Source of the DNA: Tetracentron sinense
Lineage: Eukaryota; Streptophyta; Magnoliopsida; Trochodendrales; Trochodendraceae
Reading direction: 5' to 3'
DNA length: 64,000 bases
Assembly: GCA_015143295.1 (NCBI GenBank)
Contig: CM026570.1
Span: 29,084,445 to 29,148,444 of the forward strand
Numbering within the stretch: position 1 is the stretch's first letter; each line of letters starts with the position of its first letter. Made by a program: the position numbers and the translations under genes. Below, piece after piece: positions 1-64,000 of the stretch. The notes under the pieces are model-generated. The model was not told where the DNA came from. It made no database searches and was given only the letters and a program-made list of their open reading frames with translations.

Positions 1-294
1 ACCGAGCTACGTCCTTAATGCATAACCGAGCTACGTCCTTAGCGCCTTCCGAGCTACGTCCTTAGCCCATAACCGAGCTACGATTGCCTGCAGCCCAGAC
101 TGTTTTGGCCATATCTTTTGACTCGTTCGTTCGATTTTGACGATTCAACTTACGTTGGGTTCGTACTTCGAAAAGGAACATTTCTGATGTTTCAGAATTT
201 CCAATTTTTTCCTTATTTATTAATTATACTTCTTTAAAGGCAAAATGGCAACGAAGTGTCATGCATAAAATGTGAAAAGGTCCGGGGCTCTACA
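1..294 (-). mobile_element. Tekay-type LTR, 5' (U3) portion, cut by window start
   Basis: On the minus strand this reads TGTAGAGCCCCGG from position 294, the same kind of LTR start as the other Tekay LTRs here. The stretch at 100-235 (TTTTGACTCGTTCGT, then a block around TTGACGATTCAACTT) recurs in the U3 of LTRs at 7380, 13430, 17540 and 57130. Positions 1-77 hold four copies of ACCGAGCTACG about 21-24 bp apart, in the place where other LTRs carry palindrome arrays. The rest lies outside the window. Confidence 0.75.
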
Positions 295-664
295 TAGTCT
301 CTATTCCTGGATAACAAAAGATATTTGTAAATAGGAATACAAGTTTCCTAGTAGAGAAACTGAATCTAGAATGGTTCTAGAAGCGAAAGCCCAATAGATA
401 GATAACTATGAGAATTGATAGAGATCAACTCTCTACTCTCACTATACCTAAATAGTACACTAAAACCCACAGGTCTCAGAATCTGTAGTTGGACTAACTT
501 TTCTTCTGATGAAGTAATCAAACTATTTGATTTTCATCTAAGAATGAAAGTATCCTTTGTGTGCAAATCGGTTAGTGAGAGCATGATTACTTTCCTGGCT
601 CTATGCAAAGATAATATTCTTTTAATTGTAAATGAAGTATGAATATTATTCTTCTCTTAGATTT
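295..664 (+). pseudogene. Ty1/copia reverse transcriptase remnant, first part
   Basis: The frame 415-642 reads like a decayed copia reverse transcriptase around its catalytic box. A segment SWTNFSSDEVIKLF precedes FLALCKDNILLIVNEV, which aligns by eye with the family's FLxLYVDDILLIGND region. The YVDD aspartates are lost (CKDN), so it is inactive. The frame ends at TGA 640-642. The similarity seems to resume after the solo LTR at 665-3542, so this is one gene split by that insertion. The lineage is probably Angela/Tork, judged from the LTR downstream. This is recognition by eye; a protein search would settle it. Confidence 0.6.
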
Positions 665-927
665 TGTCACGACCCAAAATCCCCCCTAGGAGTTAGGAGA
701 CTTTTGGCTCGTGACCACTGTGTCATACCATCCTGTCATGACACATAAGGCGAACATACCATCCTGCAAGAGCATACAAGGCATACTAAAAGGCTAACCT
801 GGAAATTTCTTTATAACATAAACCTACGATTTGTATTCCAAGTCCAAACCAACCGATTATACAAAATATAAAATCTAAAGTGGACATTCCTCACTTTCAA
901 AATACACAACCCTCTCCCTCACATCAC

Positions 928-1052
928 TCAATAATAGTCTAGATGGGGCCTCCTATCTAGAGCTCCAACATCCTAGTGATGATCCATGGCAGGCTCTGGC
1001 TCGTAGTACTCCTCTTCTATCCAAGGCTTAGGAGCATGTTCATCCACAGAAC
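928..1052 (-). pseudogene. LTR micro-ORF, acidic peptide (L1 copy, one premature stop)
   Basis: From the acceptor-like TAG|GT at 1053 the minus strand reads SVDEHAPKPWIEEEYYEPEP and on to an ending with LDRRPHLDYY and TGA at 928-930. An in-frame TAG at 973-975 breaks it. The PWIEEEY core and the LD..P..DYY end match the other LTR copies. From AG to the final stop it is 125 nt, exactly as in the copy at 6681-6805. The function is unknown. Confidence 0.6.
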
Positions 1053-2096
1053 CTACCGAAGTCAACAATTCGGCTGAGCATGGAATACTTAGTGTATACA
1101 AACTACTAAATAGCAATACTATAAATATCAATGATAGCATATGCACACATCAGAGCAAAATAGGCGAAAGCAAAGTGGAGTGAGCATATAGCTTAGAGCA
1201 ATTCATAAAACAAATAACATGTTAGCATTTCTTTACAGGGCACATATTGTTGAGCATTTCACTAACTATATACTTCGAACCATAACAAACCCGATACTTA
1301 GAGTGATTCACAAAACCGATAACAAAACGATACTTTACAAGCAAGGAGGTAAACTCCCTTGAGTTCAAAATAAAGCGATACATTACAAGCAAGGAGGTAG
1401 ACTCCCTTGAGTTCTAAACAAAGCGATACTTTACAAGTAAGAAGGGAGAACATTTACAAGCAAGGAGGTAAGCTCCCTTGAGTTCTAAACAAAGCGATAC
1501 TTTACAAGCAAGGAGATAGACTCCCTTAAGTTCAAAACAAAGTGATACTTTACAAGCAAGGAGGTAGACTCCCTTGAGTTCAAAACAAAGCGATACTTTA
1601 CAAGCAAGGAGGTAGACTCCCTTGAATTCAAAACAAAGCGATACTTTCCAAGCAAGGAGGTAAACTCCCTTTAGTCCGAAAATCAAAGAAATACTTTACA
1701 AGCAAGGCCTAAGCCCTTAAATCTAAATCCATTCTTTGAGGAAAGCAAAACCTTGAGAAAAACCTTTTTTGGGCAAAACAATACTTGAGCATACCCTTTT
1801 GAGCAAATAAATACTTGAGCATACCCTTTGGAGCAAAACCATACATTGAGAAAAACCCATGCTTTGAGAAAATCCTTCTTTGATCAAAACACATCCCTTT
1901 TTAGCAAAATCCATACTTTAATCAAAACCATTCTTTGAGTTACAACCATTCTTTGAGTTCATATATCCTTATGAGCAATTCAATAACCATAGAAACCTTT
2001 AAACATAATAGTAAACAAATACCATTCACGAATACAATTCAACTTTTACTATTCATTAACAATTCATAGCAAAACGATTTAGTAGAGTGTACCTAC
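1053..2096 (-). other. Putative LTR leader intron (L1)
   Basis: The donor-like AAG|GTAGGT lies at 2096 and the acceptor-like CGGTAG|GT ends at 1053, in element sense. The span is 1044 bp and contains the hairpin repeat array. The donor context is shared by the other Tekay LTRs. Splicing is inferred from sequence only. Confidence 0.4.
1335..1700 (-). repeat. 48-bp tandem hairpin repeats in LTR L1
   Basis: About seven units of roughly 48 bp each contain AAGGAGGTAGACTCCCTT, a small hairpin with a GGAG/CTCC stem, followed by a spacer around GATACTTTACAAGC. The reading frame through this stretch is an artefact of the repeat. The array occupies the same place in the LTR as the 67-bp hairpin array of other Tekay LTRs. 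Confidence 0.75.
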
Positions 2097-2414
2097 CTTA
2101 AAAAAGAAGTTTTCACACTTCTGTAGACTGAATCAAGCTTGAGGAAAGCTTGGGAAAATCTTGGTTTGAAAACCCCCTTCTTCAAGAACGCGCACAAAAT
2201 TTCTTTGGAGAAATTCCAAGCTCGTGGAATCACTTCGGATTCGAAATCTAGGTGTTAGAACACCAAGAAAGCAAAAAGAACACTTCCTTTGATGGAAAAA
2301 CACAAACTCAGAACATCCAAACAACTCTCATCTTTCTTCTTCTTCTTCTCTTCTTTAATCTCTCGAAAATCCAAGCTTAAGATTTGAGTAGATCAAACCC
2401 ACGAAATTCCCTTT

Positions 2415-2423
2415 TATTTATAG
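2415..2423 (-). promoter_or_regulatory. TATA box of LTR L1
   Basis: The minus strand reads CTATAAATA followed by AAAGGG. It lies about 1.1 kb into the LTR and 320 bp before the donor-like site, which fits the retrotransposon promoter. Confidence 0.5.
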
Positions 2424-3542
2424 CCCAAAGGTTGCCAAAAACCCAAAAACTCCTTAGGAAAATATCCCCCAAGGTCTGTGACGAGTTACAGGCCATTTCT
2501 AGGAGTTTTTGGCATTTTTTGGGCTGAATTCGTCGACAAATTTCGGCCCCCAACTCAATTCATCGTCGAAATGGCACTCTGCCTGGGCCTCATTTTTCCA
2601 CTTTGGTATTTTGAACATAACTTTTGAGTCGGTGATCGGATTTTGACGATTTAACTTGCATTGGATTCTACATTTGAAGGGAACAACTTTCATGTTTTGT
2701 ACAAAGCCTAATTTTGAGTTGTAATTAGTTTAAATGGGCCCACAAGTGGACTGGTCCTGGGATGACTGTCAGCAGACCAAAATTTATAGCAGGCTAGTTT
2801 GCGGAAATCTGACATTTGACTCAAAATCTGATAAAGTTGTAAACATGAACCTTGAAGAGGGTTTCAACACCTTTCGAAAAATTCAAGAATTACTCGATTC
2901 CGATCAGCGGTGAGAATTCTAGAGCTCCCTCAAGTTGATGGTCTATTTAGGCATCCCTCTTCTTCACAACTTTGATAATGCCTTGATCATTCAAGAGGTT
3001 CTTTAGGACCTTGAACAAACGTTCTTAGAGCATTTTTCATGCTCTTACCAGTGACACTAACCCATTTCTAACACCATAGGAACACTCCAATCTTTCCCTT
3101 ACTCAAACACACCTACCAATACTTAGGGTCTTTCATACCGTTAACTTGGAAACACTTAGAGTATTTCATACTCTTGTAGTTTCATCCCAAACCCCCAACA
3201 ACAATACTTAATCTAATTTAAATCATTCTTATTATTGCTCATAAACTAAATTACATAAATGGTCCTTGAACTTCACAAGACTTGAGCCCAAGGCACTATT
3301 TATAGCACTATTCACACACTATTCACTTATAACCCTTTAAGCACTTAGGGTATTTTATATACCCTTACTTTTACCCACTTTGAGTATATTTATACTCTCC
3401 TTTTGAGATTCAACACATGCATCTAAAACCCTCACTTGATTCACTATACTACCAAGAACAAAATGGACGGCTTTAGGCCTTTACCCACACCATTCAAGGA
3501 CACTATTCATAGCATAGTGAACTCGAATTTCGGGGTTCTACA

Positions 3543-4073
3543 GATCTAGCAATTTTGTAATAAAGGACAAAAACTTTGACAACATGTTTTCTTAGTCCTA
3601 AATGGTTTGAAACAAAAGGAAAATGATATTGTTATTCTCCTAATAACAATCATGTTTTTGTGCAAGTAAGATTCCAAGAAAAGAGTTTCTACCTTTATGG
3701 AATGGAATCTGTTTTTCTTAGATATGTGATATCTTGAAATAGTATACTTGTACTAGACCGGATATTCATCACATGTTGATGTGATAAGATATTGGTCAGA
3801 TTAGTTCGGAGCATTGCATAATGGTAAAGCACAAGCATGTTAACTTCTGAAAATGACTGTTGGACAGTATCATTTTTTGTTTAGTATTTTAAGACTGTGG
3901 TTATTGATAATAAATTTGTAAGAATTGCGAGTGTTATTGGCTCACTACAATAGTTGTGATAAAGCAGACATGACATACCTATCTATATTAAGTTATGCTT
4001 CGGCTGGTGTTTGAGAAACATCACTGACAAGATGGGTATTACATCTCATTGGCTTAGAGTACAAGTGGAAGAT
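3543..4073 (+). pseudogene. Ty1/copia reverse transcriptase/RNase H remnant, second part
   Basis: This continues the remnant at 295-664 after the solo LTR. Near 3752 one frame reads YTCTRPDI, the hallmark of the copia RT to RNase H junction, followed by a degenerate stretch that resembles the SRYxSNPG block. Many stops and frame changes are present. The final bases AAGTGGAAGAT (4063-4073) look like the polypurine tract next to the LTR that starts at 4074. Confidence 0.55.
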
Positions 4074-6103
4074 TGTTGGACATATATGCCCTCGAAAGCC
4101 AATAAGATACTTTTCTATGTTGATTAGACAAGCATCATATTCACAAAACCAACTATAAAGGGTATTTATATTAATTATTGTCTCATATGATGAAGACATA
4201 AAGTTTCATAGGTAACATTGTAGGAAAATCATGCAAAGGTTGCAAGGAGATGATTTTCCGGTTCCTTGTAAACCTAATATTGTTCGAAGCCTCTAGAGTA
4301 CTGGTTGGGCGTTGTACTTCATCATGGCTTGCACATGTGTAGTTCTATGAGATAGTGTGATGAATCTCATTCACAGAGAGTGGTGACTCTTGACTAACAT
4401 GTGAGTATATGTAGCAAGTACATAACACTGAACGGGGTCACTAGTGGATACCCTATGGAATATACTGTCAGATTGTATTAGGGTTATCCATTTGACAAAT
4501 TGTCCTTAGACCTGAGAGGTTAACATCTTCTCAGATATGGCTTTCATGTACCAATCGGTAATGTCCAATGCACAGTACTAACTCCAGGTACGTTGGGTCA
4601 TGTACACAATGTTTGGAGAAGTGTGTAAACACTCAATAAGGAATCCACAACTCCTTAATTGGAGATAATGATATCAAGGTGATACTTATTGAACTGAACT
4701 GTTAAATCCAGTACTGGTGTTTTTCGGTAAAATGGTCTTTATCGATGTTGATATTTTCAATATGGAAAGGTATATATAAATATATATATGTCAGTTCTTT
4801 TCTAATGTTTCTTCAAAAGTGTTTTGGAGGTTCAATTCAATGAAAAAGTAATCATGAGAAAGGGTTCTATTCATAAGCTAGGGACTAGATAGTGGAATTG
4901 TTCCAATCCCGGAAGCTTACAAGTGAAATCGGAATGTGGAAGGATTTATTTGTAAATATATTGTGAGATGGTGCTTACAAGCAATTCTCTAATTTCTGGA
5001 GGTTAATCACATTGTGTTAATGGACATTAATCGTGATTGGTGGAAGTCTAGGGATATGGATAAAATTCTATAATCCTAATGGAGTGTAGGAAAGGTGTTT
5101 CCTAGTAACAATGCTTTAACCAAAAGGTTGAGTACTTGGTCCCACAACCGGAAATAGGAGATCCCTTTAGATCTCACACACAAGGACTTTCTTAAAGTAT
5201 TTAATTTAATTTATAATTAAATTAATCAATTTCTCTAAGTAATCAGTAAATGGTATAGTGAAGCTCTAAAAAAGTGGAATCACATTAGATGTGAAAAACC
5301 AAATGGGTAGGACCCATTGGGAATTATTTTAAAAGAATAATTAAAGTGACCTAATAGGGTTTGGAACCGTAGGGGCGTGTGGAGTGGGGCCCACCTAGGG
5401 TGAGACACCCACTTCAAGGAGGAAATAAGAATTGTTATTATTTATTTAATTAGTTTCTAATCATTACTCTCCTTATTGGATAAGGTTAGTTAGTTAGTTA
5501 GAGTTAGTTACTAATTAAAGATTCCTTGTTGGACATGGATTCTATTAGTTTCTTGCTAATCAAGGAATCCTAATTGGATTAGGATAAGGATATGATTAGT
5601 TGGACACTAATGGATAAGGTTAGTTTCTATTTTGATTAATCCTAATTAATTAAGGAGAAATAAAAAAGGAAACAAATTGAGGAATTCTAATTGGATTAGA
5701 AAGTGGACTCTTGAGTTGCTAACAACCCAAAACCCTCTATTTAAGAGGTTGACGTCCAAGGCTTTGGGGATAAGAAAATTTCCAGAATTTGTTCTTCTCC
5801 CTCAATCTCACGCCCCTCTCTCTCCCCTCAAAGGTTTACGGTCACCTCTCCCCCTTTTCTTCTTCTATTTGTTTTCTAGTTTGAAAATAAAGAAGAATAT
5901 TAAGGATCTTGTTAATCAAGAAAGGTTCTTGATCAATAAAGATTGGATCTTTATTTCAAGATCCTAGAGCTGGAAATTTGGAAGGGCCATTAGCTTCCAT
6001 TAGAGAAAGCTTTAAAGGAAAAAGAAGGTTTATGTGAATCGACAAGAGACATCACACTTGTGATGTTTTGCGAGTACTATTCTAATGTGGATCTGACTTA
6101 ACA
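4074..6103 (+). mobile_element. Angela/BARE-like copia 3' LTR (probable)
   Basis: The start TGTTGGACATATATGCCCT directly after a purine tract is the typical LTR start of Angela/BARE copia elements. The right end is placed at CTTAACA (6103), which gives TGTT/AACA inverted ends, but this boundary is tentative. A TATA-like TATTTAAG lies near 5738, and the 3' part carries AATAAA-type signals. No coding content is seen. A likely size for the family is about 2 kb. Confidence 0.55.
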
Positions 6104-6239
6104 ATTTCAAAGTCGAAAAGTTGATTGTTATTCCTACCTTCATTGAATAAAATCAATTAGAATCTTAGTCAGATCTTGGGATTGGATATATGCCCCCCAA
6201 GAACTGTGTTTCTAAAATTAAAAAGAGGCATACATTCAC

Positions 6240-7064
6240 AAAGATACAAACGAGGAGGTCGGTCATGCAAATGCTAATGGACTCATACCCTTGTATGGTA
6301 AGGCATTAGTAGAGCTCCCATAAAAGCAATGTTCTGTTCTGAAAAGGAATGCTCGGATGCTAGTATGCGACGGACTATGATACGACAACTAGGCATGCCC
6401 CAATTCCAATTTTGTTCTGTTCTGAACGAGAAAAGTTCTGAAACAAGTATAAAAGATATGAAAAGAAGAAATGAAAGAACAAGTTTTAAATGATATGTAA
6501 AGACGTATTTGTTCTGTACAGTATGCACATGTATTGAAAAGAAGGTTTCCACTTTTGTTCAGCTTTTGCATGTGTATCTGATGTAACTATTATTGAAAGC
6601 ATGTGTTATTATGATATTGTTCTCTAGTGGTGTGTATACGCTGAGTATTCCATGTTCAGCCGAATTTTCATCTTCGGTAGGTCATGTGGATGTTCAAGCT
6701 CCAGCACCCTGGATAGAGGAGGAGTACTATGATCCAGAGCCTTTCACGGATCATCTACCGGAGGATAGCATACTGGATAGGTGGCTCTATTCAGATTATT
6801 GGTGAGAGTGATGAGGGAGAGAACATTTATAGTTTCAAAGTCAGGATGTCCACTTTACACTTATATGTTTTGTAAATGTTATGATGGACGGGACTTAGAA
6901 AATAGATGGCTTTATGTTTAAGAAATTTTATGCTTCTGCTATCATGTGCCTTGTGTATTTCATAGGATGGTATGTAAGCCTTATGTGTCATTACAGTATA
7001 GTATGACACGGCGGTCCCGAGCTAAAGTATCCCTAACTCCTAGGGGGTATTTTGGGTTTCGATA
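6240..7064 (+). mobile_element. Tekay LTR fragment, 3' half (L2), plus strand
   Basis: The right end reads CTCCTAGGGGGTATTTTGGG then TTTCGATA, the conserved Tekay LTR terminus with a degenerate final CA. It holds the hairpin at 6640-6660 and the micro-ORF at 6681-6805, so it is the 3' half of an LTR. The U3 half is absent and the left boundary is uncertain. It abuts, in opposite orientation, the U3 half of another LTR at 7065. Confidence 0.65.
6681..6805 (+). CDS. LTR micro-ORF, acidic peptide (L2 copy)
   Basis: Downstream of the acceptor-like CGGTAG|GT this copy encodes PAPWIEEEYYDPEPFTDH and ends ..LDRWLYSDYW with TGA at 6803-6805. It is 125 nt from AG to stop. The frame stays open upstream to an ATG at 6593, but the upstream frame relative to the hairpin ATG differs from that of the other subfamilies. 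The peptide is acidic and of unknown function. Confidence 0.5.
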
Positions 7065-7645
7065 TTAAAACCCTCAAATTCAGCATCAGCTACCGCGTGC
7101 GATCGATCGCACACTTAACTGCAATCAAACGCGGATCAGTGCGATCGATCGCACATGGATGCGATTTGTCGCACATGAACCCGAATCTTTTTGTCTGATT
7201 TTCCCCTGCATGCGATCGATCGCACACTCTTGCGATCAATCATAGATCTCTGCGATCTGTCGCACCTGGCATCCCATTTATCGCATATGGTCCAGAATGT
7301 TTGGGACCAATTTCACCGGCATGCGATCGATCGTACTCCCCAAATTTTGTTGTTTTCTCTCATTTTTTCTCACTTGGTATTTTGGCCATAACTTTTGACT
7401 CGTTCGTCGGATTTTGACGATTCAACTTGCGTTGGATTCATCTTTCGAAGAGGAACATTTTTGGTGGTTTAGAATTTTCAAATTCTACCTTATTTATGGA
7501 CCAAATTATCCCCAAAGTTGACTGATCTGTAGATGGAAATCGGTAACTCGGATTTTTAATAAATCCGACTTCGGAATTCCAACTTTTAACTAAAGAAAAT
7601 GGCCTTAAGGCTTTGATATATGACAAAAATTTCTGGGGTGCTACA
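7065..7645 (-). mobile_element. Element A 3' LTR, U3 portion only (L3)
   Basis: The minus strand starts TGTAGCACCCCAG at 7645, directly next to the polypurine tract of element A. Its sequence closely resembles the U3 of the LTR at 15289-17789, including the GCGATCGATCGC palindromes. It stops at 7065, where sequence of opposite orientation begins, so the rest of this LTR is missing or inverted. Confidence 0.75.
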
Positions 7646-7659
7646 TCCTCCCCCCTTAT
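7646..7659 (-). promoter_or_regulatory. Polypurine tract of element A
   Basis: The minus strand reads AAGGGGGGAGGA directly before the LTR start TGTAG. It is the expected primer site for plus-strand DNA synthesis. Confidence 0.8.
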
Positions 7660-7735
7660 AAAAATTTCATCCTCGATATTTGGATGATACATACATTACA
7701 AAACCAAAACAGAATTACATGACACATACAAAAAC

Positions 7736-10645
7736 CTATTCAAACAAGTCTGGGTACTTCACTTTGACTTCAGCCTCATGCTCCCATGTGGCCTCTTCTC
7801 TAGTATGATGTTTCCATTGCACGAGCACTAATGGAATTGTTTTGTTACACAACACTTGATCTCTCCGATCCAAGACTTGAATCGGCTTCTCTACTAGTGT
7901 GAGGTCCTCTCGGATTTCGAACGACTCATGGTTGATCACGTGCGAAGGATCGGAGATGTATTTCCGAAGCATCAACACATAGAACACGTTGTGAACCACT
8001 GCCATATGAGTTGGGAGTGCTACCTGGTACGTAACTTCACCAACTCTAGTGATAATTTCAAACGGCCCAACATAACGAGGACTAAGCTTGCCTCTCTTGC
8101 CGAACCTCATGATCCCCTTTCTAGGAGATATCTTCACAAAGACTTGATCCCCAACCTGGAATTCCAAGTCCCTACGGCGAGTGTCCACATAGCTCTTTTG
8201 ACGATCCTGGGCAGCTTTCAACTGATCCTGGATGATCTTTACTTTATTCGTGGTTTGCTCAATCAACTCAGGGCAGACTTTGTCAATCTGTCAACCACAA
8301 CCCATATAGCATCGGAGTTTCTAGCCGTACATGGCAAGCCAATAATAAAGTTCATAGAGATGTGCTCTTATTTCCACTCAGGAATAGGGAGAGACTGTAA
8401 TAGACCCACCGATCTCATGTGCTCTGTCTTCACCTGTTGGCACACAAAGCACCATGCCACATACTCTGCAACATCTCTCTTCATATTTCGCCACCAAAAG
8501 TGTCCCTTGAGGTTCCGGTACATCTTCGTACCTCAGGATGCACTGTATACTTCGAAAGGTGGGCTTCATCCATAATCTTTCGCCTCAACTCTGCATCGAC
8601 AGGGACACACAGTCTTCCCCTGAATGTGATCGCACCTCGACTAGTCAGAGAAAAGTCTTCGCTGCCCTTGGTAATTTCCTTGTCCCGGAAAGCCAATAAG
8701 TCAACATCCGAGGTTTGCAATTCTCGGATCCGATCTATTATGTACGGCTGAATCGTGATATTCACCATCACTAGACTGTGGACGGAAGCATTGACACTAA
8801 TGTCCAGATTTTCCAAATCTTCCAATAACTTTCATTCCCGCACCAACATATAAGCCAACAACCCCGGAGGTCTTCTACTCAAAGCGTCAGCCACTACGTT
8901 TGCTTTGCCCGGGTGTATCGGATGGTACATTCGTAGTCTTTCAAAAATTCCATCCAACGCCGCTATCTGAGATTCAGCTCCTTTTAGGAAAAGAGGTACT
9001 TGAGGCTCTTGTGGTCTGTAAACACATAGAACTCTTCCCCATAAAGGTAATGTCGTTAAATCTTGAGTGCGAACACTACTGCGGCAAGCTCTAGGTCGTG
9101 CGTGGGGTTATTCTTTTCATGCTCCTTTAATTGCCTTGATGCATAGGCAATGATCTTCTTGTGCTGCATGAGAACACACCCAAGCCCGACGTGCGAGGCA
9201 TCACTATACAACTCATAACCACCACGCCTTGATGGCACTGTAAGGACAGGGGCCGTGGTAAGCCTCTTCTTCAGCTTCGTGAAGCTGATCTCACACTTAT
9301 CGCTCCATATAAAATTGGCATTCTTCTTGGTCAGATAAGTGAGCGGTGCTGCAAGGCTGGAGAACCCCTCTACGAATCTCCTATAGTAACTTGCCAAACC
9401 TAGGAAGCTGCGGATCTCTGTGATACTCTTGGGCCTCACCCAACTCATGATTGCCTCTATCTTCTTTGGATCTACAGAGATGCCTTCCACAGAAACAACG
9501 TGGCCTAGGAATGCCACTTCCTCTAACCAAAACTCACACTTGCTTAGTTTGACATACAGCTTGTGCTCTCTTAGGATTTTCAAAGCAAGGTGAAGGTCTC
9601 GCATGTGATCTTCCCGTGTCTGGGAGTAGACCAGGATGTCATCGACAAACACTATCACGTATCGATCCAGGTATGGTTGGAACACCCGGTTCATCAAATC
9701 CATAAAGGCTGCCGGTGCATTCATGAGACCAAAAGGCATCACCAAGAACTTGTAGTGTCCGTACCGAGTCCTGAATGCAGTTTTGGGAATATCTTCAGCC
9801 TTGATCTTCAATTGATGGTAACCGGACCGAAGATCAATCTTAGAGCAAAATTTTGCTCCCTTTAACTGATCGAACAAGTCATTAATTCTAGGCAATGGAT
9901 ACCTATTCTTTATTGTGACCTTGTTCAACTGCCTGTAATCGATGCACATCTGCATCGAGCTATCCTTCTTCTTGACAAATAGCACTGGGGCACCTCACGG
10001 TGAGACACTTGGTCGAATAAAACCAAGGTCTTGCATCTCCTCCAACTGAGTCCTCAACTCCTTGAGTTCAATCGGGGCCATCCTATACGGAGCCCGGGAG
10101 ATGGGAGTTGTGCCTGGTGCAAGCTCGATCAAAAACTCAATCTCCCTGTCTGGGGACAACCATGGCAAATCCTCAGGGAACACATCCAGGAATTCACTCA
10201 TGACTGGAATAGTCGAAGAGTCCTTTACTACGGGGTTCGCTAAGCTTAGTGCTGCAAAGCGAGCAATATCCCTTCTTTGCAATCCTTGAAAATGAAATGA
10301 ATTTACTCCTTCTGGTTTGAAGTTCACCACCTTCTCAAAGCATGCCACATGTCTGTGGTGAGTTAACAGCCAATCCATCCCAAGTATGACGTCAAAGTCC
10401 AAGTCTTGGAAATCCAGGACGATGAGGTTGGCTAGTAATTCATTCTACCCCACTTGTACCACACTATCCTTGTGTATTCTATCTTTATCGACTGACTTGC
10501 CAAGCCAAGTCGCAATGGTTAACTCTCTCTCCAACGGACTAGACTCAGACATAAAACCCTTTTCAAAACTAGGTGAGACGAAGGAGTGAGTGGATCCCCG
10601 AGTCGATCAACACTCGAGCCAAACATTCATTGACTAATAAGGTTC
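7736..10645 (-). pseudogene. pol: Tekay Ty3/gypsy pol pseudogene (element A: PR-RT-RH-INT-chromodomain)
   Basis: In reading order the minus strand shows: a protease DSG box near 10600 (with a 1-bp frameshift just after it); RT from 10402 to about 9500 with [12 protein letters not shown] and the catalytic FVDDILVYS; RNase H to 9056 with [11 protein letters not shown]; the integrase zinc region around 8540; and the integrase C-terminus with GPFEII and a chromodomain-like tail ending at 7736. Breaks are TGA at 9995-9997 (in place of a Trp), TAA at 9056-9058, a frameshift near 8520, and a deletion near 8272. The deletion joins DRLTKSA to LIEQTT and removes the integrase core with the second catalytic Asp and the Glu. 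The gene is dead. Confidence 0.9.
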
Positions 10646-10789
10646 CTAAAATTATAGCTAGCTAAGTCAATCCATGCATCAATAGCTTATATATATAGGT
10701 ATATATCTATATAGCATACCATATAAGGACACAAAGAAAAAGGCATAATAAGACAATCATGGATAAATGGAGAAACTCTAAACGCATAC
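10646..10789 (-). other. Putative gag-pro intron of element A (144 bp)
   Basis: The minus strand reads CAAG|GTATGC at 10789 and TTTTAG|GAACC at 10646. Removing the segment joins DDLVQ to [10 protein letters not shown] in one frame, as in elements F and E. Retaining it gives a stop inside. Its sequence differs from the F and E introns except at the ends, so position and frame are kept while the interior diverged. Confidence 0.65.
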
Positions 10790-11217
10790 CTTGCACTAAA
10801 TCATCCGATGCAAGTGCATCTCCCTCTGTCAAGGCGAATACTCGCCCCTAGTTCACTTGGTGAGGCAGAGGTACAGATCGTGCAGGCTGGGAGGACGCCT
10901 GGTATGATCCTGCTGGGCAGATTGGGGGCCTAATCCTCTACGACTAGCCTGGCAAATGCCTTATCGGGCAATCCCTGATCATATGGCCCTGGAGACCACA
11001 GTGGAAACATCCACCCGATGCCTTCTGGTAATCTCCCGCAGGGTGCCTTTGGCCACAAGATGTGCAGACCTCATATGTGTAGGTCGGAGGGGCCGGAGGT
11101 GGAGCATACCTCGCTACCTGAGGAACAATGGGCCGTGGGATTGGAAGAGCTTGAGGTCGTGGTACCTGAGGCGCATACTGCCGTGGAGCTGGAGGCACAT
11201 AAGATGGCCTCTACGGT
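10790..11217 (-). pseudogene. gag: Tekay gag 3' part with zinc knuckles (element A)
   Basis: This encodes a proline-rich stretch followed by two zinc-knuckle regions: CTSCGQRHPAGDY (final Cys replaced by Tyr) and CFHCGLQGHMIRDC (complete CCHC). The reading runs into the solo LTR at 11218 and continues beyond it at 13605-13690. A TAG near 11210 lies in frame. The N-terminal Gag domain is missing because the locus beyond 13690 is occupied by another element. Confidence 0.8.
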
Positions 11218-11497
11218 TGTTGCGCCCCAAAATACCCCTAGGAGTTAGGGATACTTTAGGTGTGACTATACATACCTGCCAAACCATCCTGTAATGAACA
11301 AGGCTAAACATGATATAACACAATAATAATCAGAGTGTGGAAGCTATATCATGAATGCGGAAACGTGAACTAACTTTTTCTTTTCTTCTATAACTCCAAA
11401 ATAGTATTCCAAGTGAAAATATACATAACATATCAAGTCAAAGGTGGATAGGCTCACCTATCAAACTATACAAAAATAACTCTCTCATACTCTCCTC

Positions 11498-11656
11498 TCA
11501 ACAGTAGTCGAGGTAAGGCCATACGTCCAAATCTCTATCCTCCTGAGACTGCAGCGGGAGAGGTGGCTCCCTCTCCTCTACGTACTCTTCCCCGACCCAA
11601 GGCTCAGGGTCAAGGACATCCACAGAACCTGCCGATATAAAAGTACGGCTGAACAT
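11498..11656 (-). CDS. LTR micro-ORF, acidic peptide (L4 copy, 52 aa)
   Basis: An ATG in the loop of the conserved hairpin (11656) starts MFSRTFISAGSVDVLDPEPW and the frame continues through a V-G-E-E-Y version of the core to an end at LDVWPYLDYC, TGA 11498-11500. The portion after the acceptor-like AG (11629) is 131 nt, as in the copies at 47805 and 52679. It is acidic, without a signal peptide or membrane segment. The function is unknown. Confidence 0.55.
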   Translation of the reverse strand: MFSRTFISAGSVDVLDPEPWVGEEYVEEREPPLPLQSQEDRDLDVWPYLDYC

Positions 11657-12781
11657 GGAATACTCATCAAGTACAAGTTACTAGCTAACCATAGCAATAA
11701 CAAAAGCACAGCAATAGTGAATCCAGTACAAAATATCGATTTATAGCAATACTAGCAGCATGAGATAGATAGTATTGAACATGAAGTAATATCAATATCT
11801 TGACATGCGTGCATGAATGCGAAATCTCTGATAAAACTCATGTTCAGAAACCCTTTTCATGTCTCGGTCTTGCTTGTGAAAATCATGCATGCGTGTATGT
11901 CTTGTTGGGATTTCATGCGTTAACTTGTATACTTGTGAGCCGGAAGCTAACACCCCCACATCCCTGGGCTACTAACCTCCTTGATATTTCCTTCACTTGT
12001 GAGGCAAAGGCTAGCACCCTTCACTTGGGCTACCAACCTCCTTGACATGTACTTGTTTCTTCTACTTGTGAGCCAGAGGCTAACACACTTCACTTGGGCT
12101 ACCAACCTCCTTGACATGTAATTGTTTCATTTTCTTGTGAGTCAAAGGCTAGTACCCTTCACTTGGGCTACCAACCTCCTTGACATATGCTTGTTTTCTT
12201 GTTTGATTTATCATGTACAAATAGAACTTGGAAAACCCGGTTCATGCATGCATGCGTGCTTGTGTGCTTGTCAATAGTGGCAACCATGATGACATGTATG
12301 ACATGATGGATAGTACATCGCATTGCAATTCATAGTATAAACATGTTAAAATTTGGGAAATCTACATGGCATTTGGTCAATTCATCATTTATAAAAATAA
12401 TTACATAAGGCATACTTCCATTTTTTTCATACAATTCATTTACTCCTAGTTTAAGCATTTTATCAAACATCCGGTGTGCAACATTCCTTTGTAGTTTCAT
12501 TTCCTATTTTTAGTGCATATTTTCCATCACATCATCAAGGTAAGTTCATTATTTGTAGAATGCCCATCCACTATTTTCCTTTTCACACATCACACAACAT
12601 CCATACGACATCCAATCGCCTCAACCCCTCATCCATCCACACATCACAACATTCAATATTATTTTGTTTACATTTTATGGAAATAGCACATTTCAAAAGG
12701 ATGAAAAAATGGAGTGAAGAATCATCAATAAAAATAGAAAACCTAGGTCATTGCTAATAGGAGTTAGTAGGGTGTACTAAC
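11629..12781 (-). other. Putative LTR leader intron (L4)
   Basis: The donor-like CAAG|GTTAGTACAC is at 12781 and the acceptor-like CGGCAG|GT ends at 11629. The span of 1153 bp includes the hairpin repeats. Inferred from conserved ends in nine LTRs. Confidence 0.45.
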
Positions 12782-13106
12782 CTTGAATCAAGACTTGATC
12801 TTGGGTGGAAACCCTTGATTGAAGGTCCAACTCGGAAGAAGGAGGACCCTTGTTTAAAGAAGGCTTGAGTGGGGAAGAAAACCTTTGAGGAATGCCTTGA
12901 AGAACGCTGCCCTAGCTTTGGAAAAGACTCCCCACGAGCTTAAGGCTTGGCTTTGAAGGAAAAACCAACTTTGTGATGATTCTTGGATGTTCCAACCCTT
13001 GATCTCTTCACCAAGGATGCCCTAGGAGAAAAACCCTCTCCTTCCCTCTTCCTTTCTCTCAAAATACTCTAAGTATGATGTATGGGGACCCAAATGCTCG
13101 AGCAAG

Positions 13107-13115
13107 CTTTTATAG
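13107..13115 (-). promoter_or_regulatory. TATA box of LTR L4
   Basis: The minus strand reads CTATAAAAG, between the palindrome array and the donor-like site. Confidence 0.45.
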
Positions 13116-13604
13116 GCAAGGGTTTAACGCCCAAAAGATGAAAAGGCCGTCGATGAAATTTCTACAAAACACGATGGACCGAGCGATCGGTGGTTATAAC
13201 CAAGCGATCGGTCACCTACCGAGCAACCGGTGTTTTAACCGAGCGATCTGTCAAAAACATGCTCTTTGGAATTTTTTTCCATACAAAAAGGTTAACCAGT
13301 CGATAGCTACCAATCGATATCGATCGATTGCTAATACTGACCGAGCGATCGGTTGTGAACCGATCGATTGCGACATTGGACCGAGCGATCGATGCTCTGC
13401 AAGTTCCACGGTTTTGGCCATATCTTTTGACTCGTTCGTCGGATTTTGACGATTCAACTTACGTTGGATTTGTCTTTCGAAAAGGAACATTTTTGGCATT
13501 TCAAAATTTTCAATTTCTCCCTTATTTATTAATTAGACTACATGAAAGGTCAATTGACTACGAAAGTGCTATTCATTAAGTATAGAAAAGTCTGGGGTGC
13601 TACA

Positions 13605-13690
13605 ATGGTGGTACTGGCCAAGTGTACTGATAAGGGCCAATCCGGGCCCACCTCTCTAGAGGTGCTGAACTGCTGGAGGTTAGGGTTGCT
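13605..13690 (-). pseudogene. gag: Element A gag, upstream piece beyond solo LTR
   Basis: The minus strand encodes SSSAPLERWARIGPYQ in the frame that continues into the Gag piece at 11217 once the LTR and one TSD copy are left out. It matches the serine-rich linker ahead of the zinc knuckles in the Gag of element E. Beyond about 13690 the similarity ends at the Tat/Ogre-like LTR. Confidence 0.6.
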
Positions 13691-15288
13691 AACCGAGGTT
13701 AAGGGTTAAACTAACCATGGTTAGGGTTGCTAACCACAGTTGAGGATAGTAAGGTTAAGCCCGGTAGGTGGAGATTGGGCTCGGTAGGCGGGATTAGGCT
13801 GGTAGGCCAAGGGTGAGTCCGATAACCTAAGAGATTAGGTCCAGTAGGCCAAAAGGGGTTTTAACCGAGGTTAGGGTTGCTAATCAGAGTTAAATGGGAA
13901 GTCAACCATGGTTAGGGATGCTAACCATGGTAAAGAGGCCAAAGCAGATACATTTTGGTCTCATGAAATTTCATAATATTTTTTAAATTTTTCTAGGGGT
14001 TAAGGGGTGTTTAACCATAGTTAAAAGTTAACAAGAGTTTGGTTAATCCTAGTTATAGGTCTAGCCAGGCCAGGGAGGGCCCAAAGAACATGGCAAGGCC
14101 TAGAGTGGCCTCTTACCTGGTCTAGGCCCTATACAAAAGCCCAAAATCTAGAAATCCAATAATGGTGGTAAAGATATTACCGCCATTATCAAACATTTCC
14201 AGGGTGGGTTTGTAGGTCTAGGGTTTGTGTTAAGGGTGAACCCAAAGGGTACTAGACCCACAGAGTTGAAGAGGGAAGTCCAAGGAAGGTCCTAGACCTA
14301 TTGTGGGCCCAGAGGGTGGTCTAGATTGGGCCCAAACACACTGTGTTTGGTATACTGAAATGGTGATACAGTATCTACCGCCATTTGTCAGTTCTTGATT
14401 TGAAGCACTTTAACCATGGTTAAGATTTAAGGGAGACCCTGGAATGACCAGGGTAGATAGCTAAGGACCTGAGGAGTCCATCCATGGCCCTAGAATGGAT
14501 CAGGGCCCACAAAAAGAGTGCAACAGCCACTATAAACAGAGAGTTCTGGAATGACGGTAATTATTCTACCGCTATTCCTAAAGTTTTCCAGAAAATCGAT
14601 TTTCCCCCTAGGAGGCTACATCAGGGTGTTCCAGGGATTCCCTCATGGCCTAAGGGACCCCCAGAAGATTAAGGGGAATGCCATGAAGATATGGGTCTTG
14701 TACCCATGGCCGAAACCTTATAGGGGATTCCCCATACCTATGAGGAAGGTAGGGGAACCCCTTATCCTTGGTTTGCAGCTACTGCATAAGCAAAAGACAG
14801 AAATAGAGGACCCCTGGAATAGGACCAAGGGTCTTACATCAGTTTACAAAAATAAAAGAAGAAGGGTGAGGTGTCCTATCCTCCTTGAATTGATTCCCAC
14901 GGTGATTGTGGGGGAGCAGAGTGGCTGTGGTCGGCTAGGTTGGCCTGAGAAACTCCCTGCAGGGTCTGGAGTGATCTCAGAATGGAAGACAAGACGCTGA
15001 AGGGCTTGGGTTTATGTTGGCTAAAATCCTACAGGGGTTTAGCATGGAAATTCTGGAATGGAATCAAAGCATGGAATGGGGGTGCTTATATAGTGTGGAG
15101 GGGACCTAGGGGCATTCTAGGGTTTCCAGGGAAGTTGAGAACCCCAGTTTCACTCTGCACCAGAAATTCATCAATGGCGGATCTACCACCATTCTGGGTT
15201 TAGCTTAAACTAGGAATGGTGGTAGAACATCTATCGCCATTACCAAATCTTTGCTAAACAGGGCCCAACCCTTCTACGATTGGCCTAC
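13691..15288 (-). mobile_element. Tat/Ogre-like LTR, distal part
   Basis: This and 17790-18146 form one LTR-like unit split by the solo LTR at 15289-17789. It is rich in AACCATGGTT-type palindromes and in short AATGGyGGTA...TACCrCCATT inverted repeats. A minus-strand TATA box lies at 15093-15085. The distal boundary near 13690 is set only by the end of Gag similarity. There is no coding content; open frames here are chance. Confidence 0.5.
15085..15093 (-). promoter_or_regulatory. TATA box in Tat/Ogre-like LTR
   Basis: The minus strand reads CTATATAAG, about 0.55 kb (nested LTR excluded) from the LTR start at 18146. Confidence 0.45.
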
Positions 15289-15585
15289 TATCGTGACCCA
15301 AAACCCACCCTACGAGTTAGAGTAAATCTTGGATGACTTATCATAACCTACATAACATGCTTGACAAACCATCCTGCAAAACACACGGAGCATATACCAT
15401 AGAAGAAAAAATAGCGGAAGCATAAACTAACATGGCACAATGGAAGTCTAACAAAACCCTCTATGTATATATAATCCCTATTTTGTACAAAAGTGAAATC
15501 AACAAAACAAAGGTGTGGACATGCCCGCCAAAATACATGAGTATAAATCTCTCATGCTCACCCACACTTACTTAGAATCTACCAC

Positions 15586-15708
15586 CTAATAATAGCCCTC
15601 TACATGAGGCTCCTCAGTAGGGACCTCCTCGATGTACTCCTCCTCAACCCATGGGACAGGAGCACAAATGTCAAAAGGAGCAGCCACTCCACTAACACAT
15701 GTCGACAT
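15586..15708 (-). CDS. LTR micro-ORF, acidic peptide (L5 copy, 40 aa)
   Basis: The start ATG TCG at 15708 corresponds to an internal Met of the longer copies. It encodes MSTCVSGVAAPFDICAPVPW followed by V-E-E-E-Y and more acidic residues, ending EGYY, TAG 15586-15588. The length difference from the other copies (18 or 33 nt) is a multiple of three. The acceptor-like CAG is replaced here. Confidence 0.45.
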   Translation of the reverse strand: MSTCVSGVAAPFDICAPVPWVEEEYIEEVPTEEPHVEGYY

Positions 15709-16120
15709 CAAATGTACGGTTGAGTATTGAAACACTCAGCGGGTACCAAATACTATCCAACAATCATAGCATAACAATAACAAAGAAAAGCAAGAAGTAG
15801 TTCATATAATTGACAGGAAGGTAAGCAGTTATATTTCATGCTTGCATCACATCAAAGCTCGAAAAAACTCTTGAAATCATCATGTGCTTGACTTGACTTA
15901 AAATACTCTTTTAGTGCTTGAAAAACTTTTCATGTTATGTTCTGTCTTGCTTGTCGTGTCATGCCATGTCTTGCTTGTCTTGTCATGCCATGTCTTGTCA
16001 TGCCATGTCTTGCTTGTCGTGTCATGCATGTCATGTCATGTCATGAAATGCAATTGCTCATGCTTGCTTGCTTGCTTGTAATTTAAACATACTCATGCAC
16101 TTGGGATGTTAGTGGCCTTG

Positions 16121-16275
16121 AACAACTTGAAGGGAGGGTGGTATAAACCTCCCTCTTTTGAGAAACATAGACTATAGCAACTTGAAAGGGAGGGAAGTGT
16201 AAACCCCCTCTTTTGATAAATATGCAATAAAGCAACTTGAAGGGAGGAGAGTGTAAACCCTCCTCTTTTGTGAAA
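16121..16275 (-). repeat. Tandem hairpin repeats in LTR L5
   Basis: Three units each hold GGGAGG, a spacer of about ten bases and CCTCCC-like complement, separated by CTTTTG..CAACTTGAA. The sequence is unlike the arrays of other subfamilies, but the position and the GGAGG/CCTCC hairpin design are the same. Confidence 0.65.
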
Positions 16276-17789
16276 TACAACAAAGTAAACATTCATGCTT
16301 GGAGGCACACTAACATCTTGCTTGACGTGTTCTTATTCATGTTGTGTTCTTGTTCTTGTCAAAAGCAAGGCAAAACATATCTTAAGATATGCCCTACCTC
16401 TCATACCAACCCTTAAGTTTGGCCTTGTCATGGTGTTCACGGATCGAGAATAAAACCCTTATCTTGAAAAACTCAGTAAACCATGTCATGCATGCCGTGC
16501 TTGTGGTTTTGTGTACATGCTATCACTTAGAATTAAACGTAACATATGGACTTCAATAATACATGGAATAGCATTCGTTTCAATACATAAGGATATTCAT
16601 GTCGTGATGGAAAGCGAATAATCACACTATCATAAACCCTAAAAGTTTCATATGCCTTAAATTCATACATGCTTTTCCAGAAACAATTATCATTCTCTTC
16701 ACCTTGACATTTCATCAAACATTTGGTGTGTACATTATGGTTAAGGCCTACAACTTGCCTTTCTAGATGGATCAACGCTCATGGCAAACATGTGTTCATT
16801 ATTGGTGAAATACCCTTCCCATTTCATTCAGCACAAAACATACACATGGCATCTATCTCCCATACACAACCATCCATCTCCATCTATTCATCCAATCTCA
16901 TTATCATGCTTAGAGTTTAGGGGTAAAACCATAGAATGAAGAAATGAAGAAAAGATGAACTAGAAAGGTAGTATAGGGTACCGACCTTCAATAGAATGAA
17001 GAAAACCCTTGATTTGGAGTCCCCACTTTGAAAAAGAACGCCTCTTGGGTTTGAAGAACTCTAGTTGATTTGGGGAAGATCCTTGCTTGAAAATCTTCAA
17101 GCTTGAGCTTCCCTTGATCTCCAATCAAAACCCTCTTTGGAGGTTTTTCCCAAATTTTCTCTTCTCCTTTCTCCCCTCTTTCTCTCCTCTAGGTTTAGAA
17201 AAGCCCCAAATGAAGTTCCCTAACAAGCCAAGGGTTTAAAACCCTCAAATTCGGCATCAGCTACCGTGTGCAATCGATCGCAAATCAGTGCGATCGATCG
17301 CACATGGATGCGATCTGTTGCACATGAACCCGAACCCTTTTGTCTGATTTCCCTCTATATGCGATTGATCACACACTCTTGTGATCGATCGCAGATCCCT
17401 GCGATCTATTGCACCTGGCATCCCATCTATCGCCTATGGTCCAGAATGTTTGGGACCAATTTCACCTGCATGCGATCGATTGCACTCCCCAAATTTTGTT
17501 GTTTTCTCTCATTTTTCCCCACTTTGTTTGGCTATAACTTTTGACTCATTCATCGGATTTTGACGATCAACTTGCGTTGGATTCGTCATTCAAAGAGCAA
17601 CATTTTCGTCATTCTAGAATTTTCAAATTCTACTTTATTTATGGACCAAATTTTCCCAAAGTTGACTGATCTGCAAATGGAATTCGGTAACCCAGATTTT
17701 CAATAAATCCGACTTCGAAATTCTAACTTTTAACTCAAGGAAATGGCCTTAAGGCTTTGATACATGAGAAAAATTTCTAAGGTGCTACA

Positions 17790-18146
17790 CCTACTGCATT
17801 GTTCACATTGCCAAAAATGGTAATGGCGGTAATATCATTACCGCCCTTACTAAAATTTTGAAATTTTGGGTGGTGGGCCCCACTGTATTGGCTCCTGAAG
17901 GCCTGTGAGCCAATGTTTGGGCCCACAGAGGGTTTAGGCTTTAGATTTGCGGTTTTTGGGTCCTAGGATTAGACTAGGGTTCACCTAGGGTTAAGCCTCG
18001 GGTTAGACTAGGGTTTGACTAAGGTTTGACGAGGGTTCCACTTATGGTTAGGGTTTGACTAGAGTTCTACCCAGGGTTAGGGTGATTAACCATGGTTAAA
18101 ATGTCTAACCATGATTAAGGCGATATAAAAATTGGGTGCTTACAAC
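17790..18146 (-). mobile_element. Tat/Ogre-like LTR, start (U3) part
   Basis: The minus strand starts TGTAAGCACCC at 18146 directly after a purine-rich AAAGAAGGGCAGT. The motif GGGTGCTTACAACTGCCC on the plus strand resembles the LTR start and polypurine tract common in plant Tat/Ogre elements. It contains AACCATGGTT palindromes. Confidence 0.5.
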
Positions 18147-21112
18147 TGCCCTTCTTTGCCGGAGAGTTCCAAGTTGGCAGTTGAACAACAAAGACTGGAA
18201 CCATCCTATTTTTACCCAAAAATTAGATTTTAGGGGATGATGGGTGTGATGTGTCTACCTTTACCTGTTGGAGATATGGGCAAACTGGGAGAAGAAGTGG
18301 TTGGGGCCACACTCCGGGGAATAAAGAGTAGTCTGTGCTTTTTATGCTGAGGATTAATGGATGCTATGAAAGATGGCATGTCTCAAGGGTGCTAGCCAGG
18401 ATTGGTTGCTATGGCATTACCTGGAGGTGTTTAGCCAAAACAAACAAATGATATACTGAGTGTCGGGAGGGGGACATGTAGGAGGTGTAGCGGTATGACA
18501 AATAAGTTGTGAAGGTACACATAGGATGTCGAAGACACACAGGGTGTCGAAGAGAGATATGCAGGAGGTGATGCCGCGGTACGATGAAATTGTCAAGGGG
18601 CACGCAGGATGTCAAGGACACACGGGGGTGTTGACAGGGGACATGCGTGAAGTATCGCGATATGACGAGATTACCAAGGGATACATAGGATGTCGGGGAC
18701 ACACGGGGGTGTCGAATGGGACATACAAGAGGTTTAGCAGTATGACAAATGAGTGACCAAGGTACACGCAGGATGTCAAAGACACGTGGGGTGTGGAAGG
18801 GGATGCGGGAGGTAATGCCGCCATATGATAAGATTTTCAAGGGGCACACAGGGTGTAAGGACATGTGGGGGTGTCGAAAGGGCACATGCGGGAGGTATCG
18901 CGGTATGACGAGATTGTCAAGGGATACACAAGATGTCTAGGGACACATAGGGGTATCGAAGGGGACATGCAGGATGTATAGCGGTATAAAAAATGAGTTA
19001 CCAAAGTACACGTACGATGTCAAGGACATGCGGGGTGTCAAAGGGGGACATGTAGGAAGTAATGCTGAGGTATGAAGAGATTGTCAAGGGGCATACAGGA
19101 TGTCAAGGACACGCGGGGGTGTCGAAAGGCGACATGCGGGAGGTATCACAGTATGACGAGATTGCCAAGGGATACACAGGATGACTGGGGACATGCAAGA
19201 GGTAATGCCACGGTATGACGAGATTGTCAAGGGGCACACAGGATATCAAGGACACACAGGGTGTCAAAGGAGACATACAGAAGGTATCGCGGCATGATGA
19301 GATTGTTAGGGGATACACAGGATGTCGAAAGGGTTGTGGCATATCCCGGAGGCACTAGCTAGATTGATGTTGAAATGGCACAAGGGCGCTAGAATTTGAT
19401 GATTTCATACAGGGTGTAAATGCGAGGGTGCTTTCCCATGACTCTGCTGATTGCGACTTTTGGGATGCATAGTTTTGGCTTCTTCTGCTTGTCTTGTCGG
19501 GGCTGCTCAATGCAGATTGGTACGACCAGGTCTCGGTGCTAGAAGCTCTGTTTTGAAAAATGTTTTTAGAAAAGTATTGGACTTTTGTAAAAGTTTTTGA
19601 TTTTAACAGAAAGAATGTTTTAGCTAGCATTTAGATTTGTCAGGAGATTGCCTTTGTCAGGGCTTAGGAGATTTTGTAGTTTGTCATTTACTCTCGGAGA
19701 TTGGAGTATGACTCAGAAGTGGTTTCGTCACCATTGAGGAAGTTTGGTGGCTGACTTGCTTGTCTTGCCACTGCTGGAGATTGGAGACTTTGGTTAGGAA
19801 GAAGCTTGTTACAGAGCATTTGGAAGATTCTAGACTCTTGCTGGGGAGAGTGTTTGGAGGCTTCTATTGGGGATCTGCTAGAGGATTTGACCACTATTTT
19901 AGATCACTGCTGGGAATCTGTTTCTCAGTGCCATCTATTGGGGATGATTGGGAGTTCGGTGAGACTGATTGCTGCCTTATTTTGCTACCAAACTACTCCT
20001 CAATATTTCTCCCTTTTTCACCCTTGGAATAACCAAGTTATGGGGTTCGTACAATTTTTGTGCAATGAGGCCGTTGCCGATTTTTCTCATGCCTACGAAG
20101 CTGGTTGATTTTAGTCCCTTTTTTACCATCATCAGAAGACTAAGTCTGGGGTCATGTAATTTTTGTTCAATGAGGCCATTGCTGGTTTTCACTCATGCCC
20201 GTGATTTGTTGGCAAAAATAGTTCTTCCCCCTTTATTGCCCTGAATGGCGTTCTCTTGATGATTTGTGTTCCGATGAGGATGTAGATGTGATACTGCGCT
20301 TGCACTTATAATTTCTAGGGGATTTAGGAAGGCTTAGAGTAGGAAGAAATGTAGGCTAGGGGACCGAAATTTGGGACACCCTGGGACTTCTCTTTTGTAT
20401 TGATCTTTACTCTTTTTGGGACTTCTCCTATTGTGGTCAACTTTGTACTCTCCTAAGGTCTGTACCTTGGGATTTTTAGCGGAGTTTTTTTTTTTTTTGC
20501 TCCGTTGGGAAATTTAAGAGAGATCGTCTCTGCTAGGGAGAGTTTTCGGGAGAGGTTGTCTCTACTTGGGAAAGGCTTTCAGGAGAGATTGTCCCAGAAG
20601 ACTTTTGCTGGGGAAAGAGTCCGGAGAGGTTTGTCTCTGAGGGAAGTCTCTGACTATGAGAATGTTTCAACTTCTGTTTTGGACTTTCTTTTTTTTTAGA
20701 AATTGTGTGCCCTTGAGAGTTGACTTAGTTGGGGAAGTCGAGAGGATTCTTACTATGTTTGGGGGAGATTGAATCTGCGGGGAGACTTTAGAGAGGCTTT
20801 TACTCCACTGGGGATGGTTTAGGGGATGTTTGGATCCTTTTAGCGACTGCACCTGATTACCAGGTTGCCTACGTACCCTTTGCAGGATCAAGTCATGACG
20901 TAGTTCAGGCAAATACTACATAGGGCAAGGGAGGATGTCCCAGAAAAGGTTATATGAAAGAAGGGCTGTTAGGCACAAGGAGGGCTAACTAGTAGATTTC
21001 ATTGATTTGATAAACGGTTTACATTGTTGGGGATAAGGAGTGTGCCAAGGATGGTCTCCTATCATTTCTTGGAGAATCTACGAGTGCAAATCGCCTATCA
21101 AATCTAGACTCT
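18147..21112 (-). other. 3' untranslated region of Tat/Ogre-like element
   Basis: About 3 kb lies between the integrase end and the LTR and has no credible gene. It includes the minisatellite at 18471-19337. At 20868-20915 the minus strand has GAACTACGTCATGACTTGAT and ACGTAGGCAAC, a pair of motifs seen in many plant Tat/Athila-type elements. Open frames in this stretch lack any recognisable domain. Orientation agrees with the integrase fragment at 21290-21113. Confidence 0.45.
18471..19337. repeat. 82-bp minisatellite with trimeric higher-order structure
   Basis: Eleven monomers of about 82 bp begin GGGGACATGCGGGAGGTA or a variant. Three monomer types can be told apart: A (AATGCCGCGGTATGACGAG), B (ATCGCGGTATGACGAG with GGGATACACAGG) and C (ATAGCGGTATGACAAATGAG). 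The order is C-A-B-C-A-B-C-A-B-A-B, so the repeat grew as a trimer of about 250 bp. One B unit near 19128 is shortened. Confidence 0.75.
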
Positions 21113-21290
21113 AAGCGTAGTATCGTTTGACTTTGTCTATGTTGACGGGCTCTGAGAGGTCTTCGTCATCCATACGTCCGAGTCGGAGGGTGCCGCCTGA
21201 GAATTTTTCTCGGACGATATATGGGCCTTCATGTTGGGAGTGAACTTGCCCCTTGGGTCAGGGCTGTTTGGCAATATTTTCCAAAGAACC
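21113..21290 (-). pseudogene. Tat/Ogre-like integrase C-terminus fragment
   Basis: The minus strand encodes a segment with PKGQVHSQHEGPYIVREKF, then SGGTLRLGRMDDEDLSEPVN and DKVKRYY. The order GPY(V/I)V, GG.L.L..MD.E.....PVN and KRYY is typical of the integrase end in Tat/Ogre gypsy elements. One TGA lies in frame near the start. Everything upstream was removed where the LTR at 21294 begins. Confidence 0.65.
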
Positions 21291-21293
21291 AGG

Positions 21294-21794
21294 TGTAACG
21301 ACCCCAAATCCTACCTTGACCAAAATAGGACCTTGGATTGCCACATTTCTTAAAACCTGCTTAAATCCCATAACATCCAAGGCATACTACATGAGTCTCC
21401 AAAAATGAGAGTAATAAAATTCAATTTAAACCAAATCATCTTGTACAAGTTTAGGGTCAACATAAACATAACTCACTAAGATCAAAGTACTCCAACAACT
21501 TATAAAACTCTGATGCAACATCAAAACTATAACTGAAACCAAAGTACCATAAGTCTATTTCATCCCTTAAAAATTGGCACAAACACCTACTAATAAGGAA
21601 AGCTATCTAGATCTCTAGCTCTCTCGGAGAAAAGGTCGCCTCCCTCGTCAACACCGTAGGTCTCCTCAACCCAAGGCTCAAACACCGACTCCGGCTCCAC
21701 ACCTGCCAAGACAACAGTCTAGCTGAGTACAAAAGCACTTTGTGTATATAAATCCAACCAACAACATAGTATACCTGCAATTAGTTAGAACCAC
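21294..21794 (-). mobile_element. Diverged Tekay-like LTR, 3' end fragment (L6)
   Basis: On the plus strand it starts TGTAACGACCCC, the reverse of the LTR end, and includes an acceptor-like TTGGCAG|GT at 21703 and a micro-ORF. The sequence is only distantly like the other Tekay LTRs. The opposite end is missing. Confidence 0.6.
21590..21702 (-). CDS. LTR micro-ORF, acidic peptide (diverged L6 copy)
   Basis: After the acceptor-like AG the frame reads VEPESVFEPWVEETYGVDEG and ends RDLDSFPY, TAG 21590-21592. It is 113 nt from AG to stop, 12 or 18 nt shorter than other subfamilies. A TAG lies in frame upstream of the AG, so an ATG at the hairpin cannot serve this copy. Confidence 0.45.
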
Positions 21795-21882
21795 TGTAAT
21801 AATCCCAAATCCTACCTTGACCAAAATAGGACCTTGGTTTGCCACATTTCTTCAACCTGCTAAAATGCCATGACATCCAAGG
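21795..21882 (-). mobile_element. Second, short copy of the L6 LTR terminus
   Basis: TGTAATAATCCCAAATCCTA and the next 70 bases repeat the sequence at 21294-21380. It is cut by the SIRE-like LTR that starts at 21883. Confidence 0.6.
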
Positions 21883-23888
21883 TGTTAGCCTCAAGGTTAC
21901 AACTCTTAGTATCCTAAATTATTTTGATGATAACACAATAATGAAATGACTTTTTTTTTTTTTTGGGTCAGGGCCTCAATGGGCCAAATTAGCTCTTGGG
22001 CAATGAAAAGGGTCTCTTTGGGCCAAATTCAAAATGACAGTCTTGATCATGCCTATGGTCTTGCCAAAGGATTCACGGGTCTTCAAAATTGCCTCTATGA
22101 GCTTGAAAAGTGGATAATGGTGATCTTGGCTTTGGTCTTGCAAAATGAGTCACATGTCCTTATAAAAGCCTCTATCGGCAAAAATAAAATAAAATTTGGC
22201 CCACTCTCTCTCTCCTTTTTAAAAAATAAAATAAAAAACACAATCAATAAGATTTTTGTTTTGGCCACATCCTTAGAGGTTGTATCTAACCCCCCTTCTG
22301 CCATCTTCAAAACACACCCTTGTCTTTCATCATCTGCATGCACACATCTCTCTAACCTCCAACTTCGCAACATCCCCTATTCCACTCTTCACAATGCGGA
22401 AGCCCCCATCTCTTTGCAGCTGATCCATTACACAACCCAACAGGTTTTCACAAATCTGAATTGTGTCTACTAATACAATAAGAGTCCCACTGGATTGGTT
22501 CAGCAAGGGGTTATCTCAACTTAAGGATCCCCAAGGGATGCAGTGAAATGGCGACTTCTAGATGTGCTAGCTTTGTCACAAGTCTTATAACTGAACTCAC
22601 TTTGAAGATAAATAAGGTAGATGCACTAAGTGACAAAGATAAAATACAAAAGGGATTTTTTTTTTCTTTTGAGGAGAAGTTGTAAGTTCCTCAAATTCCC
22701 GGTTGTCTGAATAGAGTTTTGAGACTTGACAACCTTTGCATTGAACTGTGGAAAAGCTATAGATATGGTTTCATATATCAAGATGAGAGGACGGTATGAA
22801 AAAGATGTTGTGAGGACACGTACAAGACCAAAGAAAGAGAAGGATGACTCAAACTGGACGGGTGGCCTTGCGGCCACCCGCCGAAAAACAGTAATCAAGC
22901 AAATATCAAAACAAACAGCGGATCATCTGCTCCAAAACCATGAAGAGAAATTGATATTATTGAATTCTCAAGATGAAATGACTCTTGATATACTGATATT
23001 TCCATTGAGTGTGTAAAATTTCAGTGAAATAGTCCATACAGATCAAATTTCAAGATATGAAGAATTGAAGAGCTTAAGTCATCAAGGTCAAAGTTCAAAT
23101 GCTAGTTCTTCCAAAAAGCTTCAAAAGCTCAAGACAATGCATGAAGATCCATCAAGAGCGAAGCTTCTTAAAATCAAGATTGAAGATCATCTTTCATGAA
23201 GACTAGTGTCTAAGTTAAAGTGTCTAAGACCTTGTAAAAGTCATCAAGACATTGGAAAAGAATTGCTCAAAGATTACCTAGATAGACCCGAGATGACCTA
23301 GTATAATTTGGACATCATTCAGGCCCTAAAATGATTAAAATATTGATAGGAAAATGAAGCACTAGCTTCTGTGTCCACTCATCGACGACTCAAACCCAAA
23401 TTACACTCACTCGTCGACGAGTGCCAGCGGGAAAAATCTTCAACGGCTAGTTTTAAAAGGCTAGTTCGCATTCAATGCTATCCCCAACGGCCATATTGAT
23501 TGTCCAACTATAAATAGAGTTGATTTATGATAAAAATACAACATTCTAAGGATTTCAATCACTGTTCTATTGCTCATTCATCACTCACTAACTTCCAGCA
23601 ATCAATACTTTATTTTTTCATTGAATACTTAGAATCCTAATCCTTCTTTCCTTGAGCATTCAATTCCAATCAGTCTTGAGAGATCGTAAGTCTTGCATTC
23701 AATTCTTATCTAGCTCAAATTAGGAGCTTTCAATTCGGATTTCAAATCCACAAATTTCTGTATTTATTGAAAGTCAAGAATCAGGGATTCTTATACCCTA
23801 TCACGAAGAGTGTCTTCTTTGTATCCAAGAGAGAGTCTCTCTTGAAGAGGTTATTCCTTAGCCTGTTAAAAGGAGTGCTAGTAGTCTG
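21883..23888 (+). mobile_element. SIRE-like copia element 1, 5' LTR (interrupted, 3' end lost)
   Basis: It starts TGTTAGCCTCAAGGTTAC, as does the 3' LTR at 43101, and the two align through most of their length once the insertion at 21952-22972 is left out. It contains the palindrome ACTCGTCGACGAGT near 23410. It ends abruptly near 23888, where RNase H sequence follows, so a deletion has removed the LTR end and almost all of gag-pol. Confidence 0.8.
21952..22972 (-). mobile_element. Poly(A)-tailed retroposed insertion, identity unknown
   Basis: The insertion is flanked by an 11-bp direct repeat, ATGAAATGACT at 21941-21951 and 22973-22983. A run of T at 21951-21964 is the poly(A) tail of a minus-strand copy. 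These are the marks of LINE-driven retroposition. About 1.0 kb of sequence shows no recognisable reverse transcriptase or SINE box. It could be a processed transcript or an unknown non-autonomous element. Confidence 0.65.
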
Positions 23889-23936
23889 TTATATCTAACT
23901 GCTAGTAGGCTTGATATTATGTTTAGTGTGTGTATG
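23889..23936 (+). pseudogene. SIRE-like element 1 RNase H, first codons
   Basis: The frame reads SLLYLTASRLDIMFSV, the RT to RNase H junction of copia Pol with RPDI changed to RLDI. It continues at 39541 after the Tekay composite is left out. Confidence 0.8.
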
Positions 23937-24148
23937 TGTAGCACCCCGGACTTTTTCATCGTTAATGAATAGCACCTTCATAGCTAATTGGCCATTTTTG
24001 TAGTCTAATTAATAAATAAGGGATAAATCGGAAATTCCGAAATGTCAGAAATGTTTGTTTTCGAAAGACGGATCCAATGCAAGTTGAATCGTCGAAATCC
24101 GACGAGCGAGTCAAAAGATATGGTCAAAATAGTCCAGACATACGGAGC

Positions 24149-24336
24149 ACCGATCGCTCGGTCCAGTCAGCGATCAATCGGTCCATAACCGATCGATCGG
24201 TAGCTATCGCACGGTCAAAAATTTTGTATGGGGAAATTTTCTAGAGAGTGAGTTTTTGACCGGTCGATCGGTCATAAACACCGATCGCTCGGTAGGCAAC
24301 CGATCGATCGGTCATAACCACCGATCGCTCGGTCTT
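24149..24336 (+). repeat. Palindrome array ACCGATCG(A/C)TCGGT in LTR1
   Basis: Three copies of ACCGATCGCTCGGT, two of the perfect palindrome ACCGATCGATCGGT and several variants occur within 190 bp, upstream of the presumed promoter. Equivalent arrays are in LTR2 (31645-31830) and LTR3 (37450-37637). Confidence 0.85.
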
Positions 24337-24667
24337 CGGGTTTTTGCAGAAATTTCAGTAAGGGCGTTTTCGTCTCTTGGGTGTTAAACCCTTACCCATA
24401 AGGGTTTGCTCGACCCTTTGAGCCCTCATTCACAACCCTTAGACATTTTGAGAGCTAGAGAGTGAGAAGAAGAGGGTTTTGACCTAGGGTTTCCATTGAG
24501 GAAGAAATCAAAGGGGTAGACCATCCTAGGTCATCCTCAAACTTGGATTTGCTTCAAGTTCAAGGCTTGGATTCTCCAAATCCAACCTCAAGCTCATGTG
24601 GAGTACCTCTTCCAAGCTAGGGCAGCGTTTCTACATCATCCTCAAGGATTTTCTTTCCCTTTTCAAG

Positions 24668-25869
24668 GTTAGTACACTCTTCCGAGTTACTTTGGTAATA
24701 ACCTAGGATTTTTCTAAGAAAATATGTGTTGGATCTTCCCCATTGCTCCCTTGTGTTGGTATATGCTAAATCCCTAAAACATAAACAAGATAATACAAAC
24801 AAATGGTGGAATGTATGAATGGATGAGGAGTGGAGGCGATTGGATGCCATGTTGTGATGTGTTGAATGATGGGAAAAATGGTGGAAGGGCATATTACGCA
24901 TAATGAACACACCCCAAGTGTTTGATGAAATGTTCAAATGAGAAAATATGAAATAACTAAAGGTAAAAAGGTTGAATACCACATGTTTGATAGAATGTAT
25001 GAATAAACTAAGATTTGAAAGCATGAGTCACATAAATGTTCCCCATTTGGCAAGTTGTATGCATGTGTTTATTTCGCTTCTTAAATTCTCATGTGAGTTG
25101 GGAATTGTTAAAATGCTATATGTCAGCATGATTTCACGATTGCTATGCACGAGCACATATGTAGATGGAGGATATTGTCAAGGAGGTTGGTAGCCCAGGA
25201 TTATGCGGGTGCTAACCTCTGGCTCATAAGAAACGTATTGCATTGTCAAGGGGGTTGGTAGCCCAGGGATCATGCGGGTGCTAACCCCTGGCTCATAAGA
25301 AAGGACTCGAAAACGTTGCACTGTCAAGGAGGTTGGTAGCCCCGGTTAAGGGTGCTAACCTCTGGCTCATAAGAAAGGAAATGGTATTGTCAAGGAGGTT
25401 GGTAGCCCCGGTTAAGGGAGCTAACCTCTGGCTCATAAGTAAGGTATCGTACTGTCAAGGAGGCTGGTAGCCCAGGGATGTGCGGGTGCTAGCCTCTGGC
25501 TCATAAGAAGTGTATTGTACTGTCAAGGGGGTTGGTAGCCCAGGGATGTGCGGGTGCTAACCCCTGGCTCATAAGAAAGGTATTGTACTGTCAAGGAGGT
25601 TGGTAGCCCAGGGATATGCGGGTGCTAACCTCTGGCTCATAAGAAATATTGAAAGGACAACTCAAAGAGGAATTGTATGATGCATGGACATGTTTTAGTT
25701 TCATAATAATTATGACTTGATAAAATGTTTATGTATGAGGTTGCTAGAAATGATTATGAACTATACTCCTCCCATTGCTTGTATATGATGTTGTTCGTTA
25801 TTACCATTGTTAGTTAGGGGCTTGTACTCGCTGAGTATTCCATGCTCAGCCGTACTTTCATGTCGGCAG
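24668..25869 (+). other. Putative LTR leader intron (LTR1)
   Basis: The donor-like TTTCAAG|GTTAGTACAC is at 24668 and the acceptor-like TTTCATGTCGGCAG|GT ends at 25869, a span of 1202 bp. The same donor recurs at 37979, 51594 (plus) and at 56607, 49039 and 12781 (minus). In LTR3 the acceptor CAG is changed to CAA. Confidence 0.45.
25174..25646 (+). repeat. 67-bp tandem hairpin array in LTR1 (7 units)
   Basis: Each unit carries GAGGTTGGTAGCC...GGGTGCTAACCTC followed by TGGCTCATAAG and a spacer. The outer stem exists in three versions that stay paired: GAGGTT/AACCTC, GGGGTT/AACCCC and GAGGCT/AGCCTC. Inner pairs AGC/GCT and CC/GG add to the stem. Unit starts are near 25176, 25244, 25322, 25389, 25453, 25521 and 25589. 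Confidence 0.9.
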
Positions 25870-26015
25870 GTACCCGAGTCCCTCTCGACATTTGTGATCC
25901 GGGTCCTTGGATAGAGGAGGACTATGGCGAGGAGGAACCTTATGAGGATCTAGTAGTCGAGCCTCAGGCGGAGGCGAGAGACTTAGACCATTGGCCCCAC
26001 GGGGGTGACTATTGA
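25842..26015 (+). CDS. LTR micro-ORF, acidic 57-aa peptide (LTR1 copy)
   Basis: An ATG in the loop of the GCTGAG-N9-CTCAGC hairpin opens MLSRTFMSAGTRVPLD and the frame passes DPGPWIEEDYGEEEPYEDL to end RDLDHWPHGGDY, TGA 26013-26015. The part after the acceptor-like AG is 146 nt, identical in length to the LTR3 and element E copies. Differences from other subfamilies are multiples of three. The peptide is strongly acidic with no membrane segment. It would act either as a leader ORF ahead of gag or as a small exon product. Its function is unknown. Confidence 0.6.
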   Translation: MLSRTFMSAGTRVPLDICDPGPWIEEDYGEEEPYEDLVVEPQAEARDLDHWPHGGDY

Positions 26016-26302
26016 GCGAGACAGAGTTGTATTTTGTCTTTTGTATTTTGTTAGGTGGGCCTGTCCACCTTAGGCTTAGACGTGTTGTACATATGTTAAA
26101 CTTGGAATACTGTTTTGGAACTTTAGAAGAAAAAAAAAGAGTTGGTTGCGCTTCCGCATTTTATGTTTAGCTTCCGCGCTCTGATTATCATTGTATTAGT
26201 ATTATATTTTGCCTTGTTCATTACAGGATGGTTTGGCAGGTTTGTATAGTCCATCTAAAGTATCCCTAAACTCCTAGGGGGTATTTTGGGGCGTGACAGA
26301 GG

Positions 26303-26315
26303 TGGTATCAAAGCC
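26303..26315 (+). promoter_or_regulatory. Primer binding site, initiator tRNA-Met
   Basis: TGGTATCAAAGCC starts four bases after the LTR end. It matches the usual plant initiator-Met primer site TGGTATCAGAGC except for one A in place of G. Confidence 0.85.
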
Positions 26316-26610
26316 TAGGCGTTAGAGTCCTTAGGGTCACTAGAACTGATACTATGATTGAACAAGGTCTTAGACCATTAAGAGGAGTCGTATTCCAAGT
26401 ATAGACTAATAACTTAGTCTTAGTCCATAACCGGTTGGAAAGCCAAACCGCACTTAGTAACCTACGTTAGAACACGAACGTATGCTTGTTGTTGCTGTGT
26501 ACACCTTGAATGAATTGTCATATGCTCAATAAATGATAGGGATGCTAAAATTGTTATTAAATATTGTGCAATTATTGAATTGTTGCTAAACACGTATCCA
26601 AGTTAGACTC

Positions 26611-27877
26611 ATGTGGTACTGTCGTTCTCAGGATCACATCATGAGACGCGGTGCTCGGGGTCGCGGATACAATACGAGGGGAAATGAAAGTGATGCCCCT
26701 TCCGGTGACGAGCAACCCGATTTTGCCCAAGCTTTTGCATCTATAGCCGAGACTTTGGCTATGTTAGCAGCAAGGCCGGTTGCTGTTACTCCTTCTACAC
26801 CTCCGCCACCTCCGGCACACCATGCTTCAGGATTGGAGGCATTTAGGAGATTACGTCCTCCTACTTTTTTTGGTACTACTGACCCCATGGTCGCCGAGGC
26901 ATGGGTGATGCAATTGGAAAAGATTTTTAAAGCGCTCCACTGCATGGATGAACAGAGAGTGGACTGGGCCACCTTCGTGATGGAAGGTGCGGCCGAGCAT
27001 TGGTGGAGAGCCGCACAGAGACAGAGGGAGTCCACCAGGGCGGGGGAGCCGTGGACATGGCCGGAATTTTTGGATGTCTTCTATAAGCAGTATTTTCCAG
27101 TAGCTGTCAAAGAACAGAAGGAGATTGAATTCATGACTCTTGAACAAGGAGAGTTGAGTGTGGCCGATTATGAGGCTACCTTCGTGGAGTTATCGAGATT
27201 CGCACCTCACCTAATTGCATCAGAGCATATGCGAGTCAGGAAATTTGAGCGGGGATTGAAACCCTCCATTAGAGACAGGGTCTCGATGTTCCAGGTGGCT
27301 ACCTGGGGAGAGGTTGTGAGCAATGCGAAGCTTGCCGAGAAGAATTCGGAAGAATTCTTCAAGAGAAGGGATATGACTCGAGGCCAGTCGAGTAGTTCGG
27401 GGTCGGCAGAGAAGAGGGTTAGGACAGCCCCATATCAGGCATCCAGGCTGATACGGTCACAGAGGCCTCCCTTGACATCACAGACATCTCGGCCTACCAC
27501 TACACCAGTACCTCGTCCCACATTTTCGCAGGCCACCCGATATGTTCCACTTGCATCCTCATTAGAATTTGAGGAGTGCTCCTATTGTGGCCGGAGACAC
27601 AGGATTGGCGAATGTCGGAGGATTTCAGGTGGGTGCTTTCACTGTGGGGTTGTGAATCACATGGTCAGGGATTGCCCTCGCAGGCAGCTACAGCCTATCC
27701 AGCCCCAGGGGAGTAGGCCACCAGTTTGACAGGATTCCCAGCCGGGATCCTCACAGGCTTCTGCGTCTAGGTCTGCACGACCCACACCGTCCACTCCACC
27801 GCCTCGTAGGGCAACCCAGGGTTAGGTTTTTGCCTTATCGGAACGGGATGCACGTGCATCTGACGATGTCGTGCAAG
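26611..27877 (+). pseudogene. gag: Tekay gag, composite copy 1
   Basis: The frame opens at ATG 26611, with a second ATG at 26641 that better suits the basic start MRRGARGRGYNTRG. It encodes the retrotransposon Gag domain (WVMQLEKIF..., W..AAQRQRE, F...Y.P...K..K..EF..L.QG..SV..Y) over residues 90-240. A serine- and proline-rich linker follows, and a CCHC knuckle [14 protein letters not shown] at about residue 345. TGA at 27727-27729 replaces an Arg codon and TAG at 27823-27825 a Gln codon, judged against element E. The exon-like region ends at the donor CAAG|GTACGC. Gag would package the RNA in cytoplasmic particles, but this copy is broken. Confidence 0.9.
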
Positions 27878-28013
27878 GTACGCTATCATGCTAAAGTTTC
27901 AAGTTGTAATTGGCTGTTATTATGTAATGTGATTGCTTATATGTATGACATGCTACCTATACTTATGTGTTATTGCGTGAAATCTATTAACGTGAATTTA
28001 ATTAATCACACAG
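27878..28013 (+). other. Putative gag-pro intron (copy 1, 136 bp)
   Basis: GTACGC opens and AATCACACAG closes the segment. Without it the frame reads [15 protein letters not shown] and goes straight into the protease. With it, Gag ends six codons later at TAA. The 136 bp are not a multiple of three, so Pol depends on removal. The same segment is in copy 2, element E and, diverged, element A. Confidence 0.7.
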
Positions 28014-31000
28014 GCGCGTTATTAGTGAATGAATGCCTAGCCCGAGTGTTGATCGACACAGGATCCACTCATTCCTTTGTATCGCCTAGCTTTGCGAAAG
28101 GATTTCCAACCAAGTCCAGTCAGTTGAAGCATGAATTAACCATCTCCACACCGCTCGGCAAGTCAGTGGACACGGACCGTATATACAGGGACTGTGTAGT
28201 CCAAGTGGGACAGAATGAGTTGTTAGCCGACCTCATCATCCTGGACTTCCAAGACTTAGATTTCGATGTCATACTTGGTATGGATTGGCTATCGGCTCAC
28301 CATGGACATGTGGCATGTTTCGAGAAGATGGTGAACTTTGAGCCGATGGGAGTTAAGCCATTTCACTTTCGAGGGTTGAGGGAAAGAGACATTGCTCGCC
28401 TCGCAGCTTTGAGCTTAGCAAACCCAGAAGCACAAACTCCTCGGTCATTCCGGTCGTGAGTGAGTTCTTGGATGTATTTCCGGAGGAACTTCCCGGATTG
28501 CCTCTGGATCGGGAGATTGAGTTCGCTATAGAGCTTACTCCAGGCACCGCTCCGATTTCAAGGGCACCATATAGAATGGCCCCAATAGAGCTTGAGGAAT
28601 TAAAGAAGCAAATTGAGGAGTTACAACAACTTGGTTTCATCCAACCAAGTGTGTCACCATGGGGAGCTCCGGTCCTCTTTGTGAAAAAGAAAGACGGGTC
28701 AATGAGAATGTGCATAGATTACCGGCAGTTGAACAAGATAACTATTAAGAATCGTTATCCTTTGCCTCGGATAGACGACTTGTTTGACCAACTGAAGGGA
28801 GCAAGATTTTTCTCCAAGATTGATCTTAGATCGGGGTATCATCAGTTAAAGATCAAGGCGGCAGATGTTCCGAAGTCGGCTTTCAGGACTCGGTATGGGC
28901 ACTACGAGTTCCTTGTCATGCCTTTTGGGCTGACGAATGCACCGGCGGCGTTCATGGATTTGATGAACCGGGTGTTCTGATCGTACTTGGATCGATGTGT
29001 GATTGTGTTCATAGATGATATTTTAGTGTATTCCCAGACACGGGAAGATCACGCACGAGACCTTCGTCTTGCTCTGGAGATATTGAGAGAGCATAGGCTA
29101 TACGCTAAGTTAAGCAAGTGTGAATTTTGGTTGGAGAAGGTGGCGTTCCTAGGCTACGTAGTGTCGGCCGAGGGTATTTCTGTTGACCCGGCAAAGATAG
29201 AGGCAGTTATGATATGGGAGAGACCCAAGAGAGTCACGGAGATACGTAGTTTTCTCGGGTTGGCAGGCTATTATCGGAGATTCGTGGAGGGATTCTCCAG
29301 TTTGGCTGCACCTCTCACTTACCTGACGAGAAAGATTGCTAAGTTTAGTTGGAGCGACAGATGCGAAGCGAGCTTCCAAGAGTTGAAGAAACGCCTCACC
29401 ACGGCCCCCGTCCTTACTGTGCCATCCGGGAGTGGTGGTTTTGTGGTTTACAGTGACGCCTTGCATGTGGGGTTGGGATGTGTACTTATGCAGCACGGCA
29501 AAGTCATTGCTTACGCCTCCAGGCAATTGAAAGAGCATGAGAAGAATTATCCCACTCACTATTTAGAGCTCGCCGCGGTTGTGTTTGCCTTGAAGATTTG
29601 GCGACATTATCTCTATGGGGAACAGTTCGACGTATTTACGGACCATAAAAGCTTGAAGTACCTGTTCTACCAAAAGGAATTGAATTTAAGGCAGAGGAGA
29701 TGGGTAGAGTTTTTGAAAGACTACGAATGTTCCATTCAATATCATCCGGGCAAGGCGAACGTTGTAGCCGATGCTCTTAGCCGGAAGCCCACTGGACTTT
29801 TTGCGCACATGATGCTGAGGGAATGGAGGTTGTTAGAAGATGCATCCAACCTCGACATCAGTTTTAGTCTCCCTACTTTTGGGCCAGTAATGGCTAACAT
29901 CACAGTTAGACCATATATCCTAAGCATGACCAGGGAGTTGCAGGGAATGGATGTCGAGCTACTGTCTTACCGAGACCAGTCAGTTAAAAGTGGCAGCAAG
30001 GATTTTGCGGTGAGGGATGATGGAATTATCACTTTCAAGGGAAGAGTATGTGTCCCAGCCGATGAGAAGCTTAAGTGAGAAATCTTGTACGAGGCTCACC
30101 GGTCCATGTACACCGTTCACCCCGGGGGTACCAAGATGTATAGGGACTTGAAGAAGCACTTTTGGTGGTGGAACATGAAGTGAGAAATAGCTGGGTACGT
30201 GTCCCGATGCTTGGTGTGCCAACAAGTCAAGGCCGAGCACAGGAGACCGGCGGGTCTGTTGCAGTCTCTCCCTATTCCCGAGTGGAAATGGGAACATATC
30301 TCTATGGACTTCATCGTGGGGTTGCCAAAGACAGTTAAAAAGACTGATGCGATATGGGTTGTGGTTGACAGACTCACGAAGTCCGCCCATTTCTTACCGT
30401 ACCGGACTACATTCAACTCAAATTAGTTAGCTGCCTTGTACATCAAAGAGATAGTCCGATTGCACGGAGTGCCAGTGAGCATTGTCTCAGACCGGGATCC
30501 AAGGTTCACATCCAGGTTTTGGAGAAGCTTTCAGGATGCCATGGGTTCCAGACTAGACTTTAGCACGGCCTTCCATCCACAGACGGATGGGCAAACCGAG
30601 CGAGTGAATCAGATTATTGAAGACATGCTCCGTGCATGTATGCTAGACTTCAAGGGAAGTTGGGAGGATCACCTACCTTTGGTGGAATTCACCTACAACA
30701 ATAGTTACCAGGCAAGCATACAGATGGCACCCTTTGAGGCTTTGTACGGAAGAAGTTGTAGATCTCCGTTGTATTGGGATGAAGTGGGAGAAAGAAAATT
30801 TTGGGCCCCGAGTTGATTGAACAAACTGCAGATAGAGTCAAGCTCATCCGGGAAAGGTTGAAGACCGCACAAGACCGACAGAAAAGCTATGCCGACAACC
30901 GAAGGAGGGATCTTGAATATCGAGTTGGTGACTTTTTTTTTGTCAAGATTTCACCAACCAAGGGGGTTATGAGATTCGGGAAAAGAGGCAAGCTTAGCCC

Positions 31001-31342
31001 GAGATATGTGGGTCCATTCGAGATCATTACTCGAGTTGGTGAGGTAGCTTACCGAGTTGCCTTGCCCGCTCACATGGCGGCGATCCACAATGTATTTCAC
31101 ATCTCCATGCTTCGGAAGTATATCCCGGATCCTTCTCATGTCATCGAGCTTGATCTGATAGAGATCCGAGAGGACCTCACCCTAGTTGAACAACCGGTGT
31201 AGATCTTGGATGGGCGAGATCAAGTCTTGCGCAACAAGACCATTCCCTTGGTCTTGGTAAGATGGCAACACCATTGAAGGGAGGAAGCTAGTTGGGAACG
31301 AGAAGCCGAATTATGTGAAAAGTACCCCCATTTATTTGTTTA
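28014..31342 (+). pseudogene. pol: Tekay pol, composite copy 1 (PR-RT-RH-INT-chromodomain)
   Basis: The order is protease with DTGSTHSFV (near 28060), RT with [12 protein letters not shown] and FIDDILVYS, RNase H with [11 protein letters not shown], the integrase zinc region (H..H, CLVCQQVK), the DDE core (SMDFIVGLP, VSDRDPRF, HPQTDGQTERVNQ), GPFEII and the chromodomain-like tail. Stops lie at 28978-28980, 30076-30078, 30181-30183, 30424-30426, 31200-31202 and 31275-31277. One-base deletions near 28434 and 30797 shift the frame relative to copy 2. The first four stops are shared with copy 2. It is inactive. Confidence 0.93.
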
Positions 31343-31421
31343 AGGCCTTGACATTCCCTTGTATTTTGTTATAGTTTTACGCATGTATGTATCGTCCAAA
31401 TTTCGGGGACGAAATTTTTGT

Positions 31422-31434
31422 AAGGGGGGGAGAA
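31422..31434 (+). promoter_or_regulatory. Polypurine tract, copy 1
   Basis: AAGGGGGGGAGAA precedes the LTR start TGTAG at 31435 without a gap. Confidence 0.85.
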
Positions 31435-32675
31435 TGTAGCACCCCGGACTTTTTCATCCTTAATGAATAGCACCTTCGTAGCTAATTGGCCGTTTTTATA
31501 GTCTAATTAATAAATAAGGGATAAATCAGAAATTCTGAAATATCAGAAATGTTCGTTTTCGAAAGACGGATCCAACGCAAGTTGAATCGTCGAAATCCGA
31601 CGAGCGAGTCAAAGATATGGTCAAAATAGTCCAGACATACAGAGCACCGATCGCTCGGTCCAGTCAGCGATCGATCTGTCCATAACCGATCGATCGGTAG
31701 CTATCGCACGGTCAGAAATTTTGTATGGGGAAATTTTTCAGAGAGTGAGTTTTTGACCCGTCGATCGGTCATAAACACCGATCGCTCGGTAGGCAACCGA
31801 TCCGATCGGTCATAACCACCGATCGCTCGGTCTTCGGGTTTTTGCAGAAATTTCAGTAAGGGCGTTTTCATCTTTTGGGTGTTAAACCCTTACCCATAAG
31901 GGTTTGCTCGACCCTTTGAGCCCCCATTCACAACCCTTAGACATTTTGAGAGCTAGAGAGTGAGAAGAAGAGGGTTTTGACCTAGGGTTTCCATTGAGGA
32001 AGAAATCAAAGGGGTAGACCATCCTAGGTCATCCTCCAAACTTGGATTTGCTTCAAGTTCAAGGCTTGGATTCTCCAAATCCAACCTCAAGCTCGGTGTG
32101 GAGTACCTCTTCAAGCTAGGGCAGCGTTTCTACATCATCCTCAAGGATTTTCTTTCCCTTTTCAAGGTTAGTCAGACACTCTGCCTAGTTAACTGTGGTA
32201 ATAACCTGAGTTTCTAAGAAAATATGTGTTGGATTATTACGTCCCATTGTCCCTGGTGTTGGTATATGCTAATACCTAAAAACATAAACCGATACTCAAA
32301 CAAATGGAGAATGTATGAAGATGAGGAAGTGGAGGCGATTGGATGCAATCGTTGTGATGTGTTGAATGATGGGAAAATGGGGAAGGGCATAATTACGCAA
32401 TGAACACACCCAAGTGTTTGATGAAATGGTCAAATGAGAAAATATGAAAGATAACTAAAGGTGAAAAAGGTTGAATAACCACATGTTGACTGAGAATGTA
32501 TGAATAACTAAGATTTGAAAGCATGAGTCACATAAATGTTCCCCATTTTCGGCAAGTTTATGTAGTGTGATTTCGCTTCTTAAATTCTCATGTGAAGTGG
32601 GAATTGTTATAAACTGCGATAGGTCATTTCCCAATGATTTCACGATGGCTATGCACGGCACATTAGGAGGATGTC
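31435..32675 (+). mobile_element. Partial LTR2 of composite F
   Basis: It matches LTR3 closely for about 650 bp, then becomes full of one- to few-base indels from about 32090. It ends at about 32675, where sequence changes to mid-gag with only one or two bases of overlap. The missing part is the hairpin array, micro-ORF, LTR end, primer site and the first 260 bp of gag. No other copy shows such indel density. Confidence 0.85.
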
Positions 32676-33678
32676 ACTACTGACCCCATGGTCGCCGAGG
32701 CATGGGTGATGCAATTGGAAAAGATTTTTAAAGCGCTCCACTGCACGGATGAACAGAGAGTGGACTGGGCCACCTTCGTGATGGAAGGTGCGGCCGAGCA
32801 TTGGTGGAGAGCCGCACAGAGACAGAGGGAGTCCACCAGGGCGGGGGAGCCGTGGACATGGCCGGAATTTTTGGATGTCTTCTATAAGCAGTATTTTCCA
32901 GTAGCTGTCAAAGAACAGAAGGAGATTGAATTCATGACTCTTGAACAAGGAGAGTTGAGTGTGGCCGATTATGAGGCTACCTTCGTGGAGTTATCGAGAT
33001 TCGCACCTCACCTAATTGCATCAGAGCATATGCGAGTCAGGAAATTTGAGCGGGGATTGAAACCCTCCATTAGAGACAGGGTCTCGATGTTCCAGGTGGC
33101 TACCTGGGGAGAGGTTGTGAGCAAGGCGAAGCTTGCCGAGAAGAATTCGGAAGAATTCTTCAAGAGAAGGGATATGACTCGAGGCCAGTCGAGTAGTTCG
33201 GGGTCGGCAGAGAAGAGGGTTAGGACAGCCCCATATCAGGCATCCAGGCTGATACGGTCACAGAGGCCTCCCTTGACATCACAGACATCTCGGCCTACCA
33301 CTACACCAGTACCTCGTCCCACATTTTCGCAGGCCACCCGATATGTTCCACTTGCATCCTCATTAGAATTTGAGGAGTGCTCCTATTGTGGCCGGAGACA
33401 CAGGATTGGCGAATGTCGGAGGATTTCAGGTGGGTGCTTTCACTGTGGGGTTGTGAATCACATGGTCAGGGATTGCCCTCGCAGGCAGCTACAGCCTATC
33501 CAGCCCCAGGGGAGTAGGCCACCAGTTTGACAGGATTCCCAGCCGGGATCCTCACAGGCTTCTGCGTCTAGGTCTGCACGACCCACACCGTCCACTCCAC
33601 CGCCTCGTAGGGCAACCCAGGGTTAGGTTTTTGCCTTATCGGAACGGGATGCACGTGCATCTGACGATGTCGTGCAAG
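32676..33678 (+). pseudogene. gag: Tekay gag, composite copy 2 (N-terminus missing)
   Basis: The sequence resumes at a point equivalent to 26875 of copy 1 and is nearly identical from there to the donor. It differs at one residue near the start (Thr for Met) and one Lys for Asn. It keeps the Gag domain and the CCHC knuckle. The stops TGA 33528-33530 and TAG 33624-33626 are those of copy 1. There is no start codon of its own at the Gag N-terminus. Confidence 0.9.
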
Positions 33679-33814
33679 GTACGCTATCATGCTAAAGTTT
33701 CAAGTTGTAATTGGCTGTTATTATGTAATGTGATTGCTTATATGTATGACATGCTACCTATACTTATGTGTTATTGCGTGAAATCTATTAACGTGAATTT
33801 AATTAATCACACAG
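33679..33814 (+). other. Putative gag-pro intron (copy 2, 136 bp)
   Basis: It has the same ends, length and frame effect as the segment at 27878-28013. Confidence 0.7.
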
Positions 33815-36800
33815 GCGCGTTATTAGTGAATGAATGCCTAGCCCGAGTGTTGATCGACACAGGATCCACTCATTCCTTTGTATCGCCTAGCTTTGCGAAA
33901 GGATTTCCAACCAAGTCCAGTCAGTTGAAGCATGAATTAACCATCTCCACACCGCTCGGCAAGTCAGTGGACACGGACCGTATATACAGGGACTGTGTAG
34001 TCCAAGTGGGACAGAATGAGTTGTTAGCCGACCTCATCATCCTGGACTTCCAAGACTTAGATTTCGATGTCATACTTGGTATGGATTGGCTATCGGCTCA
34101 CCATGGACATGTGGCATGTTTCGAGAAGATGGTGAACTTTGAGCCGATGGGAGTTAAGCCATTTCACTTTCGAGGGTTGAGGGAAAGAGACATTGCTCGC
34201 CTCGCAGCTTTGAGCTTAGCAAACCCAGAAGCACAAAACTCCTCGGTCATTCCGGTCGTGAGTGAGTTCTTGGATGTATTTCCGGAGGAACTTCCCGGAT
34301 TGCCTCTGGATCGGGAGATTGAGTTCGCTATAGAGCTTACTCCAGGCACCGCTCCGATTTCAAGGGCACCATATAGAATGGCCCCAATAGAGCTTGAGGA
34401 ATTAAAGAAGCAAATTGAGGAGTTACAACAACTTGGTTTCATCCAACCAAGTGTGTCACCATGGGGAGCTCCGGTCCTCTTTGTGAAAAAGAAAGACGGG
34501 TCAATGAGAATGTGCATAGATTACCGGCAGTTGAACAAGATAACTATTAAGAATCGTTATCCTTTGCCTCGGATAGACGACTTGTTTGACCAACTGAAGG
34601 GAGCAAGATTTTTCTCCAAGATTGATCTTAGATCGGGGTATCATCAGTTAAAGATCAAGGCGGCAGATGTTCCGAAGTCGGCTTTCAGGACTCGGTATGG
34701 GCACTACGAGTTCCTTGTCATGCCTTTTGGGCTGACGAATGCACCGGCGGCGTTCATGGATTTGATGAACCGGGTGTTCTGATCGTACTTGGATCGATGT
34801 GTGATTGTGTTCATAGATGATATTTTAGTGTATTCCCAGACACGGGAAGATCACGCACGAGACCTTCGTCTTGCTCTGGAGATATTGAGAGAGCATAGGC
34901 TATACGCTAAGTTAAGCAAGTGTGAATTTTGGTTGGAGAAGGTGGCGTTCCTAGGCTACGTAGTGTCGGCCGAGGGTATTTCTGTTGACCCGGCAAAGAT
35001 AGAGGCAGTTATGATATGGGAGAGACCCAAGAGAGTCACGGAGATACGTAGTTTTCTCGGGTTGGCAGGCTATTATCGGAGATTCGTGGAGGGATTCTCC
35101 AGTTTGGCTGCACCTCTCACTTACCTGACGAGAAAGATTGCTAAGTTTAGTTGGAGCGACAGATGCGAAGCGAGCTTCCAAGAGTTGAAGAAACGCCTCA
35201 CCACGGCCCCCGTCCTTACTGTGCCATCCGGGAGTGGTGGTTTTGTGGTTTACAGTGACGCCTTGCATGTGGGGTTGGGATGTGTACTTATGCAGCACGG
35301 CAAAGTCATTGCTTACGCCTCCAGGCAATTGAAAGAGCATGAGAAGAATTATCCCACTCACTATTTAGAGCTCGCCGCGGTTGTGTTTGCCTTGAAGATT
35401 TGGCGACATTATCTCTATGGGGAACAGTTCGACGTATTTACGGACCATAAAAGCTTGAAGTACCTGTTCTACCAAAAGGAATTGAATTTAAGGCAGAGGA
35501 GATGGGTAGAGTTTTTGAAAGACTACGAATGTTCCATTCAATATCATCCGGGCAAGGCGAACGTTGTAGCCGATGCTCTTAGCCGGAAGCCCACTGGACT
35601 TTTTGCGCACATGATGCTGAGGGAATGGAGGTTGTTAGAAGATGCATCCAACCTCGACATCAGTTTTAGTCTCCCTACTTTTGGGCCAGTAATGGCTAAC
35701 ATCACAGTTAGACCATATATCCTAAGCATGACCAGGGAGTTGCAGGGAATGGATGTCGAGCTACTGTCTTACCGAGACCAGTCAGTTAAAAGTGGCAGCA
35801 AGGATTTTGCGGTGAGGGATGATGGAATTATCACTTTCAAGGGAAGAGTATGTGTCCCAGCCGATGAGAAGCTTAAGTGAGAAATCTTGTACGAGGCTCA
35901 CCGGTCCATGTACACCGTTCACCCCGGGGGTACCAAGATGTATAGGGACTTGAAGAAGCACTTTTGGTGGTGGAACATGAAGTGAGAAATAGCTGGGTAC
36001 GTGTCCCGATGCTTGGTGTGCCAACAAGTCAAGGCCGAGCACAGGAGACCGGCGGGTCTGTTGCAGTCTCTCCCTATTCCCGAGTGGAAATGGGAACATA
36101 TCTCTATGGACTTCATCGTGGGGTTGCCAAAGACAGTTAAAAAGACTGATGCGATATGGGTTGTGGTTGACAGACTCACGAAGTCCGCCCATTTCTTACC
36201 GTACCGGACTACATTCAACTCAAATTAGTTAGCTGCCTTGTACATCAAAGAGATAGTCCGATTGCACGGAGTGCCAGTGAGCATTGTCTCAGACCGGGAT
36301 CCAAGGTTCACATCCAGGTTTTGGAGAAGTTTTCAGGATGCCATGGGTTCCAGACTAGACTTTAGCACGGCCTTCCATCCACAGACGGATGGGCAAACCG
36401 AGCGAGTGAATCAGATTATTGAAGACATGCTCCGTGCATGTATGCTAGACTTCAAGGGAAGTTGGGAGGATCACCTACCTTTGGTGGAATTCACCTACAA
36501 CAATAGTTACCAGGCAAGCATACAGATGGCACCCTTTGAGGCTTTGTACGGAAGGAGTTGTAGATCTCCGTTGTATTGGGATGAAGTGGGAGAAAGAAAA
36601 ATTTTGGGCCCCGAGTTGATTGAACAAACTGCAGATAGAGTCAAGCTCATCCGGGAAAGGTTGAAGACCGCACAAGACCGACAGAAAAGCTATGCCGACA
36701 ACCGAAGGAGGGATCTTGAATATCGAGTTGGTGACTTTTTTTTTGTCAAGATTTCACCAACCAAGGGGGTTATGAGATTCGGGAAAAGAGGCAAGCTTAG

Positions 36801-37146
36801 CCCGAGATATGTGGGTCCATTCGAGATCATTACTCGAGTTGGTGAGGTAGCTTACCGAGTTGCCTTGCCCGCTCACATGGCGGCGATCCACAATGTATTT
36901 CACATCTCCATGCTTCGGAAGTATATCCCGGATCCTTCTCATGTCATCGAGCTTGATCTGATAGAGATCCGAGAGGACCTCACCCTAGTTGAACAACCGG
37001 TGCAGATCTTGGATAGGCGAGATCAAGTCTTGCGCAACAAGACCATTCCCTTGGTCTTGGTAAGATGGCAACACCATTCAAGGGAGGAAGCTACTTGGGA
37101 ACGAGAAGCCGAATTATGTGAAAAGTACCCCCATTTATTTGTTTAA
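33815..37146 (+). pseudogene. pol: Tekay pol, composite copy 2 (PR-RT-RH-INT-chromodomain)
   Basis: The same domains as copy 1 are present in a single frame, broken only by four stops: TGA 34780-34782, TGA 35878-35880, TGA 35983-35985 and TAG 36226-36228. Compared with element E, three are Arg codons (CGA) and one a Gln codon (CAG), so each is a single C to T change. The integrase half from 36238 to 37146 is open and ends with the chromodomain-like tail HHSREEATWE...KYPHLFV. One Arg before the zinc region is changed to Trp, also by C to T. Confidence 0.93.
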
Positions 37147-37224
37147 GGCCTTGACATTCCCTTGTATTTTGTTATAGTTTTACGCATGTATGTATCGTCC
37201 AAATTTCGGGGACGAAATTTTTGT

Positions 37225-37237
37225 AAGGGGGGGAGAA
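37225..37237 (+). promoter_or_regulatory. Polypurine tract, copy 2
   Basis: AAGGGGGGGAGAA directly precedes LTR3. Confidence 0.85.
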
Positions 37238-39535
37238 TGTAGCACCCCGGACTTTTTCATCCTTAATGAATAGCACCTTCGTAGCTAATTGGCCGTTTTT
37301 ATAGTCTAATTAATAAATAAGGGATAAATCAGAAATTCTGAAATATCAGAAATGTTCGTTTTCGAAAGACGGATCCAACGCAAGTTGAATCGTCGAAATC
37401 CGACGAGCGAGTCAAAAGATATGGTCAAAATAGTCCAGACATACAGAGCACCGATCGCTCGGTCCAGTCAGCGATCGATCTGTCCATAACCGATCGATCG
37501 GTAGCTATCGCACGGTCAGAAATTTTGTATGGGGAAATTTTTCAGAGAGTGAGTTTTTGACCCGTCGATCGGTCATAAACACCGATCGCTCGGTAGGCAA
37601 CCGATCGATCGGTCATAACCACCGATCGCTCGGTCTTCGGGTTTTTGCAGAAATTTCAGTAAGGGCGTTTTCATCTTTTGGGTGTTAAACCCTTACCCAT
37701 AAGGGTTTGCTCGACCCTTTGAGCCCCCATTCACAACCCTTAGACATTTTGAGAGCTAGAGAGTGAGAAGAAGAGGGTTTTGACCTAGGGTTTCCATTGA
37801 GGAAGAAATCAAAGGGGTAGACCATCCTAGGTCATCCTCAAACTTGGATTTGCTTCAAGTTCAAGGCTTGGATTCTCCAAATCCAACCTCAAGCTCGTGT
37901 GGAGTACCTCTTCCAAGCTAGGGCAGCGTTTCTACATCATCCTCAAGGATTTTCTTTCCCTTTTCAAGGTTAGTACACTCTTCCTAGTTACTTTGGTAAT
38001 AACCTAGGATTTTTCTAAGAAAATATGTGTTGGATCTTCCCCATTGCTCCCTTGTGTTGGTATATGCTAAATCCCTAAAACATAAACAAGATAATACAAA
38101 CAAATGGTAGAATGTATGAATGGATGAGGAGTGGAGGCGATTGGATGCCATGTTGTGATGTGTTGAATGATGGGAAAAATGGTGGAAGGGCATATTACGC
38201 ATAATGAACACACCCCAAGTGTTTGATGAAATGTTCAAATGAGAAAATATGAAATAACTAAAGGTAAAAAGGTTGAATACCACATGTTTGATAGAATGTA
38301 TGAATAAACTAAGATTTGAAAGCATGAGTCACATAAATGTTCCCCATTTGGCAAGTTGTATGTATGTGTTTATTTCGCTTCTTAAATTCTCATGTGAGTT
38401 GGGAATTGTTAAAATGCTATATGTCATCATGATTTCACGATTGCTATGCACGAGCACATATGTAGATGGAGGATATTGTCAAGGAGGTTGGTAGCCCAGG
38501 ATTATGCGGGTGCTCACCTCTGGCTCATAAGAAACGTATTGCATTGTCAAGGGGGTTGGTAGCCCAGGGATCATGCGGGTGCTCACCCCTAGCTCATAAG
38601 AAAGGACTCGGAAATGTTGCACTGTCAAGGAGGTTGGTAGCCCCGGTTAAGGGTGCTAACCTCTGGCTCATAAGTAAGGTATCGTACTGTCAAGGAGGCT
38701 GGTAGCCCAGGGATGTGCGGGTGCTAGCCTCTGGCTCATAAGAAGTGTATTGTACTGTCAAGGGGGTTGGTAGCCCAGGGATGTGCGGGTGCTAACCCCT
38801 GGCTCATAAGAAAGGTATTGTACTGTCAAGGAGGTTGGTAGCCCAGGGATATGCGGGTGCTAACCTCTGGCTCATAAGAAATATTGAAAGGACAACTCAA
38901 AGAGGAATTGTATGATGCATGGACATGTTTTAGTTTCATAATAATTATGACTTGATAAAATGTTTATGTATGAGGTTGCTAGAAATGATTATGAACTATA
39001 CTCCTCCCATTGCTTGTATATGATGTTGTTCGTTATTACCATTGTTAGTTAGGGGCTTGTACTCGCTGAGTATTCCATGCTCAGCCGTACTTTCATGTTG
39101 GCAAGTACCCGAGTCCCTCTCGACATTTGTGATCCGGGTCCTTGGATAGAGGAGGACTATGGCGAGGAGGAACCTTATGAGGATCTAGTAGTCGAGCCTC
39201 AGGCGGAGGCGAGAGACTTAGACCATTGGCCCCACGGGGGTGACTATTGAGCGAGACAGAGTTGTATTTTGTCTTTTGTATTTTGTTAGGTGGGCATGTC
39301 CACCTTAGGCTTAGATGTGTTGTACATATGTTAAACTTGGAATACTGTTTTGGAACTTTAGAAGAAAAAAAAAGAGTTGGTTGCGCTTCCGCATTTTTAT
39401 GTTTAGCTTCCGCGCTCTGATTATCATTGTATTAGTATTATATTTTTGCCTTGTTCATTACAGGATGGTTTGGCAGGTTTGTATAGTCCACCTAAAGTAT
39501 CCCTAGACTCCTAGGGGGTATTTTGGGGCGTGACA
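37238..39535 (+). mobile_element. LTR3 of composite F (3' LTR)
   Basis: TGTAGCACCCCGG to GGGGCGTGACA, 2298 bp. It is colinear with LTR1 but has six hairpin units (38470-38882) instead of seven and scattered substitutions. The palindrome array is at 37450-37637 and the donor-like site at 37979. The TSD follows. Confidence 0.95.
39077..39250 (+). CDS. LTR micro-ORF (LTR3 copy, 57 aa)
   Basis: Same frame and length as the LTR1 copy. Two changes (Ser to Leu, Gly to Ser) fall where the acceptor-like site CGGCAG became TGGCAA. The PWIEEDY core and the end are unchanged. Confidence 0.55.
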   Translation: MLSRTFMLASTRVPLDICDPGPWIEEDYGEEEPYEDLVVEPQAEARDLDHWPHGGDY

Positions 39536-39540
39536 GTATG

Positions 39541-40137
39541 TGTGCTAGATTTCAAGCTAATCCTAAAGAATCACATATAACTGCTATCAAAAGAATCTTC
39601 AAATACTTAATTGGAACAATAGATCTAGGTCTTTGGTATCCTAAGAACACATCATTAGAACTAGTTAGCTATTCTGATGCAGACTTTGCTGGTTGCAAAA
39701 TTGATAGGAAAAGCACTAGTGGTTCATGTCATTTCTTAGGACACTCTTTAGTTTCATGGTCATGTAAGAAACAAAACTCTGTATCTCTATCAACAACTGA
39801 GGTTGAATATGTAGCAGCTGAGAATTTTTGTGCTCAAACATTATACATGAAACAACAACTATAAGATTTTAAATTTTTCTATGATAAAATTCCAATTAAA
39901 TGTGATAACACAAGTGCAATATGTATGACAAAGAATCCAATTCAACATTTAAGAACAAAACATATTGAGATAAGATATCATTTCATAAGGGATCATGTTC
40001 AAAATGGAGATGTAATGTTAGAATTTGTTGAAACTAATAATCAACTTGCAGACATATTCATTAAACCTCTTCCTTATGAAAGATTCAATAATCTAATAAG
40101 AGAATTAGGCATGGCTAGCCTTGATGACATCAATTGA
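39541..40137 (+). pseudogene. SIRE-like element 1 RNase H, main part
   Basis: It continues the fragment at 23889-23936 with CARFQANPKESHITAIK, then the RNase H catalytic regions (SYSDADFAGCK, STTEVEYVA, DNTSAICMTKN, RTKHIEIRYHFIRDHV) and ends ELGMASLDDIN, TGA 40135-40137. One TAA at 39862-39864 interrupts it. The sequence resembles the SIRE/Maximus lineage. All of gag, protease, integrase and most RT of this element are gone. Confidence 0.85.
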
Positions 40138-40378
40138 AAAATATGCCTAATGAAGAACAAAGTAAGAGTTTATATGAAAAATTCTTGCTTGTGCTATATC
40201 ATGCCAAATATGTAGTCTCTCATAATTAAAAATGTCCTAAAATCCTTTTTCAAAAGGTTAAAGTGCTTAAAGAATCCATCCAGATAATCAAAATTTGTTT
40301 TTCTCAAATTTTTTGTCTGGACTCGTCGACAAGTCCTCTCCACTCGGCGAGTGAGTAAGGTACAGGTCTTTTTCTATT

Positions 40379-42604
40379 ATGTTTCGGGCTTCACTCGATG
40401 ATGAGACAATACAACTCGACCACAAGTGTGTTTTTTTTCTTCAGGTTTTACAGCCACTCAACGACGAGTTCAACCTACTCGTCGACGAGTGCCTTCGAGA
40501 CTATAAAATTAACCTATTCTTTACTATTCACTGTTCCATTGTTCAAATCCCTCTTTTCCCTCGCGATCTTCAACCTCCCAAATCTCTTCCATTCTTTCAA
40601 AATCTTATCAAAATTCTACCAAATACCTATGGCTCCTCGAGTAAAGAACCATTCTATGCCCAAGAAAAAGATCTCTACGGCAGAGAAAAACCTATTGGAG
40701 AATCATCTCACAGCCGTGCGCCTCCTCAAGAAGAAGAACCTCTCATGTTGTTCAAGACTCCTACAGCCCAAGAAAACTATTCAAGGTACTTTATCAAACG
40801 TGAACCCGCTTATGGTAAAGTTCCAGATTTTGGATTTCTTAAGGAAATAGGTCTTGATTCCATTGTATCAAAATTTCAAACTCTTAGATGGCATAGGTTC
40901 CTAGACCTCCGTGAACCCATGTACCCCGACCTTTGTAAACAATTCTACTCCAATCTCACATTTGACAAAACCGCTCAAAAATTTCACTCATATGCTCATG
41001 GTAAACTCATATCATTTAATGTGGAAGAACTTTGCTCTATCCTAAAATTTCCATCCGACACATTTCAAGAATTCACCACAAATCAATGGGTCTCCCATGA
41101 AGGATTCAATGTTATTGAGGCATTGAAAGTGATGTGTGTCAATAAAGACATCACTGACCTCATTCCTTCGAAGCTCAAGGATCTCACCCTTGATGCATGC
41201 CTTGCACACCACATTATCACCTATAATATTACTCCCCATGGGGGTGGCAGGGATTTCATTACATTCTTTGATGTATTCCTTATTTGGTGCATTTTAACCA
41301 CCCAGCACATTGATCTTTCCTTCATCATTGTCAATGTGATGAAAGACACTGCCAAGAGAACCTCAGGTAGACTTCCCTATGGTCTTGCTCTCACCCGCCT
41401 CTTCAAACATTTTAAAATTCCTTTTGATTCCTATCTGGACAAGAAGACCATCTCTGATTCTGATGTTTACTCTAAGGCTACTATTATGCGAATGGGATAC
41501 TCATATATAGAGTCCAGTAATGTTTGGGTCCCAAAATCCCAAACTATTCCTACCCACATTCCAGCTGACTTGCCTGACATTTCCATTCCTCCATTTGTTC
41601 CTCCATCATCTCACTCCACTCCTGCTGCTCCTATCTATTCCCCATCTCTTGTTAAGCCTATAGTGCAGACAGAGGCTGCTGAGTTAGTGCCTGAGCCAGT
41701 GACTACTGATCAGCCAGTTCATGATATAGAAGATGAGATAGCTGCTGAGGCAGAGGCTGAGCTTGATTGGGGAAATATCCAGATTGACATTGATGTTCCT
41801 GAATCTTCTCATAGACAAGATCCAGACCAGTTTGAGGATCTAGGACACCACTTTGCTTCCCCCTCTAGGCCTGCACCATCTAGTGAGCAGATGACTCTAC
41901 TGATTGCCTAGGTTGCCCTCATGGCCTGTAACATGGAGCATTTTCAAATGCAGATCAGTCAGAGGCTACTTCAGTTCCAAGATTCTTAGAGAGAGTTTTT
42001 GGAGAGTCTTCAGGCTTCTCAGATAGCTCAGATAGAGAGTTTCCAGTCAGAGACTAGAGAGAGGCTTTCTTCTCTAGAGTCCAAATTGGAGTTTGTTCAG
42101 TCAGATGTAAAGGTCAGTGAGCCTAGACTAGCAGAGGTTGAAATGAGAGTGAATGTCATCAAGGATAGAGTGGACTCCATCATCTCCATAATGCAGAACA
42201 CATCTGAGGATGCCTCCATTGAGAGTGTAAAGCTTCTGGGAGATGTGACAAACATAGGAAATGTTGTTAATGCCCAAGCAAGGTATATTCAGTATATGGC
42301 CAGCCTCCTTAATGATCAAGCTCCAGTGGCTGGGGTGATGGCAGCCAAAGTAGATCAGATTGCCATAGAATCTGCCTCCACCTCTCACAAGTTGGGATTT
42401 GTTCCCATTCCCACAGAGGTCTATTTTCCTCCTCGGCCACCTCCTGCTTCCTCTTTAGCTCCTCCACACCAACCTTCTCAAGCCACTCCTCCAGTGCCCC
42501 TTACAGCTGACGTGATTTCATATTCTTCTGAAGACTTGTCAAAGTCCAAGCCAAAACAACCTACATCAAAGCCGGAAAGGCCTACCAAGAGACAGAAGTT
42601 GTGA
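40379..42604 (+). pseudogene. SIRE env-like ORF (plant transposon domain plus coiled coil)
   Basis: The ORF downstream of pol is the place of the env-like gene in SIRE copia elements. The open frame 40379-41911 includes the block FDVFLIWCILTTQHIDLSFI and LPYGLALTRLFKHFKIPFDS, typical of the plant transposon domain in this family. After TAG 41909-41911 and TAG 41987-41989 the same frame continues to 42604 with a coiled-coil-like stretch and a Pro-rich, basic end (KPERPTKRQKL). The likely original start is ATG 40629 (MAPRVKNHS) in another frame, with a frameshift before about 40740. No clear signal peptide or membrane anchor is seen. Whether such ORFs are real envelopes is unresolved. Confidence 0.75.
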
Positions 42605-43100
42605 TGCAGACTTGTCATTTTTTTTTTTTTTACTCTGTATGAACTTTTGTTGATCATACATAAAATCCCAACCATTTTCATTTTCCATCTCTTTATTTTT
42701 TTGATGTTGCCAAGGGGGAGAGAAAAATGTGAATGTGAATGCTTTAGTTGTTTTTATATATAGTAGACTTCTTGCAAACAATCAATAAATCAATTCCTTG
42801 TGGAACTTCTCTTGGTTCCAAACTTAAAACCTCTTTGTGAAACGTATCTTGGTTTAACACTCTAAACTTATGTGTTATTAACAATCTTGACTTAAAACTT
42901 TGATCATGGAACTTCTCTTGATTCCAGAATTCAAAATCAATTTTTTTACTAATGCTCAAAACTATGAATTCTGAAATTATTACATTTATTGCTCATGTTG
43001 AGGGGGAGTTACTCTCACTTTTTATAAGATCACTTATAGTGAGGGGGAGCTCATCCCAGAGCCATTCACATTATTATGTCATCATTAAAAAGGGAGAGAT
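42605..43100 (+). promoter_or_regulatory. 3' region of SIRE-like element 1 with repeated purine tracts
   Basis: Between the env-like ORF and the LTR are four purine tracts: AAGGGGGAGAG (42711), GAGGGGGAG (near 43000), GAGGGGGAG (near 43041) and AAAAAGGGAGAGA directly before the LTR at 43101. The last is the functional-looking polypurine tract. Hairpins TGGAAC-N8-GTTCCA (42801) and a close variant (42906) also occur. No gene is seen. Confidence 0.6.
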
Positions 43101-44450
43101 TGTTAGCCTCAAGGTTACAAATATAAGTACCCTTATTAGTTTCAATGATGACACAATAATGAAATGACTCTAGTTGCACTAATATTTTCATTGAGTATGT
43201 GAAATTTCAGAAAAAAAGCCTATTAAGATAAAAAATTCAAGATATGAAGAATTGAAGAGCTTAATTCATTTTCAAAGTCATCAAGATCAAAGTTCAAGTG
43301 CGAGAAGCTCCAAAAGCTCAAGACAGATTCTTGAAGATCCATCACGAGTAGAGCTTCTCAAATCAAGAATGAAGATTGGTGTCTAAAGTTAAAAATGTCT
43401 AGGACCTTGTAAAAAAAAAAAAAAAGCTCTCAAGACATTGGAAAAGCATTGCTCAAAGATTACCTAGAATGACTCTAGGAGACCTAGTACAACATGAACA
43501 TCTTTCTCAGGCCCTAAAATGATTAAAATAATATTAAATCCTTTGCCTAAGGGTCCTAACATGTTTCCCACCTTTTTGGTCTCATAAAGATGAGTTTACT
43601 GAAAAATCTTTAGTGGACTCGTCGACAAGTACAAAGGACTCGTCGGCGAGTGGGTGATTAAAAACTGAAGCAATTGCTTCTGTCTCCACTCGGCGATGAA
43701 TCAAGCCTAATTCTCTCCCACTCGTCGACGAGTGCCTGCGGGAAAAACCTATAACGGCTATTTCACATTCAATGCTACTCCCAACGGCTATATTGATTAC
43801 CCAACTATAAATAGATCAAATTTATGATGATTTAAATATAGATCTAACACAGTTTCATTGATTTTTTATCACTCATAAATTCCTAACAATCAATACTCTA
43901 TTTTTCACTAAATACTTAGAATCCAAATCTCTTTTCTTTTGAGCAATCAATACCATTCTATCTTGCGAGATTTTTAGCCTTGTATTCAACTCTTATATTG
44001 CTTAGACTAGGAGCCTCCAATTCGAATTGAAAATCCACAAATTTCTGTTGTTTTTGAAAGCCAAGAATCAGGGATTCTTGCACCATGTTAAGGAGAAAGT
44101 CTTCTTGTATCCAAGAGAGAGTCTCTCTTGAAGAGGTTAGTCCTTAGCCTGTAAAAGGATAGTCAAAGGTTCTTCTTGACCCTGTAAAAGGAGTGTAAGG
44201 CTTGCTCTTTGCCGAAAAGAAGAGTACGGTTAGTGAATCGTGTGAAAATCCTTGAAGCAGGAAAGCTGAAAGACGGGGACGTAGGCAAGTTGCTGAACCT
44301 CGATAACATATCTGGTGTCTGGTATCTCTATTCCGCTCTTTCCTTTTCATCTGATAAGTTCTTAATTTCTGCTAATATCACTTAGAGTAATTTTTAAATT
44401 TGCCATAAACCCTATTCACCCCCCCTCTAGGGTCCATTGTCTGGGCATCA
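43101..44450 (+). mobile_element. SIRE-like element 1, 3' LTR
   Basis: TGTTAGCCTCAAGGTTAC opens it, and a C-rich stretch CACCCCCCCTCTAGGG lies 30 bp before the probable end GGGCATCA. The palindromes ACTCGTCGACAAGT, ACTCGTCGGCGAGT and ACTCGTCGACGAGT are at 43618-43735. The right boundary is judged from the family pattern and could be off by some bases. Confidence 0.8.
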
Positions 44451-45080
44451 CTCCCATATCAGGGTCGATCCCCTAGGATAGTTGGGTTGATCAAAATGTA
44501 CACTTGGGTCAAACAAAGGATCCTCCAGGGTTGACCCCCACATTTTGAAGTTGGTGTCCAAAAACGCCATACAGATTCTTGGCACTTTCAAGGTCGACCT
44601 TAAATGCCCAGGGTCGACCCTGAGGCTAAAAATAATTTTAAAAATTTGATTTCAGCTCTCAATCCCTTCCTAAAACTTGTAGTACTTTTCGACGCGGTCG
44701 ATTTGACATATTATGGAGCAAAATCTGAGCTACGGTTTGGGAGATATGCTCAAAACAAGCAACGTTGGTTGTTTGACAAAATTTCAGATTTTAAAACAAG
44801 TTTTTCACTATTTATCTCATCACCTAGGGTTTGTATAATTATAGTAGGACACTTACCACCTAAGGCATCATGTTAGGATTAATATAGGTCAAATCCCACC
44901 TATGGTCACATTGTATCTAGGTCACTTACCATCCTATGAAGGAAATGATCAACCGAGTGGATCAACCGGTCTTCTTTGGTCTTCAACTTCGCTTTGGCGT
45001 GGATGCTTGAAGGTAATGACACAAGACATACACCTAGACACCTAGACTCACTTGTTTTGACACTGGAATAAGCCAACACA
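44451..45080. mobile_element. Unclassified LTR-like fragment with GTCGAC palindromes
   Basis: About 475 bp are repeated at 54371-54836. It contains CAGGGTCGATCCCC, AAGGTCGACCTT and AGGGTCGACCCT. It lies between the SIRE-like LTR and the gag remnant of a second SIRE-like element. No coding capacity is seen and the family is not recognised. Confidence 0.5.
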
Positions 45081-45635
45081 AAAAAATGAACTTTACACTC
45101 TTGATGATGAGGAGGTAAAATTTTCACCTAATGAATCTTTATCTTACGAAGAAATTAGAGAGGCATTTGATGAACTTTATATTGAATTTTTAAAATTAGG
45201 ATCAAAGAACAAACAACTTAAAAAGGATAGTATTTCTCTTTCAAATTCAAATGATACTTTATTAAAGGAGAAAAATGATTTACAAAATGAAAAAATCATA
45301 CTTGAAAAAGAAAACAATGTTTCAATGAAAAGATTAACGAATTTCAAAATTCACCACAAGGATTATCTTGTGAGTGTGAAGAACTAAAAGATAAAGTCAT
45401 TGATTTGAGTAAAATTGCTCACACTTTATCCACGGGAGAAAAGAATCTTGAAATACTTTTGGCCCAACAAAGATGTGTCTTTGGAAAGGCCAGTCTTGGA
45501 TATAACCCTTTTTCAAAACAAAAGGACTACCAAAATTTCTTTTTAAAATCTACAAATGTTTTGAACCCTCCTTCGAATGATTTTTTCACTTTTGATGGAA
45601 AAAAAGTGGTTAAGAAAATTTGGGTCCCAAAATGA
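45081..45635 (+). pseudogene. gag: SIRE-like element 2 gag remnant
   Basis: The frame includes FSPNESLSYEEIREAFDELY and a Lys/Asn/Glu-rich helix, then after a frameshift near 45350 ELKDKVIDLSKIAHTLSTGE, LGYNPFSKQKDYQNFF and ends KKIWVPK. These match the C-terminal, coiled-coil part of SIRE Gag. The N-terminal capsid region and zinc knuckle are missing. Confidence 0.7.
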
Positions 45636-45639
45636 TAAA

Positions 45640-47190
45640 TCACTCCCAAGGCCATCCACAAAGGACCACACATGGTTTGGGTCCCAAAGGGATCTCATCC
45701 TCCTAAGATTATTCAAACATCAGTTTGGGCTCCAGCCAAAATGTGTGGGTTTCGAGAGGAACATATGTTGGAATTATTTAAATTTTGTCTTGTAGATTTG
45801 TTTGAAATCTAGCTCCTCCAAGACAAGATGGTTTTTGGAGAGTGGATGCTTAAGGCACATATTGTGGAACAAAGATCTATTTATCTCAATCTCTACAAAA
45901 GATGGAGGACATGTGACTTTCGGGGACAACGTGAAAGAGAGGATCATCGGCATAGGTAATGTTGGTAAAAACTCTATCACTTTTATTAAAAATGTCTTAT
46001 TTGTTGAAGGCCTTATAACTTAATTAGTATTAGTCAATTGTGTGACAAAGGTCTAAATGTTTCCTTTAAATCTAATGTTTGCATTATTAAGGATAAAGAT
46101 AACATTACTACCCTATTCATATCTCATGGACATGAAAATGTATATACAATTGATTTTGATGAACTTATCTCTCAAAACCTTATGTGTTTTTCAGTTATTA
46201 ATGAAACTAGTTGGTTATGACATAGAAGGCTAGGCTATGCAAGTATCGATTTACTATCGAAATTATCTAGAAAAGATCTAGTTAAAGGCTTACCAAAAAT
46301 CTAGTTCTTAAAAGATAAAGTTTGTGATGCTTGTCAACTAGGTAAACAAATCAAATCATCTTTCAAATGGAAACTATTAATATCTACTTCTAGACCTTTA
46401 GAATTATTGCATATTGATTTTTTTGGACCTAATGAAGTTGCTAGTTTAGCCGGTAAACTTTATGTTTTTTTTATTGTTGATGACTACTCTAGATTTACTT
46501 GGGTATTATTTCTATGTCATAAAATGCAGTGCATGTTTTATTTAAAAAATTCTTTGAAAGATTACAAAATGAAAAAGGTTACTCCATTAATTCTATAAGA
46601 AGTGATAGAGGTGGAGAATTCAAGAATAAAGAGCTTGAATCCTAATGTGAAGAAAATGGTTTTAACCATAATTTCTCCACACCTAGAATTCCTCAACAAA
46701 ATGGAGTAGTTGAAAAAAAGAATAGATCATTACAAGAAATGGGTAGGACCATGTTAAATGAACATAATTTAGCTAAATATGTTTGGGGTGAAGCCATTAA
46801 TACTTCTTATTATGTGATTAATAGAGTGGTTATTAGAAATAAGTTAAACGAAACCCTTTATGAACTATGGCATGGTAGATCACCCAATTTTGGTTACTTC
46901 AAAGTATTTGGTTGCAAATGTTTTATTCTTAATAGTAAACCAAGCTTGAAGAAAGTTGAACCAAAATCTAGTGAAGGAATTTTTCTTGGATACTCTACAA
47001 ATAGCAAAGCTTATAGGGTGTTCAATAAAACTTCTTTAATTGTTGAAGAATCTATGCATGTTATTTTTTATGAATCAAATCCTTTTAAATCTAAAAATCT
47101 TGAAGATGATGATCAAACTAACAAATTAGAAATTAAGAAAATGAAGAAGAAAAAAAAATTCATCTACCTAAGGCATGGAGGTTAATTAAA
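45640..47190 (+). pseudogene. pol: SIRE-like element 2 protease and integrase
   Basis: The protease motif reads RWFLESGCLRH, where the catalytic Asp of DSG is replaced by Glu. Integrase follows: HRRLGYAS...CDACQLGKQIK (second His of the zinc site replaced by Tyr), LLHIDFFGP, VDDYSRFTWVLF, IRSDRGGEF, PQQNGVVEKKNRS. The last open part ends at 47185. Stops occur at 46022, 46218, 46303 and 46643 or nearby, with at least one frameshift. It is dead. Confidence 0.8.
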
Positions 47191-47514
47191 GATCATCCTA
47201 AAGAACCAATTCTTAGTAATATGGATCAAGGTTTAAGAATTAGAAGAAATATTTGTAATAATCTTACATTTCTCTATCAAATTGAACCTAAGAATGCTCT
47301 TGAAGCAATTAATGTTGAATCTTGTGGAATTGCAATGCAAGAAGAATTAAATCAATTTGAAAGAAATCAAGTGTGAAATTAAGTGCCTAGACCTAAAAGC
47401 AAATATATAATAGATACTAAATTGGTTTTTAGAAATAAAAATGATGAAAAATGAAATATTGTTAAAAATAAAGCTAGACTAGTAGCTCAAGGTTACAACC
47501 AAGAAGAGAATTGA
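47191..47514 (+). pseudogene. SIRE-like element 2 reverse transcriptase, first part
   Basis: The frame reads LPKAWRLIKDHPKEPILSN, then EPKNALEAINVESC and NKARLVAQGYNQEE, the start of copia RT. Two TGA and one TAA codons break it. It is cut by the solo LTR at 47515 and resumes at 49851. Confidence 0.8.
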
Positions 47515-49845
47515 TGTCGCGCCCCAAAATACCCCCTAGGAGTTTAGGGATACTTTAGGCGTGAATGAATGTGCCTGCCAAACCATCCTGTTATGAACAA
47601 GATAATTACAGTACTAAACAATGATAATCAGAGTGCGGAAACTAAACATAAATGCGGAAGCCTAAACTAACTTTTTCTTTTCTTCTAAGATTTCCAAAAT
47701 AGTATTCCAAGTTAACATATATACAAAACATGTCTAAGTCTAAGGTGGACAAACCCACCTATCAAAATGTCAAAATACATAAAAGACCCTCTCGTACTCT
47801 CCCCTCAACAGTAGTCGAGGTATGGCCACACGTCAAGGTCTCGGTCCGCCTGAGACTGCAGTGGGATAGACGGCTCTCTCTCCTCGATATACTCTTCCTC
47901 GACCCAAGGCTCTGGGTCGAGGGTTCCCTCAGTACCTGCCGACATGAAAGTACGGCTGAGCATGGAATACTCAGCGAGTACAAGCTACTAGCCATCCATA
48001 ACAATAATAAACATGCAAAGAGTAGTACAATACCAATCATCAATTCCAGGCAATAGTAAAATCATAGAATTAAACAATATTAATCATGGAGAAATATTAT
48101 CATCTTGATGAGCATGAATGCAAAAACGCCGACAAAACTCATGCTTGAAAACCCGTTTCCATGTCCCGGTATGCATTTTAAAACCATGTATGCGTGCATG
48201 CATGAATGTCTTGTCATCATCTTGTAACCTTGTATCTTGTAACTTGTGAGCTAGAGGCTAGCACCCGAATCTCCCTGGGCTGCCAACCTCCTTGATATGT
48301 ATGGTTTTCTTGTGAGCCAGAGGCTAGTACCCGAATGTCCCTGGGCTACCAACCTCCTTGACAATATGTGTTTTAGGGGTTTTCTTGTGAGTCAGAGGCT
48401 AGTACCCGAATGTCCCTGGGTTACCAACCTCCTTGACATGCAATATTTTCTTGTTGGTTATTATATGCACATGCTCTTGAAATCTCGGTTCATGCTATCA
48501 TGTGTGCTCTTGTACGTGTCAATCGTGACAACCATGGAATAAGGATAGTAAGAGAGGTATGACATTACCATTCAATTCACAATATATGCATATGAGAATT
48601 TGAGTAATCAACATGGTATTTAAATCCATTCATCATTCATGAGAATACATGTATAAGGCCTATTTCTCTTTTTCTTCCTTTAAATCATTATTTCATAGTT
48701 TAGGCATTTTGTCAAACACACCACATGCAATGTTCCTCCATAGTTCATCTTCTTATTTCTAGTGCATATTTTCCATCCAATAATCAAAGTGAGTTCATTA
48801 TTGGTAAAATGCCCATCCTCCATTTTTTCATTACACAAACCACACATACCACACATCATACATTCGGCATCCCATCGCCTCAATCAATCTCCCATCCACA
48901 CATCCATATCCTTTTTCCTTTTCTTGTTTATAATTATTAGAATGATACATTTTACAAGGAAGGAAACCTACTAACATGAATCACATTTCACATAAAAAGC
49001 CTAGATTATCGCTAGGGAAAGTTAGTAGGGTGTACTAACCTTAGATCAAGGCTTGATCTTGGTAGGAACCTTGATTGAAGCTCCAAAAAGGGTAGGGAAC
49101 AACCCTTGCTTGAGGAAGACTTGAGTTGGGGAAGAACCCCTTTCTAAAAAAACATGTGTGGGTGCTGCCCTAGCTTGGAGGAGGAGTCCCACAAGAGCTT
49201 GAGCCTTGAAATCGAAGCCAAACGAGCTGGGGGATCTAGGGTTCTTAAACCCCCTTTGATTCCTCCTCCAAAACGAAACCCTAGGTTAGAGTCTCCTTCT
49301 CCTCTCTCCCTAACTCTCAAATATCCCTAAGTGTAGTGAATGAGGGCTCAAAGGGTCGAGCAAGCCCTTATGGGTAAGGGTTTAACGCCCAAAAGATGAA
49401 AAAGCCCTTACTGAAATTTCTGCAAAAACGCGAAGACCGAGCGATCGGTGGTTATGACCGATCGATCGGTTGCCTACCGAGCGATCGGTTGCCTACCGAA
49501 CGATCGGTACTCTGACCGAGCGACCGGTCAAAAAACTACTCTCTGGAAAATTTTCCCATACAAAAGTTTTGACCGTGCGATAGCTACCGATCGATCGGTT
49601 TTGGACCGATCGATCGCTGACTGGACTGAGCGATCGGTGCTCTGCATGTCTGGACTGTTTTGACCATATCTTTTGACTCGCTCGTCCGATTTCGAAGATT
49701 CAACTTGCGTTGGGTTCGTCTTTCAAAAATGAACATTTTTGACATTTCGAAATTTCCGATTTCTCCCTTATTTATTAACTACGAGGAAGACCAATTAGGC
49801 ACGAAAGTGCTATTCATTAAATATAGAAAAGTTCAGGATGCTACA
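47515..49845 (-). mobile_element. Solo Tekay LTR (L7) with perfect TSD
   Basis: 2331 bp. The flanks are ATTGA (47510-47514) and ATTGA (49846-49850). In element sense it has ACCGATCG-type palindromes (about 49635-49435), a donor-like site (49039), three hairpin units (48440-48245), the ATG hairpin (47975-47955), an acceptor-like site (47936) and the micro-ORF. It splits the copia reverse transcriptase. Confidence 0.95.
47805..47963 (-). CDS. LTR micro-ORF, acidic peptide (L7 copy, 52 aa)
   Basis: From the hairpin ATG it reads MLSRTFMSAGTEGTLDPEPW, then V-E-E-E-Y-I-E-E, and ends RDLDVWPYLDYC, TGA 47805-47807. It is 131 nt from AG to stop. No stop interrupts it. Confidence 0.6.
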   Translation of the reverse strand: MLSRTFMSAGTEGTLDPEPWVEEEYIEEREPSIPLQSQADRDLDVWPYLDYC

Positions 49846-49850
49846 ATTGA

Positions 49851-50386
49851 TTATGATGAAACTTTTGCTCCTATTGCTAGACTTGAAGCTATTTGGATGT
49901 TTTTTGCTTATACTTGTTATAAAGATTTTAAACTTTATTAAATGGATGTTAAAAGTGTTTTCTTGAATGGATTCTTATCGAAAGAAGTTTATATAGAACA
50001 ACCTCCTTGTTTTGAAAATCACAAAATTTTTAATCATGTATTTAAACTCACTAAAGTTATTTATGCTTTAAAACAAGCTCATAGAGATTGGTATGATAGA
50101 CTTAGTGGCTTTCTTCTTGAAAAAGAGTTCATTAGAGGAAAAATAGATACTACCTTGTTTATAAAATCTAAAAATAATGATATGCTTTTATTTCAAATCT
50201 AAGTTGAAGATATCATTTTTGGATCTACTAATGAAACTCTCTGTCAAGAATTTGCTAAGTCTACGCAGGATGAATTTCAAATGGGCATGATCAGAGAATT
50301 AAACTTATTTCATGGACTTCAAATCAAGCAATCTAAGGAAAACATCTTTATAAGTACACTAGAGAGCTACTCAAGAAGTTTGGGAT
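49851..50386 (+). pseudogene. SIRE-like element 2 reverse transcriptase, second part
   Basis: It resumes DYDETFAPIARLEAI, then MDVKSVFLNGFLSKEVYIEQ and YALKQAHRDWYDRL. The catalytic YVDD box reads stop-VED at about 50200, so the polymerase site is destroyed. TAA also occurs at 49939-49941. It is cut by the LTR at 50387. Confidence 0.85.
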
Positions 50387-53101
50387 TGTAGAACCCCGGA
50401 AATTCAAGTTCACTATATTATGAATAGTGCCAGTGAAAGGTGCCCTTGTATGGTATGTGTGAAGGCCTAAGGCCTCCCATTGTGTTCTTGATATTATGAT
50501 TAGTCAATTGAGGGTTTTAGGTACATGGTTTGAGTCGTAAAAAGAGAGTGTAAAGATACTCTAAGTAAGTGAAATCAAGGGTACAAATACCCTAAGTGTT
50601 TCAATGGGTTGTTGGTGAATAGTGCTAGTGCATGAGGCATAGAGAGGCCGGAGCCTCTCATGCATGTCGGTGTGAATTTAATGATCATTGAGGTGGGTTA
50701 AATACTTATGGAGAATAATTTATGAGGTGTGAGTAGGGTGTTGTACACAAGGGGAAAAGAATGTGAAAACACTCGACGTATTCTAGGTGTCGAAAAGGTA
50801 TGTTTCGGCAATTACCTCAACTTTAAAGGGCTCTATTTTAGTCATCTTTGCTCAGAATTGAGTGATTAATGAATTTTTGGAAAGGTATTAGAACCCTCTT
50901 CAAGGTTCATGTTGATCACTTTCCTGATTTTGAGTCGGGGTTGAGTCAAAAGTGGGATATCCAAAATCGGGTCGGCTGCAAATTTGGGCTGTCGCAACCC
51001 ATTGCAGACCAGTCAGCTTTAGGGGAATTTTTGTCCATGAATAAAAAAGAATTAGAATTTTTTTCAAAGCATGAAAGTTGTTTCTCTTCGAAAGACGAAT
51101 CTAACGCAAGTTGAATCGTCAAAATCGGAGCAACGAGTCAAACGTGATGGCCAAAATACTGAAGTGCGTTCTGAAGCACCAGTCAAGACCGAGAGATCGG
51201 TCCACTACCGGTAGATCGGTCATAAGCACCGATCAATCGGTCCACTACCGGTAGATCAGTCATCTATCGGTCCTACGCGATTTTCAGAAATTGTTTTAGG
51301 GGTTTTTTGGTCTTTTGGCCACTCCACCCTTATTTTTAAGGGTTGGCTCGAGCCAAGGGTGTTCATAAACACCCTTAGCTATATTTTGAGAGGGAGTGAG
51401 AGAGGAGAGAAGGGGTTTTCACACTAGGGCATCAACTTGAGAGAATTAAGGGGTTTTGGAACCCATGACCATCTCAAAAGCTTGGATCTCTCAAATCCAA
51501 CCTCAAGCACGTGTGGAGTCCCATTCCAAGCTAGGGAAGCGTTCTCCACAGCGTTTTTCAAGGGTTTTCTTCTCTTCTTCAAGGTTAGTACACCCTACTA
51601 ACTTTCCCTAGCGATAATCTAGGCTTTTTATGTGAAATGTGATTCATGTTAGTAGGTTTCCTTCCTTGTAAAATGTATCATTCTAATAATTATAAACAAG
51701 AAAAGGAAAAAGGATATGGATGTGTGGATGGGAGATTGATTGAGGCGATGGGATGCCGAATGTATGATGTGTGGTATGTGTGGTTTGTGTAATGGAAAAA
51801 TGGATGATGGGCATTTTACCAATAATGAACTCACTTTGATTATTGGATGGAAAATATGCACTAAAAATAAGAAGATGAACTATGGAGGAACATTGCATGT
51901 GATGTGTTTGACAAAATGCCTAAACTATGAAAAAATGATTTGAAGGAAGAAAAAGGGAAATAGGCCTTATACATGTATTCTCATGAATGATGAATGGATT
52001 TAAATACCATGTTGATTACTCAAATTCTCATATGCATATATTGTGAATTGAATGGTGATGTCATACCTCTCTTATTATCCTTATTCCATGATTGTCATGA
52101 TGGACACGTACACGAGCACGTATGATAGCATGAACCAAGATTTCAAGAGCATATGCATATAATAACCAACAAGAAAATATTGCATCTCAAGGAGGTTGGT
52201 AGCCCAGGGACATTCGGGTACTAGCCTTTGGCTCACAAGAAAACCCCTAAAACACATATTGTCAAGGAGGTTGGTAGCCCAGGGACATTCGGGTACTAGC
52301 CTCTGGCTCACAAGAAAACCATACATATCAAGGAGGTTGGCAGCCTAGGGAGATTCGGGTGCTAGCCTCTGGCTCACAAGTTACAAGATGCAAGGTTACA
52401 AGATGATGACAAGACATTCATGCATGCACGCATACATGATTTTTACAATGCATACCGAGACATGGAAACGGGTTTTCAAGCATGAGTTTTATCAGAGTTT
52501 TCGCATTCATGCACGCATGTTGTGATGATTGTATTGTACCATGCCTCCTACTATTTCTCTTGCGATGCTATTACTGCCGTGTACTGTATTCCTGTTGTGG
52601 TGCATATTATTGTTATGGTTAGCTAGCAGCTTGCACTCGCTGAGTATTCCATGCTCAGCCGTACTTTCATGTCGGCAGGTACCGAGGGAGCCCTCGACCC
52701 GGAGCCTTGGGTCGAGGAAGAGTATATAGAGGAGAGAGAGCCGTCTATCCCACTGCAGTCTTAGGCGGACCAAGACCTCGATGTGTGGCCGTACCTCGAC
52801 TATTATTGAGGGGAGAGTACGAAAGGGTTATATGTGGTTTGACATTTTGATAGGTGGGCCTGTCCACCTTAGACTTAGACATGCTTTGTATATATATATG
52901 TTAACTTGGAATATTCTTTTGGAAACCTTAGAAGAAAAGAAAAAGTTAGTTTACGCTTCCACATTTATGTTTAGCTTCCGTGCTCTGATTATCATTGTTT
53001 AGTACTGTAATTATCTTGTTCATAACAGGATGGTTTGGCAGGTACGTTTAGTCATGCCTAAAGTATCCCTAAACTCCTAGGGGGTATTTTGGGGCGTTAC
53101 A
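50387..53101 (+). mobile_element. Solo Tekay LTR (L8) with perfect TSD
   Basis: 2715 bp from TGTAGAACCCCGG to GGGGCGTTACA. The flanks are GGGAT (50382-50386) and GGGAT (53102-53106). The U3 start resembles the L1/element E type while the 3' half resembles L7, so it is mosaic. It has a donor-like site (51594), hairpin units (52190-52385), a micro-ORF and ACCGGTAGATCGGT-type repeats (51187-51265). Confidence 0.95.
52651..52809 (+). pseudogene. LTR micro-ORF (L8 copy, premature TAG)
   Basis: From the hairpin ATG it reads MLSRTFMSAGTEGALDPEPW and on through V-E-E-E-Y to TAG 52762-52764. That is one C to T change from the CAG of the L7 copy. The original end DYY, TGA 52807-52809, is still in frame. 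Confidence 0.55.
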
Positions 53102-53106
53102 GGGAT

Positions 53107-53655
53107 GGACAGCTCAAAGAATGTTGATATCCCTATGAGTCCAATCACAAAACTAGATAAAGTGTGGAAGAAACAAAATATCGAGGTATGATTGGTAGTT
53201 TATTGTATTTGACTACTAGTAGGCCTGATATTATCTCTTATGTTTGTATATTTGCTCGATTTCAAGCTAATCCTAAAGAATCACACATGACTGCAATCAA
53301 AATAATCTTTAAATACTTAATTGGAACAATTGATCTAGGATTATGGTACCCTAAGAACACATCACTAGAACTAGTTAGTTATTCTGATGCAGACTTTGCT
53401 GGTTGCAAAGTTGATTGGAAGAGCACTAGTCGCTCATGTCAATTTTTAGGACACTCTTTAGTTTCATGGTTATGTAAGAAACAAAACTTTGTAGCTCTAT
53501 CAACAACTGAGGTTGAATATGTAGCAGCTAGGTGTTGTTATGCTTAAACATTATACATGAAACAACAATTAGAAGACTTCAAATTATTTTGTGAAAAGAT
53601 TCCAATTGAATGTGATAACACAAGTGCAATATATATGACAAAGAATCTGAAAAAT
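53107..53655 (+). pseudogene. SIRE-like element 2 RT end and RNase H
   Basis: It resumes DSSKNVDIPMSPITKLDK, shifts frame near 53160, then reads KYRGMIGSLLYLTTSRPDI, SYSDADFAGCK and STTEVEYVAA. It has TAA at 53545-53547 and ends at DNTSAIYMTKN. Beyond 53655 the similarity stops. It is clearly a relative of the element 1 RNase H. Confidence 0.85.
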
Positions 53656-54836
53656 CAATTCAGTGAACCTCAAATCAAGGTTTGAGTTGAGAACTCACAA
53701 AGTCAAGTGAATGGTTAGGGCTTCCTATAAGTCTAGTCCAGCCATGAGAATCCACTAAGACAAAGTAAACAAGAACTTACAAGACTCGAACTTGACTCCT
53801 TCGGACTCGACACTACGATCCTTCAGTTCTTAATCCTCTACGGCTCAAAAATTCACCACGTACTCACAAGTCCCGTGATCAACCACAGTCACTTGTACTA
53901 CTCTTTGTGTCACGAAAACAGTCCACGACCTTCCGATAGATCTCCTTCAATGACGGCTTCGGATTCCACCGACCAAATCACTCTACCACGATCCGTCTCG
54001 GATCGATCTCCTTCGCAAAGGCTCTTGAGCACTCTGGCCTAGGTGTTCTATCGAGAATGGGTTGATGGTTTGATAAAAATGATCACATAGATGGACTCCT
54101 TCAATGCACAAGTCCAAACAAGCTAATATGGAGCTTTCCGCTTGCCAACTGTAGGTTTAATGCACTAACAAAAGGGTTTGAGAAAAATATATTCCATAGG
54201 TTTTATGACTTCTAGAGAACCTTAAAAATACTCTCCAAACACTCCCTATGTTGTACTCCACGAAGTGGAAGGGTTCACAATATATAGTGACCCAAAAACA
54301 GTGTTTAGAAGTTGCTAAAATTGGTTAAAAACCAAATAGGCAAGCAAGGGGACGTTTTAGCAAAACTCCCATATCAGGGTCGATCCCCAAGGATAGTTGG
54401 GCTAACCAAAATGTACACTTGGTTGGGCAAAAGGATCCTCTAGGGTCGAACCCCATATTTTGAAGTTGCTGTCCAAAAACGCTATACAAATTGTTGGCAC
54501 TTTCAGGGTCGACCCTAAATGCCCAAGGTCGACCCTGAGGCTAAAAAAGTTTTTAAAACTTCATTTTCAGCTCTTGGTTTCTTCACAAAAGTTGTAGCTC
54601 TTTTCTAACCGGTCTATTTGACATATTATGTAGCAAAATCTGAGCTACGGTTTGGGAGATAGGCTCAAAACAAGTAACCTTAGTTTTTTGAAAAAATTTC
54701 AGATTTTAAAACAAGTTTTGCACTGCTTATCTCATCACCTAGGGTCCATATGGTTAGACAAGGACACTTACCACCTAAGTCATCATGTTAGAATTATTCT
54801 AGGTCAAATCCTACCTATGGTCATATGGTATCTAGG
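53656..54836 (-). mobile_element. Unclassified LTR-like sequence
   Basis: Positions 54371-54836 repeat 44451-44925, with the same GTCGAC palindromes. A minus-strand TATA-like CTATATATTG lies near 54281, suggesting a promoter read leftwards. No coding region is recognised. It is cut at 54836 by element E. Confidence 0.4.
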
Positions 54837-55121
54837 TGTCACGCCCCAACATACCCCCTAGGAGTTTAGGGATACTTTAGGTGGACTATACAAACCTGCC
54901 AAACCATCCTGTAATGAACAAGGCAAAATATAATACTAATACAATGATAATCAGAGCGCAGAAGCTAAACATAAAATGCGAAAGCGCAACCAACTCTTTT
55001 TTCTTTTTTTTTAAAGTTCTAAAACAGTATTCCAAGTTTAACATATGTACAACACGTCTAAGCCTAAGGTGGACAGGCCCACCTAACAAAATACAAAAGA
55101 CAAAATACAACTCTGTCTCGC

Positions 55122-55295
55122 TCAATAGTCACCCCCGTGGGGCCAATGGTCTAAGTCTCTCGCCTCCGCCTAAGGCTCGACTACTAGATCCTCATAAGGT
55201 TCCTCCTCGCCATAGTCCTCCTCTATCCAAGGACCCGGATCACAAATGTCGGGAGGGACTCGGGTACCTGCCGACATGAAAGTACGGCTGAGCAT
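55122..55295 (-). pseudogene. LTR micro-ORF (element E 3' LTR, premature TAG)
   Basis: Same frame as the copy at 63171-62998, but a CAG to TAG change at 55172-55170 stops it after the core PWIEEDY. The original end is at 55122-55124. Confidence 0.55.
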
Positions 55296-56607
55296 GGAAT
55301 ACTCAGCGAGTACAAGCCCCTAACTAACAATGGTAATAACGAACAACATCATATACAAGTAATGGGAGGAGTATAGTTCATAATCATTTCTAGCAACCTC
55401 ATACATAAACATTTTATCAAGTCATAATTATTATGAAACTAAAACATGTCTATGCATCATACAATTCCTCTTTGAGTTGTCCTTTCAATATTTCTTATGA
55501 GCCAGAGGTTAGCACCCGCATATCCCTGGGCTACCAACCTCCTTGACAGTACAATACCTTTCTTATGAGCCAGGGGTTAGCACCCGCACATCCCTAGGCT
55601 ACAAACCCCCTTGACAGTACAATACACTTCTTATGAGCCAGAGGCTAGCACCCTCACATCCCTGGGCTACCAGCCTCCTTGACAGTACGATACCTTACTT
55701 ATGAGCCAGAGGTTAGCACCCGCACATCCCTGGGCTACCAACCCCCTTGACAGTACAATACCTTTCTTATGAGCCAGAGGTTAGCACCTGCATAATCCTG
55801 GGCTACTAACCTCCTTGACAATACCATTTCCTTTCTTATGAGCCAGAGGTTAGCACCCTTAACTGGGGCTACCAACCTCCTTGACAGTGCAACATTTCCG
55901 AGTCCTTTCTTATGAGCCAGGGGTTAGTACCCGCATGATCCCTGGGCTACCAACCCCCTTGACAATGCAATACGTTTCTTATGAGCCAGAGGCTAGCACC
56001 CGCATAATCCTGGGCTACTAACCTCCTTGACAATACCATTTCCTTTCTTATGAGCCAGAGGTTAGCACCCTTAACCGGGGCTACCAACCTCCTTGACAAT
56101 ATCCTCCATCTACATATGTGCTCGTGCATAGCAATCGTGAAATCATGATGACATATAGCATTTTAACAATTCCCAACTCACATGAGAATTTAAGAAGCGA
56201 AATAAACACATGCATACAACTTGCCAAAGGGGGAACATTTATGTGACTCATGCTTTCAAATCTTAGTTTATTCATGCATTCTATCAAACATGTGGTATTC
56301 AACCTTTTTACCTTTAGTTATTTCATATTTTCTCATTCGAACATTTCATCAAACACTTGGGGAGTGTTCATTATGCGTAATATGCCCTTCCACCATTTTT
56401 CCCATCATTCAACACATCACAACATGGCATCCAATCGCCTCCACTCCTCATCCATTCATACATTCCACCATTTGTTTGTATTATCTTGTTTATGTTTTAG
56501 GGATTTAGCATATACCAACACAAGGGAGCAATGGGGAAGATCCAACACATATTTACTTAGAAAAATCCTAGGTTATTTACCAAAGTAACTAGGAAGAGTG
56601 TACTAAC
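55268..56607 (-). other. Putative LTR leader intron (element E 3' LTR)
   Basis: Donor-like CAAG|GTTAGTACAC at 56607 and acceptor-like CGGCAG|GT ending at 55268, 1340 bp, with nine hairpin units inside. Confidence 0.45.
55494..56106 (-). repeat. 67-bp tandem hairpin array, element E 3' LTR (9 units)
   Basis: Nine units with the same three stem versions as in composite F, plus two units with a single G-U type intermediate. The element E 5' LTR has the matching array at 63370-63985. Confidence 0.88.
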
Positions 56608-56862
56608 CTTGAAAAGGGAAAGAAAAATCCTTGAGGATGATGTAGAAACGCTGCCCTAGCTTGGTAGAGGTACTCCACACGAGCTTGAGGTTGGATTTGG
56701 AGAATCCAAGCCTTTTAGAACGGTTCTAGGGTTCTAAAACCCTTGATTCAAGCTCTTCTTGGTTTCAAGCAAAACCCTCTTTGGAATGCTCAAGATCCTT
56801 TCCTTCTCTTTCTAGGAACTCTCCTTGGTTTAGGGTAACCCAAAAACCCTCCTAAAGTCTTC

Positions 56863-56871
56863 TATTTATAG
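56863..56871 (-). promoter_or_regulatory. TATA box of element E 3' LTR
   Basis: The minus strand reads CTATAAATA, then GAAGAC. It lies between the palindrome array and the donor-like site, as in LTR L1. Confidence 0.5.
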
Positions 56872-56924
56872 TGTAAGGGGTAAAAAACCCCTAAAAAATC
56901 GTATCCAAGAAAGTAAAATCGCGT

Positions 56925-57070
56925 ATCTACGATCGTTCGTAGCGATTTACGATCGATCGTAGCTTCCTACGATCAATCGTAGTTTCACCCGAGAGTTTCC
57001 AGAATTTCTGGGGCTTTACGATCGATCGTAGAAACTCTACGATCGTTCGTAGGGTCCCTACGAGCGATCG
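56925..57070 (-). repeat. Palindrome array TACGATCGATCGTA in element E LTR
   Basis: Three copies of TACGATCGATCGTA or TACGATCAATCGTA and several TACGATCGTTCGTA-like variants lie within 145 bp. Only the bases around the CGATCGATCG core differ from the arrays of other subfamilies, and they differ symmetrically. Confidence 0.8.
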
Positions 57071-57606
57071 CAACTTTTGCAGAAAGCTTCAGCATTTTTG
57101 CATTTTCGTATCTCGGCCATAACTTTTGACTCGCTTGTCTGATTTTGACGATTCAACTTGCGTTCGATTCATCTTTCAAAGGAGAACAACTTTTATGTGT
57201 TTTACAACTTCCAATTATTTCTTTTTATTGGACCATTTTGCCCCTAAACCTGACTGATCCGAAATTGGGTTTCGTCAATCCAGATTTTAAACCGACCCGA
57301 CTTCAGAAATCGGTCTTTTGACCTAACACCAACTCAAAACCAAGACAAGTGATCAACATGAACCCAGAAGAGGGTTCAATTACCTTTCCAAAAATCCAAG
57401 AATCGCTTGATTCCGACGAGCGGTGTGAATGGTAGGGCTATTTAGATTCGAGGGTATGCCGAGGCATAACCCTTGTCAATACTCAAGAGTATTCTATACT
57501 CTTGCCTATTTCATTCCAAACACCCATACACTATAAATACATTCTTATATGCTTTAGTGTATGATATCATTCGTCGTACATGGCCATCAAGATCCGGGGT
57601 TCTACA

Positions 57607-57620
57607 TCCTCCCCCCCTTA
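57607..57620 (-). promoter_or_regulatory. Polypurine tract of element E
   Basis: The minus strand reads TAAGGGGGGGAGGA directly before the LTR start. Confidence 0.85.
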
Positions 57621-57685
57621 CAGAAATTTCATCCTCGAAATTGGAACGATACATAGAGATTATAAAGAACAAAATTACATAAACA

Positions 57686-60600
57686 TCACTCAAACAAATT
57701 AGGATATTTTTCCCTCACTTCCGCTTCGCGCTCCCATGTAGCTTCTTCTCGTGAATGGTGTTGCCATCGAACAAGAACCAAGGGGATGACCTTATTACGC
57801 AAGACTTGATCCCTACGGTCCAAAATTTGAACCGGCTCTTCCACCAAAGTGAGATCCTCTCGGACTTCTAGCGTATCAAGGTCGATCACATGAGAAGGAT
57901 CCGGAATATATTTCCGAAGCATAGATACATGGAATACGTTGTGAACCGCCGCCATGTGAGTGGGTAGAGCAACCCGGTATGCAACTTCACCAATTCGGGT
58001 GATAATTTCAAATGGACCAACATACCTCGGGCTGAGCTTTCCTCTTTTGCCAAACCTCATAACACCCTTTGTCGGTGAAACCTTCACAAATACCATATCG
58101 CCAATACGGAACTCAAGATCTCGTCTACGGGTGTCGGCATAGCTCTTTTGCCTGTCCTGAGCCGTCTTTAATCTCTCTCTGATGATCTTGACTTTATTCG
58201 CGGTATGTTCAATCAATTCCGGGCCCAATATCTTTCTCTCTCCAACTTCATCCCAGTATAGGGGAGATCTACAACTTCGACCATACAAGGCCTCAAAAGG
58301 AGCCATTTGGATGCTCGCCTGATAGCTGTTATTGTAGGCGAATTCCACCAATGGCAAGTGATCCTCCCAACTGCCTTTGAAGTCCAACATGCAAGCTCGG
58401 AGCATGTCCTCTATAACCTGGTTCACCCTCTCGGTCTGTCCATCTGTCTGAGGATGAAAGGCGGTGCTAAAGTCTAGTCGGGAACCCATGGCATCCTGAA
58501 AACTTTTCCAAAACCTGGATGTGAATCTTGGATCCCGGTCTGAGACAATGCTCACTGGTACTCCATGCAATCGGACTATCTCTTTGATGTACAAGGCAGC
58601 TAACTGATTTGAGTTGAATGTAGTCCGGTACGGTAAGAAATGGGCGGACTTCGTGAGTCTGTCAACAACAACCCATATCGCATCAGTCTTTCTAACTGTC
58701 TTTGGCAACCCCACAATGAAGTCCATAGAGATATGTTCCCATTTCCACTCGGAAATAGGGAGAGACTGCAACAGACCCGCCGGTCTCCTGTGCTCGGCCT
58801 TGACTTGTTGGCACACCAAGCATCGGGACACGTACTCCGCTATTTCTCGCTTCATGTTCCGCCACCAAAAGTGCTTCTTCAAGTCCCTATACATCTTGGT
58901 ACCCCCGGGGTGAACGGTGTACTTGGACCGGTGAGCCTCGTACAAGATTTCTCGTTTAAGCTTCTCATCGGCTGGGACACATACTCTTTCCTTGAAAGTG
59001 ATAATTCCATCATCCCTCACCGCAAAATCCTTGCTGCCACTTTTAACTGACTGGTCTCGGCAAGACAGTAGCTCGGCATCCATTCCCTACAACTCCCTCG
59101 TCATGCTCAGGATATATGGCCTAACTGTGATATTAGCCATTACTGGCCCAAAAGTAGGGAGACTAAAACTGATGTCGAGGTTGGATGCATCTTCTTAACC
59201 TCCCCCTTTCCCTCAACTCATGTGCGCCAAGTCCAGTGGGCTTCCTGCTTAAGAGCTCGCTACAAACTCCCTTGCCGATGTATTGAATGGAACATCTTTA
59301 GTCTTTCAAAACTCTACCCATGTTCCGCTGCCTTAATTCAATTCCCTGTTGGTATAACATTACTTCAAGCTTTTAATGGTCCGTAAATACGTCGAACTGT
59401 TTCCCCATAAGGATAATGTCGCCAAATATTCAAGGCAAACACAACTGCGGCGAGCTCTAAATCGTCAGTGGGATAATTCTTCTCATGCTCTTTCAATTGC
59501 CTGGAGGCGTAAGCAATGACTTTGCCGTGCTGCATAAGTACACATCGCAACCCCACATGCGAGGCGTCACTGTAAACCACAAAACCACCACTCCCGGATG
59601 GCACAGTAAGGCCGGGGCCGTGTTTTCTTCTTCAACTCTGGAAGCTCTCTTCGAATCTTCGCCCACGTAAACTTAGCATTCTTTCATCGCAGGTAAGTGA
59701 GAGGTGGCAGCCAAACTGAGAATCCCTCCCGAATCCTCCATAATAGCCTGCCAACCCAGAAACTACGTATCTCTGTGACGCTCTTGGGTCTCTCCCATAT
59801 CATAACTGCCTCTATCTTTGCCGGGTCAACAGAAATACCCTCGGCCGACACTACGTGGCCTAGGAACGCCACCTTATCCAACAAAAATTCACACTTGCTT
59901 AACTTAGCGTATAGCCTATGCTCTCTCAATATCTCCAGAGCAAGACGAAGGTCTCGTGCGTGATCTTCCCGTGTCTGGGAATACACCAAAATGTCATCTA
60001 TGAACATAATCACACATCGATCCAAGTACGATCGGAACACCCGGTTCATCAAATCCATGAACGCCGCCGGTGCATTCGTCAGCCCAAAAGGCATGACAAG
60101 GAACTCGTAGTGCCCATACCGAGTCCTGAAAGCTGACTTCGGAACATCTGCCGCCTTGATCTTTAACTGATGATACCCCGATCTAAGATCAATCTTGGAG
60201 AAAAATCTCGCTCCCTTCAGTTGGTCAAACAAGTCGTCTATCCGAGGCAAAGGATAACATGTCTTAATAGTTATCTTATTCAACTACCGGTAATCTATGC
60301 ACATTCTCATTGACCCGTCTTTCTTTTTCACAAAGAGGACCGAAGCTCCCCATGGTGACACACTTGGTTGGATGAAACCAAGTTGTTGTAACTCCTCAAT
60401 TTGCTTCTTTAATTCCTCAAGCTCTATTGGGGCCATTCTATATGGTGCCCTTGAAATCGGAGCGGTGCCTGGAGTAAGCTCTATAGTGAACTCAATCTCC
60501 CGATCTGGAGGCAATCCGGGAAGTTCCTCCGAAAACACATCCAAGAACTCACTCACGACCGGAATGACCGAGGAGTTTTGTGCTTTTGGGTTTGCTAAGC

Positions 60601-60999
60601 TCAAAGCTGCGAGGCGAGCAATGTCTCTTTCCCTCAACCCTCGAAAGTAAAATGGCTTAACTCCCATCGGCTCAAAGTTCACCATCTTCTCGAAACATGC
60701 CACATGTCCGTGGTGAGCCGATAGCCAATCCATACCAAGTATGACATCGAAATCTAAGTCTTGGAAGTCCAGGATGATGAGGTCGGCTAACAACTCATTT
60801 TGTCCCACTTGGACTACACAGTCCCTGTATACACGGTCCGTGTCCACTGACTTGTCGAGCGGTGTGGAGATGGTTAATTCATGCTTCAACTAACTGGACT
60901 TGGTTGGAAATCCTTTCGTAAAGCTAGGCGATACAAAGGAATGAGTGGATCCTGTGTCGATCAACACTCAGGCTAGGCATTCATTCACTAATAACGCGC
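57686..60999 (-). pseudogene. pol: Tekay pol of element E (PR-RT-RH-INT-chromodomain)
   Basis: From the acceptor at 61000 the frame enters the protease (DTGSTHSFV), RT ([21 protein letters not shown]), RNase H (YSDASHVGL) and integrase. The integrase part 59083-57686 (465 codons) is open: zinc region with CLVCQQVK, core SMDFIVGLP / VSDRDPRF / HPQTDGQTERVNQ, GPFEII and a chromodomain-like tail ending REKYPNLFE. Stops are TGA 60968-60970, TAG 60890-60892 and TAG 60284-60286, all explained by C to T. The stretch 59190-59720 (RT connection and RNase H) has many small indels. The best-preserved integrase in the window is here. Confidence 0.93.
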
Positions 61000-61135
61000 C
61001 TGTGTGATTAATTAAATTCACGTTAATAGATTTCACGCAATAACACATAAGTACAGGTAGCATGTCATACATATAAGCAATCACATTACATAATAACAGC
61101 CAATTACAACTCGAAACTTTAGCATGATAGCGTAC
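61000..61135 (-). other. Putative gag-pro intron of element E (136 bp)
   Basis: The minus strand reads CAAG|GTACGC at 61135 and CACACAG|GCGCG at 61000. The frame effect and length equal those in composite F. Gag is fully open up to this donor in element E. Confidence 0.7.
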
Positions 61136-62402
61136 CTTGCACGACATCGTCAGATGCACGTGCATCCCGTTCCGATAAGGCAAAAACCTGACCCTGGTTT
61201 GCCCTACGAGGCGGTGGAGTGGATAACGTGGGTCGTGAAGGCCTAGACGCAGAAGCCTGTGAGGATCCCGGCTGGGAATCCTGTCGAACTGGGGGCCTAC
61301 TCCCCTGGGGTTGGATAGGCTGCAGCTGCCTGCGTGGGCAATCCCTGACCATGTGATTCACATCTCCATAGTGAAAGCACCCACCCGAAATCCTCCGACA
61401 TTCACCAATCCGGTGACTCCGACCACAATAGGAGCACTCCTCAAATGCTGATGAGGATGAAGGTGGAACATATCGGGTGGCCTGTGAAAGTGTGGGACGA
61501 GGTACCGGTGTAGTGGTAGGCCGAGATACCTGTGATGTCAAGGGAGGCCTCGGTGACCGTATCAGCCTGGATGCCTGATATGGGGCTGTCCTAACCCTCT
61601 TCTCTGCCGACCCCGAACTACTCGACTGGCCTCGAGTCATATCCCTTCTCTTGAAGAATTCTTCCGAATTCTTCTCGGCAAGCTTCGCCTTGCTCATAAC
61701 CTCTCCCAAGGTAGCCACCTGGAACATCGAGACCCTGTCTCTAATGGAGGGTTTCAATCCCCGCTCAAATTTCCTGACTCGCATATGCTCTGATGCAATT
61801 AGGTGAGGTGCGAATCTCGATAACTCCACGAAGGTAGCCTCATAATCGGCCACACTCAACTCTCCTTGTTCAAGAGTCATGAATTCAATCTCCTTCTGTT
61901 CTTTGACAGCTGCTGGAAAATACTGCTTATAGAAGACATCCAAAAATTCCGGCCATGTCCACGGCTCCCCCGCCCTGGTGGACTCCCTCTGTCTCTGTGC
62001 GGCTCTCCACCAATGCTCGGCCGCACCTTCCATCACGAAGGTGGCCCAGTCCACTCTCTGTTCATCCGTGCAGTGGAGCGCTCTAAAAATATTTTCCAAT
62101 TGCATCACCCATGCCTCGGCGACCATGGGGTCAGTAGTACCAAAAAAGGTAGGAGGACGTAATCTCCTAAATGCCTCCAATCCTGAAGCATGGTGTGCCG
62201 GAGGTGGCAGAGGTGTAGAAGGAGTAACAGCAACCGGCCTTGCTGCTAACATAGCCAAAGTCTCGGCTATAGATGCAAAAGCTTGGGCAAAATCGGGTTG
62301 CTCGTCACCGGAAGGGGCATCACTTCCATTTCCCCTCGTATTGTATCCGTGACCCGGAGCACCGTGTCTCATGATGTGATCCTGAGAACGACAGTACCAC
62401 AT
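61136..62402 (-). CDS. gag: Tekay gag of element E, open reading frame
   Basis: The frame is open from ATG 62402 (more likely start ATG 62372) to the donor at 61136. If the intron is retained it ends at 61119 after GTLSC, giving 427 residues. It holds the retrotransposon Gag domain (residues about 95-245), a Ser/Pro linker and zinc knuckles. In the second knuckle [14 protein letters not shown] the second Cys is replaced by Tyr, which should impair RNA binding. The first (CSYCGRSHRIGEC) is kept. Gag would form the particle and bind the element RNA. This is the only stop-free Tekay gag in the window. Confidence 0.9.
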
Positions 62403-62697
62403 GAGTCTAACTTGGATACGTGTTTAGCAACAATTCAATAATTGCACAATATTTAATAACAATTTTAGCATCCCTATCATTTATTGAGCATATGACAATT
62501 CATTCAAGGTATACACAGCAACAACAAGCATACGTTCGTGTTCTAGCGTAGGTTACTAAGTGCGGTTTGGCTTTCCAACCGGTTATGGACTAAGACTAAG
62601 TTATTAGTCTATACTTGGAATACGACTCCTCTTAATGGCCTAAGACCTTATTCAATCACAGTATCAGTTCTAGTGACCCTAAGGACTCTAACGCCTA

Positions 62698-62710
62698 GGC
62701 TTTGATACCA
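62698..62710 (-). promoter_or_regulatory. Primer binding site of element E, initiator tRNA-Met
   Basis: The minus strand reads TGGTATCAAAGCC, four bases from the LTR edge at 62715, identical to that of composite F. Confidence 0.85.
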
Positions 62711-62714
62711 CCTC

Positions 62715-64000
62715 TGTCATGCCCCAAAATACCCCCTAGGAGTTTAGGGATACTTTAGGTGGACTATACAAACCTGCCAAACCATCCTGTAATGAACAAG
62801 GCAAAATATAATACTAATACAATGATAATCAGAGCGCGGAAGCTAAACATAAAATGCGGAAGCGCAACCAACTCTTTTTTTTTTTTCTAAAGTTCCAAAA
62901 CAGTATTCCAAGTTTAACATATGTACACCACGTCTAAGCCTAAGGTGGACAGGCCCACCTAACAAAATACAAAAGATAAAATACAACTCTGTCTCGCTCA
63001 ATAGTCACCCCCGTGGGGCCAATGGTCTAAGTCTCTCGCCTCCGCCTGAGGCTCGACTACTAGATCCGCATAAGGTTCCTCCTCGCCATAGTCATCCTCT
63101 ATCCAAGGACCCGGATCACAAATGTCAAGAGGGACTCGGGTACCTGCCGACATGAAAGTACGGCTGAGCATGGAATACTCAGCGAGTACAAGCCCCTAAC
63201 TAACAATGGTAATAACGAACAACATCATATACAAGTAATGGGAGGAGTATAGTTCATAATCATTTCTAGCAACCTCATACATAAACATTTTATCAAGTCA
63301 TAATTATTATGAAACTAAAACATGTCTATGCATCATACAATTCCTCTTTGAGTTGTCCTTTCAGTATTTCTTATGAGCCAGAGGTTAGCACCCGCATATC
63401 CCTGGGCTACCAACCTCCTTGACAGTACAATACCTTTCTTATGAGCCAGGGGTTAGCACCCGCACATCCCTGGGCTACCAACCCCCTTGACAGTACAATA
63501 CACTTCTTATGAGCCAGAGGCTAGCACCCTCACATCCCTGGGCTACCAGCCTCCTTGACAGTACGATACCTTACTTATGAGCCAGAGGTTAGCACCCGCA
63601 CATCCCTGGGCTACCAACCCCCTTGACAGTACAATACCTTTCTTATGAGCCAGAGGTTAGCACCCGCATAATCCTGGGCTACTAACCTCCTTGACAATAC
63701 CATTTCCTTTCTTATGAGCCAGAGGTTAGCACCCTTAACCGGGGCTACCAACCTCCTTGACAGTACAACATTTCCGAGTCCTTTCTTATGAGCCAGGGGT
63801 TAGTACCCGCATGATCCCTGGGCTACCAACCCCCTTGACAATGCAATACGTTTCTTATGAGCCAGAGGCTAGCACCCGCATATTCCTGGGCTACTAACCT
63901 CCTTGACAATACCATTTCCTTTCTTATGAGCCAGAGGTTAGCACCATTAACCAGGGCTACCAACCTCCTTGACAATATTCTCCATCTACATATGTGCTCG
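62715..64000 (-). mobile_element. Element E 5' LTR, 3' half (cut by window end)
   Basis: It begins TGTCATGCCCC on the plus strand (reverse of the LTR end) and runs colinear with 54837-56100. It includes the micro-ORF, the hairpin (63163-63183) and nine hairpin units (63370-63985). The U3 half lies beyond the window. Confidence 0.92.
62998..63171 (-). CDS. LTR micro-ORF, acidic 57-aa peptide (element E 5' LTR)
   Basis: From the hairpin ATG at 63171 it reads MLSRTFMSAGTRVPLD, DPGPWIEDDYGEEEPYADL and ends RDLDHWPHGGDY, TGA 62998-63000. It is uninterrupted and lies in the LTR that would head the element RNA, upstream of gag. Confidence 0.6.
   Translation of the reverse strand: MLSRTFMSAGTRVPLDICDPGPWIEDDYGEEEPYADLVVEPQAEARDLDHWPHGGDY

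Follow-up and report, generated by a model that had tools for sequence, protein, structure and literature searches.

A short acidic coding segment, probably a spliced exon, in the long terminal repeats of a Tekay-like chromovirus of Tetracentron sinense

Main finding

Long terminal repeats (LTRs) of a Tekay-like chromovirus in the genome of T. sinense contain a segment of about 41 codons, one reading frame of which is, judging by its substitution pattern, almost certainly under selection at the protein level. The best reading, to which we assign a probability of roughly two in three, is that the segment is a coding exon supplying the C-terminus of a small accessory protein, which would be translated from a spliced RNA. 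The frame starts at a conserved acceptor-like site preceded by a conserved hairpin, and a donor-like site is situated upstream in the same LTR in most copies examined. Together these features suggest an undescribed accessory protein coded in the LTR of a plant retrotransposon.

The acidic segment and its host element

The window, that is, the whole analysed stretch of 64,000 nucleotides, had been described as carrying eleven LTR copies of a segment encoding a short acidic peptide. Translation recovers all eleven, four on the forward strand (6681, 25842, 39077, 52651) and seven on the reverse strand (928, 11498, 15586, 21590, 47805, 55122, 62998); the features are listed in Table 1, where copy A is that at 25842. 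Eight of the eleven are open as far as the usual end. The previously given lengths of 113, 125, 131 and 146 nt from the preceding AG to the stop are borne out when counted from the first base after YAG through the end of the stop: 125 nt in 6681, 131 nt in 11498 and 47805, 113 nt in 15586 and 21590, and 146 nt in 25842, 39077 and 62998. The AG is mutated in two copies, 39077 (GGCAA) and 15586 (GACAT), the lengths of which were measured from the place homologous to the lost AG. Three copies are broken, as had been noted, each by an early TAG at a position where relatives have glutamine, and are open for 80 nt (928), 86 nt (52651) and 98 nt (55122). Stops, TAG or other, replace glutamine of relatives in L030, L042 and L046 as well. 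The early stops fit deamination of methylated CAG (CHG) sites after insertion.

Table 1. Positions of the observed and predicted features in the window (a slash marks a splice-like junction)
Feature	Position	Strand	Basis
3'-splice-site-like acceptor of copy A, ...GTCGGCAG/GT	25858..25869	+	92-copy base counts
Putative coding exon (acidic) of copy A, 146 nt including TGA, split first codon	25870..26015	+	translation, dN/dS, period-3 scan
Acidic exon copy, 125 nt, intact	6681..6805	+	translation
Acidic exon copy, 146 nt, intact frame, mutated AG (now AA)	39105..39250	+	translation
Acidic exon copy, early TAG	52679..52764	+	translation
Acidic exon copy, early TAG (open 973-1052)	928..1052	-	translation
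Acidic exon copy, 131 nt, intact	11498..11628	-	translation
Acidic exon copy, 113 nt, intact frame, mutated AG (now AT)	15586..15698	-	translation
Acidic exon copy, 113 nt, intact; without upstream donor	21590..21702	-	translation
Acidic exon copy, 131 nt, intact	47805..47935	-	translation
Acidic exon copy, early TAG (open 55170-55267)	55122..55267	-	translation
Acidic exon copy, 146 nt, intact	62998..63143	-	translation
Stem-loop directly before acceptor, copy A	25824..25855	+	pairing and covariation analysis
LTR of copy A, starts TGTAGCACCCC, end approximate	23937..26298	+	sequence
Primer-binding-site-like TGGTATCAAAGCC	26303..26315	+	sequence
gag ORF from first in-frame ATG, PF03732, zinc knuckle	26611..27729	+	domain search
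68-bp tandem array within predicted intron	25316..25646	+	sequence
5'-splice-site-like donor AAG/GTTAGTACAC, GT at 24668	24665..24677	+	sequence match
Predicted intron within LTR, 1202 nt	24668..25869	+	inferred from donor and acceptor
Predicted non-coding leader exon 1	24415..24667	+	start guessed from TATA positions in other copies
Acceptor-like TTCTCAG/GA just before gag ATG at 26641	26625..26643	+	sequence match

Over 86 copies the mean peptide length is 41 residues, of which 11.4 are acidic and 2.6 basic. The peptides share the core PW(V/I)EE(E/D)Y and, in many families, an LDxWPY..Y end. The originally proposed PW(I/V)xEE core is recognised across the copies, with departures in single ones (PWVGEEY in 11498).

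The window elements encode Gag, RT-RNase H, integrase and a C-terminal chromodomain, the latter weak, as the Chromo matches (24.9 and 24.5 bits) fall just under the Pfam cut-off of 25.1. Given this set of domains, the assignment to the chromoviruses (Ty3/gypsy) is sound, the clade name Tekay being the label of the preliminary description. The stretch downstream of the LTR of copy A matching TGGTATCAAAGCC is presumably the primer-binding site (PBS). Rfam and tRNA scans of the window produced no matches.

Several further features of these elements were observed. Family-specific tandem arrays with units of about 48–69 bp are seen upstream of the hairpin, in the predicted intron, in several LTR families (25316-25646, 55491-56098, 63367-63974, 11991-12196, 48243-48454, 1321-1707, 16123-16277), several of them with AAGGAGGT-like cores on one strand. 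Palindromic CGATCGATCG-type repeats, with flanks differing between families, are situated near the 5' end of several LTRs (24149-24334, 37450-37635, 49435-49528, 7098-7333, 17269-17328, 56927-57070). A 510-codon ORF with PF20167 (putative plant transposon protein) occupies 40379-41911, and a second copy, 40% identical, is found at L009:1728-2858. The region 23937-39536 has the structure LTR-internal-LTR-internal-LTR, with near-identical internal parts spaced about 5.8 kb apart; the middle LTR (31435-32663) is truncated, and the arrangement may stem from unequal recombination.

Occurrence in the genome

The source genome comprises 1.16 Gb in 1479 contigs. A sample blind to the peptide, 20 random 10-kb stretches (200 kb) from parts of 13 contigs, yielded eight more acidic copies by DNA similarity to the eleven copies of the window. 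Protein searches of the genome, in which the best 150 of 32334, 19375, 30339 and 9171 first-look candidates were scored, produced overlapping lists with not all candidates real; 80 loci from two of these lists (60 and 20) were fetched and read, and the core is visible by eye in all 80, with stops in several. The eight copies from random sequence and the readable core in the 80 fetched ones place the acidic segment beyond chance. By rough extrapolation, the genome may contain tens of thousands of copies.

Selection on the frame

The dN/dS check suggested in the preliminary description was run on codon-blind pairwise nucleotide alignments, using disjoint pairs only, and the ratio is well below 1 in the acidic frame only. 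For 15 copies not found by protein search, of which nine are window copies, only partly unbiased because they had been chosen by their peptide, and six come from random loci, dN/dS in the acidic frame is 0.32 (0.22–0.45; 7 disjoint pairs), versus 0.88 (0.70–1.16) and 1.06 (0.70–1.90) in the other two frames of the same bases. The near-duplicates 39077, 62998, L009 and the second L010 copy were left out of this set. The contrast between frames supports the earlier suggestion of selection on a protein product inside the LTR. In the upstream flank, 105 nt ending 35 nt before the AG, the three frames yield 0.95, 0.89 and 0.90, and in the downstream flank, +120 to +225 after the AG, which still includes the last codons of the longest copies, 0.71, 0.68 and 1.49.

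Differences per codon at positions 1, 2 and 3 amount to 0.363, 0.394 and 0.581 (12 codon-aligned copies, 66 overlapping pairs). In the larger set of protein-picked copies (82 of 93 kept), where dN/dS is biased downward by the choice of copies by protein similarity and serves as support only, it equals 0.43 for recent pairs, and the deeper pairs yield 0.22, 0.21 and 0.14. Such a gradient would arise with active lineages under selection and dead copies in decay. Conservation is seen between families; single copies decay.

A sliding period-3 scan was applied to about 2.4 kb of the LTR in 13 family pairs. The acidic exon is the top window in five pairs (chi2 17.6, 15.5, 12.4, 7.0 and 3.7) and is among the top four in six more, always with third-position excess, and it is outside the top four in two pairs (25842-47805, 52651-25842). 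No other place in the LTR recurs consistently across the 13 pairs.

The acceptor-like site and the phase of the frame

The acidic frame is tied to a 3'-splice-site-like YAG/GT. The phase was assessed in 95 copies, two of which (L062, L095) gave no acceptor; in 92 of the other 93 the best acceptor match, selected without regard to phase, is in phase with the acidic frame, and in the single out-of-phase copy, L029, the AG is mutated. One copy, L060, was a spurious match and was dropped later; a later tally of 92 in-phase copies out of 92 is true by construction and hence provides no evidence.

In the 92 copies, position -3 is a pyrimidine in all 92, -2 is A in 90, -1 is G in 75, +1 is G in 89, and +2 is T in 91; the lower count at -1 is as expected for decaying copies. 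Positions -2 and +2 are codon third positions, fixed at the junction, while the next one, +5, varies (T in 39, A in 24, G in 23, C in 6). GCAG/GT agrees with the plant acceptor consensus.

The distance between the AG and the core falls into five length classes, 23, 26, 29, 35 and 44 nt, so that its changes are multiples of three and the indels keep the frame, as had been claimed. On the other side of the AG, the distance to the hairpin (18–23 nt) occurs in all three phases (57, 17 and 14 of 88 copies), that is, it is not triplet. Families differ in the frame in which the hairpin is read, the AG being the fixed point. Entry into the acidic frame by splicing at the YAG is likely.

The hairpin before the acceptor

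A nine-pair stem is located about 18–20 nt before the AG. In 25 copies picked for diversity from the 92, 93.3% of the cells are paired, changes on both sides are observed in 9 cells versus 2.6 expected, a count that none of 500 shuffles reached, and the covariation score exceeds that of all 500. Two other measures are weaker, double-change pairs (4 versus 2.2) and further pair types (12 versus 10.1), each reached by 56 of 500 shuffles. Slid versions of the stem pair in less than 40% of the cells. Single-sequence folding has z < -1.5 in 58 of the 92 copies. As the hairpin would lie in the branch-point region, occlusion of the acceptor is a natural guess.

The donor-like site and the leader

The donor-like site is situated about 0.9–1.4 kb upstream of the core. 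AAG/GTNRGT is present in nine of ten testable window copies, 62998 being untestable as its LTR is cut by the window end. Six have the exact AAG/GTTAGTACAC, 928 has AAG/GTAGGTACAC, 6681 has GATAAG/GTTAGT at two sites, and 15586 has the weaker AAG/GTCGGTAC; the site is weak (6.5 with a plant splice-site matrix) in 15586 and in L010a/L025. No donor was found upstream in the window copy 21590. Twelve further loci were inspected by eye: seven have a donor-like site (six AAG/GTNRNNAC and one GAG/GTAAATAC), in L111, L115 and L120 none was found, and in L110 and L119 the donor position, judged by TATA, falls outside the stretch.

TATA-like boxes are seen about 200–335 nt before the donor in 928, 11498, 55122 and L013, and also in L109, L112, L114 and L116; such boxes occur elsewhere too, and copy A has only a weak one. 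Five of 13 copies have no ATG in the 300 nt before the donor, and ATGs in the phase of the acidic frame precede it only in 928, where stops follow, and in L013, where the ATG lies before the predicted start. A coding exon 1 was rejected on account of non-triplet indels, the lack of a shared ATG and stops in the needed phase. In particular, exon 1 ends with TAAG, creating a stop in the needed phase at the junction, in 928, 6681, 47805, L009 and L017b, and hence cannot supply the start codon in several families.

Another acceptor-like site is located just before the gag start in five of six gag copies (A, H, L009, L010 and L017, not L014); in the window it is found at 62366-62388 in addition to the site in Table 1. 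The combination of the leader donor with this site predicts a spliced gag mRNA, to which the acidic exon would offer an alternative acceptor. Such splicing from the LTR donor would take out the PBS along with the greater part of the leader.

Search for an upstream coding exon

While both the acceptor and the donor are conserved, an upstream coding exon was not found. A scan of gag and pol for shared donors yielded none in phase 1 that satisfied the conservation test, and donors at the end of pol are not conserved between the two copies compared. A candidate micro-exon with an ATG near the LTR 3' end (CAG/GATGG) was rejected by eye, as its possible donors leave phase 0, not 1. The LTR 5' end, with the best conserved DNA, does not look coding (two copies, by eye). 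No spliced copy was found in the 357 kb searched, the sole match being an unspliced site. All-frame blastp of LTR translations was uninformative, as DNA similarity generates matches in every frame. In several families a CAG/GATGGTTTG-like motif is seen near the LTR 3' end, e.g. at about 26220-26240, being acceptor-like and followed by a donor-like GT.

Proposed model and alternatives

We propose the following order of events. The short coding exon would be situated in the transcribed part of the LTR, begin at the conserved 3' splice site in phase 1, with its first codon completed across the junction, and run for about 41 acidic residues to a stop of its own. The LTR transcript would consist of an ATG-poor leader exon ending at a 5' splice site, followed by two competing 3' splice sites, the one just before the gag start leading to a spliced Gag-Pol mRNA and the one before the acidic exon to an accessory mRNA. 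The hairpin probably limits the use of the latter, and unspliced RNA would remain the genome. This full accessory-gene model, spliced Gag mRNA included, is tentative and somewhat less likely than not. As to function, the acidic, aromatic tail would most likely serve as a disordered motif that binds a host protein, an assignment that we consider speculative and on balance doubtful.

The main alternative is a free-standing micro-ORF translated, from unspliced RNA or from RNA with a second start site in the LTR, beginning at an ATG 10 nt before the AG. Such an in-frame ATG is present in 51 of 92 copies, 8 copies of the set of 15 found without protein search have it, copy A is open from its ATG at 25842, and BARE, as described in an excerpt of PMC3735527, has two TATA boxes with different transcript fates. 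However, types without this ATG are equally constrained, with dN/dS of 0.28 (0.19–0.43; 22 copies, 10 pairs) and, in a second set, 0.32 (0.19–0.54; 13 copies, 6 pairs). Among 35 copies lacking it, nine have an in-frame ATG 28–121 nt upstream, and in the other 26 no such ATG occurs up to a stop or the limit of the sequence examined. Since families without a close in-frame ATG are under the same constraint, an exon is a better reading of the segment than a complete ORF. The variable frame of the hairpin, with the AG as the fixed point, also argues against translation through it, and about 1 kb with many ATGs separates the predicted leader start from the ATG at -10. We consider this alternative improbable; of the term micro-ORF used previously, protein-coding selection stands and independence is less likely, as the segment looks like an exon. 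A fusion is less probable still. The phase-1 donor-like GAAG/GTG at +346/+352 of gag in copies A, H, L009 and L010 could be joined to the acidic exon in the 3' LTR, producing a truncated Gag with an acidic tail, but this site is absent in L014 and L017, the copies of two of the six families, and overlaps Gag codons (E-G) that are conserved anyway.

Two explanations dispense with a protein from the segment. The GAG/GAA runs just downstream of the acceptor might form an exonic splicing enhancer rich in purines (GAGGAGGA), placed after a leader acceptor and merely resembling an acidic peptide; this is very unlikely in view of the third-position excess, the frame-specific dN/dS, the conserved P, W and Y codons and the triplet length classes. 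Shared ancestry alone, with recently amplified copies decaying neutrally, agrees with the abundance of near-identical copies (100% identity in 20 of 40 scored matches) and with the many copies that have lost the AG or acquired stops, but between families pS is 0.46 versus pN of 0.20, and the other frames and the flanks lack such contrast, making this explanation hardly credible. We retain the C-terminal exon of a spliced accessory mRNA as the preferred reading.

Relatives of the peptide

Among 5.8 billion proteins one relative was found (1 of 31 candidates), P0001, of 47 residues, encoded in a 753-base contig (E 8.7e-7). Its best matches in the T. sinense genome are only 38–68% identical, and hence it comes from elsewhere. 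Further searches of the same 5.8 billion proteins gave no other relative, and a protein of 78–247 residues with the P0001 tail was not found among them. Searches of Pfam with five peptides and of PDB with profile A1 returned no matches up to E 10, and none of five pattern matches in IMG/VR was confirmed. Searches of open-licence literature, judged by titles and the beginnings of abstracts and with subscription papers mostly outside their reach, brought up no report of an LTR-coded peptide in plants.

Comparison with known systems

Plant retrotransposon LTRs are generally regarded as non-coding. In animal retroviruses, the sag gene of MMTV and the lentiviral nef have all or part of their coding sequence in the LTR and are expressed from spliced RNA. 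Similarly, the acidic segment is a coding sequence in an LTR under protein-level selection. The likeness drawn here is one of arrangement. Sag and nef encode larger proteins and are coded in U3, whereas the acidic exon lies downstream of the predicted transcription start. If the proposed model is true, a retroelement lineage that is among the most common in seed plants has a nef/sag-like accessory gene with a hairpin-guarded acceptor, reached by regulated alternative splicing from the leader exon, and an expression programme in the style of complex retroviruses, overlooked because of its location in the LTR. A protein exon under purifying selection, present in very many copies, would give an abundant lineage an additional, undescribed life-cycle protein and explain a part of the leader.

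Extra ORFs of plant LTR retrotransposons are described, in an excerpt of Vicient and Casacuberta 2020 (PMC7264820), as internal to the element, in most cases downstream of pol and ahead of the 3' LTR. The acidic segment resembles them in being conserved coding sequence beyond gag-pol in many copies, with function unknown in both cases, and Bagy2 among them makes a spliced RNA (PMC7264820). It differs in lying in the LTR, having about 41 codons and starting at an acceptor-like site; it is not a complete internal-region ORF with its own start, since it is in the LTR and no start codon is common to all families.

In sunflower, Tekay is reported to have an additional ORF with a transposase domain (PMC11728184). 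It is likewise an extra conserved protein, and the PF20167 ORF of the window at 40379-41911 is reminiscent of it; the acidic exon is another protein at another place. The minimum ORF length in that survey was 300 (PMC11728184), and thus an exon of 41 codons would not be seen. A protein exon in the LTR would mean that surveys of internal-region ORFs miss genes.

Finally, splicing itself is known in plant elements: excerpts of PMC3735527 and PMC12786077 report that BARE, EVADE and Ogre produce spliced subgenomic mRNAs beside the genomic RNA, the protease portion being removed in EVADE and a Gag-only RNA made by BARE. Compared with BARE and EVADE (PMC3735527, PMC12786077), the element studied here is distinguished by the predicted location of both the donor and the intron inside the LTR.
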